From a virus: DNA of 43,870 nt. The translations under genes were made by a program, and so were the position numbers. The notes beneath the pieces are model-generated. The model did no database searches, was not told where the DNA came from, and saw nothing but the letters and a program-made list of their open reading frames with translations. This document shows, piece after piece, positions 1-43,870 of the stretch. The stretch is taken from the IMG/VR virus record IMGVR_UViG_3300045950_000304, positions 1 to 43,870 of that record; one strand, given 5' to 3'. The first letter of the stretch is position 1. Each line of letters opens with the position of its first letter.

Positions 1-3000
1 CGTGAAGCGCCCAATCACCGAGTTGTAGGCTGACACACGGAAGTTCCAGAAGGGGGCGGAGCCGTCACTCTTGTCGGCGATGACCGACACGTCGCGCCCG
101 GTCCAGTCGTCCGAACCGCCGGCGAGCCCGGCGCACTCGATGAAGTTCGCTCCTACGGACGTGACTGGGACACCAACGACGCCCGAGTGGATCACGGTCT
201 TGGCCTTGACGCGGATGATCCGGAAGTTGGGCGAAGGCAGGCCCCAACTCGAGCGCACCAAGGCAGCCGTTATCAGGATCGAGGCGGGCGTGCCTGCTCC
301 CTCGAGCTGGCGGCAGATCAGCTGCGGCTCGTCCGAGGAAAAGACCACGTAGCCGGTGAACGTGCCCACTGGCCATTGAATGTCCGAGAGTGTGATTGTG
401 TTGGTGCTGGTTCCGGCGGGAACGGCGATGGAGATGATGTTCGAAGGCGGCGACAGCTTCCCGCTCGCGTCCTTCACGCACACGGCCAAGTGGTAGCTCC
501 TGCCGCCGGGGATCGTTCCACCAGTCGAACTGGTCGAGACCGACCGGATGACAGGCGCGGGGACCGAGGGGATAAAGTCGTTGACCGGCAGCTTCCCCGT
601 GACCTCGATGGCCGCGAGTGCGGTGCCGTCAGCCAAGGCACTGTAGACCTGGGCGACATCGAACGACCAGTCGTTCTCGTCGAACATCGGATCGTCAGTC
701 GGAGGCTGCGCGACGTAGGGATGCCAAACCAGCCCCGACGGCAGTGGATGGAATTCGACGGGCACCGGGTCCGCGGGCACGTCGGCGGGTTTCGGGCCAC
801 TGACCAGGTCGTACATCGAGTCCGTGGTCGTGCGGCCCTGGATGTCAATGGAGTAGTCCTTGTTGAGCCGCCAGCCGGTCACGCGGAACTCGCCGGTCCC
901 GCCCGGCATGTCGGGATGGGTCAAGCTGCACACCATGCCAGGCTCGGTGGTCAGCGCGAGCACGGTAGTCTTGAAAGAGATCTGCCGCGCGGCCTTCCAT
1001 TCGGCCTGTGTGATTCCGCCCAACTCCTCGCGCAGGCGAATGGCGATGATGCGCGCCGCCTGAGACTTGCTCGCGGCTCCGGACAGGTTCAAGTTCGACT
1101 TCAGGAACAACGGCGAGACCGCGCCGCCGATGAGCTTCGCGTGGTCGATGTCGTAGAGAGTGATCGAGTTGTTCACGAACTCGAACTCCTCGTCGGCGAA
1201 GTTGGCCGTCAGGTGATTGAACGACGGCTTGAGCGGCGCCAGGGTGAGGCTCTGGAAGAGGATGTTCCCGACCGTGAACGCCTCGACAACGGACGAATTC
1301 ATGCGCACGCCGAGCTTCAACTTCCCGAACGCGAAGGTGTAGTAGCCGAGGCAGTTCATCAATACTTCCTGAATCCAGTCGCGCAAGGGCTTCTCTTCCT
1401 GGATCACGCCGCGGAACTTGAACTGGGTCTCGGTACCGCTGCCGACCAGCTTCGTCACCGGCTGGTCGCAGAGCGATGCGGCGGCGATGGCGGCGTTCAC
1501 GTCGATGTACTGCTCGGCCGTCGAAGCGTCGGCGAAGCGCAGGCCGCGCGCTCGCAAGAGCATGTTGACCGCGATCCAGATGGGATTGGTGAGGACCTGT
1601 TGCGAGCGGACGCCGGGTGCGGTCCAGACCCAGCCGCTGAGACCTTGCGCGACAACGGCCTGCATCTCGTGCTCGCCGGGGCGCGAGAGCTGGAGGCCCT
1701 TGGCATCGGTGCGGCGCAACTCGATCAGAGCCGTGCCGGCGGCGAAGTTGTCGAGGAAGGTGCTGTTGCCGGAGAAGACCTTTCGCCAGTCGCCGCCGGT
1801 CTGGTTGCCCGACTGACCAAGAGAGAAGAAGTCGGTGGGGTTGGCGGGGTCGGTTCCGAGAGCCTCGCGCAAGCCAAACGGGCCAGGGCTGCCGTGGTGA
1901 AGCTGGCCATCGAGTTTGTGGCCGGCACCGAAAGCGCCAATCGGTCCCTCGCCGACGATGCCGAGCGCGTCGTAGAAATCACTCTCGTCGCGGCCTGCGG
2001 CGATCTTGCAGTTCACGGGCATCGGCGAGTCGGTGTAGATCTCCGGCAGAACCTCGTCGTAGATCGACTCGGCGACGAGCGAGACGCTGGTGATGGATGA
2101 GCGCCCGAAGCCCCAGGTACCGGTCGAGTTGTCCTTGATGCGGACGCCTTGCGGCTCGACCAGGACGCCTCCGAAGTAGCGCTTCATACCGTGTGCCAGG
2201 CAGCCGTTCGGTGTCTCGTAGCCCTTGTCGCACTTGGTGGGATCGGCGCTCGGGAAGTGGACCAGATCCATCGCGCCTTGTGTGGCGAACGGACAGCCCA
2301 GCCCGTCGTTGAACTGCTTCCAGCAGGTGCGTGAAATGCGGCGGGTCGGATAGGGTAGGTTCAGCTCGTACAGCCCGTCGGCGGCCGTGACCTGGAATTC
2401 CGGCCCTGAGTCCATGGACCAGCCGACGACGTCGCCCTTCCACAGGTCGAGCTTGATGCCCGTTCCCACATGGAACAACGAGAACTCGAGCGATGCCCGG
2501 AACAGGTCCACGTCGTTGGCGAGATCCCGCATCACGTGGTCGGCGTTGCCGAAGGTGAAGCGGGCCTCGTCGGCCTCGTTGCCGATGGATTGCGAAATGC
2601 CGTCGAAGTCGAGGAGACGCGCCTGGTAGAGTTGGCCTCCGATGGTGCAGCGCCGGTCGGAGACGTAGATCGCCGGATAGCCGGCCTGGAGGGGTTGGAT
2701 CTTGATCAGGGGAATCACTTCCTGAACCTGGGACAGCAAGGCCGTGGCAAGCCCGCTGGTGGGGAAGCGGGTGACGGTCTGGCTGAGAGTGTAGGCAGGC
2801 GAGCCTGAGGGGACCTCGATCAGCGTGATGCCGACCGTGCAGACGGCGTCGGAAAGCATTTCCCAGGAGAGCGGTTCGTTGGCAAACCGGCAGATAAAGG
2901 AAGTCGTGCCGTTACCGTCGTCGTTCGGTGCGTTGTAGGTGAAAGCACCATATGGGCCGGCCTTCGACTCCCAGAAGTCACGGAGCGCGATCCGGTCAGA

Positions 3001-3207
3001 GTCCCGGAGATGGGCCTTGCGAACGGTGAACCGCTTCGCGCCAGTGCCGAGCAAGAAGCGCTGCTCGATCTTTCCGTTGGCGCTCCCAAACTGATGGACG
3101 ATGACCTCGGGGCGGTGGGCGCGGCCGTGAGGGTACTCGGGGATCAGCGGAAAGACTCCGCTGGGCGTGATCTGGGGGACCTGGATGTTGCCGAGGTAGT
3201 CGGGCAT
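1..3207 (-). CDS. Large tail hub / tail-tip protein (partial, runs off left edge)
   Basis: Reading the minus strand from ATG at 3207 gives one frame that stayed open at every point I translated, down to base 1, so at least 1069 residues are present and the C-terminus is missing. The N-terminal 200 residues resemble phage minor-tail proteins that start with a short beta-rich domain (MPDYLGNIQVPQ, then a block with RDFWESKAGPYGAFTYN). The middle has the baseplate/hub style region around KLDLWKGDVVGW (about residues 250-261) and the cysteine-bearing GLGCPF / CDKGYETPNGC block near residues 300-340. About residues 880-970 look like a fibronectin III-like fold (SYHLAVCVKDASGKLSPPSN). It is the last tail gene of the late operon and by size and place corresponds to the lambda J role in tail tip and host recognition. 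Role is inferred from position and general family look; no specific family was confirmed. Confidence 0.85.
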   Translation of the reverse strand, partial: MPDYLGNIQVPQITPSGVFPLIPEYPHGRAHRPEVIVHQFGSANGKIEQRFLLGTGAKRFTVRKAHLRDSDRIALRDFWESKAGPYGAFTYNAPNDDGNGTTSFICRFANEPLSWEMLSDAVCTVGITLIEVPSGSPAYTLSQTVTRFPTSGLATALLSQVQEVIPLIKIQPLQAGYPAIYVSDRRCTIGGQLYQARLLDFDGISQSIGNEADEARFTFGNADHVMRDLANDVDLFRASLEFSLFHVGTGIKLDLWKGDVVGWSMDSGPEFQVTAADGLYELNLPYPTRRISRTCWKQFNDGLGCPFATQGAMDLVHFPSADPTKCDKGYETPNGCLAHGMKRYFGGVLVEPQGVRIKDNSTGTWGFGRSSITSVSLVAESIYDEVLPEIYTDSPMPVNCKIAAGRDESDFYDALGIVGEGPIGAFGAGHKLDGQLHHGSPGPFGLREALGTDPANPTDFFSLGQSGNQTGGDWRKVFSGNSTFLDNFAAGTALIELRRTDAKGLQLSRPGEHEMQAVVAQGLSGWVWTAPGVRSQQVLTNPIWIAVNMLLRARGLRFADASTAEQYIDVNAAIAAASLCDQPVTKLVGSGTETQFKFRGVIQEEKPLRDWIQEVLMNCLGYYTFAFGKLKLGVRMNSSVVEAFTVGNILFQSLTLAPLKPSFNHLTANFADEEFEFVNNSITLYDIDHAKLIGGAVSPLFLKSNLNLSGAASKSQAARIIAIRLREELGGITQAEWKAARQISFKTTVLALTTEPGMVCSLTHPDMPGGTGEFRVTGWRLNKDYSIDIQGRTTTDSMYDLVSGPKPADVPADPVPVEFHPLPSGLVWHPYVAQPPTDDPMFDENDWSFDVAQVYSALADGTALAAIEVTGKLPVNDFIPSVPAPVIRSVSTSSTGGTIPGGRSYHLAVCVKDASGKLSPPSNIISIAVPAGTSTNTITLSDIQWPVGTFTGYVVFSSDEPQLICRQLEGAGTPASILITAALVRSSWGLPSPNFRIIRVKAKTVIHSGVVGVPVTSVGANFIECAGLAGGSDDWTGRDVSVIADKSDGSAPFWNFRVSAYNSVIGRFT

Positions 3208-3417
3208 GTAGATGAGCGCTGACGATGGCGTTAAGTCGTCCGTCTACTGAAGCTCTCGGACTCGGGCATTCGCCGAGGCCTTCGTAGGTTGGTTCTTCGT
3301 TTCCGGGGGTGTTACGTCTAACGGAAGCGGTTTGGCCAGTTCGAGGGGCGCACACTTGCGGACACCGGCGCACACCCGCGAGAAGGCTACGCTATCTGAC
3401 CGGTCTGGAACAAATGG

Positions 3418-4095
3418 TTAAGAGTCATACTGGCCGTCGTTGTACGTCTCGGGGTAGTCTTCCTGATAGGAACGCATCTCGGCGTTGTATTCGTGAACGG
3501 AATACAGGTACTCCTCGAGGCCCGAACAAGCACCAAGCAGGCTGTCGAGCACGGGGTCGAGCGCCGTCGCAAAGGCTCCAGGCGCAAATGTGAAGTGAGA
3601 ATCGACAGAAGGGCTCCCGTCTTTCTTGATCGTGTATCGGAAAGCGAAAGAGCCGGGATCGATTCTGTCCAGCTCTTTGATGATCTCGTCCGCCTTAGGT
3701 AAGCCAGCCTGGTCCAACGCGTCGTTCCAGCCCACTTCCTCAAAGATCGCTGTGATCTTCGGCAGGTGGCGGGCAAGCGAGTGATCACGAAACAGGTCGC
3801 TTGTTTCGAGATGGGGCTGACCAAGAGCGACAGCCAATTGGTTCCCGAGATTCAGCACTGCCTTGATCGCGAGTTCCATGGCGTGCCGATAGACAAAGAC
3901 AATTGGGTAAGCATCGAAGTCGCTGTAGCCCGGTGCAGCGCTGAATACTTGCACGAGGCTCTTGCCTGCGTCTTGGTACGCGCGGCCAAGGATGGCAAAC
4001 TCGTTCTGAGGCCTGCCCGTGAAGTTGAGAACGACGTTTCCATAAGGCCCTTCAGCTGGCTTGAAGAGATGGCGTGCCGACGGACGTTTTCGCAT
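3418..4095 (-). CDS. HEPN-like cargo protein of unknown function
   Basis: An unrecognised protein of about 225 residues from ATG 4095; a GTG at 4143, just 6 bases past the upstream stop, is an alternative start, and neither has a good ribosome site. Residues 63-80 read YPIVFVYRHAMELAIKAV, close to the helix typical of HEPN-type helical proteins (RHxxELxxK), and an R-x6-H arrangement occurs at R103-H110 (RDHSLARH), reminiscent of the RNase motif of HEPN toxins. The rest is helical with an acidic Tyr/Asp-rich tail. It sits between the fibre adaptor gene and the tail hub gene, where lambda-like phages have no such gene, and its codon use looks less GC-biased than its neighbours, so it reads as an inserted moron. 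HEPN assignment is an inference from short motifs; a plain hypothetical protein is equally possible. Confidence 0.7.
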   Translation of the reverse strand: MRKRPSARHLFKPAEGPYGNVVLNFTGRPQNEFAILGRAYQDAGKSLVQVFSAAPGYSDFDAYPIVFVYRHAMELAIKAVLNLGNQLAVALGQPHLETSDLFRDHSLARHLPKITAIFEEVGWNDALDQAGLPKADEIIKELDRIDPGSFAFRYTIKKDGSPSVDSHFTFAPGAFATALDPVLDSLLGACSGLEEYLYSVHEYNAEMRSYQEDYPETYNDGQYDS

Positions 4096-4149
4096 GTCCA
4101 AGAGTTTAACCCAGCGACCACCGCCGAGATGCTGCGGCTGCACAGGGCG

Positions 4150-4419
4150 CTATCGCTCTGCGACGCGGATGATGATAGACCGCTCGTCGGTGCGGCCGCC
4201 GGCGGTCGAGATCCGGTTTGTGACCGTGTAGATCTGCCCGGCGGTGCCGCCGGACAACCAAACCGTCGCCTTCGTCGTTGTGTTGCTGGCGGCCATCTGC
4301 GTGAGGCCAGTGGGGACCGTCCATTCGCTCGTCAGGATCGTGTCGTCGGCCAGCCACTTCGACCAGTCAATCGAGTAGTCGAGCGTGGCGCTGGGGTCTT
4401 TGGTGAACTGCTGGCTCAT
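4150..4419 (-). CDS. Phage fibre-tail adaptor-like protein
   Basis: This 89-residue protein starts at ATG 4419, overlapping the stop of the gene before it as ATGA. It begins with KDPSATLDYSIDWSKWL and continues with the pattern SSNTTT..VWLSGGTAGQ.YTVTNRI.T.GGRTDERS, which is a pattern I know from small phage proteins annotated as fibre-tail adaptors: a compact immunoglobulin-like beta sandwich. Such proteins are thought to join a fibre or tail-tip component to the tail. Its position next to the repeat-rich tail protein and the tail hub fits. Family assignment is by pattern recall; the length is as expected and no part seems missing. Confidence 0.75.
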   Translation of the reverse strand: MSQQFTKDPSATLDYSIDWSKWLADDTILTSEWTVPTGLTQMAASNTTTKATVWLSGGTAGQIYTVTNRISTAGGRTDERSIIIRVAER

Positions 4420-5114
4420 GGTTCTACGTCCCGGTCCTCGCCGGGTACCCGGAAGACGCGCCTATCAGCGCCAGCCTTGCGGGTACGGCTTTCAGTGCCA
4501 ACCTTGTGGGAACGATCCTCGAATGGCGGCGCGACTATTCTCGTCTCGGCGCGGACTCGAAATGTCCGGGAAAGAGCAGAGCCGAGAAATGTGGCAAGCC
4601 AGCCGACGGCGCTGGAAATCCCGGAAGCAACGCCGGCGAGGGCCCCCAGAAGCGCCAGCAAGGCGGAAGCCGTCGCGCTCCCCGTGGACACGCCGATCAG
4701 CATGCGCACACGGACCAGGAATCCAACCGCGGCTCCTGTCGCCGCTGATACTCCGGTCAGAATGCGAAGGACCGCTAACAGCCCAGCAACAGCCGCCTGC
4801 GCTATCGCCGTGCCCGAAAACTGCCGGATCGCCGCGAGACCGCCTACGGCGTTCGAAGCTGCGATAGCCGCACCCGAAAGCGCGCGGGCCACTGCGATTG
4901 AACCGCCCGCGGAGCCCAAACCGGCAATGGCCCCTCCGAGGCTGCGGAAGATTGCCACGGAACCAACGCCGGACGACTGCCCGAGTGTCGCCGCGGAGAA
5001 CCGCCCGAGCAGAGCAAAAAGGCCTGAGGCAAAGCCTGCGCCTGTTGATGTGCCGTCCAGGGCGTGAACCGCACCGCCTTGGGCTTCAAAGGCATCATGC
5101 AGGATGCGTGACAT
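4416..5114 (-). CDS. Repeat-rich phage tail protein (20-residue repeats)
   Basis: A 232-residue protein starting at ATG 5114, three bases after the upstream stop. Residues 31 to about 182 consist of seven to eight tandem units of exactly 20 residues; glycine recurs at positions 31, 51, 71, 91, 111, 131 and 171, with alanine at 151. A typical unit reads GSIAVARALSGAAIAASNAV. Small and hydrophobic residues alternate, suggesting a beta-solenoid or a membrane-interacting surface, not a globular enzyme. The C-terminal 50 residues are charged and Arg-rich. Similar Ala/Gly 20-residue repeats occur in some phage tail and fibre proteins, from memory. It lies among tail-tip genes and is coupled to the adaptor gene that follows. 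A tail-tip or fibre shaft component is the likely role; this is inference. Confidence 0.75.
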   Translation of the reverse strand: MSRILHDAFEAQGGAVHALDGTSTGAGFASGLFALLGRFSAATLGQSSGVGSVAIFRSLGGAIAGLGSAGGSIAVARALSGAAIAASNAVGGLAAIRQFSGTAIAQAAVAGLLAVLRILTGVSAATGAAVGFLVRVRMLIGVSTGSATASALLALLGALAGVASGISSAVGWLATFLGSALSRTFRVRAETRIVAPPFEDRSHKVGTESRTRKAGADRRVFRVPGEDRDVEP

Positions 5115-5117
5115 TGA

Positions 5118-5642
5118 CTACACGTTGACCAGCACGAAGCGGTCGCCAGCGGTTGGCGCACCGGTGAACGCCGCGCCCACGGTGATGATCTTCGTCACCC
5201 CGGAGTAGCCGGTAACCTTCTTGACCTGGCCCTCGAGCGCGCCGGAGGTAAACACAATCAGGCAGTCCCTCCAGAAGTCATTTACGCTCGAGGCCAAATC
5301 GGTCTTGAACGCTGTGGCGCTGTTGCCGGCGTCGGCCTGGACAGTGCCGCTCGGCCGACCGTCCGTTCCGATCTGGATATCCACCGGGTCGATCACGCCG
5401 CTCTTCTCAATCTTCACGTGGACCCAGCTCGCGTCCATCTCGGCGGCGGTCAGTGTGAACTGGTAGCGGCCCGAAGTTCCGATCTCGGTCACTGCACCGT
5501 TGATATCTACAAAGGCAGCGCCGTCCTTCGAGATCTGCACGTCGCCCGCGCCGAACGCGACTGCCGAGCGGCGCAGGGGCCTCCGCGTCGAGTCGACTGC
5601 GGCGAAGGAAATGGCGAGAGCCTGAGCCCGCCTAACTGACAT
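5118..5642 (-). CDS. Phage tail-tip / fibre-associated protein
   Basis: A 174-residue protein from ATG 5642 (MSVRRAQ), overlapping the end of the upstream gene by 11 bases; an earlier possible start at 5714 would overlap that gene much more and is less likely. Residues 33-75 (DVQISKDGAAFVDIN and on through GRYQFTLTAAEMDASWVHV) form an immunoglobulin-like beta domain that I recall from many phage tail proteins, where it resembles the upper part of receptor-binding protein complexes. The C-terminal region (DFWRDCLIVFTSGALEGQ, then KKVTGY..TKIITVGAAF) is also a recurring phage module. It probably belongs to the tail-tip or side-fibre structure. No catalytic motif is visible. Confidence 0.75.
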   Translation of the reverse strand: MSVRRAQALAISFAAVDSTRRPLRRSAVAFGAGDVQISKDGAAFVDINGAVTEIGTSGRYQFTLTAAEMDASWVHVKIEKSGVIDPVDIQIGTDGRPSGTVQADAGNSATAFKTDLASSVNDFWRDCLIVFTSGALEGQVKKVTGYSGVTKIITVGAAFTGAPTAGDRFVLVNV

Positions 5643-6897
5643 AGATCGTCTCCGACCGGGAAAGCTCCTGCGCCGACTCCAGGCTGAACGTGATGCCCGC
5701 TTCGAACAAGCCACTAGCCGACCCGTTCTTCAGAACCAGCGCCACGCCCTCGCCCTCGCGAATTCGAATGGGTTCGACCAACGCCGAAGGATTGCTATAA
5801 ACGGCGGCCAGCGATGGTGCTCGCATCGATAGCGGCATGACTCCGTAGCCTGTGAACTGCGGGCCGGCCCCGATGATCGCGGGCAGACAACGACGAACGT
5901 TGCCCACAATTGCTGCACCACGAGAGATGCCCACGGGCCGGATCAATGCGTCCCTTCGAACAACAACATCGCTTGGCAACTGCGGGTATGCCGAGTCGGC
6001 GGGCGTCACCGACACGTCCTCGCCTCCGACTAGCCCCTCGATGAACTCCAGCGTGTATGAGGGAACTTCCTGAGCGTCGCGGATCTCCTGCAAGGTGATG
6101 CCCACCACCTCCAACACCAGACCGCTGCCGACTCCGTTGAACAACGAGAAGAACGGGTACGCCCCTGTCTCGTTGCCCGCCCCGGCGGCTGACGACAGGG
6201 GTCGCGACACGATGTAGCAGTGGCCAGCCTGAGTCCGGAAAACGATGGTGATTGCGAGGGGCCGGTTCAGCGAGAAGTCAAAGCCAAATCCGAGCGTCGC
6301 CACGGCGATCCCCTCGCCTTCGCGCAACGTCACCCGCTGGCAGTTGGGCTGGGCATAACCTGCGATCAGCGCCGCCGCGCCACTCCACTGCGATGCCGAG
6401 GAATGCCGGCTGGCGAGATGCACGGGGAACGCCATGGTGCGGGTCCACAGAGGTGCGTCCATCTTCCAGAAGATGGTGCTCGACACGGTGAAGCCAGCCG
6501 GATTCGCTCGCGCGTAGACTTCCGGCGGAACGTCGGGACTTGCGGTGTCGAGCTTGCTGACGGAGATCGCCTCGCCGCCGGTCAATGCGGTCAGCCTGGC
6601 GATCCGAAGAACGGGAGCAACTGTCGTCAGCGCGGTTAGCGATCCTTTGCCGCACAACGGCAGCACACGGATCTCATCGATTCGCACGACGGCCTCTGAT
6701 CCCCGCCCGTTGAAGATTGCCAGCACTGCCCGGTGATCGGGAGTGTAGGAGAACGTGATCGCGGCGCCGGAAGCGAGAACGCCGGTTAGTGGCTGCCAGG
6801 CAGCGCCGTCGTAGTTGATGACCGACTCGCCCGCTGGCGCGCCCAAGTGATCCCCGTCCAGGTACCGTGCGGCGTAGTAGGACCGGCGGGGATTCAT
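5632..6897 (-). CDS. Unrecognised phage structural protein, tail region
   Basis: A 421-residue protein starting at ATG 6897, three bases after the stop of the preceding gene. It is beta-rich with no transmembrane segment or catalytic motif I recognise. Two related segments stand out: VTLREGEGIAVATLGFGFDFSLNRPLAI near residues 190-220 and IRIREGEGVALVL...FEAGITFSLE near residues 375-405, each with the REGEG(I/V)A signature followed by a beta pair; this suggests two copies of one domain. The phrase is typical of virion proteins made of jelly-roll or Ig-like repeats. The genes on both sides also look like small virion proteins, so a structural part of the tail tip or a surface decoration is likely. 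Function not assigned. Confidence 0.75.
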   Translation of the reverse strand: MNPRRSYYAARYLDGDHLGAPAGESVINYDGAAWQPLTGVLASGAAITFSYTPDHRAVLAIFNGRGSEAVVRIDEIRVLPLCGKGSLTALTTVAPVLRIARLTALTGGEAISVSKLDTASPDVPPEVYARANPAGFTVSSTIFWKMDAPLWTRTMAFPVHLASRHSSASQWSGAAALIAGYAQPNCQRVTLREGEGIAVATLGFGFDFSLNRPLAITIVFRTQAGHCYIVSRPLSSAAGAGNETGAYPFFSLFNGVGSGLVLEVVGITLQEIRDAQEVPSYTLEFIEGLVGGEDVSVTPADSAYPQLPSDVVVRRDALIRPVGISRGAAIVGNVRRCLPAIIGAGPQFTGYGVMPLSMRAPSLAAVYSNPSALVEPIRIREGEGVALVLKNGSASGLFEAGITFSLESAQELSRSETIYVS

Positions 6898-6900
6898 CGG

Positions 6901-7419
6901 CTAGGCAGCCTCGTCGGTGAACTCGATCCAGATGTCGACTATGCCCGCCGCGCCGACCATGTTGTAGATCACGAGCATCTCGTTCTGCCGGAGCACGAGC
7001 GGCTGAACATTGGCGTCGCCGTAGCCGGCGTCCCACAGCACGTTGAGCGGTACCAGGCATTCGAGTTCGTCCACCGTGGCGCCCGAGGCGGCAGGCTCGT
7101 CGCTCGACCAGAGATAACGCCGCAGCACCTCGGCAGTGCCCGAGGGAGTACCGCCGGTTCCGATGGTTACGCTCTGGAGCGCGCTATTCGTCGAGTCGTG
7201 GGTGATGGCCAGAACGGTCACATGCCCGGCCAGGCCCGCCGCGGCATAGCGCCGGATCTCCCCGAGGCAAACCACGCCGGTCACCGCGCCGGTCTGGTTG
7301 TTGAGGAAACCCAGGCGACGGATGCGCAGCACACGCGTTCCACCGTTCAGGATGGCGAGCATGTTCTTGCCGGCGACGAAGCTGATGCCCTGGCCGTAGA
7401 CAGTCCATGTGTTTGCCAT
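6901..7419 (-). CDS. Phage structural protein, tail-tip region
   Basis: A 172-residue protein from ATG 7419 ending with a TAG four bases before the next start. The sequence is beta-rich and lacks charged helices: it starts MANTWTVYGQGISFVAGKNMLAI and ends with VIYNMVGAAGIVDIWIEFTDEA. It carries neither catalytic nor membrane motifs. I recognise the general look as that of a small virion protein found in gene clusters with fibre-like proteins, but no specific family. It is co-transcribed with neighbours on either side at four-base spacing, implying it is made in matched amounts with them. Structural role is inferred from neighbours. Confidence 0.72.
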   Translation of the reverse strand: MANTWTVYGQGISFVAGKNMLAILNGGTRVLRIRRLGFLNNQTGAVTGVVCLGEIRRYAAAGLAGHVTVLAITHDSTNSALQSVTIGTGGTPSGTAEVLRRYLWSSDEPAASGATVDELECLVPLNVLWDAGYGDANVQPLVLRQNEMLVIYNMVGAAGIVDIWIEFTDEAA

Positions 7420-7423
7420 TCGA

Positions 7424-7825
7424 TTAGTCCTCCTTCACGACGAGCGCCCCGACGGAGAACTGCGCCGAGTCGCCGTTCTCGACGGTCTTGGGAGTGGTGA
7501 GGCTGTCCCAGTAGAGCAAGTTGCCGTTTGTGGCGGCATCCCAGATGCCGAAAGCCACGGCTTGTAGCCAGTCGGCGGTTGCTGGTCCGAAAGTGATCGT
7601 GTTCGTGTTGCTCACCTTCCGGACGTTGCCGACGTCTGCGACGGGCGCGCCGAAGGTCACCGCTTGGCGGGCGTAGCCGTTGCCTGCGAGTTCGGTTCCA
7701 GAAGCTCCGTCGTTGGCAGGTGCGGTCGAAAACAGGCCGACGTAGACAGCCGCCGGCGCAGTGATGTTCGTGCCTCGAAGAACATTGAGCACGGAATCGG
7801 TGAAGCCTTGAGATTTGCCGGGCAT
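7424..7825 (-). CDS. Phage tail fibre-like protein
   Basis: A 133-residue protein from ATG 7825. The pattern SVLNVLRGTNITAPAAVYVGLF followed by GYARQAVTF, ITFGPATADWLQAVAFGIWDAATNGNLLYW and a closing GD..QFSVGALVV..D is the one I know from short proteins annotated as phage tail fibre protein in many siphoviruses. These are all-beta proteins with no enzymatic residues. The neighbouring genes encode other small virion proteins. Whether it is a true fibre or a capsid decoration is not settled by the sequence; the family name is used loosely. Confidence 0.78.
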   Translation of the reverse strand: MPGKSQGFTDSVLNVLRGTNITAPAAVYVGLFSTAPANDGASGTELAGNGYARQAVTFGAPVADVGNVRKVSNTNTITFGPATADWLQAVAFGIWDAATNGNLLYWDSLTTPKTVENGDSAQFSVGALVVKED

Positions 7826-7841
7826 GGTTCCTCTCTGCTAA

Positions 7842-8498
7842 TCAGCGGGCGATGCGCACGGTCGGACGCGGGATCATGAGCTCGAAGAGGCGCATCCAGA
7901 AGCTGCGCTTCTTCGGGCTGAGCATGTCGCGGATGTGCTCGGCACTTTCCGCGCCGGCAAGGGACATGCGCTCGAGGTTGGCGGACGACTGCGCCAGGTT
8001 CGCCGCCGTTTGCGCCAAGGAGGGGTCCTTGAGTCGTTCGTCCACCGTAGCCAGAACGGTCGCCCCTTGCGCCAACAGGCGCCGGGAATCGCCGCCCAGG
8101 GCGTCGACCTGTCGGCCGAGCGCGACACTGACCTCGCCAACCTCCCCGATTGTCTTGGTGCCGGCGGCCGCGGTGCGCTGCAATTCCACAACGAACTGGT
8201 CCAGTTGGCGGTGCGAAGCGGCTAGGCGCGCGTCTTCGTTCCGGATGGCTTCTTCGGCCGCAGTAATGGTCTTGCCCAAGCGGTTCGCGTCGCGGACGGC
8301 CATCTTCGAGAGCGCCCGGTAGTAGATGCGCTGCTCGGCGAGAGCTGCACGGCCGATACGCAACGTGTCCTCGGTCAGGATCGCGGCCTGTTCGATGCGG
8401 TCAAGAACGGAAATCGCCTTCCAGCCGACGCCGGCGACTACAACTGCGAGCAGCCCGAGTAACAGCGCCGCGAGCGACCCTCGAATCCTCGCGATCAT
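7842..8498 (-). CDS. Membrane-anchored coiled-coil protein, possible lysis accessory
   Basis: A 218-residue protein beginning at ATG 8498, which overlaps the stop of the endolysin gene as ATGA. Residues 8-26 (SLAALLLGLLAVVVAGVGW) form one N-terminal membrane segment preceded by arginines, so the rest should face the periplasm. Residues 30-195 are a long Ala/Leu/Glu-rich helix with heptad-like spacing and no cysteines. The C-terminus is basic. Translational coupling to an M15 endolysin and this topology suggest an inner-membrane spanin-like or other lysis partner, yet the protein also resembles periplasmic parts of chemoreceptors in composition. No separate outer-membrane lipoprotein gene was seen nearby. 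Role is inferred from place and topology only. Confidence 0.72.
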   Translation of the reverse strand: MIARIRGSLAALLLGLLAVVVAGVGWKAISVLDRIEQAAILTEDTLRIGRAALAEQRIYYRALSKMAVRDANRLGKTITAAEEAIRNEDARLAASHRQLDQFVVELQRTAAAGTKTIGEVGEVSVALGRQVDALGGDSRRLLAQGATVLATVDERLKDPSLAQTAANLAQSSANLERMSLAGAESAEHIRDMLSPKKRSFWMRLFELMIPRPTVRIAR

Positions 8499-8965
8499 GC
8501 GTTCACCTCCACCCGCGTGTAGCCGCCCTGGTTGTGAGTTGATCCTAGAAAGGCCTGCCGACGAGGATTCTCGGTGCGGTACTGGATGTGGATGCAGTCG
8601 TCGATCTCGGTGTCGGAGCGCTTGCCGCGCTCGAAGATCACCTTGTCGAACACCAAGCCGCTCTCTTCACAGAGCCACTTGAATAACTGCTCCAGTGGGA
8701 TACCTGTCACCTGGATGTCGGCGGCGCACCGTGTGGCGGTGGCGCAGTGATAGCTGTCGCCTGCGCCGGCGACCAGGCGGTTGACCTCGGGCGACCGATA
8801 GCCGCTCGTGATCCGCACGGGGCGGCCCACGTGCGCTCGCACTGGTTCCAGGATGTTTTCGCAGAACTCCCGCAGTAGAGGGATGACCTCGGCGGGCGGC
8901 TCGTTCGGTAGGCCACGGGAATTGCGCGTGAGCTCTTCGAGTGCGAAGTGCTCGCTCAGTTGCAT
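8495..8965 (-). CDS. Endolysin, peptidase M15 family (D-Ala-D-Ala type)
   Basis: A 156-residue peptidoglycan peptidase expected to cut cross-bridges at lysis. From ATG 8965 it shows the M15_3 features: LSEHFALEELTRN at the N-terminus, ITSGYRSPEVNRLV at residues 52-65, S71-x-H73 and D83 as zinc ligands with Ala81/82 before the Asp, and a late IHIQY with H126 as the third ligand. The interval from H73 to D83 is three residues longer than in the usual SxHxxGxAxD motif and contains Cys74 and Cys80, an unusual variation. There is no signal peptide, so release would need a holin or a similar pore. It sits between two structural genes in the tail block, not in a separate lysis cassette, and is coupled to the membrane protein that follows. 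Confidence 0.88.
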   Translation of the reverse strand: MQLSEHFALEELTRNSRGLPNEPPAEVIPLLREFCENILEPVRAHVGRPVRITSGYRSPEVNRLVAGAGDSYHCATATRCAADIQVTGIPLEQLFKWLCEESGLVFDKVIFERGKRSDTEIDDCIHIQYRTENPRRQAFLGSTHNQGGYTRVEVNA

Positions 8966-8968
8966 GAA

Positions 8969-9370
8969 CTAAACAACCTCCACCAGTGAGATTTCGACAT
9001 CTGCACGCGCGAGCCCGACCGACTGCTCCCAAGCGCCTTCGAAGCGCACCGTGTAACGGCCCTGCGTCGCAGTGCCGGTTGGGTCGTAAGAGAACTTCGG
9101 GATGGCCTCGAAGGGGTCGTAGAAGTAGAACGGCTCGTGCGGGCCCTTGCGGGCGTCGTAGAAGTCTCGGAGTTGCTGAAGAAGCGCCGGCGTCAGGCGC
9201 TTACCCAGCCGCCAGCGTTTGCGACTGGTCGAAACGAGCAGGCCACGCTGCCATTCGCCGTTGCGATACTCGTTCTCCAGCAGGGCGTACTCTCGCGAGT
9301 GCGCGAACGCGCGGCAAAGACTCTGTGGCAGCACGGTCCCTGGCGTGGCACTTTGCACGGAGTTTGGCAT
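8969..9370 (-). CDS. Minor tail protein (DUF2460 / gpM-like)
   Basis: A 133-residue protein from ATG 9370. The central pattern LLQQLRDFYDARKGPHEPFYFYDPFE, followed by a beta-rich C-terminal half ending DVEISLVEVV, is the one seen in phage minor tail proteins of the DUF2460 or lambda gpM-like type, which sit at the distal end of the tail below the tape measure. In lambda-like order this gene would directly follow the tape measure gene; here the GAF/HAD cargo genes have been placed between the two. It is followed three bases later by the endolysin gene. Assignment rests on pattern recall and position. Confidence 0.78.
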   Translation of the reverse strand: MPNSVQSATPGTVLPQSLCRAFAHSREYALLENEYRNGEWQRGLLVSTSRKRWRLGKRLTPALLQQLRDFYDARKGPHEPFYFYDPFEAIPKFSYDPTGTATQGRYTVRFEGAWEQSVGLARADVEISLVEVV

Positions 9371-9573
9371 CGAGACTTAGCCATTGATGCGGTTCGCTAT
9401 TTACGAGGAGCCACGCAGCCAAAGCTCAAGAGCTCCCCTCACCCTGGTAGACAGAGGCAGATAGCTGGAAATGTTTGAATGTCCTGGATCACTCTCTCGG
9501 AGGATGAGGAGTATGAATGAATGGGCGCTGGTTTGACCGGACATTCGATGACTTACAGAGTTGCCAAAGGAAC

Positions 9574-10452
9574 CTACTCAGTAGCCAGCCCGCAGTGGGG
9601 AAGAAGCTCGTCGAAAGACTCGATGATCTTCTCCGGCGGTGCTTCCACTATCTCCTTCCGCAGGCGTTCTTCCTCCGCGACCTCAGCTTCGGTCCAGTAC
9701 GTTATTTCTAGGAGTTCTTTATAGAGGTCGCTTGGGCGATGGCTACCATATCGGGCCCACACACCGTTGATCTGCGCCCTCCGCGCAAGTAAGATGTCCC
9801 GTGATAGGCTATCGCCAACATAAAGGCTCTCCTCCCGCGGTACTCCGAAGGCCTCGAAGACCGGAACGAGAGTCGCTGGATCTGGTTTACGGATTCCCGC
9901 CGAGGATTCTAGAAGCATACAACGTGACTCGACGGCCTCGTTGGATCTGCGACGCACAGACGTGGCGTTGAGGTGAGGAGGGATCCCGTGATCGCGAGGG
10001 GCGCAGATGGCGGAGATCAAGCCATCCACATCGAGCTGCCGTAGTCGGCGGCTCACGTAGCTCATCATGGAATCACTGTGCGCGACCACAATCACACCGG
10101 CTTGCCGTAGACGCTCAAGGCTTTCCCTGACACCCGGGTAGAGCTTAAGATTCCTCTTGCGCGTCAAGCGGAAGGCATGCACTGCGGAATCGTACTTCCT
10201 AAGTCGATCCTCCGGGGAGAGGCCCTCGTCAATACTGTTTAGAACGTCAAGTTCCTCGACTGCAAAGGCGTATTCAGTTGTGCCGTGAGCCTGGTACACC
10301 TTCCGAAATGACCGTTTTAGGCTTCCGGTGTCTAAGCCACTAATTCGCTGGATCTCTTGAACCATCGCCAGAAAACTCGGAATGAAGAAGGCGAGCCAGT
10401 CGTAAAGCGTGTTGTCTATGTCGGTGATCACCAACCGCACTGAAGGCTTCAC
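9574..10452 (-). CDS. HAD-superfamily hydrolase (cargo gene)
   Basis: A 292-residue soluble phosphatase-like protein, GTG start at 10452 three bases after the upstream stop, with GGAG placed upstream. All four HAD motifs are present: D11-I-D13 in TDIDNTLYD (nucleophile and acid/base), Ser126 in VVAHSDS (motif II), K189 in RKPDP (motif III) and D214/D219 in VGDSLSRD (motif IV), so it should be active. The cap domain lies between residues 20 and 105. Substrate cannot be told from sequence; the family includes nucleotidases and phosphoglycolate-type phosphatases. It has no counterpart in lambda-like tail operons and is paired with a two-TM GAF-like gene, suggesting a functional pair, possibly for superinfection exclusion or host signalling. 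The base composition is less GC-rich than that of the tail genes around it. Confidence 0.88.
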   Translation of the reverse strand: MKPSVRLVITDIDNTLYDWLAFFIPSFLAMVQEIQRISGLDTGSLKRSFRKVYQAHGTTEYAFAVEELDVLNSIDEGLSPEDRLRKYDSAVHAFRLTRKRNLKLYPGVRESLERLRQAGVIVVAHSDSMMSYVSRRLRQLDVDGLISAICAPRDHGIPPHLNATSVRRRSNEAVESRCMLLESSAGIRKPDPATLVPVFEAFGVPREESLYVGDSLSRDILLARRAQINGVWARYGSHRPSDLYKELLEITYWTEAEVAEEERLRKEIVEAPPEKIIESFDELLPHCGLATE

Positions 10453-10455
10453 GGC

Positions 10456-11196
10456 CTAGACACTCCGAAGGGCCTCTTCAAGTTGGGCGAGAAAGATATC
10501 GCGAATCAACTGATGGCAGGTTTCGCACCCGCCTTTTTGGAAGCGTTGCGGATCACTAGAATCGATGAAGAGAACTGCCCGGGCGTTAGGCCCCTCCTGA
10601 CCTATCGGGTAAGCCATGAACGAGTGCCGCCCAGGAGTCACGCTCGCCAGTTCCGACCGATCAAAGCCCCAGCGTTGGTTCATGGCTTTTCGCCAGCATT
10701 CGTCAGGCTTTGACTCGAGGTCCCCCTGTGTCACGACTTCCAGGACCGACCAGCAAAGCGGTTGCCTCGTCTTGAACACCTGACCGACGATGCCGTGGCT
10801 AAATGTGAACACACGTCCACTTGCCGCCGAGTCCCTAGAAGGGTAGTAATCAGTGAGTTGTTCGTACAATTGCCGTCGGTTGCTTTTCAGGATGTGTAGG
10901 GTCAGCCGCTCCTTGTCAGTGAGCTCCAACACCCGATGGATTACGGGCAGCATGGAGGACAGTAGCTTGGCTGCTGCATACCGCCCCGGGGTGAGTCCTG
11001 TTAGGACGATGAAAAAAACTAAGACAAGGGAACCAAGCCCATAGGCCACGCGCCATGGCTGATTCGGCTGCAGAGCAAGACTGACCGTTGCAGACGCCAG
11101 CGTCGAGAGCAGTGCAAGGGCCACTGCACGGTTGCGTGAAAGTACGCCGAGGAGCCAAGTCTGGGTAAAGCGGACCAGGTCTCGTATTGCTCCCAT
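10456..11196 (-). CDS. Two-TM membrane protein with GAF-like domain (cargo gene)
   Basis: A 246-residue protein from ATG 11196; a TTG at 11235 would add 13 residues without a better ribosome site. Residues 24-42 and 49-69 are hydrophobic and form a helical hairpin, leaving a cytoplasmic domain from about residue 75. That domain shows a GAF-like outline: a helix (MLPVIHRVLELTDKERLTLHIL), then VFTFSHGIVGQVFKTRQPLCWSVLE, then RHSFMAYPIGQ...ARAVLFIDSSDPQRF, the strand arrangement of small-molecule sensors. It ends with GCETCHQLIRDIFLAQLEE. It is followed three bases later by the HAD hydrolase. The combination of a membrane hairpin, a sensor domain and a phosphatase suggests a two-protein signalling or defence unit carried as cargo. 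The GAF call is based on pattern, not on a search. Confidence 0.8.
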   Translation of the reverse strand: MGAIRDLVRFTQTWLLGVLSRNRAVALALLSTLASATVSLALQPNQPWRVAYGLGSLVLVFFIVLTGLTPGRYAAAKLLSSMLPVIHRVLELTDKERLTLHILKSNRRQLYEQLTDYYPSRDSAASGRVFTFSHGIVGQVFKTRQPLCWSVLEVVTQGDLESKPDECWRKAMNQRWGFDRSELASVTPGRHSFMAYPIGQEGPNARAVLFIDSSDPQRFQKGGCETCHQLIRDIFLAQLEEALRSV

Positions 11197-11334
11197 CACG
11201 ACTTCATGAGAACATGTTTGGCCTTTGGCACGCAAGCGTCTGTCGTAGGATCACCATTCCAAGGGTCAGCTAACGCATCTCGGTTTTCTGCTTAGTATCG
11301 CTTCGGAGCCAGAACAACTTTGTATGCTGTTGGT

Positions 11335-14300
11335 CTAGCTTGTCAGGGTGCCTGGGCTCAAATGCAGGCTCAGCAGTTCGCGTCGCCCAGCGTTGGCTTT
11401 GGTTGCGGAAACGGCCGCAGCCTGCACAACACGTGGGTTCTCGGCAATGGCCTGAACAGCTTCGCCTCGCAGCAAGGCTGTCGTTGCAGGCCCGTCGAGC
11501 TTGATCACGATTGGCGCTGCGTTCTGTATCGCACCGGCACCGATCCGATCCAGTCCGATGGTTGGCAGCCCGGCGAACGCCGGACCGCCATTCGAAAACG
11601 CCCCTTGCTGGAAGAGCGCGCCGCCCGATTGCGCAAGTGATACTGGCCGGAGCGTGGCGGGCAGGCCAACGGGCTTCTGCCCGGTCGAGAGCGCATACAA
11701 CTCGACCAGGTCGCGTACCTGTGGGCTGCGGATGGCGACATCCAGATTCCCGCCGAAGGCCTGTTTCGCAGTGTCCACAACCTGGCGCAGAACTCCCTTG
11801 TCGGAGATATCTACGCCGTAGACCGCCTTGATCTTCTCCCGCGCCTTCTCCTGTGCGCCTTTGACAAACAGGCGAACGATGCCTGCGACAGCACCCGCTC
11901 CCGCTCCGATGGCCGCGCCCAGCGGTCCGCCGTACTTGAATCCGATCAACGCGCCGCCAGCGGTGGTCATCGCCAGTCCCGACAACCCGCCACGCCGCAA
12001 GCCGGCCAAGGCCAACAGTCCGCCGCCCAGGGCGGCAGCGGGCGAGTGCAAGACGGAAGAGAGTCGCTGGACAAGCGTGGCGGCCTGCCATGTCGTGGCC
12101 ACACCCGGCCCCAACTGAACGCTGTCGCCGATCCCGAAGAACTCCTTCAGGCCCGGAAGAAAGCCGGCAAAGCCCGCTGGCGAGAAGCCGCCGGACCGCG
12201 TCGATCCCGTGACACCTGGAATGCTTGCGTTTGGGTTGAACGGAGGCGTAGTGATCCGGCCGACGCCACCGAACACCGGCACAGCGCCGATTCCCAGGAC
12301 GCCGCCCAGCCTGCCAAGCGCACCACCTCCAACACCCCCCTGGGCGAAGCTGACTCTTGCCCCAGTGAAGAGCTGAGTGAGCAAAACGGCCACGCGCGAT
12401 GTCACGACCTCTTTGATGGCTGTCAGCAGAGCTGTCTTGAGGGCGTTGCCGATCGCGCCGAAGACCGATTGCGACTTTGTCAGCAGTGCGTCGAACACGC
12501 CGCCCGCCTGTTGCTTGAGCGAGTCGAAGATCTGCCGGTATTGGTCGCGGACCATCTGCGTCTGCCGGATCGTAGCGTTCTCTCTTGCCGCCGTGATCGC
12601 AGCATCCGTCTGCTCCGACATTTGCCGCCGGATTTCCTCGCGCTGGCCAGCAAGCTCGGTGATCCGTGCATTGACCCGCTCGGCCTCGAAGCCCAGCCTC
12701 TCCATCCGCAGGCGTTCGTCGAACAGGATGCGGTCGGTTTCAAATTCGAACAGCCGCATCTTGATCTCATGGACCCTCTGAAGATAGGCAACCTCGATCT
12801 CCATCTTGCGCTGTTCGACGCCAAGCTTCTGCCGCAGCGTTTGGGCGTCGCCGGCTTCGAGCGCTCGCAGTTGGGCGTCCCGAGCGATCCCGGCCCGTTG
12901 CTCTTCGAAGCCGTAAACCTTCTCAATGTGCTCAAGGTTGCCGGCCGCCGCCTGCCGCTGGTAGTCCAGTCGCTTCTGAAACAGGTCGGTCTCGAACTCG
13001 AGCCGGCGCTCGTAGGCGTCGCGTGCCTGCCTCAGCAGGTCGTCGCTTTCTTCCTTGGCCACGGCGCGCAGCTTCACCTGGAGGGCACGCTCCACGTTTA
13101 GCCGCGTTTCGGTTAGCATCTGGAATCGGTGCTCGACGCCCCGCTCGTCCACCACGGTCGTGAGCTTGTCGATCTCCTTCTGGACCTCCAGCAACGCTTT
13201 GGCTGGTCCCTTGACGGCCGACTCCTGGGCCGAGAGCAAGAACTCCCGCGACGCGCGCACTCCCTGGAGCTGGCTCTTCTGGATGTCCTTCGCCAGCTCC
13301 TCGGCCTGGCGCTTGCGCACCTCGCGCAACTCCTGCTCGTTGACCACCTTGAGCCGCACACCGAAACTCTCGGCGTCGAGGTTCAGGAACCCTTCCGCAC
13401 CGGCCTTGGCGCCGACAAAAGCGCGCCGGATCTGGTCCACGGTGAAGCCCATCTTCTGGAGATCATCCAGGTTCTTGCCCTGGTTCGAGACCAAGTCGAG
13501 AATCCGGGCCGCCTCGGCCGCAGTCTTGTTCTGCGCGAACAGCTGCTCTTCGAGTTCCTGGGAGCGCCGCTGCATCTCGTAGAACGCCGTCCCGGCGATG
13601 GTTGCGCCGATGGCGATCAGTGTGATCGGGTTGCGCGCCATAGCCAGCGTCAGGGCATCGACGGCGACCTTGGCCCCGGTCACCCAGGTGATGAACTGCC
13701 CAATGGCGAGCCCGACGGCCGCGGCTCCGATGGCTTTGGCAAACAGGGAGATGGCATCGGCGTTCTCCCTGGCCCACTTGGCCAGCTCCGTCAGGCCCGA
13801 GATCAGCTTTCGCAGCTCGGGGAGGAACTGTTGGCCGATGGCGGCCTTCGCCTCCTCGATAAACCGTTCAAGCGAGGTGATCTGCTTGCCGACGGTACCG
13901 AGCGAGGCTTCGTAGGCCCCGGCAATCTTGGGCGCTTCGGCGAGGACTCGCTGGAGGGCGAGGTTCTTCCGCTCGAGGTCCGTGAGGTCACGCCCCAGCC
14001 GCTGCCGCGCGCGAGTGAAGGCCTGCTCGAACTGGACGTTGATCCCGTAGGTCCGCAGCACTTCGATTTGCTGCGTGGTGATCCCGTGGATGATCCCTTC
14101 GAGCGCCTGGCTCGAGTTCTGGCCGGCGACCACGGCGGCGTCCTGGGCCAAGCGGGCCAGATCGGTCGCCTTCGACAGGTCCAGTTGCGCCGCGATCATC
14201 TTGTTAACCGTGTCACGGCTGGCCTGGGTGGTGATGCCAAGGGCTTTGATCCGGTCCACCAGGCGCTCGATAGCGTCGCCGTTGTAACTGTTTGCGCGCG

Positions 14301-14604
14301 CCAATTGTTGGTTCACCACCGCCAAGGTTTCGTTGCGCGCCGCGAGCCTGGCCGCCTCGAGTGTGTACTCCTTGACCCAACCGACGACCTTCTCGAAGGC
14401 ATGTGCAAGCACCGTGCCTGCGGCCGCGCCTCTTGCCACGCTCGCCGTCAGACCGTCGATGCCTTGCGAGGCACCACGCGCGGCAGACACGGCGGTCGAT
14501 TCCAGGCTCGACAGGCTCGCGTTGACGCTCTTGATCGAGTTGTTGGCATTGTCAGCCTCGACCTGGATGACGAGTTGGAGTGTGTTTGGGTTCGCCGTCG
14601 GCAC
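11335..14604 (-). CDS. Tail tape measure protein
   Basis: A 1089-residue protein that sets tail length and is expected to be threaded through the tail tube. The GTG start at 14604 is preceded by AGGA eight bases upstream. Residues 1-280 are helical with a typical tape-measure start (LQLVIQVEADNANNSIKSV). Residues 288-342 are strongly hydrophobic (AIGAAAVGLAIGQFITWVTG, then NPITLIAIGATIAGTAFYEM) and likely insert in the host membrane at DNA entry. A long charged coiled coil runs from about 345 to 690 (many QRRSQELEEQL and RLEFETDLFQKRLDYQRQ segments), and a Gly-rich region follows with another small hydrophobic stretch near 900. It is the longest complete gene here, as in other siphoviruses. 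It follows the G/GT genes, though with an inserted cargo pair between them. Confidence 0.92.
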   Translation of the reverse strand: MPTANPNTLQLVIQVEADNANNSIKSVNASLSSLESTAVSAARGASQGIDGLTASVARGAAAGTVLAHAFEKVVGWVKEYTLEAARLAARNETLAVVNQQLARANSYNGDAIERLVDRIKALGITTQASRDTVNKMIAAQLDLSKATDLARLAQDAAVVAGQNSSQALEGIIHGITTQQIEVLRTYGINVQFEQAFTRARQRLGRDLTDLERKNLALQRVLAEAPKIAGAYEASLGTVGKQITSLERFIEEAKAAIGQQFLPELRKLISGLTELAKWARENADAISLFAKAIGAAAVGLAIGQFITWVTGAKVAVDALTLAMARNPITLIAIGATIAGTAFYEMQRRSQELEEQLFAQNKTAAEAARILDLVSNQGKNLDDLQKMGFTVDQIRRAFVGAKAGAEGFLNLDAESFGVRLKVVNEQELREVRKRQAEELAKDIQKSQLQGVRASREFLLSAQESAVKGPAKALLEVQKEIDKLTTVVDERGVEHRFQMLTETRLNVERALQVKLRAVAKEESDDLLRQARDAYERRLEFETDLFQKRLDYQRQAAAGNLEHIEKVYGFEEQRAGIARDAQLRALEAGDAQTLRQKLGVEQRKMEIEVAYLQRVHEIKMRLFEFETDRILFDERLRMERLGFEAERVNARITELAGQREEIRRQMSEQTDAAITAARENATIRQTQMVRDQYRQIFDSLKQQAGGVFDALLTKSQSVFGAIGNALKTALLTAIKEVVTSRVAVLLTQLFTGARVSFAQGGVGGGALGRLGGVLGIGAVPVFGGVGRITTPPFNPNASIPGVTGSTRSGGFSPAGFAGFLPGLKEFFGIGDSVQLGPGVATTWQAATLVQRLSSVLHSPAAALGGGLLALAGLRRGGLSGLAMTTAGGALIGFKYGGPLGAAIGAGAGAVAGIVRLFVKGAQEKAREKIKAVYGVDISDKGVLRQVVDTAKQAFGGNLDVAIRSPQVRDLVELYALSTGQKPVGLPATLRPVSLAQSGGALFQQGAFSNGGPAFAGLPTIGLDRIGAGAIQNAAPIVIKLDGPATTALLRGEAVQAIAENPRVVQAAAVSATKANAGRRELLSLHLSPGTLTS

Positions 14605-14798
14605 GGAAAGTTCCTATGCCCTCAGTTTCCAGTTTGCAGCGACTAGGTGTTCCGACTGTTCGCCTGGTTGTGCATTGATTGGCCGGGCGCGATGGACAGC
14701 AAGTTGGCCCATTACACTCACAGTCGGCTTTACCTGTGTCGGCAAGCTCATGCTTGCGCCACGTCGTTGCGGATGAGGTGGCCGTACTGATCCGTCAA

Positions 14799-15917
14799 CT
14801 AGAAAACTTTGGAGTGACGGAATGGTATGACTTCTGTTTGCTTCCCCTTAGGCGCTGGAACAGGGACGCCAGTCACGTCTCGGAACGTTTCGGGTGTGAA
14901 TTTGAGGTTGCAGCACAGGGCCTCCAGCGTTACATCGGCCTTGGTTCCAAGCGCGCCCAGCGCTGTTACCAGCAACTCTGGCTCCTGAAACGAAGGTTCG
15001 TTCGGTTCGCCCTTAGTCCACCCTTTCGCAGACATGTACTTGAATGCTTGGCGATAACCGACTGCATCGAGCAGCCTGAGGTCATAAGCCCGTCTGATGA
15101 TTGCGGCTGCGCTCGCTTGCCACCGACCCTTCAGGTCGAAGATATGCTTCCACGAGAAGGGTGAGAGGCTGAACTCTCGACCGAATGCCTTACGAGGCAT
15201 CAAGAAGGCGCTGGCGAACCTGTCAGCGGCCGACTCGGTTTCGAGCGTACCCGTGGGAACGTCCCGATGCATCACGAGATGAGCGCATTCATGAGCGATG
15301 TCGAAGTTCCATCGCGATGTGCTCTGCATCGACTCATTCAAGAAAATGACCGTGGTTCGCCCGTACCTCGAGAAGGCGTCCACCTTCGTGGACCGGACTG
15401 GCTGGCGCACGATAATCACTCCGGCGTGCTCGAGCACCCTGCCTATCTGTAGAATCGGCGCATCCAGACCAAGCTTCCAATGCCTACGGCACTCCTCTGC
15501 CGCCGTTTCGATCTCTTCGGCACCCGACGTCGGGATGTTTGGCACATTGATCTCTGGGAATCTGAAGATCGAACGCAACTGCCTGATGACCATGCCCAGC
15601 AGCGTTGCATGAGCGCGCACCTGGGTCTTGAGCCGCTCTGGAGTGGTCCGGCGATGCCTAAAGCTGCACTGATCTTCGCGGAAGACGTCATCGAGCGAAA
15701 CATAGAAAAAGGCAGGCTCGAACCCCAGGACAGCGCCACATGCTTCGACTAGGTCCCGTGCAGGGCCTCTCTTCTTGCCTGCCTCGCAAAGGGAGATGAG
15801 GGCAGGCGAGGCCGCAACTTTCTCGCCAAGTTCCTTCTGCGTCAAGCCCCGGAACTCACGCGCCAGCTGCAGTCGTTCGCCCCAGAATACGTCGCTTGGA
15901 AACAACGGGCCGCTCAT
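14799..15917 (-). CDS. XRE-family regulator fused to ImmA/IrrE metallopeptidase
   Basis: A 372-residue protein whose ATG at 15917 overlaps the stop of the preceding gene as ATGA. Residues 13-51 form an XRE helix-turn-helix (RLQLAREFRGLTQKELGEKV, then SPALISLCEAGK). Residues 140-250 carry the ImmA/IrrE zinc protease: H209-E210-C211-A212-H213 in the HExxH motif (FDIAHECAHLVMH) and E228 in ETESAADRFASAFLMP as the third ligand. Such fusions are known to cleave repressors or act with toxin-antitoxin or mobile-element switches. Here the gene lies inside the tail operon, where it has no structural reason to be, and it is paired with an unknown gene and preceded by a palindrome array that may be its operator. 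It could be a moron defence unit, an antitoxin-like regulator, or a lysogeny switch. Function beyond the two domains is not established. Confidence 0.9.
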   Translation of the reverse strand: MSGPLFPSDVFWGERLQLAREFRGLTQKELGEKVAASPALISLCEAGKKRGPARDLVEACGAVLGFEPAFFYVSLDDVFREDQCSFRHRRTTPERLKTQVRAHATLLGMVIRQLRSIFRFPEINVPNIPTSGAEEIETAAEECRRHWKLGLDAPILQIGRVLEHAGVIIVRQPVRSTKVDAFSRYGRTTVIFLNESMQSTSRWNFDIAHECAHLVMHRDVPTGTLETESAADRFASAFLMPRKAFGREFSLSPFSWKHIFDLKGRWQASAAAIIRRAYDLRLLDAVGYRQAFKYMSAKGWTKGEPNEPSFQEPELLVTALGALGTKADVTLEALCCNLKFTPETFRDVTGVPVPAPKGKQTEVIPFRHSKVF

Positions 15918-16552
15918 CAGGCTTCTTCTGCTTGACCAGACTTCCCTTGCCTACTCTCTTCGGCAGTCTTCAAAGGCTCAATTGTCGGTGGTGGCAGGTT
16001 GACAGGTTGAACTTGCATTGGAATGACACTACCTGGCTCAACATCGAAGGGAATGGCGAAAGTCTCTGTGATGTTCGACGCGTCGTCCATCTCGACAAAG
16101 CTGACACCGGAGACTTGGCGTGTGCCCCGATCAACTTCGACGGCGAGACGGAGCGTCTTATCCACTGGGGGGAGGCCTTCCATTTGCAGCAACATCTGCC
16201 GATGGTGCAATTCCCCGTAGGTAGTGATGAGATATGGTTCAGGCGGATCGTCGGGCGTTCCCCTGTAGAACCTGAAAGTCACCGAGCCTACCGCGAAACT
16301 GAACCGCAAGAGCTCAGCCTCTGGCAAGATCTTCAGCCATGGGTAACGCGTGGCGGCCAAGCGTATCGCGTGACAGGTCCTCGTGTAGACCCGACAGCCA
16401 AGGCTCCATTCTGTGTCGCCGTTCGCAGGATCGTGGAGCCGAACCGCGTCCCGCCTTACATCACGAATGACGTTCGCAAGAGCAGAAAGGCGGTCGATCG
16501 TGAGATCCGGATACTTGGTCCATGGCTCGAAGTTGTTCATGGACACCAGCAT
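15917..16552 (-). CDS. Unrecognised partner of the ImmA/IrrE protein
   Basis: A 211-residue protein from ATG 16552 (ATG at 16540 is also possible; neither has a clear ribosome site). Residues 5-95 (NFEPWTKYPDLTIDRLSALANVIRDVRRDAVRLH, then GDTEWSLGCRVYTRTCHAIR) are helical, and the central part (residues 85-180) is beta-rich with RFYRGTPDDPPEPYL. The C-terminal 35 residues are Pro/Glu-rich and disordered, ending GQAEEA. No catalytic motif is visible. Its stop codon overlaps the start of the XRE-ImmA/IrrE gene, so the two are made together in fixed order, a layout typical of toxin-antitoxin or protease-substrate pairs. It may be the target or toxin controlled by the protease; this is inference. 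Confidence 0.75.
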   Translation of the reverse strand: MLVSMNNFEPWTKYPDLTIDRLSALANVIRDVRRDAVRLHDPANGDTEWSLGCRVYTRTCHAIRLAATRYPWLKILPEAELLRFSFAVGSVTFRFYRGTPDDPPEPYLITTYGELHHRQMLLQMEGLPPVDKTLRLAVEVDRGTRQVSGVSFVEMDDASNITETFAIPFDVEPGSVIPMQVQPVNLPPPTIEPLKTAEESRQGKSGQAEEA

Positions 16553-16638
16553 ACCATCGCTTCGGACATTGAAGCAAGTAATTTTACACCATGTCCATAA
16601 GTTTACAGCTTGGCGATTATTTACATGTCCGTCAATAG

Positions 16639-16665
16639 TTTACGGACCCGTAAAGAGTTTACGGG
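16639..16665. promoter_or_regulatory. Palindrome array, possible operator of the XRE/ImmA pair
   Basis: Three alternating copies of one half-site: TTTACGG at 16639-16645, CCGTAAA at 16648-16654 and TTTACGGG at 16658-16665. CCCGTAAA-GAG-TTTACGGG (16647-16665) is a perfect 8-3-8 inverted repeat, and TTTACGG-AC-CCGTAAA is a second one sharing the middle copy. More distant TTTACA copies follow near 16583, 16611 and 16620. The site lies 10 bases past the stop of the tail-chaperone frame and upstream of the 15917-16552 gene. There is no T-run after the hairpin, so an operator bound by the XRE protein is favoured over a terminator. Confidence 0.55.
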
Positions 16666-16674
16666 CGGGTTCGT

Positions 16675-17037
16675 CTACGGCCAGCCTGCCGTCCATCGGC
16701 TCCTAAAGCCCGATTGGGAGCTGTCTGTTTCGCGCTCGAGTCGGTTTCGCTCTTCATCGGCGATAAGGACCGCGTAGAACTCGTTTGCCAGGATGTCGTC
16801 GAGGCCAACGGTGATGCCCAACTGGAGAGCAGACCGCAGATGCAGGGCGCGACGCATGAGTTGGCCAGGAACTGAAGCCTGGGCGCTGTCGAAACGGTCC
16901 AGCGGACAGTGATCACAGCTCCCGCTGTCATCGGGCACATCTGGGCAGAGCTTCGGATCGCAGAGTTGATCGCGCCGAAGGCCCCAGTAGACCAGAAAAC
17001 GCAGGGAGGGCCTTTCCGGCCACTCCCCGCTGGTCAG
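16675..17037 (-). CDS. Tail assembly chaperone, frameshift extension (T part of GT)
   Basis: This frame is open downstream of the G stop and adds 120 residues to G when ribosomes slip back one base at the heptamer, giving a fusion of about 325 residues (16675-17651). After the slip the reading is LTSGEWPERPSLRFLVYWGL, and further on a cysteine set C-x4-C-x9-C-x2-C (LCDPKLC...SCDHC) that could bind zinc, then two helices (QLMRRALHLRSALQLGITVG and LDDILANEFYAVLIADEE). In lambda the GT product recruits tail tube protein to the tape measure; the same role is inferred here. No independent start with a ribosome site was seen, which supports frameshifting. The first in-frame GTG, at 16938, has no ribosome site and would begin after the first two of these cysteines. 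Confidence 0.8.
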   Translation of the reverse strand: MTSGEWPERPSLRFLVYWGLRRDQLCDPKLCPDVPDDSGSCDHCPLDRFDSAQASVPGQLMRRALHLRSALQLGITVGLDDILANEFYAVLIADEERNRLERETDSSQSGFRSRWTAGWP

Positions 17038-17651
17038 TTTCCCAGGTTGTCATCCTGGAAGGCGGCGTCGAGAGCGTCGATGGCAGCCTTCACGGCCACC
17101 GCTTGGTGGATGATCGGGACACCGTCGGCGTAGCCCTCGGTTTCCTGGGCGAGCTTTTGGTATAGCGCACCGGCGGCCACGAGGTTCACTGTCAACTCCT
17201 GGCGGTTGTAGGGCATGTCTAGGATGCGAGCGAAGCCGCGCCGGTATTCGATCACATCCTTGGCGCTCGGCATCCGCAACACGTGAGCCGTGGTGCCACC
17301 CGGAACTCGCAGAGCGATCCGAAACCCGCCGCCTTCGCTGGCAACGTCGTCAACGTCGGCCTGGCTCAGACGCTCGATGATCTGGCTCGCCTCGTAGGGA
17401 TCGACTTCGGGTCCATCGTCCACGCGGATCTTCGCGAGGAGCGCGGCGTCGGCCTCCTCGACGTTCGCGACCGTCGTCTCCGACACGCCGCGGCCCAACT
17501 GCTTGATGATTACCTTGCGCCGGCGCTGTCGCTCGATCCACTCCTCGTCGGTCGGAAAACGCACCTTGACCGTCTTCGCGCCATCGGCCGCCTGGAGCCG
17601 GATCTCGACCTGGCGGCCCGCATCAAACACTACCTGTTTTTCATTCTCCAT
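17034..17651 (-). CDS. Tail assembly chaperone G-like protein
   Basis: A 205-residue protein from ATG 17651 with GGAGG five bases upstream; a TTG at 17663 is too far back. It lies between the tail tube and tape measure genes, the standard place of lambda G. The content is helical, with a region DEEWIERQRRRKVIIKQLGRG and a later part (SAKDVIEYRRGFARILDMPYNRQELTVNL, then AALYQKLAQETEGYADG-like) typical of phage chaperones that coat the tape measure. The last sense codons before the TGA form a perfect slippery heptamer, so a fraction of ribosomes should continue into the T frame. Not a virion protein: it is expected to leave once the tail is built. Confidence 0.82.
   Translation of the reverse strand: MENEKQVVFDAGRQVEIRLQAADGAKTVKVRFPTDEEWIERQRRRKVIIKQLGRGVSETTVANVEEADAALLAKIRVDDGPEVDPYEASQIIERLSQADVDDVASEGGGFRIALRVPGGTTAHVLRMPSAKDVIEYRRGFARILDMPYNRQELTVNLVAAGALYQKLAQETEGYADGVPIIHQAVAVKAAIDALDAAFQDDNLGN
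17037..17043 (-). other. Programmed -1 ribosomal frameshift site GGGAAAC
   Basis: On the minus strand the codons CTG GGA AAC TGA end the G frame, so the heptamer G GGA AAC is in the exact X-XXY-YYZ register for tandem slippage to GGG AAA. Lambda uses the near-identical GGGAAAG for its G/GT switch. The TGA follows immediately, which should promote slippage. The new frame is then open for 120 codons. Seen directly in the sequence; frameshifting efficiency is not known. Confidence 0.85.
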
Positions 17652-17791
17652 GTGCTCCTCCAAAGGTGGTTGGTCAGAAATCTATCCGGTTCACAAGTCC
17701 GATCCGGATACGGTGGGTTTCGTGCGGCCAGAGTTCTCTTGGCGGCGACTCAGGAATGGGACGCGATTGGCGTTACTGCGCTAAGCTTGCC

Positions 17792-17947
17792 TCACGGCAG
17801 GTCCCAAGTCCGCCGGCCCTCCGGGCAATACGACTCGGGATCAGTGTCTGGCATCTTGTCGTTTTCAAAAGCGTCCGCGCACTGGGGGCAATTCGCTATG
17901 TGTCCAGCGAACGCTTCTAGCCCCTCGTTTTCCTCGGCTTGGCTCAT
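17792..17947 (-). CDS. Small cysteine-containing protein of 51 residues
   Basis: A short open frame from ATG 17947 with a strong ribosome site (GAGGAG, eight bases upstream), too short for most ORF lists. It reads MSQAEENEGLEAFAGHIANC and contains C20-P-Q-C23 and C41 in a SYCPEG motif, so a small metal-binding knuckle is possible. It sits between the tail tube gene and the G chaperone gene. I do not recognise the family. The strong ribosome site and the position in the operon argue that it is translated; it could be a small chaperone partner or an unrelated insertion. Confidence 0.65.
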   Translation of the reverse strand: MSQAEENEGLEAFAGHIANCPQCADAFENDKMPDTDPESYCPEGRRTWDLP

Positions 17948-18020
17948 CGTATGGTCTCCTCGCGCTGGCTGCGCATCCCCATGAGCGCTCGGTTGTGAAA
18001 ACAGATCAAGGCAAATCTGC

Positions 18021-19052
18021 TTACTGTGCGATGCCGTCGGTGTTGCACTGCGCTACTGCGGAAATCACTCCGTTGGTGGAGTCGTACTGCGGCTGGCACT
18101 CAACCGACACCGTCACTAGGCCGTCGGTCTCGCCGATCTCCACCATCGAGAAACTGATGCGGTGGAAGGTCACCGTCAGCTTGTTGTTGGTGTCGTAGGT
18201 CAGCGCGATCACCGCCGTGCCGATCGTTTGGTTCTTGAGCTTGGTCCACTCGGTCGAGCCGGCCTCGAAACGCGCCACAAACTTGAGCGACGCCTCGCGG
18301 TTGCCACACTCCAGTCGTCCACGGATCGCTCCGGAAGTCGCGTCACCCGAGGTCTGGAAGCCCGAGCCTGGAAAGAAGCCGGCATCGAGCCGCAGGTTGT
18401 TCTTCCAGCCGAACTCCAGCGAGACGATGCTCTTGGCGGTGACGTAGTCAACGCCGTTAATGCTCAGGGCGATGGACGCCGACGGCAGCAACTTTTCCGT
18501 GATCGCGGTCGGCAACGTGATCCCAGAAGGTTCGGTCAGCTTGCCTGAGCCGAGAAACTCGATGTTGATCTTGCTGTTCGACCGGCCAGGGCCGCTCCCC
18601 ACTGTGATCGTCCAGCCTTCGATGGCACAGCCCACCGCCATCCGATCGACAACCGCCGCGCCGGGCCGGATCTGTTCGATGAAGCTGAAGTAAGGCAGCT
18701 CGATCCCGTCCGTCGTTGGGTTGAGCGGTGTGCAGGTGTAGGTGAAGTTCGGTGTCGTGCCACTCTTCACCACCTTGCCGAGGCCGAACGCCATGGCCCA
18801 GGCAGCGATGTCCGAGCTCATGTACTTCTCGATGGTCCCGGCCACATCCCAGGAAGTCTTGAAGACCTCAGTGGCGAACTCGTGGCCCTTGCCGAACTCC
18901 TCGGCATCGTTCTCCGTGTTCAGCTTCGGGTTTGCCAACGCGGCGTTCAGCTTCTTGAGCTGCCAGATCGTGGCGAGGATGTTGGCCGTCGCGATGTCGG
19001 CCTGCTTGCCTTTGCCGAAGCCGATCAGGACTTCACGAATGTTAGCGGGCAT
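18021..19052 (-). CDS. Major tail tube protein
   Basis: A 343-residue protein from ATG 19052. It precedes the G/GT chaperones and follows the tail-completion genes, the normal place for the major tail protein. The text fits tail tube proteins of siphoviruses: an N-terminal KQADIATANILATIWQL (common in large tail-tube proteins), DIAAWAMAFGLGKV, repeated beta strands with YFSFIEQIRPGAAVVDRMAVGC and a closing NKLTVTFHRISF...VSVECQPQYD. It should polymerise as hexameric rings around the tape measure. No sheath gene is present nearby, so the tail is non-contractile. The C-terminal part shows the features of an added Ig-like or carrier domain only weakly. Confidence 0.82.
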   Translation of the reverse strand: MPANIREVLIGFGKGKQADIATANILATIWQLKKLNAALANPKLNTENDAEEFGKGHEFATEVFKTSWDVAGTIEKYMSSDIAAWAMAFGLGKVVKSGTTPNFTYTCTPLNPTTDGIELPYFSFIEQIRPGAAVVDRMAVGCAIEGWTITVGSGPGRSNSKINIEFLGSGKLTEPSGITLPTAITEKLLPSASIALSINGVDYVTAKSIVSLEFGWKNNLRLDAGFFPGSGFQTSGDATSGAIRGRLECGNREASLKFVARFEAGSTEWTKLKNQTIGTAVIALTYDTNNKLTVTFHRISFSMVEIGETDGLVTVSVECQPQYDSTNGVISAVAQCNTDGIAQ

Positions 19053-19182
19053 TGTCGTTCACCTCCGAGGGCGGCTGGACCTGACGCCAGCCCTGAACCA
19101 TCCGGGGTACGAGAATCTCGGGTGTTGCTTCCACTTCCTCGGGTTCGCCGCCATCCGGCGGCACAAGCCAAACCTTGTCCAT
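19042..19182 (-). CDS. Small unknown protein, 46 residues, coupled to tail tube
   Basis: A short frame from ATG 19182, one base past the stop of the previous gene (TGA-G-ATG), ending at TAA 19042 inside the start of the tail tube gene (11-base overlap). The product begins MDKVWLVPPDGGEPEEVEA and ends RQVQPPSEVNDNAR. It is acidic in the middle and contains a Gly/Pro turn, with no known motif. The tight overlaps on both sides make translation very likely, since coupling would explain how the tube gene is initiated. Short genes at this point are common in phages with large tube proteins. Function unknown. Confidence 0.7.
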   Translation of the reverse strand: MDKVWLVPPDGGEPEEVEATPEILVPRMVQGWRQVQPPSEVNDNAR

Positions 19183-19183
19183 C

Positions 19184-19657
19184 TCACTCGTCCCCTATCT
19201 CGGTGAAAGTCACCGACACGTCAAAATAATCAAGGCCTTCCTGGTCGGTCTGCCGCTGGATCGCCGGCACGTCCATCGGGTAGCAGGACGGATGAACCGT
19301 TGCGTTCAGCATGGGTTGGCCGACGCTGGTCGGAACACCCTTCGTGATCAGCCGGAATAGCCGGTAGTAGGACGTAGGCGGATCACCGTCGAATGTCTCG
19401 CGGGCGCGCAGGAAGAGCGAGACCTGGTGCTTCCACGTCTCGTTGCTGCCAAATGAGCCCGGCTGCGTGCCCTGCCAGACGGCCATGATCGAAGGCGCCG
19501 GCATCTGGTAGATGGCCAATGCCAGGCTAACTTTCTTCGGATACTGGTCGTGGTAGGCGAAGATCCGTTCCGGGTCGCCGTTCATTTCATCGACCAGGTC
19601 CGGAATGTTCCGCAGCAGCGCGACGAAGGAATCGACCAACTCAGCCGGGTTGATCAT
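19184..19657 (-). CDS. Tail terminator / minor tail protein U-like
   Basis: A 157-residue protein whose ATG at 19657 overlaps the previous stop as ATGA. The order head-joining, Z-like, this gene, tail tube places it where lambda U (tail terminator) is found. The mixed alpha-beta pattern (AELVDSFVALLRNIPDLVDEM, AIYQMPAPSIMAVWQG, WKHQVSLFLRARE, DYFDVSVTFTEIGDE) matches the shape of terminators, which have an N-terminal helix and a beta sheet with a last strand. It would cap the tail at full length and form the surface that joins the head. Assigned from position and pattern; the subfamily is not certain. Confidence 0.7.
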   Translation of the reverse strand: MINPAELVDSFVALLRNIPDLVDEMNGDPERIFAYHDQYPKKVSLALAIYQMPAPSIMAVWQGTQPGSFGSNETWKHQVSLFLRARETFDGDPPTSYYRLFRLITKGVPTSVGQPMLNATVHPSCYPMDVPAIQRQTDQEGLDYFDVSVTFTEIGDE

Positions 19658-20109
19658 CGCTGACGCCCTCCGAGGAATTGCTCGAACACCTTGCGCTTGA
19701 GGCCTTCACGAAACACACGGCGCGCCGCCTCCATCACCGCCTGGCGGTTCCTGGGCGAAAAGACCAACCACGGCTGGAGCTTCTGGTTCGCCCAGCCTTT
19801 GATGCGCTCCTTGCGGGAGGTCAGGCTGGCCTTGGCCGACTTCTCGCTCACGGTGCGCAGCGTGAGGTTCCTGAGCATGTCGCCGGTCAAGCGCAGGTTG
19901 CGGCGATTGCCCTTGCGGAGCTTGCTCTTGTAGATCGCGTAGCGCTTGGTTAGCGGCTTGGCCGCCGTGTCGCCGGGACCTTGCGCGGCCTCGAGCCGGT
20001 TCTTGACCGCCGCCACGCCCACCGTGCCGATCTTCACCATGTCGCGCTGGCGGAAGTTCAAGAAGTCGAGCACGATCCGCTTCTTCTGCCAAATCCGAAC
20101 GCTGGCCAT
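19654..20109 (-). CDS. Tail completion / minor tail protein Z-like
   Basis: A 151-residue, very basic protein from ATG 20109, three bases after the previous stop. The sequence contains LTKRYAIYKSKLRKGNRRNLRLTGDMLRNLTLRTVS, the pattern of phage tail-completion proteins of the HK97 gp10 / lambda Z kind (a Leu-Thr-Gly-x-Met turn inside a basic domain). These act at the head-tail joint. It lies between the FII-like joining protein and the terminator-like gene, the expected place. The high basic charge fits contact with DNA or the acid-rich connector. No unusual features. Confidence 0.75.
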   Translation of the reverse strand: MASVRIWQKKRIVLDFLNFRQRDMVKIGTVGVAAVKNRLEAAQGPGDTAAKPLTKRYAIYKSKLRKGNRRNLRLTGDMLRNLTLRTVSEKSAKASLTSRKERIKGWANQKLQPWLVFSPRNRQAVMEAARRVFREGLKRKVFEQFLGGRQR

Positions 20110-20112
20110 GGG

Positions 20113-20415
20113 TTACTGTCGGTGCAGGCCGAGCCTTGCACCACCCTGTCCATCGGTCTCGACTTCGAAGACCTTGTAGGTGATCGAGTCCATCTGGACC
20201 TCGTCACCGCGGTCGGGTGTGACCGCGAGGTCCGAGAGCCGGATGAACAGGATGGCGAAGGCGCCGGGATGCTTCTCTTCCTGTTGTTGCGTGGCCTCGA
20301 GTACACCCTGGATCGTGTACAGTCCGCCGTCATTCGAAAGATACAGGACCTCCCTGCCGAATGCAGCCAGCACGCCGGCGTTGAGGCCGTTCACGAGGGA
20401 GGTCCAGTCGGACAT
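20113..20415 (-). CDS. Head-tail joining protein, FII-like
   Basis: A 100-residue protein starting at ATG 20415 (MSDWTSLVNGLNAGVLAAFG). A longer reading from 20844 in the same frame lies inside the capsid gene and is not real. Helical N-terminus, then beta strands (EVLYLSNDGGLYTIQGVLEA, GAFAILFIRLSDL, GDEVQMDSITYKVFEVETDGQG), the form expected of lambda gpFII, which joins head and tail. It follows the major capsid gene directly, as in lambda. Confidence in the role comes from position plus a good pattern match. Confidence 0.78.
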   Translation of the reverse strand: MSDWTSLVNGLNAGVLAAFGREVLYLSNDGGLYTIQGVLEATQQQEEKHPGAFAILFIRLSDLAVTPDRGDEVQMDSITYKVFEVETDGQGGARLGLHRQ

Positions 20416-20432
20416 TGCTTGAGCCTGTGGGC

Positions 20433-21437
20433 TTACGCCTTCGTGCCCTTGACCAAGACTTCCGGGCGCAGACAGACCGGCAGCGGGTTCGACTGCGTGT
20501 GCAGGTCGGTTCCACGCCCGAACTTGCGCGGCTCCTGCTTGGCGTAGAGCGGCAGGCCGAGCGTGTTCGCGGTCTCGTTGAAGTCTGCCGGCGCGAAGTA
20601 GGATCGGAAGGTGTTGGCCGTGCCGAGCGGGAAGAAGTGCGCCTCGTCGTCGGCGATGAATTTGCGCACGTTGCCCGCGGCGTCGGTCGCTTGGCCGCGG
20701 TACTCCTCGAAGGTGATCCCCCCGAACGTGAAGCCGGTGCGGTAATCGTTGCCGAGTTGCTGGTTGCGCTGGAAGTACATGAACGCCTCCTTCACCTTGG
20801 CGTGGGTGGTGAAGGCGTCGTAGAACCCCGACGAGCACAGACACATGATCCCGGTCATGAACTCGCCCTTGAGGTTGTCCTCGATGTGCCTTTTGACTTC
20901 GAGCACCTTCAAGAGCACCTCGGTCGCGGCCGTGGGCAGGTCAAAGTTGACGGTCTTGGCCGTGATCCCGAACTCGGTGTACAGGTTGTAGAGCGTGGAG
21001 CCGTCGGCATCGAGAATGACGCCCTTGAGCGCGCCCATGCGCAGGTGCTCCAGCGTGATGGCGTGCTTGTTACGCATGTTCTGGAGCTTCAGCGCCATCA
21101 GGTTCGACACGGCTTCCATCTCCGTCTCCGAGCCGAAGGCGCGGAGGCCCTGGACCTCCTCGGGCAGAACGGCGTCGTCGTGCGGGATGTGCGGGATGAC
21201 GAACGACCGCACCTTGCGCTTGCCGACCGTGCCGACCGTGCCGGGCGCGCCGACCGGCTGCGTCGGCAGCAGGTTCAGCACGCCGCTCATCTCCTCGATG
21301 AGGATCGTGCGGGTGCGAACACCCAAGGGCGGCATGAGACCCAACTGCTCCACGCGCCCATAGGTGTTCGGGATCTTGTTGATGGCGGCCGTCAGAGCCA
21401 CCATGTCGAAAGCGTCAGAAGCAAAAGGGTTCAGCAT
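20433..21437 (-). CDS. Major capsid protein, lambda E family
   Basis: A 334-residue protein from ATG 21437. It matches the lambda E family layout: N-terminal NPFASDAFDMVALTAAINKIPNTYGRVEQLG, an early RTRTILIEE strand, EVQGLRAFGSETEMEAVSNLMALKLQNMRNKHAITLEHLRMGALKG spine helix, then a strong FTFGGITFEEYRG and ADDEAHFFPLGT.NTFRSYFAPADFNETANTLG, near the end. The family builds a T=7-type shell stabilised by a decoration protein, here the gene upstream. Length is as expected (lambda E is 341 residues). It is preceded by the decoration gene and followed by the FII-like gene in lambda order. Confidence 0.92.
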   Translation of the reverse strand: MLNPFASDAFDMVALTAAINKIPNTYGRVEQLGLMPPLGVRTRTILIEEMSGVLNLLPTQPVGAPGTVGTVGKRKVRSFVIPHIPHDDAVLPEEVQGLRAFGSETEMEAVSNLMALKLQNMRNKHAITLEHLRMGALKGVILDADGSTLYNLYTEFGITAKTVNFDLPTAATEVLLKVLEVKRHIEDNLKGEFMTGIMCLCSSGFYDAFTTHAKVKEAFMYFQRNQQLGNDYRTGFTFGGITFEEYRGQATDAAGNVRKFIADDEAHFFPLGTANTFRSYFAPADFNETANTLGLPLYAKQEPRKFGRGTDLHTQSNPLPVCLRPEVLVKGTKA

Positions 21438-21443
21438 GTGGGG

Positions 21444-22115
21444 TTAAGCTCCTTCGCGGACCTTGATGCCCGCGGCTTTGAGTTGAGCGATGGCGGCGTC
21501 CTTCTGCGGCTGCGTGGCTCCCGCCGGCCAGACCAGGCCGTTGGCCGCCACGACGGACGGACCGTTCACAATGGCGGTTCCGTTCGCGTCGACGCCAACC
21601 GGGGCGGTGACGTCGAAGCAGAGAATGCCGTAGGCCTTGTCGCTGCCGTCCGTGGCGGCGAAGTCGATCTGCTTGACCTTGCCCGAACCGGCGGCCACGG
21701 TGATGGTGAAGGCATCGCCGGCGGCGAAGTCGACCGCGCCGTCGGTGATGGTGAAGGTCAGGTGCGTGTTGAACGCCACGCCGACTGTCGCGACGCCGAT
21801 CAGGATGCCGTCCGGGTCCTCGACCGCGAACTTGCCGCCGTTGGTGATCGGCTCGATGCAAACCACCTGGTAGACGCCAGGCTTGGCGGCCTGGCCGACG
21901 GTCGGCGCGGCGGTGATGGTGCCGTTGCCGGTGTTGCCGGCGACAGCCGCGCCGGTCGCGGCGCCCTTGGTGATGCGGCCGAGAACCATGGCTACGGTCA
22001 AGATGCGGTCGACCCCGGCCCCGGCAAGGACGGTGACCAGTTCGCGGCAGTAGAGAGCCTCGGACTCGAACTTGAGGACGTCGCCCAAGTGAAGCGATTC
22101 GTTGGTGACAGGCAC
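21444..22115 (-). CDS. Head decoration protein, lambda D family
   Basis: A 223-residue protein with a GTG start at 22115, one base after the protease stop; GGGAG lies ten bases upstream. The N-terminus (LHLGDVLKFESEALYCRELVTVLAGAG) and beta-rich body with KGAATGAAVAGNTGNGTITAAPTVG resemble the enlarged decoration proteins of lambda-like phages, which bind at three-fold points of the shell. Lambda D itself is 110 residues; the extra half here, including the GSGKVKQIDFAATDGSDKAYGILCFDVTAPVGVDANGT section, is the part that other phages place before it. The last 25 residues (QPQKDAAIAQLKAAGIKVREGA) form a helix. Confidence 0.85.
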   Translation of the reverse strand: MPVTNESLHLGDVLKFESEALYCRELVTVLAGAGVDRILTVAMVLGRITKGAATGAAVAGNTGNGTITAAPTVGQAAKPGVYQVVCIEPITNGGKFAVEDPDGILIGVATVGVAFNTHLTFTITDGAVDFAAGDAFTITVAAGSGKVKQIDFAATDGSDKAYGILCFDVTAPVGVDANGTAIVNGPSVVAANGLVWPAGATQPQKDAAIAQLKAAGIKVREGA

Positions 22116-22116
22116 G

Positions 22117-22440
22117 TTAGTTCACTCCCTTCGCCGCCAGGCGTTCGACGGCTTTGATGACAGGGTTGTTTTCGAGCGAGGGCTTCGCCGTGGTGCCGGT
22201 CTCGGGCAACACATGCGAGCGGATCTCGACGGCATCCTCGGCGACCCGCGCCTCCATCAGAAACTGGCGGGCTTCGGCAGGAGACGCGCCGCGCGCCAGC
22301 AAACCGGCGGCCTTCGAGGGCATGCCGGCCAGCGTGCAGAGATCGACAATCTCGCGCGCTTCCGCATAGCCTTGCTTGCGTGCTTCCACTCTGAGGGCTT
22401 CGAGATCCACGGCGGGTTCCTTCTCCAACTCTTCGGTCAT
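22117..22440 (-). CDS. Nested scaffold protein (Nu3-like), internal start in the protease gene
   Basis: An in-frame ATG at 22440 follows GAGGAGG by ten bases, a strong ribosome site in the middle of a coding sequence. Translation from it would give 107 residues (MTEELEKEPAVDLEALRVEA to AVERLAAKGVN) identical to the C-terminal part of the S49 protein. It is acidic, helical and soluble, as expected for a scaffold. Lambda produces its Nu3 scaffold in the same way from inside gene C. Evidence is the ribosome site, the reading frame and this precedent. Confidence 0.75.
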   Translation of the reverse strand: MTEELEKEPAVDLEALRVEARKQGYAEAREIVDLCTLAGMPSKAAGLLARGASPAEARQFLMEARVAEDAVEIRSHVLPETGTTAKPSLENNPVIKAVERLAAKGVN

Positions 22441-23301
22441 GATTCGGGTTCCTCCTCGTTTTGTACTGCGTTGTCCAAGAGCGACTCGCAGGTCGGCCAG
22501 GGCATCCTGGCGAGTGCCCATGCGATCGGCCAGTTTCACGTTGACGGCATCGCTGCCGTAAAAGAGAGCGGCCTCGGTCGCGCGGATCGCCGACTCCGAA
22601 AGCCCCCGGTTCCGGGCGACAGCGCCCACCAGAAGGCCGAAGGTGCGTTCGACTTCTGCTTCGAGCACCTGGCGCGCTTCCTCGCTCAACGCCGTGTGTG
22701 GATGGAAGTCGGCCTTGCGCGCGCCGGCGTGAACGATGGTGTACTTGAAGCCGTTCTTCTCGTCGTTACCGGTCATGTCCAGGTGGGTGAAGATCACGCC
22801 GATTGATCCCACTCCGGAAGTGCGGCTGACGTAGATTCGGTCGGCGGCCGACGCCAGCAAGTAGCCGCCGCTGAAGGCATCGTTGTTGGCCACGGCGAAG
22901 ACCGGCTTCGATGACCGCGCCGCGTAGATGGCGTCGGCGGCATCGAACGCGCCGGCGACTTCGCCACCTGGTGAATCAACATTCAGAAGGATCGCGCGCA
23001 CCGCCGGATCCTGAGCCGCCTCCCCGACCTCGCGCTGGATGTCGGTGTAGGACCGCATGCCAGACAGGGCATGGAGTCCGTAGGTCTTGTGAACCAAGGT
23101 GCCCTCAACGGGAATGATGGCGATGCCGTCCGGCGTGACCTCGAAAGCCTTGCTTGCCGCTCTCGACTCGCCCGCCGCCATCAACGGATCGCCAAGGCCC
23201 AACCGAGGACCGAGCACACCGAGGATGACCTCGAACTTGTGCGGCGCGATCAGATGCGGCGTGTCAAAGATCCGTGCAGCCAGATGCACGAGTGGCTTCA
23301 T
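22117..23301 (-). CDS. Capsid maturation protease, S49 family, with C-terminal scaffold
   Basis: A 394-residue protein from ATG 23301 with AAAGGAAG five bases upstream; it overlaps the end of the portal gene by 38 bases. Residues 55-215 are the S49 (SppA-like) domain: ILLNVDSPGGEVAGAF at 104-119, the nucleophile Ser144 in NDAFSGGYLLASAAD, and K196 in HAGARKADFHPH, the likely catalytic lysine of phage C-type proteases. After about residue 280 the protein changes to a helical, charged tail (MTEELEKEPAVDLEAL and on) that would act as the scaffold; a separate start for that tail is visible inside the gene. The protease should cut scaffold and capsid parts during head maturation, as lambda C does. 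Confidence 0.92.
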   Translation of the reverse strand: MKPLVHLAARIFDTPHLIAPHKFEVILGVLGPRLGLGDPLMAAGESRAASKAFEVTPDGIAIIPVEGTLVHKTYGLHALSGMRSYTDIQREVGEAAQDPAVRAILLNVDSPGGEVAGAFDAADAIYAARSSKPVFAVANNDAFSGGYLLASAADRIYVSRTSGVGSIGVIFTHLDMTGNDEKNGFKYTIVHAGARKADFHPHTALSEEARQVLEAEVERTFGLLVGAVARNRGLSESAIRATEAALFYGSDAVNVKLADRMGTRQDALADLRVALGQRSTKRGGTRIMTEELEKEPAVDLEALRVEARKQGYAEAREIVDLCTLAGMPSKAAGLLARGASPAEARQFLMEARVAEDAVEIRSHVLPETGTTAKPSLENNPVIKAVERLAAKGVN

Positions 23302-24718
23302 CGTCTTCCTTTCGAGGATCGGAGTCGTACTCGAGGCCCAACTGGTCGGCCCGGGCGTTGTCCGTGGCGATCTCGCGGTCAATGGCCTCGGCGTCGTAGC
23401 CCTGCTCGGAAACCACTTCGGCGCGACTCTTGAATCCAGCGCGAACGGCCATGATTTGCGCCTTGATGTCCTTCAACGGATCGACCCAGGCGAAGCCGGG
23501 CGGAATCCACTTCACGTCGTAGAGAGCCTGATCGTCCGCAGATGCCCGCAGGACACCGGCCAACAGCGCCGCGTCGATCCACCGCCTCCAGATCGGCTGG
23601 CACATCTGGAAGACAATCACCTGGTGTTGAAACTGCTCGCAGCGCCGCCGGAACTCCAGCAGGCCCGCTCGAATCGATGAGTAGTTGACGCCCGTCAGAT
23701 CACCGGTCAACTGCTCGTAGGTGATCCCCATGCCGGCAGCGATGGAGCGCAACTGCACCCGCATGAACGTCTCGTAGCTCGCGCCAACGTCGGCGGGAGT
23801 CGAGAACTTGATATCCTCGCCCGGCAAGAGAACCTGGAGCGTGCCGGGCTCGAGGCCGGCCAGTGCCGTCCCGGTTCCGTCCGGAGCGCTCTCGCCAACG
23901 AGCTGATCCTCAGGGGCATTCTTGGTGACGAAGCCGGCGAACATCGCCGCCGTCTTCTTGCGCACCAGTTCGGCGTCATCGTACTGGTCGAGCTCGTAGA
24001 GCTTCATCAGGACTTGTGTTAGCCACGGCTGGCCACGGAGTTGTCCAGGCCGCAGCGGGCGAAAAAGGTGCAGCACCGAATTCGCCGGCACGCGAACCAG
24101 TTCGGCTGAAGCCAGCGGATGGCTGGTGTCGCCAGGATGCTCCCGGTAGAGATGGTAGGCAACCCGCCGCCCGAGCTTGTCGAACTCGATGCCGGCACGG
24201 ATGTAGTTGCCGTTCTCCAGTCGCCGCGTCTCGCTGGCCGGCAAGTGCTCGGCTTCGAGTAACTGCACCTGGAGCGGAACCGTCAGCCCGTCCTTGGGCA
24301 AACGCGGCCGCAGGCGGATGAGACACTCGCCGGCTTCCATCACCGAACGGCACGCCAAGGCCTGGAGACCGTAGAAGTCGGTCAGCCCGGCGGCGTCCGC
24401 TTCATCCGTCCAGCGAAGCCAAAGGTCCTGAAGCCGCTCTTTGATCTGAGCGTCCGGGTGCGTCGACTGCGGCTTGATTCCCGCGCCGACGGCATTCGCT
24501 ACGAAGGCATCGAGGGCGTTGGCCGCCCAGGGATTGCGGCGCACCATGTCGCGCGAGCGCGACCGCAAGGTGTCTGCGCTGCGGAAGACCAGCGTGTTGA
24601 TGTCGCTCGTGGACGCCGTCCAGCCCGTGGTCCGCCTGGTGCTGGCCGCGGCCTCGTAATCGGACGCCGCCCGCAGCCGCGGAAAAAACGCTGCCTGGAA
24701 ACGCCGCCAGAAGCCCAA
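23264..24718 (-). CDS. Portal protein, lambda B family
   Basis: A 484-residue protein that forms the dodecameric ring through which DNA enters the head. The start is TTG at 24718 (no ATG near), giving MGFWRRFQAAFFPRLR, the usual basic, hydrophobic N-terminus of lambda-family portals. Family signs are RSRDMVRRNPWAANALDAFVANAVGAGIKPQ at 55-85, RSVMEAGECLIRL near 125-137, NYIRAGIEFDKLGRRVAYHLYREHPGD at 170-196, and YEQLTGDLTGVNYSSIRAGLLEFRR near 345-370. It lies between the gpW-like gene and the protease gene as in lambda. The C-terminus ends in a short Asp/Glu-rich tail, with a 38-base overlap into the protease. Confidence 0.92.
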   Translation of the reverse strand: MGFWRRFQAAFFPRLRAASDYEAAASTRRTTGWTASTSDINTLVFRSADTLRSRSRDMVRRNPWAANALDAFVANAVGAGIKPQSTHPDAQIKERLQDLWLRWTDEADAAGLTDFYGLQALACRSVMEAGECLIRLRPRLPKDGLTVPLQVQLLEAEHLPASETRRLENGNYIRAGIEFDKLGRRVAYHLYREHPGDTSHPLASAELVRVPANSVLHLFRPLRPGQLRGQPWLTQVLMKLYELDQYDDAELVRKKTAAMFAGFVTKNAPEDQLVGESAPDGTGTALAGLEPGTLQVLLPGEDIKFSTPADVGASYETFMRVQLRSIAAGMGITYEQLTGDLTGVNYSSIRAGLLEFRRRCEQFQHQVIVFQMCQPIWRRWIDAALLAGVLRASADDQALYDVKWIPPGFAWVDPLKDIKAQIMAVRAGFKSRAEVVSEQGYDAEAIDREIATDNARADQLGLEYDSDPRKEDDEATRASGCTDL

Positions 24719-24722
24719 TGGA

Positions 24723-24929
24723 TCAGAAGCCTTTCTCGGTGGAGATGCGAATCTGGCGGGTCACCGCGGTCCCGCTGGTGCGGGCCAGCTCAGCCTCGGC
24801 CATCCGAATCGCCTCCCTCAGTTCCTCAACAGTGCGGTACTCGACTTCCCGTTCGCCGAAACGGACACGGCGCACGCCGTTGGCCAGCGCGTCACGAAGT
24901 GCATCGAGCTGTTGTTGGGTGAAAGGCAT
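24723..24929 (-). CDS. Head-tail joining protein W-like
   Basis: A 68-residue protein from ATG 24929 (MPFTQQQLDALRDALANGVR); TTG at 24938 is an unlikely earlier start. It reads as a compact alpha-beta fold with RVRFGEREVEYRTVEELREAIRMAEAEL, the pattern of gpW proteins (FGdr.veYrs.eEL...i). In lambda gpW acts after packaging to stabilise DNA and allow the tail to attach. Here it is directly before the portal, also as in lambda. Length is as expected (lambda W has 68 residues). The gene starts 115 bases from a divergent plus-strand cassette. Confidence 0.85.
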   Translation of the reverse strand: MPFTQQQLDALRDALANGVRRVRFGEREVEYRTVEELREAIRMAEAELARTSGTAVTRQIRISTEKGF

Positions 24930-25043
24930 ATTCGCCAAGCCTTCGGGCTGCGAGAAATCCGAAGAAAGAACTTGCTATCCGTCAGAACCGAAGCGATTCA
25001 TAGGCCGCTCGTTGAACGGCAGTCCACATCGAAAGGAGCTTGC

Positions 25044-25271
25044 ATGACCAAGGACGAGTTAATCGCCTGGGCCACAGCGAACGGCTGGAAGCCGGACCGC
25101 TTTGGCCATCTTCAGAAGGCCAACGGCACCGGCCGCTACCGGCTCAAGCTGAGCCGCATCGCGGCCCGGTACGAGGCCAAGACCTCCGCGGGATGGGTTC
25201 GCATCCGCAGCGGCTACTTCAAGGACCTCACCATAACCGCCGACGGGAAACTCGCCGGCATGACCCGATAG
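25044..25271 (+). CDS. Small unknown protein of plus-strand cassette
   Basis: A 75-residue basic protein from ATG 25044 with AAAGGAG six bases upstream. It begins MTKDELIAWATANGWKPDRF and ends with a beta-like part (RIRSGYFKDLTITADGKLAG). No known domain was recognised, though the small, Lys/Arg-rich alpha-beta form would suit a DNA- or RNA-contacting protein. It lies 15 bases before the DUF3489 gene, with its own ribosome site between, so the two are likely one transcript. It runs against the direction of the phage genes, in the junction between terminase/methylase genes and head genes. Confidence 0.78.
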   Translation: MTKDELIAWATANGWKPDRFGHLQKANGTGRYRLKLSRIAARYEAKTSAGWVRIRSGYFKDLTITADGKLAGMTR

Positions 25272-25286
25272 AAAGGAGCAGATCGC

Positions 25287-25853
25287 ATGACGTTCACCAT
25301 CGACAAGGACAACAACATCTGCGTCTACGCCGCGACTGAGGAGACGCCCACGGGCGACCACCTCCAGCGGTTCAGCAGCCAGAAGGAGCTCGACCGGATC
25401 GCCGCCGAGTGGCCGGGCGAGCGCTTGATCGAGCTGTGGAACAGCTTCGCCGGCGTGACGCCCTTCCAGAACCTCAAGCCGGTGAAGAAGTTCACCGACC
25501 GCAAGACAGCCGTGGGCAGGATCTGGCGCGCAATCCAGGCCCTGACGCCGCCCGGTGCGCCACAGTCGCCCAAGGGCGAGCCGAAGGCGGCGAGGTCGAG
25601 GAAGGCGGCCAAGGCCGGCGACAAGGCCGCCCGTGACGCCAAGCAACCGCGCGAGGGCAGCAAGAAAGCCAAGGTGCTGGCCCTCCTGCGCAAACCTGGC
25701 GGCGCAACGCTCAAGGACATCATGAAGGCCACGGCCTGGCAGGCCCACAGCGTCCGCGGCTTCATCAGCGGAAGCCTGGTCAAGAAGATGGGCCTCAAGG
25801 TCGAGTCTGCCAAGCGTGACGACGGCCAGCGCGCCTACGTGATCGCCGAGTAG
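25287..25853 (+). CDS. DUF3489 domain protein
   Basis: A 188-residue protein from ATG 25287 with GAAAGGAG in front. The N-terminal 90 residues are alpha-beta, followed by a Lys/Ala-rich linker (about residues 95-125) and the C-terminal DUF3489 segment SKKAKVLALLRKPGGATLKDIMKATAWQAHSVRGFISGSLVKKMGL, which is a winged-helix-like fold with a recurring W-Q-x-H-S-V-R-G-F motif. Members are common in proteobacterial genomes and phages; the winged-helix form suggests DNA binding, but no role has been shown to my knowledge. It may regulate transcription of this cassette or the phage. A strong hairpin follows at 25877-25909. Confidence 0.85.
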   Translation: MTFTIDKDNNICVYAATEETPTGDHLQRFSSQKELDRIAAEWPGERLIELWNSFAGVTPFQNLKPVKKFTDRKTAVGRIWRAIQALTPPGAPQSPKGEPKAARSRKAAKAGDKAARDAKQPREGSKKAKVLALLRKPGGATLKDIMKATAWQAHSVRGFISGSLVKKMGLKVESAKRDDGQRAYVIAE

Positions 25854-25876
25854 CAGTCCCCGGATAGCCAAGGCCC

Positions 25877-25909
25877 ACCACCGCCGCCAGCAAGTTTGGC
25901 GGCGGTGGT
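25877..25909 (+). terminator. Perfect 13-bp hairpin after the DUF3489 gene
   Basis: ACCACCGCCGCCA (25877-25889) and its exact reverse complement (25897-25909) enclose a seven-base loop. It lies 24 bases past the DUF3489 stop. There is no T-run on either strand after the stem, so it may be a weak intrinsic terminator, an RNA stability element or act in both directions. Confidence 0.6.
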
Positions 25910-26003
25910 CGTTCAGGCGCGCCCACTCCTTTGTGACAACGCCAAATCAAGCCGTCAGAATTGCCTTGATAATCGGCCCGGACTATTGCCTCATACACTT
26001 GCC

Positions 26004-26228
26004 ATGACGAACACCGACTCGATGGACACCGCCAAACTCGCCAGGCTTACCGGCCTGCCCAATCTCGACACCATCAACGATCCAGAGCGTCTGGAGCGGC
26101 TGATCAGCGCCGCCTGGAACATGCTCGCGCACACGACCCCGCAGTGCCCGCTGCGCTTCGAGATCGCGTATGTGGAGTACGCAAGGCTGGCGACTTACCG
26201 CCTCGAGCACCCCGACCCGGATGAGTAA
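26004..26228 (+). CDS. Small unknown acidic protein
   Basis: A 74-residue protein from ATG 26004 (MTNTDSMDTAKLARL). An upstream frame extension to 25896 runs through the hairpin and is unlikely. The text is helical (PERLERLISAAWNMLAHTT, LRFEIAYVEYARLATYRLEH). I know no family. It is the third gene of the plus-strand cassette, and its stop is 13 bases from the stop of the converging membrane gene on the minus strand. No ribosome site better than weak was seen. Function unknown. Confidence 0.6.
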   Translation: MTNTDSMDTAKLARLTGLPNLDTINDPERLERLISAAWNMLAHTTPQCPLRFEIAYVEYARLATYRLEHPDPDE

Positions 26229-26240
26229 GGCGCCGGCTCG

Positions 26241-26513
26241 TTAATCGTCCTCTCGCTTCACTTCCCGCAGAGTCTCGGCCAGCACGTCGATCTGTTTGTC
26301 CACTCCTTCCATTCGCAGATGGCACTCCTGCGTGCGCACGTACGTCCCGTTGATCCTCAGCACAATCCGGTTCTCCAGTTCGGCCATCTCCCTGCGGACC
26401 TCCGCCAGCAGTGCTCGGTTCTGCAAGCCCACGTACGCGCCGATCAAGCCGGAGACCAGGCCGACGAGCGAGACCAGAATCCCGAAAACCGCCACCACCA
26501 GTTGACCGGTCAT
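26241..26513 (-). CDS. Membrane protein with cytoplasmic coiled coil
   Basis: A 90-residue protein from ATG 26513. Residues 4-30 (QLVVAVFGILVSLVGLVSGLIGAYVGL) form one membrane helix with a Gly zipper; residues 33-88 are a charged coiled coil (LLAEVRREMAELENRIVLRI and IDVLAETLREVKREDD), with Cys64 between. It follows the second methyltransferase gene by 21 bases. Small one-TM coiled-coil proteins occur next to phage packaging genes as holins, spanins or superinfection-exclusion proteins. This one cannot be placed more precisely; the lysis enzyme is far away at 8495-8965. Confidence 0.75.
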   Translation of the reverse strand: MTGQLVVAVFGILVSLVGLVSGLIGAYVGLQNRALLAEVRREMAELENRIVLRINGTYVRTQECHLRMEGVDKQIDVLAETLREVKREDD

Positions 26514-26534
26514 CGTGTTCGCCTCCCAGTTGGT

Positions 26535-27791
26535 TCAGGCCGCAGCCTTGCGGCGCTCGTCTGACACTTCGTCGAAGCAACGGCTGGCGCTTTCGAGTAC
26601 GGCCTTCTTGCCCGCGAACTCCTGCCAGCGGCGGACCGCGACGTCCACGTACTTCGGCTCGAGCTCGACCAACCGCGCCTGGCGTCCGGTCTTCTCGCAT
26701 GCGATCAACGTGGAACCCGAGCCACCGAAGGGATCGAGGACCACATCTCCCGACCGGCTCGAGTTCTGAACCGCTCGCTCGATTAACTCGACGGGTTTCA
26801 TGGTCGGATGAAGGTCGTTCGCCACGGGTTTCTTTACGAACCAGACATCGCCCTGGTCGCGGGCGCCACACCAGTAATGCTTTGCGCCTTCTTTCCATCC
26901 GTAGAGGATCGGCTCGTACTGACGCTGGTAATCCGAGCGGCCGATGGTGAAGGTGTTCTTGGCCCAGATGACGAACGTCGACCAATGGCCGCCCGCCTCA
27001 GTGAACGCCTTGTAGAGCGTGTGCAGCTCAGAGGACGACATGCAGATATAGACCGCGCCATTCGTGACCGCCAGGATGTTCACGCAGGCGTCGTACATAA
27101 ACCGTTCAAAACCGTCGCCCAGGTTGTCGTTGGCGATCTCGCGCTTGTTGCCGCGCAGCCGATCCTTCATGGTCGCGCCATAGTTCACGTTGTAGGGCGG
27201 ATCGCAGAAGACCATGTCGGCCTGCCCGGCAGCCAGGACCTTCTCGACGTCGCTCAAGACAGTGGCGTCGCCGCATAGCAGGCGGTGCTTCCCGAGGAGC
27301 CACACGTCGCCAAAGTGCGTGATAAGGCTCTCGGACGGTTCGGGAGCGGCATCCTCATCGGTCTGGCCGGAAGAGAGATGGTCCGGTTCCTGGAGCAGGT
27401 GGTCCAGTTCCTCGTCGGTGAAGCCCAGCAGATCCAGGTCAAACTTGTCTTCCTGGAGCGCCTGCAATTCGACGCGCAGCATCTCCTCGTTCCACGCCGC
27501 CCCACTGATCGCCAATTGATTGTCTGCAACGACCAGGGCCCGGCATTGTGTCTCCGTCAGTTGATCGAGGAGGATGACCGGCACCTCGGTCATGCCGAGC
27601 TTGCGTGCCGCGAGCAGTCGTGCGTGGCCGGCAATAAGAATTCCACCAGCTCCAACAAGGATTGGATTCGTCCACCCAAATTCCGCGATGGATGCCGCAA
27701 TCTGCGCCACCTGCTCTTCGGAGTGGGTGCGCGCATTTCTGGCGTAGGGGATCAGCTTGTCAACCGGCCACGCGACGACCGCGAGGTTCAT
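26535..27791 (-). CDS. ParB-domain DNA methyltransferase 2
   Basis: A 418-residue protein from ATG 27791, overlapping the previous stop as ATGA. Residues 8-70 form a ParB/Srx-like N-terminal domain (PVDKLIPYARNARTHSEEQVAQIAASIAEFGW and LIAGHARLLAARKLG). Residues 165-400 are a DNA methyltransferase: catalytic DPPY at 197-200 (CDPPYNVNYG) and SAM-binding DPFGGSGST at 353-361. Motif order (catalytic first, SAM site last) is that of the beta class of amino-methyltransferases; DPPY favours N6-adenine. Phages use such enzymes to protect DNA against host restriction. Its N-terminal half is clearly related to the methyltransferase at 28074-29561, so the two arose by duplication or joint acquisition. 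Confidence 0.92.
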   Translation of the reverse strand: MNLAVVAWPVDKLIPYARNARTHSEEQVAQIAASIAEFGWTNPILVGAGGILIAGHARLLAARKLGMTEVPVILLDQLTETQCRALVVADNQLAISGAAWNEEMLRVELQALQEDKFDLDLLGFTDEELDHLLQEPDHLSSGQTDEDAAPEPSESLITHFGDVWLLGKHRLLCGDATVLSDVEKVLAAGQADMVFCDPPYNVNYGATMKDRLRGNKREIANDNLGDGFERFMYDACVNILAVTNGAVYICMSSSELHTLYKAFTEAGGHWSTFVIWAKNTFTIGRSDYQRQYEPILYGWKEGAKHYWCGARDQGDVWFVKKPVANDLHPTMKPVELIERAVQNSSRSGDVVLDPFGGSGSTLIACEKTGRQARLVELEPKYVDVAVRRWQEFAGKKAVLESASRCFDEVSDERRKAAA

Positions 27792-28045
27792 CAGGACCTC
27801 GCCTGCTCTCCCTCGGTGTGCGGGAAGAAAACACCGACCAGCTCGTCGATCAACTCGCCCACCAACTCGCGCAGCTCAGGCGTGTCGATACTCACGCCGG
27901 TCAGCTTGCCGACCACGCCCACAACCCCGAAGAAGACCGAAACAACAGCCTCCTTCTTGATCAGACCCTTCTTGGCGCCGGCGATGATCTCGACCACGCG
28001 GATCATCAACGGCAACAGCTTCAGCGCACCGACAACAATGTTCAT
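27791..28045 (-). CDS. Small hydrophobic protein between the two methylases
   Basis: An 84-residue protein from ATG 28045 with AGGAGTG upstream, ending in an ATGA overlap with methyltransferase 2. Residues 2-22 (NIVVGALKLLPLMIRVVEIIAG) and 32-50 (EAVVSVFFGVVGVVGKLTG) are hydrophobic or amphipathic helices, and the C-terminal half (ELRELVGELIDELVGVFF) is amphipathic. The size and hydrophobicity match small holin-like proteins, but the coupling to a methyltransferase does not need that role. Function is unknown. Confidence 0.75.
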   Translation of the reverse strand: MNIVVGALKLLPLMIRVVEIIAGAKKGLIKKEAVVSVFFGVVGVVGKLTGVSIDTPELRELVGELIDELVGVFFPHTEGEQARS

Positions 28046-28073
28046 GGACTGACACTCCTTTGGTAGATTGGCG

Positions 28074-29561
28074 TTACTTGGACTTCGTTCCGTAGCAGGG
28101 CATCCCGTTCGGCTTACGGCGTATAGAGCGCGAGTCCCGCTCGCGCAAGTTGGCTTCGGTGGCGACCGCTACCCCTCTGGTTGCTGCGACTTGATCGAAC
28201 GTCTGGCCACTGGCTTCCAGGACGACCGGTGCATCGGGAAGGAGATGCTGCACCCGGCGGAGGATCACGTCGCAGTAGGCCGGGCTGATCTCGATCCCAT
28301 AGCCAACACGGTTGAGCACGGCCGCAGCCGCGAGCGTTGTCCCGCTTCCCGTGAACGGATCAAAGACCACATCGCCGGCCCCGGAGAACGCCTTGATGAA
28401 GAACTCGGGGATCGCCCGTGGAAACGGCGCGGAGTGCGAACCTTGGCTCGACTCGGTCTTGGCCTCAATCACATTGCTCGGCCGCGCGATCCCTTCGTGC
28501 CGCCCTTCGTCGTGCTCTCCAAGTAGTCCGCTGCCAGAGTTTGACTTCGGTGTTTCGGGCGAGTAATCGAAGCAGCCGTCGGACCAGTGGCCGACCGCCT
28601 TCGGGTCACACTTGATCTCAGCTTGGCGACAGAAGTGAAAGATCGGCTCCCAAGCGTTCTTGAAGCGGTTGCCCCAGCCGCCGGGTACGCCGTTGTCAGT
28701 CTTGCGCCAGCAGAACTCGTCGACGAATCGCCAGCCCCACTCGCGAACGTGGGCCAGGGTCACGTCCTTGACGTAGAGCACGCGCTGGCCGTCTTCGGCG
28801 TGCTCCTTGATGTTCAGAAAGTAGGAGCCATCAGCCACCAGGATTGTCTCGATGCCGGCGGCCACGGCGCGAAACCACTCGACGTAATCCTCCGGCGCCA
28901 CCGGGCGAAATCCACTGGCCGGGTCGTACTCGCGGCGGGTCGCGTAAGGCGGCGACGTGACGACGACGTTGGCACGTGTTGCGCCGAACAGGCCGAGGAC
29001 GGCCTGGCGGTCGCGGCAGTCGCCACAAAGCAAACGGTGCGGCCCGATCAGCCATAGATCGCCGGGCTGCGTAACGGCCTGGACGGGTGCTTCGGGGACG
29101 CTCTCCGGTGCTGCACCCTCGGTGTCAGCGGCCTGGTTGTCGCCCGCCGCAAGCAGCGCATCCAGGTCCGTGTCCTTGAAGCCGGTCAGGCTGAGGTCGA
29201 AGCCGTCCTCGCGAAGCGCTCCAAGTTCGAGAGCCAGGGCCTCTTGGTCCCAGCCCCCAAGTTCAGTTAGCCTATTGTCCGCCAAAAGATAGGCGCGCTT
29301 CTGCGTCTCGCTGAGGTGATCGAGTACGACCACTGGAACCTCGGCCAAGCTGAGCTTGCGAGCTGCCAGGAGGCGCCCGTGGCCGGCGATCACGCCGGCC
29401 TTCGAGTCGACCAGGACCGGCGCGTTGAACCCGAATTCCGCGATGCTGGCGGCGATCTGCGCCACCTGCGAGTCGGAATGCGTTCGCGGGTTGCGGGCAC
29501 ACGGAATCAGTTTGTCAATCGGCCACAGCTCGATTCGCTGGGCCATCGCTGGCGAAAGCAT
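28074..29561 (-). CDS. ParB-domain DNA methyltransferase 1
   Basis: A 495-residue protein from ATG 29561 or, by comparison with its paralogue, from ATG 29546 (MAQRIELWPIDKL). Residues 14-75 form the ParB-like domain (DKLIPCARNPRTHSDSQVAQ, then AGHGRLLAARKL). Residues 170-430 are a beta-class amino-methyltransferase with TSPPY at 202-206 and SAM-binding DPFTGSGTT at 401-409. TSPPY is often found in N4-cytosine enzymes, so the two methylases may differ in base and target. The C-terminus is basic (RERDSRSIRRKP). It lies 22 bases after terminase and upstream of the hydrophobic gene. Likely role: protection of phage DNA. Confidence 0.92.
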   Translation of the reverse strand: MLSPAMAQRIELWPIDKLIPCARNPRTHSDSQVAQIAASIAEFGFNAPVLVDSKAGVIAGHGRLLAARKLSLAEVPVVVLDHLSETQKRAYLLADNRLTELGGWDQEALALELGALREDGFDLSLTGFKDTDLDALLAAGDNQAADTEGAAPESVPEAPVQAVTQPGDLWLIGPHRLLCGDCRDRQAVLGLFGATRANVVVTSPPYATRREYDPASGFRPVAPEDYVEWFRAVAAGIETILVADGSYFLNIKEHAEDGQRVLYVKDVTLAHVREWGWRFVDEFCWRKTDNGVPGGWGNRFKNAWEPIFHFCRQAEIKCDPKAVGHWSDGCFDYSPETPKSNSGSGLLGEHDEGRHEGIARPSNVIEAKTESSQGSHSAPFPRAIPEFFIKAFSGAGDVVFDPFTGSGTTLAAAAVLNRVGYGIEISPAYCDVILRRVQHLLPDAPVVLEASGQTFDQVAATRGVAVATEANLRERDSRSIRRKPNGMPCYGTKSK

Positions 29562-29582
29562 TTGGGTTGTAGAAGCTCTCGA

Positions 29583-31355
29583 CTAGTGAGGTCGACTGCG
29601 GTCCATCCAGCGGCTGCGGAGCACTTTGCGCTCCGGTCCTGTGTTGGTCGACTTCTGCTCCGCGCCGGACATCGGCCGCAAGGCTTCAATCCGCTCCGCT
29701 TCGGCGTCCAGCCGGAAGCCCATCGAGACCAACCCGCACAGCGCTGCGTAGGCGTAGACGCGCGCATCCAGGACTTCCGCTCTCGCGCCTTTCTTCCGCC
29801 GCCACTCCCGCACCGGCGTCCCACGCGAGTACGTGGTCACGAGCGTCTCCGAGAGAAGCTGCTCAAACCATTCCTGGTCACGTTCTTTCGGGAAGTGCGA
29901 GTATCCCGGTCCTGGCTGTTCGATCTTCAACCGGCCGTAAATCACGCTCTTGGCGCTGTCCACGCCGACAATCCACAGCGGCGTCTTGTTCAGCGTGTTG
30001 CGAGTCGGCTTGCGAGGCCACACCGGCAACGCGCCGCTCTTGCCTTTGACGGCAAGCACCCGGCGTTGGTACCGCGTCCGGCAGAAGTCGTACACCGCCT
30101 GCGTGTGGAATCCGGAATCGACGGAGCAGGCCGCGACGGGAAGTGAGAGGCCGTACTCGTGAGACCATTGCCGGCTGAGGAACTCATCCAGTGTTCGCCA
30201 AACGTCGGGCGCGCTCGGGTCGCCTGGAAAAACCCGGTACTCGATAGACCACGACTCCTCGCCTCGTCCCCAACCGACCAGGTCCAGCTCGACCCGATCC
30301 CATTGCACATCGACGCCAGCCGTCAGCACACATACACCCGCGGGCAACCGTGGACCGAAGTTCTCGCGGCGTTCGAGCAGCATTGCCATGTCGACGCTGG
30401 TCTCGGCCTCGTCATCCCACAACTCACCCAGCGCTGTGTTGATGAAGGCGCGCAGCGTCTCCGGTCCCCCGGCCTTGGCCTCCAAGAACTCGACCGCTGT
30501 TTCTGACCACTCCTTCCAAGGCGAGTACAACTGATTGATCCAGAAACCGGCGACTCGGCCCTTGGGATTCGCCGCGCGCCACTCGCCGCGCGCCAGCATC
30601 CATGACTTGCGATGCGAAGGGATCAGCACGCCGCAGTGCTCGCAGCGATACTGCGCCTGCTCAGGTTGCCCCTCCGGCCACTCCACATTGGTCCAGATCA
30701 AGATCTGGAACTTGCCGCACTGCGGGCACGGTACCCAGAAGCTCGAGCGGTTGCTCTTCAGCCACCAGGACTCGATGCGGCTGGCGCCCTTGACGGTGGG
30801 CGTCGAGACGAGCAGTACCTTGCGGTTCCACCAGGTTGCTGACCGCTTGACGGCCAGGCTGACCGGGTCGCCCTCGGTCCCTGCCGATGCCGGGTAGCGG
30901 TCGACTTCGTCAAGGAGGACATAGCGGATCGGCCGCATCGCCAGGCCGGCAGGACTGTTCGCGCCGGCGATGCTGAGGCTGCCTCCCGCAAACTTCTTGT
31001 GGAGAATGCGATTGTCGGAATCGCGCGACCGGACGTCCGCAACCTTGCCCCGCAGACACGGTGTATCGCGGAGCATCGGGGCGAGACGATCTTTGCTCCA
31101 GGCCTCGCCGTCCTCGACGCGCGGCAGCACGATCAAGACCGGCCCAGGATCGCGGTCGATGATGTAGCCGACGAACGAGTTCAGGCACTCGGTCTTGCCC
31201 ACCTGTGAGGAGGACATGAACACGACCCGCTCATACGGGCTGTTCGGTGTCAGCGCATCGAGGATCGCCCTTTGGTAAGGTGCCCGGTCGGTTCGCCACT
31301 CGCCAGCTTCGGCCGAGGCTTCCGAGGACAACCGCCGGTTCTGGTCCGCCCACAC
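29583..31355 (-). CDS. Terminase large subunit, lambda A family (start uncertain)
   Basis: From the only usual start codon in the frame, GTG 31355, the protein has 590 residues. Motor motifs are visible: SSSQVGKT at 48-55 (Walker A), YVLLDEVDRY with D149-E150 (Walker B), a zinc pair CPQCGK and CEHCG near 215-240, and the nuclease domain start LTAGVDVQWDRVELDLVGWG. It cuts concatemers and packages DNA. Upstream of GTG the frame stays open for 32 further codons (to about 31451), and those residues (FVIDALEACVEHF...LTVSVWADQNRRL) look like the N-terminus of lambda gpA. The best-placed ribosome site, GAGGAG, points to an ATC codon at 31427, overlapping the small subunit stop. The true start may therefore be non-canonical. 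Confidence 0.9.
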   Translation of the reverse strand: MWADQNRRLSSEASAEAGEWRTDRAPYQRAILDALTPNSPYERVVFMSSSQVGKTECLNSFVGYIIDRDPGPVLIVLPRVEDGEAWSKDRLAPMLRDTPCLRGKVADVRSRDSDNRILHKKFAGGSLSIAGANSPAGLAMRPIRYVLLDEVDRYPASAGTEGDPVSLAVKRSATWWNRKVLLVSTPTVKGASRIESWWLKSNRSSFWVPCPQCGKFQILIWTNVEWPEGQPEQAQYRCEHCGVLIPSHRKSWMLARGEWRAANPKGRVAGFWINQLYSPWKEWSETAVEFLEAKAGGPETLRAFINTALGELWDDEAETSVDMAMLLERRENFGPRLPAGVCVLTAGVDVQWDRVELDLVGWGRGEESWSIEYRVFPGDPSAPDVWRTLDEFLSRQWSHEYGLSLPVAACSVDSGFHTQAVYDFCRTRYQRRVLAVKGKSGALPVWPRKPTRNTLNKTPLWIVGVDSAKSVIYGRLKIEQPGPGYSHFPKERDQEWFEQLLSETLVTTYSRGTPVREWRRKKGARAEVLDARVYAYAALCGLVSMGFRLDAEAERIEALRPMSGAEQKSTNTGPERKVLRSRWMDRSRPH

Positions 31356-31413
31356 CGAAACCGTCAGCCGCGGCAGTGGTTCGAACGCGGCTGCGAAGTG
31401 TTCTACACAAGCC

Positions 31414-31935
31414 TCAAGAGCGTCGATAACGAATCTCCTCTTGCAAGGCTCTCAGCATCGCCTCGATTTCGGTGTCGAGCAGCTCCCGGACTTCGCGCAC
31501 GTCGCTCAGCGCCGCCAGTTGTGGAGCCAACTTTGCCGGCATGGTCAGCAGCTTGTCCCGGACCTGCCGTCCCTGCTTGAACCACTGGACCTTGACCTCA
31601 TCGGCGGGGATGAGCTTGCCCGACTTGGTTTCGTACTCCAGCCGCCGCAGCTTGGCCCGGAAGACCATGTCGGCCAGTCGTGCCTGGGCGAAGCTGGTGG
31701 GAGCCTGCCCGCCTGACGCGTCGACCGCGGGTCGTGGTTGCGCCGCTCGGTCCGTTTCATTCGGCTCGACCGCGACGGGCTTGTCGTCAAGGACCGCGTC
31801 GCTCGCGGCCACATCCACGTGGCCATTGCGCATGACCAGGACGCCGGCCTTCGCCAACTTGCTGATGTACTGCCTGCTTTTGCCGCGGTGCCGGGCGTAC
31901 TCGGCCTGGCTCATCAATCGGCGCGCTTCGCTCAT
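31414..31935 (-). CDS. Terminase small subunit
   Basis: A 173-residue protein from ATG 31935. The N-terminal 40 residues form a helix-turn-helix (RLMSQAEYARHRGKSRQYISKLAKAGVLV), as in Nu1-type small subunits that bind the packaging site. The C-terminal part (DMVFRAKLRRLEYETKSGKLIPADEVKVQWFKQGRQVRDKLLTMPAKLAPQLAAL) is the well-known oligomerisation region of many phage small terminases. It stands first in the terminase-head block and is followed by the large subunit with overlap. The linker of about residues 52-85 is Pro/Ala-rich. The gene is divergent from the plus-strand toxin-antitoxin pair. Confidence 0.88.
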   Translation of the reverse strand: MSEARRLMSQAEYARHRGKSRQYISKLAKAGVLVMRNGHVDVAASDAVLDDKPVAVEPNETDRAAQPRPAVDASGGQAPTSFAQARLADMVFRAKLRRLEYETKSGKLIPADEVKVQWFKQGRQVRDKLLTMPAKLAPQLAALSDVREVRELLDTEIEAMLRALQEEIRYRRS

Positions 31936-32085
31936 GGACAGAAGGCGGAGTCAACCATGTCAACCACTGTCAACCTCAGAAAATAGGCAGAGCCTAGCCA
32001 CAGCGTGCAATCCATTCACCTCTCGGCCCAGCAGGCCCTGGAAGGACCCAATGGAGGCTGAATTGCTAGGGCGCGTGGGCTTCCC

Positions 32086-32126
32086 TTGCAAACAGCGCCA
32101 TTACCGACTACAATCTAGATGGTAAT
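32086..32126 (+). promoter_or_regulatory. Promoter and operator-like repeat of the toxin-antitoxin pair
   Basis: TTGCAA (32086-32091) and TACAAT (32109-32114) are spaced by 17 bases, close to a sigma-70 promoter, 33 bases before the antitoxin start. An inverted repeat ATTACC (32100-32105) / GGTAAT (32121-32126) brackets the -10 box, a usual place for an autoregulated antitoxin operator. Confidence 0.6.
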
Positions 32127-32146
32127 AGCCGGATGGGAGAGGCTCT

Positions 32147-32710
32147 ATGCAACAGGTGGAACTCAAGCTCAAACAGGCCAGCGCCGTCCTAGGTGTGCCC
32201 GCCAAGGATCTCCAGAACTTGGTCCAGTTCGGAGTGGTGAGGCCCAAGAAGACGGCCGACCGATACTGGTTCGACATGACAACCCTGCTCGAAGCCAAGG
32301 TTGCCTGGTACCTCAAGGAAGCCCTGGGCGTCTCGGCCGGCTACCTGACTCGGATCGTCCAGGCGTTCTCAGAGACGCCGACGGTTCGGCAGGGCAAGAC
32401 GGCCGATGTCTTGATCAGCTCACGTCTATCTCCGGAGTCGGCGACCATCGAAGTCCGCATTCCCCTGCGGCGCCTGGTTTCGGAGATTAGACAGCAACTT
32501 CCTGTGGCAAACGTCCTCAGGGATCTCCCACGCGGACGGAAGCGCGCCGGGTGGAAGCAGGAGTTCTTACGATCCATTCGAGAGGCTGCTACGGATCTAG
32601 GCCACCTCACCGAAGCAGAAATCCTTCAGACCATCCGAGAACATCGACGAGCACAGCGGGCGATCCCGGAGATCACTGTTGCCTTCGAAGCGACCAAGAA
32701 GACAGCCTAG
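32147..32710 (+). CDS. Antitoxin / MerR-like regulator of PIN toxin
   Basis: A 187-residue protein from ATG 32147 with GGGAG eight bases upstream. The N-terminal 70 residues resemble a MerR-type helix-turn-helix (LKQASAVLGVPAKDLQNLVQFGVVRPKKTADRYWFDMTTLLEAKV), and the rest is helical with a beta segment (SATIEVRIPLRRLVSEI). The last 32 bases overlap the start of a PIN-domain gene, giving the usual layout of antitoxin first, toxin second. It should bind DNA and repress its own promoter as well as neutralise the toxin. MerR-type antitoxins with COG1569 PIN toxins are a known combination, by my recollection. The pair runs opposite to the phage genes. Confidence 0.82.
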   Translation: MQQVELKLKQASAVLGVPAKDLQNLVQFGVVRPKKTADRYWFDMTTLLEAKVAWYLKEALGVSAGYLTRIVQAFSETPTVRQGKTADVLISSRLSPESATIEVRIPLRRLVSEIRQQLPVANVLRDLPRGRKRAGWKQEFLRSIREAATDLGHLTEAEILQTIREHRRAQRAIPEITVAFEATKKTA

Positions 32711-33134
32711 GGGCGTCATAGATACTTCGGTGTTGCTGGCCGGCGTCGCCGGACTCAAATCGGGCGTTCGGCCGACAAACGCCAGCGCGCTCCTCCTCCG
32801 CGACTGGATCGACAGCGGACGCTTCACCTGGCTCGTTAGCGAAGAAATCCTCGAAGAGTACAAGGCGGTCCTTGCCCGGCGAGGCGTTCGCCCACAACTC
32901 ATCGGCACGATCATCAACCTGCTTCGGGAGGAGGCGGAGCAGATTGGAGTACGCCATGTGCGCGAGCTCTCACCCGATCCAGCCGACGATCCGATCTGCG
33001 CGTGTGCCGAACAAGGTGCAGCGGATTTCATCGTGACGCTCAACAGGAAGGACTTCCCCCAGGCGCGCCTGACGGCTAAGGTGATTCTCCCCGACGAAGC
33101 CATTCCAACTACCAGGCGAACACGGCGGCGGTAA
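32679..33134 (+). CDS. PIN-domain toxin (COG1569 type)
   Basis: A 151-residue RNase-like protein that starts at TTG 32679 inside the antitoxin gene, with GGAG eight bases upstream. The PIN active-site acids are all present: D15 in GVIDTSVLLAG, E59/E60 in SEEILEEYKAVL, D103/D104 in DPADDPICACA and D116 in GAADFIVTLNRKDF. The TLNRKDFP ending is typical for the PIN_3 group. Such toxins cut RNA and stop growth unless the antitoxin is present. In a phage this could stabilise the prophage or exclude other phages. Its stop is two bases from the converging stop of the minus-strand gene at 33137. Confidence 0.88.
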   Translation: MPSKRPRRQPRGVIDTSVLLAGVAGLKSGVRPTNASALLLRDWIDSGRFTWLVSEEILEEYKAVLARRGVRPQLIGTIINLLREEAEQIGVRHVRELSPDPADDPICACAEQGAADFIVTLNRKDFPQARLTAKVILPDEAIPTTRRTRRR

Positions 33135-33136
33135 GA

Positions 33137-33415
33137 TCACTGACTTCTCTCTTGGATATGCCGGAGCCGAATTCTCGCCGCGATGTTCATGGCGATCTGC
33201 TCGGCAGGGTAAGCTCCAGCTCGACGGCAGCGTTCAGCTTCCTCCTCGGCAATGCCTAGGCAGGCCGCCTTGGTCGCGGCAACCGCGTCGTCGTGACGAA
33301 TCCTGAGTTCGCGGCGAATGAAAGCGGCCAAGCTGTCGGCGTGCTCCTCTATCGCCACGTTGAGCTGGTAGCAGATATGTGAGGCCAGTCGCTCAGGAGT
33401 CAGGATTTCGGACAT
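33137..33415 (-). CDS. Small unknown helical protein
   Basis: A 92-residue protein from ATG 33415 (MSEILTPERLASHICYQLNV). A longer reading to 33871 in the same frame overlaps the gene at 33535 and has unlikely composition, so the short form is chosen. It is all helical with EEHADSLAAFIRRELRIRHDDAVAATKAACLGIAEEEAERCRRAG and ends RIRLRHIQERSQ. It carries three cysteines but no motif. It is at the end of the early region, converging with the PIN toxin gene. No family recognised. Confidence 0.7.
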   Translation of the reverse strand: MSEILTPERLASHICYQLNVAIEEHADSLAAFIRRELRIRHDDAVAATKAACLGIAEEEAERCRRAGAYPAEQIAMNIAARIRLRHIQERSQ

Positions 33416-33534
33416 ACGCCCATCACCAGTGTTTTGCTTTCGAGGCCAGCCGCCGCGAAACGGCCAACCGCTGCGTCGCGGAAACAATCCCCGCTCAATC
33501 GCCAGGAATCTGCCGCCAACTCCACTGCGCTGCC

Positions 33535-33864
33535 TCATCGCTCGCTCGCCGAGCAATCGATTACGACCTGCAGAAACACGGACCGGAACTGGCCCTTCTT
33601 CCCAAGCCGCCGCAAAGTCCAAACCGCGTGGCCACTCTCGAGGTGTTCCTGGTAGCTGTACCGTGTGCCGGCATAGTCCGACGGCTTGCTCAGCTTGGGA
33701 TCGGAAGCACGCTGTCGTAGAACGGCCCGCTTTACCTTTCCCTTCCGCGTTCGGACGACGGTCACGAGATTGAGGGCGACGAGCCGGTCGAGGCGCTTCT
33801 CCGTGATCCAGTCCCCGAGTGCGCCGTCGAATGAGTAGAGCGGGATCAGTTCTTTCATCGCCAA
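33535..33864 (-). CDS. Small unknown basic protein
   Basis: A 109-residue protein. TTG 33864 has GGAAG six bases upstream and is the better-supported start; ATG 33858 would remove two residues. The text (LIPLYSFDGALGDWITEKRLDRLVALNLVTVVRTRKGKVKRAVLRQR) suggests a small winged-helix-like fold with a basic hairpin, and the C-terminal part (GHAVWTLRRLGKKGQFRSVFLQVVIDC) is strand-rich. Possibly DNA-binding. It lies between the VRR-NUC nuclease and the gene at 33137. I do not recognise the family. Confidence 0.68.
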   Translation of the reverse strand: MAMKELIPLYSFDGALGDWITEKRLDRLVALNLVTVVRTRKGKVKRAVLRQRASDPKLSKPSDYAGTRYSYQEHLESGHAVWTLRRLGKKGQFRSVFLQVVIDCSASER

Positions 33865-34039
33865 GACACACTTCCAGTGCGGATCGGATTTGCGGGAGTT
33901 GGATTAGCGAGCGTCCCGGCGCTCGTTAGTTGTTTCTGAGGATCCTTCGGAGGGTGCGCTTGGCGCTGGCCTATCGAACCGAACCTTCATCTGCAATATA
34001 CGCAGGGCAGCGGAAAAGTGTACAGGACTTCCCAGGAGA

Positions 34040-34336
34040 TCAAGGAAGCTGCTCGGCTTCGAGTGCGCGCCGGACTTCTTCGACGCTGGTTACGACGGCC
34101 GTAACTGCGCCTGCCTGCTTCCACTCCTCGAGGCGCTTCGCTTGAAGCGGCGTCGGCCGCTGACCGGGCCGCTTGACCTCCAGCTCCAGGTGCCGGCCTC
34201 GCAGGCAGCCGGTCACGTCGGGATCGCCGGCAACACCCATGACGCCGCCCCAACGCTTTCGGGCCACGCAACCAGGGATGGAGTTCAGGAACTTCAGGAT
34301 TCTCAGCACGATAGCTTTCTCGGTTGGGTCGCTCAC
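34040..34336 (-). CDS. VRR-NUC domain nuclease
   Basis: A 98-residue protein with a GTG start at 34336 and a strong ribosome site (GGAGGA, eight bases upstream). It is a minimal VRR-NUC fold: G37-D38-P39-D40 (GxPD motif), E53-V-K55 (the ExK part of the PD-(D/E)xK centre) and Q65 in RPTPLQAKRLEEW. Single-domain phage VRR-NUC proteins act as structure-specific nucleases, for example on Holliday junctions or stalled forks, in phage replication. The position next to a possible replication origin and primase-helicase fits this. Length is as for phage versions. Confidence 0.9.
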   Translation of the reverse strand: MSDPTEKAIVLRILKFLNSIPGCVARKRWGGVMGVAGDPDVTGCLRGRHLELEVKRPGQRPTPLQAKRLEEWKQAGAVTAVVTSVEEVRRALEAEQLP

Positions 34337-34360
34337 GTTGTTTATCCTCCGCTCAGGTGG

Positions 34361-34571
34361 GTGGAGGGTGGAGGATGGTGGAGGATCAAACCATTATTCT
34401 CTCTACTCGCTTATGCGCCCTAGACATACCTTATATAAGCGCTACAGCGCTTAGAGCTGATAATAGAGACAATCCTCCACCATCCTCCACCCAAGTCTGG
34501 AACAGATTGAAAAAAAGACGATTGCCTTGAGGTGGAGGGTTGTCGCCCTCCTGCCGCTTGATCCTCCACCG
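34361..34571. repeat. Iteron-like region with 21-bp inverted repeat, candidate replication origin
   Basis: The heptamer GTGGAGG or its complement CCTCCAC occurs about seven times here. A perfect 21-bp inverted repeat has arms at 34366-34386 and 34472-34492, separated by 85 AT-rich bases that include AAGCGCTACAGCGCTT (34437-34452). Further copies follow near 34531 and 34563. The stretch is far more AT-rich than the rest of the window. It lies between the VRR-NUC and primase genes. An origin of replication is the favoured reading; a regulatory region is possible. Confidence 0.6.
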
Positions 34572-34648
34572 TTTCTCCTGCGACTGGGCGAACTGGCTGC
34601 GGACAGGCCGATCCCTGTGATACCCTTTCGTTCCAACGAGGCCCCTTC

Positions 34649-35044
34649 GTGGCTCTAAGACCACTTGTCGTTTGTTCTGTCTGTGGCGCAAATGTGAGAG
34701 AAGACCGCCTGGAGAAACACCGGTCTCGTGTTCACGGTAGGATTCGACGGTCCGAACCTGGACGCCTGAGAAGACCGCGGGCATCCCCACCGCTTCCGAG
34801 CCTGTTCGTAACTTGCGAGGATTGTGGCAGTCTGGTTCGTAGGGAGCGTCACGCGGAGCACGTGTGCAGAGCCAAGAGGCAGGAAGGCAAGCCAAGCGAA
34901 CCAAAGCAGAGCCGGAAGATGGCCAGTGGCAGCCGGAGATCGGGAGACGGAAGTCGGCGTCGAAAGAAGAAGCGTAAGAAGAAGGCGGGAGCGCAAATCG
35001 CATTCTTCCAGGGTGGCTTACCGGGGCTAGGAAAGCGGAGTTGA
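34649..35044 (+). CDS. Putative zinc-finger protein with basic tail
   Basis: A 131-residue protein on the plus strand, GTG start at 34649. Two treble-clef or C2H2-like modules are visible: C9-x2-C12 with H24 and H29 (CSVCGANVREDRLEKHRSRVH) and C56-x2-C59 with H68, H71 and C73 (CEDCGSLVRRERHAEHVC). The last 50 residues are strongly basic (RRSGDGSRRRKKKRKKKAG). Two such finger motifs in one frame would be unlikely by chance, so the gene is probably real although it lies against the operon. A DNA-binding role near the candidate origin is plausible. No ribosome site is obvious, which is the weak point. Confidence 0.6.
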   Translation: MALRPLVVCSVCGANVREDRLEKHRSRVHGRIRRSEPGRLRRPRASPPLPSLFVTCEDCGSLVRRERHAEHVCRAKRQEGKPSEPKQSRKMASGSRRSGDGSRRRKKKRKKKAGAQIAFFQGGLPGLGKRS

Positions 35045-35113
35045 GATCCGTTCTCTGGCGGTGCCAGTCTTGGGTCCCGGCTCTATCCCAGATCCACCGT
35101 GACATTTGTGGAG

Positions 35114-37687
35114 CTACTCTTGAGCCTTGTCCCGTCTGCGATATGCCGGCCCGTAGTGCGAACGGTCGACTTGCTGGCCCCCGTTAGGCCGCTCGTCGTG
35201 GACATCGCCCGCCAGCAGCCCGATCCCGTGATAGAGCATGACGGTCTTGGTCTTCTGCTTCCGGAATCCGCGCTCGCTGAGGCATGAGGCGAACATCTTG
35301 TGACTCATGGGCAGCTCGCCGTACTCCTCGGCCCATTGCCGGTAGGCCTTGTAGAGCACGTTGGACGCGACGCGTGCGTTCGGCAGACAGACGCACTTCT
35401 CGCCGAGGAACATGGCCAGCGTGTCCTGCTCTGCCTCGTACTCCTTGGTCGCCTCAATCACTTCCTCCGGCACACCTAACCCGTCGCGCTGCCATTCAAG
35501 GCAGCCGGCCACGGCCCAGTTCAGAATGCCGGCGAACTCCTCGCGGAACATAGCCATCACTTCGTGTCGAGGCTTCTGAATCTCCTTCGGGATTGAGACT
35601 TCGAAGGGGATCAGCTTGAGACGCCGCCAGATGGCCTGGTCTCCGCGGATCTGCGGCTTGTGGTTCGTGGCGAGCCAGGGCTTGAACTCCGGGTGGAACT
35701 CGAAGAACTCGCCACGCATGAAGCGGGCGGTCATCTTGTCGCCGCCGGTCATCTCCTTGATCAGGGATTCGGAGAGCCGCGAGCCGCGCTCGTTCTCCGA
35801 GGCCCAGACGAACCGGGCGCCGCGAAGACGGGCAATGTCATTCGGGATCGCACCCTCTTTCTTCCGCAGGAACGTCTCGGTCGGCGTGCGCATGGCGTAG
35901 TCGCCAAGAACGGACTGGAACACGTCGACCATCGTGGATTTGCCGTTATCGCCTCCTGCTCCGTAGAGGATGAACATCGCCTTGTCGCTGGTGACGCCGG
36001 TCAGGCATGCGCCAAACGCGCGCCGCAGGAAAGTGACCAGGCTTTGGCGCTGGTTCATGATCATCGACAGGAACTCGAGCCACTTGGGGCAGGCGGCTTC
36101 GGGATCGTAGGCAACCGGAGCCAGCTTCGTGATCAGATCTTTAGGATCATGCGGCCGCAGCTTGCCGGTACGCAGGTCGAGCGTGCCATTCTTCACCGTG
36201 AGGAGCCATGGATCAGAGTCCAGGTGCTCCGGAAGGACGGCAATGGAATGGTCGGCCTTGGCCAGACTGATCATGGCGGTGATGGCCCGATGCGATTCCG
36301 ATTTGAGGACGTGAGCAAGGAACTTCTGGCGTTCTTTCTCGTCGGGAATGCGCTTTGCCAGGCCATACATGCTGCGCACCAACGCGGTCACGAGGTCGTA
36401 GATCTGAAGCTTGCGATCTTCCGCCCAGCGGCGCTCGTCCCAGATGAACCATCTGCCGAACGCCTCGCAGTAGCGCAGCTCATGACGGTAGCGAGCGACA
36501 ACCCGTTTGGCGTTCCCGAGATCGGTGAACTTCTCGATCTTGGTTGCCGTGGCAATTGCGCCGGCGGACGGCGTCTCCGCCTCGGGAGTCGCTATCGTCG
36601 CGGACGGTTCCCCGTCGAGGTCGGATTCATCATCTCCCACCCGGCCAACCGTGATCGGCGAGTTGACGTTGCCGCGAAACAAGCATTCCCGGCAGAAGCG
36701 CTCGCCGTTCAAGTCGGATTGCACATAGGCGCAGGTGACCGGAGCGATCTTGTCGCTCCTTGCCTGTCTCAGCTTCTGGCTGGTCTCGCGATGGTTGTAT
36801 TTCGGGTAGGGCTTGCTCAGTTCGTGCGCCCACCTGTCGGCGTCCTCGCAGCGGGCAACTACCGTCAGCATTCGATACCACTCGGGCTCGAGCAGAGCCG
36901 CTGCATCGTCCCGGCAGTGACGCATCCAGGCGCAACCTTCGAGGATCGGCGGGAACTTCGCCGCTGGCCAGTCTCCCGGCCCCGGCTTGCGATTCTCGGC
37001 GCGCGCGCGATCCTCGATGCCTTCGAGAATCTCCTCCAGGTCGCCTTGGTTGTAGGCCGCGTCGGCGTACTCGGCGGTTACAGGTCGGATGTCATGCTCG
37101 ATCTTCCGGTTGAATGTGCCCGGAACACGCAGGACGCGGCACAGGTCGGCTGTCGAATCGATGCTCCAGCCGCGCGCCTTCGCCTTCTGGCGAAGCACCG
37201 CTTGGAAACGAACCGAGAGCGACTTCGCCGCCGCGCGATCCGCGTCGGATTCGAGTAGCCAGGGTTCCTTGAACCGCCAGTAAACCTGGAGTCCGAAGCC
37301 GCTTCGGACGATGATCGACGGACGCAGGCCAACAGAGTGGACCAGCGCCTGGGCTTCCGCTTCCGAGGCTGGCAGATCCTTCGACTTGTGTACCGGGCCT
37401 GCGATGTCAATGTCGGCCCAGACACCCGGGATTGCCAGAACACCGTCTTCAGCGCCGCGGCTGCCTGTTGCAGGCGGTTCGCGCTGGAGGCCCACGGCGG
37501 CGTAAACGTCGAAGCGGCCGGCTCGCTGAGCGCAGTAGCGCGCAGGTTCGGCGAGAGCATCCGGCGCTGAGACATCGAAGGCGCGCGTTGCCTTGTCCTG
37601 CCTCGTCCAGATAATGAGGAAGCCGTGCGGCTCCTCACCGTGGAGGCAGCGCAAGAATCGCGTTATCAGCTCGAGTTCATCCGGCAT
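35114..37687 (-). CDS. Primase-polymerase / D5-type helicase
   Basis: An 857-residue replication protein from ATG 37687. The N-terminal part is a PrimPol-like domain: VWADIDIAG with D92 and D94 as metal ligands, SGFGLQVYW at 129-137 and RVPGTFNRK at 187-195. A cysteine-bearing region (C252, C258, C280, C319, C332, C335) follows, then D5_N-type sequence and the SF3 helicase with GAGGDNGKS (576-584, Walker A), LRGARFVWASENERG (about 625-640) and LATNHKPQIRGDQAIWRRLKLIPFEV. It should start and unwind DNA at the phage origin. The usual SGxGxH motif has Gln134 in place of His, an unusual change that may lower primase activity. It is preceded by a 19-base gap from the Cys-cluster gene. Confidence 0.92.
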   Translation of the reverse strand: MPDELELITRFLRCLHGEEPHGFLIIWTRQDKATRAFDVSAPDALAEPARYCAQRAGRFDVYAAVGLQREPPATGSRGAEDGVLAIPGVWADIDIAGPVHKSKDLPASEAEAQALVHSVGLRPSIIVRSGFGLQVYWRFKEPWLLESDADRAAAKSLSVRFQAVLRQKAKARGWSIDSTADLCRVLRVPGTFNRKIEHDIRPVTAEYADAAYNQGDLEEILEGIEDRARAENRKPGPGDWPAAKFPPILEGCAWMRHCRDDAAALLEPEWYRMLTVVARCEDADRWAHELSKPYPKYNHRETSQKLRQARSDKIAPVTCAYVQSDLNGERFCRECLFRGNVNSPITVGRVGDDESDLDGEPSATIATPEAETPSAGAIATATKIEKFTDLGNAKRVVARYRHELRYCEAFGRWFIWDERRWAEDRKLQIYDLVTALVRSMYGLAKRIPDEKERQKFLAHVLKSESHRAITAMISLAKADHSIAVLPEHLDSDPWLLTVKNGTLDLRTGKLRPHDPKDLITKLAPVAYDPEAACPKWLEFLSMIMNQRQSLVTFLRRAFGACLTGVTSDKAMFILYGAGGDNGKSTMVDVFQSVLGDYAMRTPTETFLRKKEGAIPNDIARLRGARFVWASENERGSRLSESLIKEMTGGDKMTARFMRGEFFEFHPEFKPWLATNHKPQIRGDQAIWRRLKLIPFEVSIPKEIQKPRHEVMAMFREEFAGILNWAVAGCLEWQRDGLGVPEEVIEATKEYEAEQDTLAMFLGEKCVCLPNARVASNVLYKAYRQWAEEYGELPMSHKMFASCLSERGFRKQKTKTVMLYHGIGLLAGDVHDERPNGGQQVDRSHYGPAYRRRDKAQE

Positions 37688-37705
37688 CCTTCACCTGGCT
37701 GTCGG

Positions 37706-38452
37706 CTACACGACCTCGACTTCGTTGTTCTCGACTACGTCCTTCGCCGTCGTGCCCAGCGGCGCCGATTCGAGCAACGGCTGTAGCATGGCGGCGTACT
37801 CCTTCGCCCGCGTAGCCTGTTCCGGAGTGAGCCGTCCGCCCGAAGTGAAGGCCGCCCGCGAGTAGACGATGCCCTGGGCGTTCTTGGTCTTCTCGAGGCC
37901 GATCCTCGTGACCAGGCTGTAGCAAGGGACGGCCTTCGACGCCAGTCGCATGAAGAACTGCCGCGCCGGTTTGATCGAGCTCGGAGGCAGATTTACGATC
38001 TCTGGCAACAGGTTCTCCCCGCGCAGAAAGAAAAGTTGGCGCACCAGCTTACAAGCTTGGCCTTCGCCGCGCGGATCGCTCCCGAACTGCGCGAAGGGGC
38101 ACTTGTGGCAGTCGCCGCCGGGCTTGCCGACGCCAGTACGGGCATTGAGCGAGTAGCAATCCGGAGGCGTGTTCCCCTCGCCCTGCTCCATCGACTTGCT
38201 CCAGTAGGCCCGGGTGTCCCGCCAGGCGACGATGATCCCGGTGAGTTCCTTCACCATCTCCTCGCCGTCCAGACCCTGAATGGTCCAGGCGGTGCCGCCG
38301 CCAGTCGGAATCTTGACTCGCTCAAAATCCGAGACGGTCAAGCCGTTGTCGCCGAAGTTGGCGGCGACCGCGTCCTTGATCTCCGCAATCGGCGTGTTGA
38401 AGATGACGAACGGGCTGACGGCAGTTTCTTGCTTCACAAGTTCGTTGCTCAC
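37706..38452 (-). CDS. Early-operon protein with four-cysteine cluster, possibly ssDNA-binding
   Basis: A 248-residue protein with a GTG start at 38452, three bases before the upstream stop region. C99-x15-C115-x2-C118-x15-C134 (CYSLNARTGVG, then GGDCHKCPFAQFG, then GQACK) looks like a metal site. The pattern CPF.QFG...GKACK..R.LFFL, followed by LPPSSIKPARQFFMRL, is shared with phage proteins often placed next to primases and recombinases, some annotated as single-strand DNA-binding. The C-terminus is acidic (ENNEVEVV), as in SSB-like proteins that recruit partners. The role is inferred; the family was not confirmed. It is two bases from the next gene up, so co-expressed with it. Confidence 0.72.
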   Translation of the reverse strand: MSNELVKQETAVSPFVIFNTPIAEIKDAVAANFGDNGLTVSDFERVKIPTGGGTAWTIQGLDGEEMVKELTGIIVAWRDTRAYWSKSMEQGEGNTPPDCYSLNARTGVGKPGGDCHKCPFAQFGSDPRGEGQACKLVRQLFFLRGENLLPEIVNLPPSSIKPARQFFMRLASKAVPCYSLVTRIGLEKTKNAQGIVYSRAAFTSGGRLTPEQATRAKEYAAMLQPLLESAPLGTTAKDVVENNEVEVV

Positions 38453-38454
38453 AG

Positions 38455-38850
38455 TTAGCTTCTCCTTGTTCTGAGTCTGAAGACTTCGCTCACCTCGAGC
38501 ACGTCGCGAAGGCTCGGCGGGAGCTGCTTCTCCTCCCGATCCAGTTCCCGCACGTAGGCGCTCAGCGAGTTGGTGTTGAACGTCTCCTCGACGAAATCGC
38601 CGAGGTGCGCACGCTTCAGGGCCTTGCAGACCGCAGGCTTGTCGCCGTTCTTGGCCTTGGCCCAGAGTTTGCGATCCACATAAACGGTGCGGCCGTCGAT
38701 AGTGACTTTTTCGAGACCGCTCTGCTCGAACTGCGGAAGCAGGGTCCCTTCAAGCTCAGCGGCCTCGGCCTTGACGGCGTCGATCTCCGTCTCCAGTTGC
38801 CGGCGGCGTTCTTCGAGAGCGATGAAGCGTTTGAGTTCGTCGGTGTTCAT
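38455..38850 (-). CDS. Unknown early phage protein with N-terminal coiled coil
   Basis: A 131-residue protein from ATG 38850 that overlaps the helicase stop as ATGA. Residues 3-45 are a coiled coil (DELKRFIALEERRRQLETEIDAVKAEAAELEGTLLPQFEQ), residues 46-85 a small alpha-beta unit (LEKVTIDGRTVYVDRKLWAKAKNGDKPAVCKALKR), and the rest helical to a basic end. I recall similar proteins in early regions of many tailed phages, with no assigned role. The Asp-Gly-Arg-Thr-Val-Tyr turn is its most conserved-looking point. It may act with the SNF2 helicase, since the two are coupled. Confidence 0.72.
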   Translation of the reverse strand: MNTDELKRFIALEERRRQLETEIDAVKAEAAELEGTLLPQFEQSGLEKVTIDGRTVYVDRKLWAKAKNGDKPAVCKALKRAHLGDFVEETFNTNSLSAYVRELDREEKQLPPSLRDVLEVSEVFRLRTRRS

Positions 38851-40262
38851 GCTTGTCCTTTCAGGAGCCGGAGAACGCCGTTGACGACGTCAGCCCGGTT
38901 GCTGAGAGCTGTCATCACTTTCTCGTCCACGGTCTCCTCGGCGAGCAGATGGATGTACTCAACGGGCCGCGTCTGGCCGGGGCGATGGACACGCGCCAGA
39001 CTCTGCTCGTAGGAACCGAGCGAGAAGCCGAGCGAGTAATAGATGGCGTAGCGAGCCCGGGTTAGATCGACGCCTACGCCGCCCGAGTCGATCTGCACGG
39101 CGAGGATCGGCGCTTCACCGGCCTGCCAGCGTTGAAGGTCGTCCATCCGGCCCGAGAGTTCGAGCGACCGGCGACCCACCTCGTCCGCGACGCGGCTTAC
39201 GGCTTCGAGGTCCTTGTGGAAGCGGCAGAAGGCGACTACAGGCTCCTCGGGGGCAATATCTTCGAGGACGTCGCGGAGCAGGTTCATCTTGGCCGAGTCG
39301 ACCTGGACGTCGCGGCCTTCACTGGTGCGAACGAACCCGCCGGTGATCTGCTGGAGACGGAGAAGCTTGACCAGGACGTTGGCTGCGGTGATCTCGCCAG
39401 CCTCGATCTCGGCGATCAGGTCGCGTTCCATCGAGCGATAGAGCTCGCGGGCCTCTGCTCCAAGCCGGCAGGTGTAAGTGACATGAACCTCGGGCGGCAG
39501 GTCGAGCACGTCCTTTGAGGCCGCGAAGGCGATGGAGTAGAACTTGCGATTCAGCTCGTCGAGGTTGCGGAAGGCGACCACCTGGTGGTTCTGGTATCCG
39601 CCCATCACCGCGTAGTGCTGGCGGAACTTCTGGAAGCTCCAGCCGAAGATGGCGGGGTCGAGGAAGCGGTAGTAGGCGTAGACGTCGAGCGGCGAGTGCG
39701 GCATCGGTGTTCCGGACAAGCCCAGGCGGTGCCCGGCGGCCTTTCCGAGCCGGGTCAAGTAGCGACTGGTCTTGCCGCCAGGCGCCTTGCAACGATGGAT
39801 CTCATCGGCAACCACCAGGTCCCAGCGCTGCTTAAGCGCCCACTCGGCGAACGGGCTGCGCCAGGCCGAGTCGTAGTTGATGACCACGCCCACAGGGACT
39901 CCGCGGGTTTGTGCCAGCTTTATGTGGCGCTCGGCTTCCTCGCGCTTGGCCTGGTTGCTGGTGAAAGAATCGTCGAGCGGGACCACCACCCACGGCTCGG
40001 CGGAGTGCAGATCAAACTGCGGTTTCCAAACCTGGACCACTCGTAACGGACACAGGATCAGTACTTTCTTGAAGCCGTGGGAGAGCGCGGTGTAGATGGC
40101 CATGGCCGTCTTGCCCGTGCCCATGGCAGCCGAGATCATCGCGCCGCGCTTGCCGCGGGCGAACAGACCGGAGACGAACTCCACGGCTTCGTACTGGTGG
40201 TTCCAGGGTGTGGTTCGGAAGCTCGATGATTGTGTGTGAGCGAGAGGGCTTGCGGCTGTCAT
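38847..40262 (-). CDS. SNF2-family DEAD-like helicase/ATPase
   Basis: A 471-residue superfamily 2 ATPase from ATG 40262, overlapping the sigma factor stop as ATGA. Motif I is SAAMGTGKTAM (K51), motif II ADEIHRCK (D153-E154-I-H156), motif III LSGTPMPHSPLDVYAYYRFLDP, and motifs V-VI are IDSGGVGVDLTRARYAIYYSL and QSLARVHRPGQTRPV, which is the SNF2 ending. Phage SNF2-type proteins are thought to translocate on DNA in replication or recombination; none of the added domains seen in chromatin remodellers are present. Length is normal for the phage form. It sits in the middle of a coupled early operon with primase and nuclease. Confidence 0.92.
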   Translation of the reverse strand: MTAASPLAHTQSSSFRTTPWNHQYEAVEFVSGLFARGKRGAMISAAMGTGKTAMAIYTALSHGFKKVLILCPLRVVQVWKPQFDLHSAEPWVVVPLDDSFTSNQAKREEAERHIKLAQTRGVPVGVVINYDSAWRSPFAEWALKQRWDLVVADEIHRCKAPGGKTSRYLTRLGKAAGHRLGLSGTPMPHSPLDVYAYYRFLDPAIFGWSFQKFRQHYAVMGGYQNHQVVAFRNLDELNRKFYSIAFAASKDVLDLPPEVHVTYTCRLGAEARELYRSMERDLIAEIEAGEITAANVLVKLLRLQQITGGFVRTSEGRDVQVDSAKMNLLRDVLEDIAPEEPVVAFCRFHKDLEAVSRVADEVGRRSLELSGRMDDLQRWQAGEAPILAVQIDSGGVGVDLTRARYAIYYSLGFSLGSYEQSLARVHRPGQTRPVEYIHLLAEETVDEKVMTALSNRADVVNGVLRLLKGQA

Positions 40263-40813
40263 TGCTTGGCTCCCAGGGCGGTCAAGTAGGTACGACTGAT
40301 TCCGGCGGCCGTGAACGCGGCGCGGATCTGGTGGATGTGCTGGTAGATGATGGTTCGGGATTTGCCCAGATCCCGGCTTAGTTCACTCGGTGAGTTCCAA
40401 GAGAGGGCTGCGGCCGTCTCTCGAAGCACATCGCAAAGCGCGGGAGGTAGTGCGGCGAGGGCGCGGTCAACATCCAGCCAGAAGCGCTCGCGGCGTTCGT
40501 AGAGGATGGGTTCCTCGAAGTCGGCGGCCAGATCGTCTACTGACACCTGGTTCTGCCAGGTGCGGCACTTGGCGCTGCGGTAGCGAAGGATCGAGGCGAG
40601 CTTGCGGTCCATCAACCGCGAGGCGAATGTACGCAGCGACGCGCGGCTGCTATCGAACTTGGGGAGGCGCTCGAAGAAGTCGAGTAGTAGATCGGCTTCG
40701 ATGTCCTCGCGGTCGCTGCTTGTCAGACCGTAGGAACCGATGACCGAGATGGCTTTCTGGCGGGCGAGAGCGCGGGCAACCGGGTAGGCTTGGTCGAAAG
40801 TGGTCTCAGGCAT
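40259..40813 (-). CDS. Phage sigma-70-like factor
   Basis: A 184-residue protein from ATG 40813, overlapping the previous gene by eight bases. Region 2 is seen at about 30-85 (SSDREDIEADLLLDFFERLPKFDSSRASLRTFASRLMDRKLASILRYR), which fits the -10 recognition and core-binding helix, and region 4 at 120-172 ends with a helix-turn-helix (SPSELSRDLGKSRTIIYQHIHQIRAAF). Regions 1 and 3 are missing, as in ECF and phage sigma factors. It may redirect host RNA polymerase to phage late promoters. It is second in the early operon, a suitable place for a switch to late genes; no anti-sigma gene is visible. Confidence 0.82.
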   Translation of the reverse strand: MPETTFDQAYPVARALARQKAISVIGSYGLTSSDREDIEADLLLDFFERLPKFDSSRASLRTFASRLMDRKLASILRYRSAKCRTWQNQVSVDDLAADFEEPILYERRERFWLDVDRALAALPPALCDVLRETAAALSWNSPSELSRDLGKSRTIIYQHIHQIRAAFTAAGISRTYLTALGAKQ

Positions 40814-41195
40814 TGCGGCCTCCCTGCCGGGCGGCGGCCGCGCCTGCCAACTCGATCTCCATCGAGAATGGCAGCCCGTGACGGATCTCGAGGGCGCGGA
40901 TCTCGCCCGAGTCCACGCTGCGGATGTATTCGAAGAGTTCCGCGACCTGCTGCTTAAGGGCGAACTCGCCGTTGGCGGCTCCCGAGAAGTTACGGCCAGG
41001 CGCGCCGAACTTGACGTCCTGGACGGTCGCCGGCCAGGGGTCGAGCACCAGTTCGCCGTCGTAGATCTGGAGGAACTCTAACCGCCCGAAGCCGAGCTGC
41101 TGCATCGCGGCAAGGAATCGCCGTTCAGACGGCAGCAGGTCTCGTGTGGAGTTGGGCTTGCTGGGGTCTTGCTTCTCTGAGGTCTGTTCGGTCAT
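40806..41195 (-). CDS. Unknown first gene of the early operon
   Basis: A 129-residue protein from ATG 41195 with AAGGA seven bases upstream. A disordered N-terminus (MTEQTSEKQDPSKPNSTR) is followed by LLPSERRFLAAMQQLGFGRLEFLQIYDGELVLDPWPATVQDVKFGA, a region which seems to be a small alpha-beta fold, and then GEFALKQQVAELFEYIRSVDSGEIRALEIRHGLPFSMEIEL. I recognise no family. It overlaps the sigma factor gene by eight bases and so may control its translation. Four short direct repeats lie 60-100 bases upstream, near the expected promoter. Confidence 0.72.
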   Translation of the reverse strand: MTEQTSEKQDPSKPNSTRDLLPSERRFLAAMQQLGFGRLEFLQIYDGELVLDPWPATVQDVKFGAPGRNFSGAANGEFALKQQVAELFEYIRSVDSGEIRALEIRHGLPFSMEIELAGAAAARQGGRNA

Positions 41196-41255
41196 TGGCC
41201 TGTCCTTCGCGCGGTCAGCACGCTTGGTACAGGCCGATGATCAGGCCGACCTATG

Positions 41256-41296
41256 TGGGCGAATCAATATGGGCGATGTGGGCGAAATGTGGGCGA
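41256..41296. repeat. Four TGGGCGA direct repeats upstream of the early operon
   Basis: TGGGCGA occurs at 41256, 41270, 41279 and 41290 on the plus strand (TCGCCCA when read in the direction of transcription). The copies cover the last codons of the gene at 41264 and the region just before the early operon start at 41195. Spacings of 14, 9 and 11 bases are irregular, which speaks for a protein-binding cluster or for a chance effect of a short coding repeat. Confidence 0.45.
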
Positions 41297-42154
41297 CGCG
41301 ATGCGCCGGTTGACCATGCCTCTCTGAAGGACCGCCTCGATCCGCTTGGATTTCTTGGACTTATCGCTGAGCTGGCCAGCCACCCACTTGTAGAGGTCCC
41401 GGATGTGAACCTCAGCCTCGTCAGCCAGCTTCTGCACCGTAGTGTCGTATTTCGCCCGAAAGCTGTTAACAACGCGCTCGCGGTCCGCAACGGGCGTTGG
41501 CGGCAGTCCGTCGGCGTCAGTCGGATCAAGCGACACAAAGCCTCCGTCGCCGTTCAACAGAAGCTGCTCGTCGAGTGAGATGAACGAGATTCCGCGAGTT
41601 TGCAGCCGCTCCTGGATCGCAACGTCTCGGTGGCGATCCGTCGGAGCCACCAGCACGAACGGCCCTTGGACGCTAATCAGGAGTTCGTTCACGGCCTCAC
41701 GACACCGCCTGCTGCTCGACTGAGCCGAGAGGAAGACAGGCTGGCTCCGGCTGTTCCGGCGGGTTGATAGACCGATGCCCCAGACACAGTGATCGCGACG
41801 GTCAGGAGGCTGCCAGCGGACGCCGAGGTCCGGTGCGATGGCTTTGGTGAAGGCAGCCAGATCCACCTCGTGGATGAGGATGTCGACCTGGTTGAGTTGG
41901 ATGTCGCCACACTGCAGCCAAGGCTCTCTGCACTTGGCGACGATCTCGCCGTCGCCGTAGTCGATGATCTGGCGCGGACAGTTACCGACCCAACGCGATG
42001 GGCAAGGATGCGTTGACGCACAAACCTCTGTGGGCCGGAGGTAGGGCCGGATCACCGGGTAATCCGGCCCGCAGTGATGCTCCCAGTGCGCGGGAGTGGT
42101 TCTGAGACTAGGGATCAGTTCAAACGCTTGCCATAGCCGCGTCAGCTTTCTCAT
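41264..42154 (-). CDS. Unknown Cys-rich protein with C-terminal helix-turn-helix-like part
   Basis: From ATG 42154 the protein has 296 residues; a TTG at 42178 would add eight. It overlaps the upstream gene by 35 bases. Cysteines are clustered at 45, 51, 59, 75 and 82 (VCASTHPCPSRWVGNCP, then KCREPWLQCGD), which could be a zinc site. Residues 90-205 look like an alpha-beta domain (VDILIHEVDLAAF, PFVLVAPTDRHRDVAIQERLQTRGISFISLDEQLLL). Residues 225-280 (TVQKLADEAEVHIRDLYKWVAGQL, then KSKRIEAVL) look like a DNA-binding helix-turn-helix. I do not recognise the family. Its partner gene and the divergent methyltransferase suggest a place in a modification or defence locus. Confidence 0.75.
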   Translation of the reverse strand: MRKLTRLWQAFELIPSLRTTPAHWEHHCGPDYPVIRPYLRPTEVCASTHPCPSRWVGNCPRQIIDYGDGEIVAKCREPWLQCGDIQLNQVDILIHEVDLAAFTKAIAPDLGVRWQPPDRRDHCVWGIGLSTRRNSRSQPVFLSAQSSSRRCREAVNELLISVQGPFVLVAPTDRHRDVAIQERLQTRGISFISLDEQLLLNGDGGFVSLDPTDADGLPPTPVADRERVVNSFRAKYDTTVQKLADEAEVHIRDLYKWVAGQLSDKSKKSKRIEAVLQRGMVNRRIASPTFRPHRPY

Positions 42155-43307
42155 AGTCAGAGGCCATCTCGAGAACAATGAACCCGCGCGCCCGGAGCCA
42201 CTCTTCGATGAGCAGCGCCTCTTCGCCGCGACCGTACTCGGCCACGTTCGAAGGGCGGACGGCGACCGCGCGAGGTTTTCTTTCAGCCGCGAGTTTTACG
42301 CTAAAGACGGCTTTGCTGAGTTCCGGATCTTTCTCGACGGATATCCCACGCACGGCGAAGGCCTCGAACAAGTCGTCGGCTTTCTGGGTTTCGACGTGGC
42401 CGTGAATCGCGTCCCATACATACTGGATCTCGCGGAGCCGCGCCCACTCCATGCCGTGGATGTCCCGGCAGCGCAGCGCATCTTTGCCCTGCGCCTTGAG
42501 CGGCTCCAGCGTGTACTTGGGCGAGAAGACGAATCTGTTCTCGTCCCCGAAGAGATGCCGACCGAACTTGGCCACGTAGAGTTTCAATTCAGAAAGCGTG
42601 CCGGCGTTGACGCGCAGTTCGTTATGGATGAGATCGTAGATGAGGACGTCGGTCCGCTCAGGGCGGAAGAATGTGCAGGTCGACTCACTTCCCTTGCGGC
42701 TCGGCTCCCGCCGACAGGGTTCGCCGTGCTGGACAAGGAAGCGAACCTCGCCTGGTGCATTCTTGCGGATCACCTTGCATCCCACGCCGCGTTTCTTCGG
42801 CTCGAACCAGGAGTCAAGATCCCGCTCGAGTTCGGAGAAATCGGTCGGGAGGGCTTCAATCGGGAAGACTTGGTCGCCCGCTCGGGACCGGAAGCTCTCA
42901 AACTTCCGCCGGCGGTCGAACAGCGCCTCCCGATCTTTGCGTTCGAGCGCTTGCGGGGCATGGAGCCAGATCCTCGCGGCCAGGTCGGCCGCGGTGACCT
43001 CTTCGCCGCCGGTGTCGATGCCGTTGGCAGCGGCGATTTCCAGGAGCTCGTCAAAACGCTCGTCGGTTCCAAGATTGCCGATCACGTGGAAGGCCTCAAC
43101 GAGATCGGAGCTCATCGATTCGTCAGGCTCTGCTAGAATGCCGGCCAGCCCCAGGAAGTCAAACTGGCCGTTCTCGCCCACGCTCGGTGAGAAGCCCCGG
43201 GCCTGGAGGAACGTCAAGTGCGGTACCAGCAGGGCGAACAGGTTCTGAAGGTGGATCTTCTTGAGAAGATCAGGTTGTGCGAAGGACTTAGAGTTGAATC
43301 GGGCCAT
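42120..43307 (-). CDS. Unknown 395-residue protein beside a methyltransferase gene
   Basis: Starts at ATG 43307 with GAGGAG ten bases upstream, ends at TGA 42120. The N-terminal 130 residues are helical (FAQPDLLKKIHLQNLFALLVPHLTFLQARGF, then SDLVEAFHVIGNLGTDERFDELLEIAAANG). Residues 175-245 include KKRGVGCKVIRKNAPGEVRFLVQHGEPCRREPSRKGSESTCTFFRPERTDVLIYDLIHNELRVN, which has a nuclease-like or nucleotide-binding-like look without an exact motif. The C-terminal part (EEALLIEEWLRARGFIVLE) is helical. No family is known to me. It is the first gene of a minus-strand pair and shares a 257-base divergent region with a methyltransferase gene, so it may belong to a restriction-like system. Confidence 0.75.
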   Translation of the reverse strand: MARFNSKSFAQPDLLKKIHLQNLFALLVPHLTFLQARGFSPSVGENGQFDFLGLAGILAEPDESMSSDLVEAFHVIGNLGTDERFDELLEIAAANGIDTGGEEVTAADLAARIWLHAPQALERKDREALFDRRRKFESFRSRAGDQVFPIEALPTDFSELERDLDSWFEPKKRGVGCKVIRKNAPGEVRFLVQHGEPCRREPSRKGSESTCTFFRPERTDVLIYDLIHNELRVNAGTLSELKLYVAKFGRHLFGDENRFVFSPKYTLEPLKAQGKDALRCRDIHGMEWARLREIQYVWDAIHGHVETQKADDLFEAFAVRGISVEKDPELSKAVFSVKLAAERKPRAVAVRPSNVAEYGRGEEALLIEEWLRARGFIVLEMASDYEKADAAMASV

Positions 43308-43564
43308 TGGCTGAGATCTCCTCGATTCGAGTTTGGGTTAGTAGAGCGGGACAGTGTACACGATGGCGAAGATAAGGCGAAGAAAGACTGTGGCTATCGT
43401 ATTGAACCGGATGAAGATATAGTTCTTGACAGACAATCGGCGTTGTCCCGGGCACGTTCCTTGCTGAAAGCTGGCAGGGGCATCTGGCAGCATCGACTCT
43501 GGCAACAATTGTCAGCGAGGGGGTATCTGGGAGAGAATTCCGGCTGGTCAAGGAAAGGTCGGAC

Positions 43565-43870
43565 ATGCGGAGAAGAAGTGGCGGCTCGGACCGCAAGAAT
43601 AGCCAGTCGAGCCTGAACGTCAGCGACTATCGCCACGAATCCGAGAAGCGCAAGAACAATCCGCCGGCGAAGATCGCTTCCGAAGGCCTCATCCCGCCGG
43701 TACCGAAGGCACATTACTCCTACAGCCCCCGTCTGGCGCCCACACTGCGATTCGACAACACCGGTGCACCGGACAAGTTGCCAGAACTGCTCGCCGAAGC
43801 GCGCAATCGGCCGCTGACCGACGAAGAGACGCGGGCCCTGGCCAGTGTGCGCTCCGGCATCAAGAACCAT
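43565..43870 (+). CDS. Type III-like DNA methyltransferase, N-terminal part (runs off right edge)
   Basis: ATG 43565 has AGGAAAGG about seven bases upstream and opens a frame of 102 codons to the end of the window. After a basic start (MRRRSGGSDRKN) comes the block DYRHESEKRKNNPPAKIASE, then HYSYSPRLAPTLRFDN, the N-terminal signature I associate with adenine methyltransferases of type III restriction-like systems (DYRHxxxxRKNNPP then YxYDPHLDPxLxW). The catalytic part lies beyond the window. It diverges from the two unknown genes at 42120-43307 and 41264-42154. Identity rests on the N-terminal pattern alone. Confidence 0.65.
   Translation, partial: MRRRSGGSDRKNSQSSLNVSDYRHESEKRKNNPPAKIASEGLIPPVPKAHYSYSPRLAPTLRFDNTGAPDKLPELLAEARNRPLTDEETRALASVRSGIKNH

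Follow-up and report, generated by a model that had tools for sequence, protein, structure and literature searches.

A HAD-family hydrolase gene with a predicted two-helix GAF membrane partner in a phage tail operon: a candidate anti-phage module

The gene pair and its setting

The window considered here, that is, the whole stretch of viral DNA that was analysed (43,870 bases), carries packaging, head and tail genes which all lie on the minus strand and among which a terminase, a major head protein and a head protease were identified. Within the tail region lie two intact open reading frames on that same strand, namely a gene for a membrane protein of 246 amino acids (10456..11196, ATG start, with an in-frame TTG ahead of it at 11235) and, separated from it by 3 bp, a gene for a HAD-superfamily phosphatase of 292 amino acids (9574..10452, GTG start). 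The membrane protein gene is the first of the two, and their close spacing suggests that they are co-transcribed. The pair is flanked upstream by a tape measure gene (11335..14604, minus strand), which shows weak PHROG matches and has 57 close phage relatives, and downstream by a DUF2460-like minor tail gene (8969..9370, minus strand; weak Pfam match, E 5e-4), with an M15 endolysin gene located two genes downstream of the pair. The coordinates thus confirm the position given in the initial annotation, which had placed two genes three bases apart between the tape measure and a minor tail gene.

The gap between the tape measure stop and the start of the membrane protein gene comprises 138 bp (11197..11334, minus strand) and that between the HAD stop and the DUF2460-like gene 203 bp (9371..9573, minus strand). 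No sigma-70 promoter of the E. coli type was found in the former, this being a consensus that may not suit this phage, and no terminator-like site was found in the latter. The window also encodes a sigma-factor-like protein (40259-40813, minus strand; phrog_1740, 7.7e-13), so the phage may use its own type of promoter, in which case a sigma-70 scan of the cargo would be uninformative. Elsewhere in the window two minus-strand genes (26535-27791 and 28074-29561), with one small open reading frame between them, each combine a ParB-like domain with a DNA methyltransferase (phrog_498). As regards the host, the tape measure protein had one distant match among 247 Acidobacteriota genomes, and the head protease was dropped as an indicator because Clp-like proteases match everywhere.

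The base composition of the pair sets it apart, as had been claimed from a comparison with its neighbours: its GC content is 0.565 versus a mean of 0.626 (sd 0.019) for all other stretches of equal size in the window, none of which is as low, and its GC3 is 0.63 versus 0.76-0.91 in the structural genes.

A variable cargo site next to the tape measure gene

Comparison with the 57 related tape-measure loci in viral contigs allowed the insertion site to be delineated. The DUF2460-like gene follows the tape measure gene with 58-75% identity wherever it was found, and the interval between the two genes differs from one relative to another: it amounts to 8 bp, that is, an empty site, in two of them (L153 and L170), to about 450 bp with a gene of 148 amino acids in most, and to 0.6-1.9 kb, filled with different content, in several more. 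None of these 57 tail loci holds the HAD gene and its membrane partner. Upstream (5') of the tape measure gene lies a second low-GC cargo (14799..16552, minus strand; GC 0.573), a RosmerTA-like pair consisting of RmrA (14799-15917; PADLOC 5.6e-69, HTH plus IrrE/M78 peptidase) and RmrT (15917-16552; 7.1e-10). The tape measure gene therefore has variable cargo sites on both flanks in this group of phages (L116-L172), and the site occupied by the HAD gene and its partner is one of these, which upholds the original description of the pair as cargo. In one relative (L136) the cargo on the 5' flank of the tape measure gene is a PADLOC PDC-S02 protein (1272-2225, minus strand; 2e-83).

The HAD hydrolase belongs to a rare, defence-linked subfamily

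The phosphatase matches Pfam HAD profiles as well as the PADLOC profile PDLC03008, 'Hydrolase', the latter at E 2.8e-49 and over residues 7-285 of 292. The motif residues D11, D13, S126, K189 and D214, from which the enzyme had been considered complete, are all present, as is D219, and its catalytic residues fall in invariant columns of the HAD alignment (A1). When used as a lone query the protein retrieved nothing from viral contigs and, from phages, only weak matches in Listeria phages. Twenty plasmid homologues and 97 from genomes and viral contigs were nevertheless collected; the latter comprise the best 80 of 405 relatives found by scanning bacterial genomes with the HAD alignment and 17 added by the scan of viral contigs. 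The family is rare, with members in 2 of 149 genomes surveyed from the phylum and in none of 14 control genomes. On these counts a housekeeping HAD phosphatase was rejected, and the protein is a member of a non-generic, defence-linked subfamily and not a metabolic one.

The genes that accompany this hydrolase were surveyed in 106 loci (the window, the plasmid loci and the genome and viral relatives), which represent a sample of best matches with near-copies included. Within this sample the partner is a Hydrolase-TM protein in 64 loci, a metallophosphoesterase in 32 and a transmembrane GAF (TM-GAF) protein in two, and in the remaining eight, some of which are cut by contig ends, none was recognised. 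The Hydrolase-TM gene is located downstream of the HAD gene in 45 of its 64 loci, fused to it in 11 and upstream in 8; an apparent HAD fusion in L059 was discarded as a spurious frame extension. Among the plasmid relatives the hydrolase either adjoins or is fused to Hydrolase-TM (PDLC03009), or it accompanies a Pua-like/metallophosphoesterase protein, with Hachiman alongside. On a quickly built HAD tree the type of partner changes 10 times, as compared with a mean of 32.1 when partner types are shuffled, and so tracks the tree.

The membrane protein of the window matched no PADLOC profile and is hence not of the Hydrolase-TM family PDLC03009, and its Pfam search returned no metallophosphoesterase match. 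The Hydrolase-TM and TM-GAF profiles also retrieved separate sets of proteins. It is thus a third, previously undescribed partner of this HAD family.

The membrane protein is predicted to carry a GAF domain

The membrane protein is predicted to contain two transmembrane helices (at about residues 23-41 and 47-67, with low model confidence), a linker helix (72-89) and a C-terminal GAF domain (about 90-246). The AlphaFold2 model, for which six homologues were supplied, has a mean pLDDT of 75, with most of the GAF core at 84-92. A Foldseek search with this model gave a best E value of 5.0e-7 and 78 matches at E <= 0.001, the top ones being GAF domains of PDE6, PDE10A and PtsP, with fRMsr also present, and structural alignment of residues about 70-246 with solved GAF domains (VIA) yielded Z scores of 13-15. 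The GAF domains of PDE6/PDE10A, PtsP and the cyanobacterial adenylyl cyclase CyaB2 share this fold at 8-20% sequence identity to the window protein. A single-sequence search with the protein itself did not reach the Pfam GAF cut-off; the remote homologues L114 and L115 pass that of PF01590, and the homologue in L010 matches it at E 0.0007-0.003. The GAF reading, which had been proposed from sequence alone, is accordingly supported by both the homologues and the predicted structure, and the assignment, as modelled, is sound.

Direct queries with the membrane protein gave no match in viral contigs, genome contigs, plasmids or phages, and a homologue was located only by way of the open reading frames upstream of HAD relatives. 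This homologue (4274-4978; 41% identity, E 1.7e-32) lies in L010, a contig of a Thermoanaerobaculia MAG, where it is directly followed by a HAD gene at about 4988-5852 whose product is also the closest match of the window HAD. The pair thus recurs, adjacent and in the same order, at an unrelated locus; this neighbourhood is without tail genes and contains, from a reading of its open reading frames, a Dam-like methylase and a ParB-like gene. Since both genes are found in two loci with their order kept and with 41% and 39% identity, chance reading frames were ruled out. Among the loci of HAD relatives, L010 is the only one outside the window to possess a TM-GAF homologue, which brings the number of complete pairs in the collections covered to two; further copies may exist. 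A third close copy of the membrane protein (L112; 44% identity) comes from a genome belonging to the L010 phylum and ends at a contig edge, so that its partner cannot be seen.

More distant relatives with two transmembrane helices and a GAF domain have no HAD gene nearby. In L113 (5035-6437, plus strand) and L185 (2358-582, minus strand) such a protein adjoins a SAM methyltransferase; the order of the genes differs and the genomes belong to two phyla, and homology between the methyltransferases is evident at E 3e-21. This may be another undescribed two-gene unit. Because it is found next to either a HAD hydrolase or a SAM methyltransferase, the TM-GAF protein has the appearance of a modular part that can be combined with various enzymes. 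Among 284 genomes of the phylum of the Myxococcota locus there was one TM-GAF match, at E 1.8e-4 and confined to the transmembrane region, and in other phyla the TM-GAF profile (A3) matched mostly generic GAF domains.

Relation to known anti-phage systems

It has been demonstrated that a HAD-like hydrolase together with a transmembrane protein, encoded in the psu-int hotspot of P4 satellites, inhibits T7, the transmembrane partners being assumed to be suicide effectors (Rousset et al. 2022; PMC9122126). At that position, between int and psu, E. coli P4 satellites encode a member of the HAD family described here together with Hydrolase-TM; the window HAD matches their HAD proteins at 6.5e-50 and 2.3e-51, and the second gene fits the Hydrolase-TM profile. 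The hotspot position and the published description strongly indicate that these genes are the T7-blocking system. It resembles the window pair in its HAD family, in an adjoining membrane protein and in a phage-related carrier. The partners, however, are unrelated in sequence: that of the window possesses two transmembrane helices and a GAF domain and is encoded upstream, whereas Hydrolase-TM has about 200 amino acids and usually lies downstream. One E. coli record (L209, 6996-8496) names the HAD and transmembrane genes of the satellite misB and misC; no papers using these names were found, nor did text searches for PADLOC 'Hydrolase-TM' retrieve any.

A second validated system, DS-9, combines a metallophosphatase with a HAD protein whose role is stated to be unknown (DefensePredictor, Science 2026; PMC13092281). 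An identical metallophosphoesterase-HAD pair is found beside Hachiman in L005 (3355-5837) and L211 (8001-10483), and this pair occurs on Enterobacterales plasmids and E. coli chromosomes; its gene content strongly suggests that it is DS-9. In one record its first gene is annotated as an anti-phage phosphoesterase. In both DS-9 and the window the second gene encodes a HAD protein of the same family, preceded by a gene for an enzyme or a sensor, yet the partner in DS-9 is a soluble Pua-like/metallophosphoesterase protein and not a membrane GAF protein.

The third point of comparison is Chp, a HAD-4TM-CARF phosphatase effector of type III CRISPR which halts growth and depletes both ATP and IMP (PMC12715507). 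Point mutants in the HAD active site of Chp remain toxic and deletion of the HAD domain abolishes toxicity, and the authors consider that the transmembrane part may be the effector (PMC12715507). Chp and the window pair have in common a HAD domain, likened at the level of the superfamily, transmembrane helices and a ligand-sensing domain. On the other hand, Chp is a single protein with four transmembrane helices and a CARF sensor fed by the cyclic oligoadenylate of Cas10, whereas the window has two genes, two helices and a GAF domain, and no type III CRISPR locus was recognised in it.

The proposal of a candidate new system consequently holds in part. The GAF membrane partner is new; the HAD family and its association with membrane proteins had been known before, so that the pair does not amount to an entirely new type of system.

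Proposed function and alternative explanations

The reading that is favoured, with a little better than even confidence, is that the pair constitutes a phage-carried HAD-hydrolase module directed against superinfecting phages, in which the usual membrane partner has been replaced by a two-helix GAF sensor. It is preferred because the HAD family is a partner in two experimentally validated anti-phage systems, because TM-GAF lies directly upstream of the HAD gene in both the window and L010, because a HAD domain, transmembrane helices and a ligand sensor form a proven defence design in Chp, and because the pair bears signs of mobile cargo (the lowest GC, absence from all related tail loci, two empty sites and RosmerTA across the tape measure gene). 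Several points count against it: complete examples of the pair number only two, no integrase that would point to a prophage state was recognised among the window genes scanned, no nucleotide cyclase or other ligand-making enzyme for the GAF domain was identified in the window, and the pair is collinear with the late tail operon without a promoter of its own having been found. In addition, the continued toxicity of the Chp point mutants implies that the effector step may be something other than phosphatase activity and that the transmembrane part might be the effector.

The defensive role, the contact between the two proteins, the ligand, the substrate and the growth arrest are all inferred for the window pair, and a possible course of events would be as follows. 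The two helices of the membrane protein would serve as its anchor, its GAF domain would face the cytoplasm, and the protein would keep the soluble HAD phosphatase inactive. Upon infection by another phage, a nucleotide or an infection-altered metabolite might bind the GAF domain, or the membrane might be disturbed; the phosphatase would then be freed or activated and would dephosphorylate nucleotides or another phosphorylated metabolite, thereby arresting the cell before phage is produced. Such a logic would be that of Chp divided between two genes, with GAF replacing CARF.

In keeping with the behaviour of the Chp point mutants, with the assumption that the transmembrane partners of the satellite systems are suicide effectors (PMC9122126), with the loss of toxicity in Chp when the HAD domain is deleted (PMC12715507) and with the HAD protein being the constant part across alternative partners, the roles could be reversed, the membrane protein killing by membrane disturbance and the HAD protein serving as sensor, regulator or ligand-processing enzyme. 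This is unlikely, as GAF is a sensor fold and the occurrence of TM-GAF with a SAM methyltransferase also fits a sensor better than a killer, and the membrane protein, with its two helices, shows nothing resembling a pore.

Sugar phosphates are frequent substrates of HAD phosphatases; this, together with the moron-like character of a low-GC insertion in a tail operon, would suit a pair that acts on the infected cell by altering its metabolism or its surface, for host fitness or superinfection exclusion, and not for abortive defence. The defence-linked HAD subfamily, with its full-length PADLOC match and its absence from the control genomes, makes such a role improbable.

A function for the phage itself, with the membrane protein acting in lysis as a holin type and the HAD protein as a nucleotide-salvage phosphatase in replication, would find some appeal in the nearby M15 endolysin gene and in the weak structural resemblance of the membrane protein to T4-like holins (ranks 14, 27 and 30 among the matches from the viral library). 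These holin matches are far weaker than the GAF matches, however, and the pair is missing from the 57 related tail loci and present in a bacterial contig (L010) with no tail genes nearby, so this role is very improbable. Slightly fainter still is the prospect of a toxin-antitoxin-like stability pair without a sensing role, which the tight spacing of the two genes and the RosmerTA pair nearby might evoke, whereas neither protein resembles a known antitoxin and GAF domains are ligand sensors.

Implications

In the 106-locus census a single HAD family has no fewer than three alternative partners. The occurrence of a GAF sensor in place of an otherwise uninformative membrane partner suggests that the superinfection module proposed here has its HAD enzyme gated by a small molecule, and the soluble GAF domain offers a place to look for that molecule. 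It may further be suggested, as a tentative possibility, that TM-GAF proteins form a hitherto unrecognised class of innate immune sensors located in the membrane, which are plugged into different small-molecule enzymes, such as the HAD phosphatase of the window and the SAM methyltransferase of L113 and L185, and sense a small molecule derived from infection. If true, this would mean that phage defence uses ligand-gated membrane signalling in more than the CARF- and cyclase-based systems.
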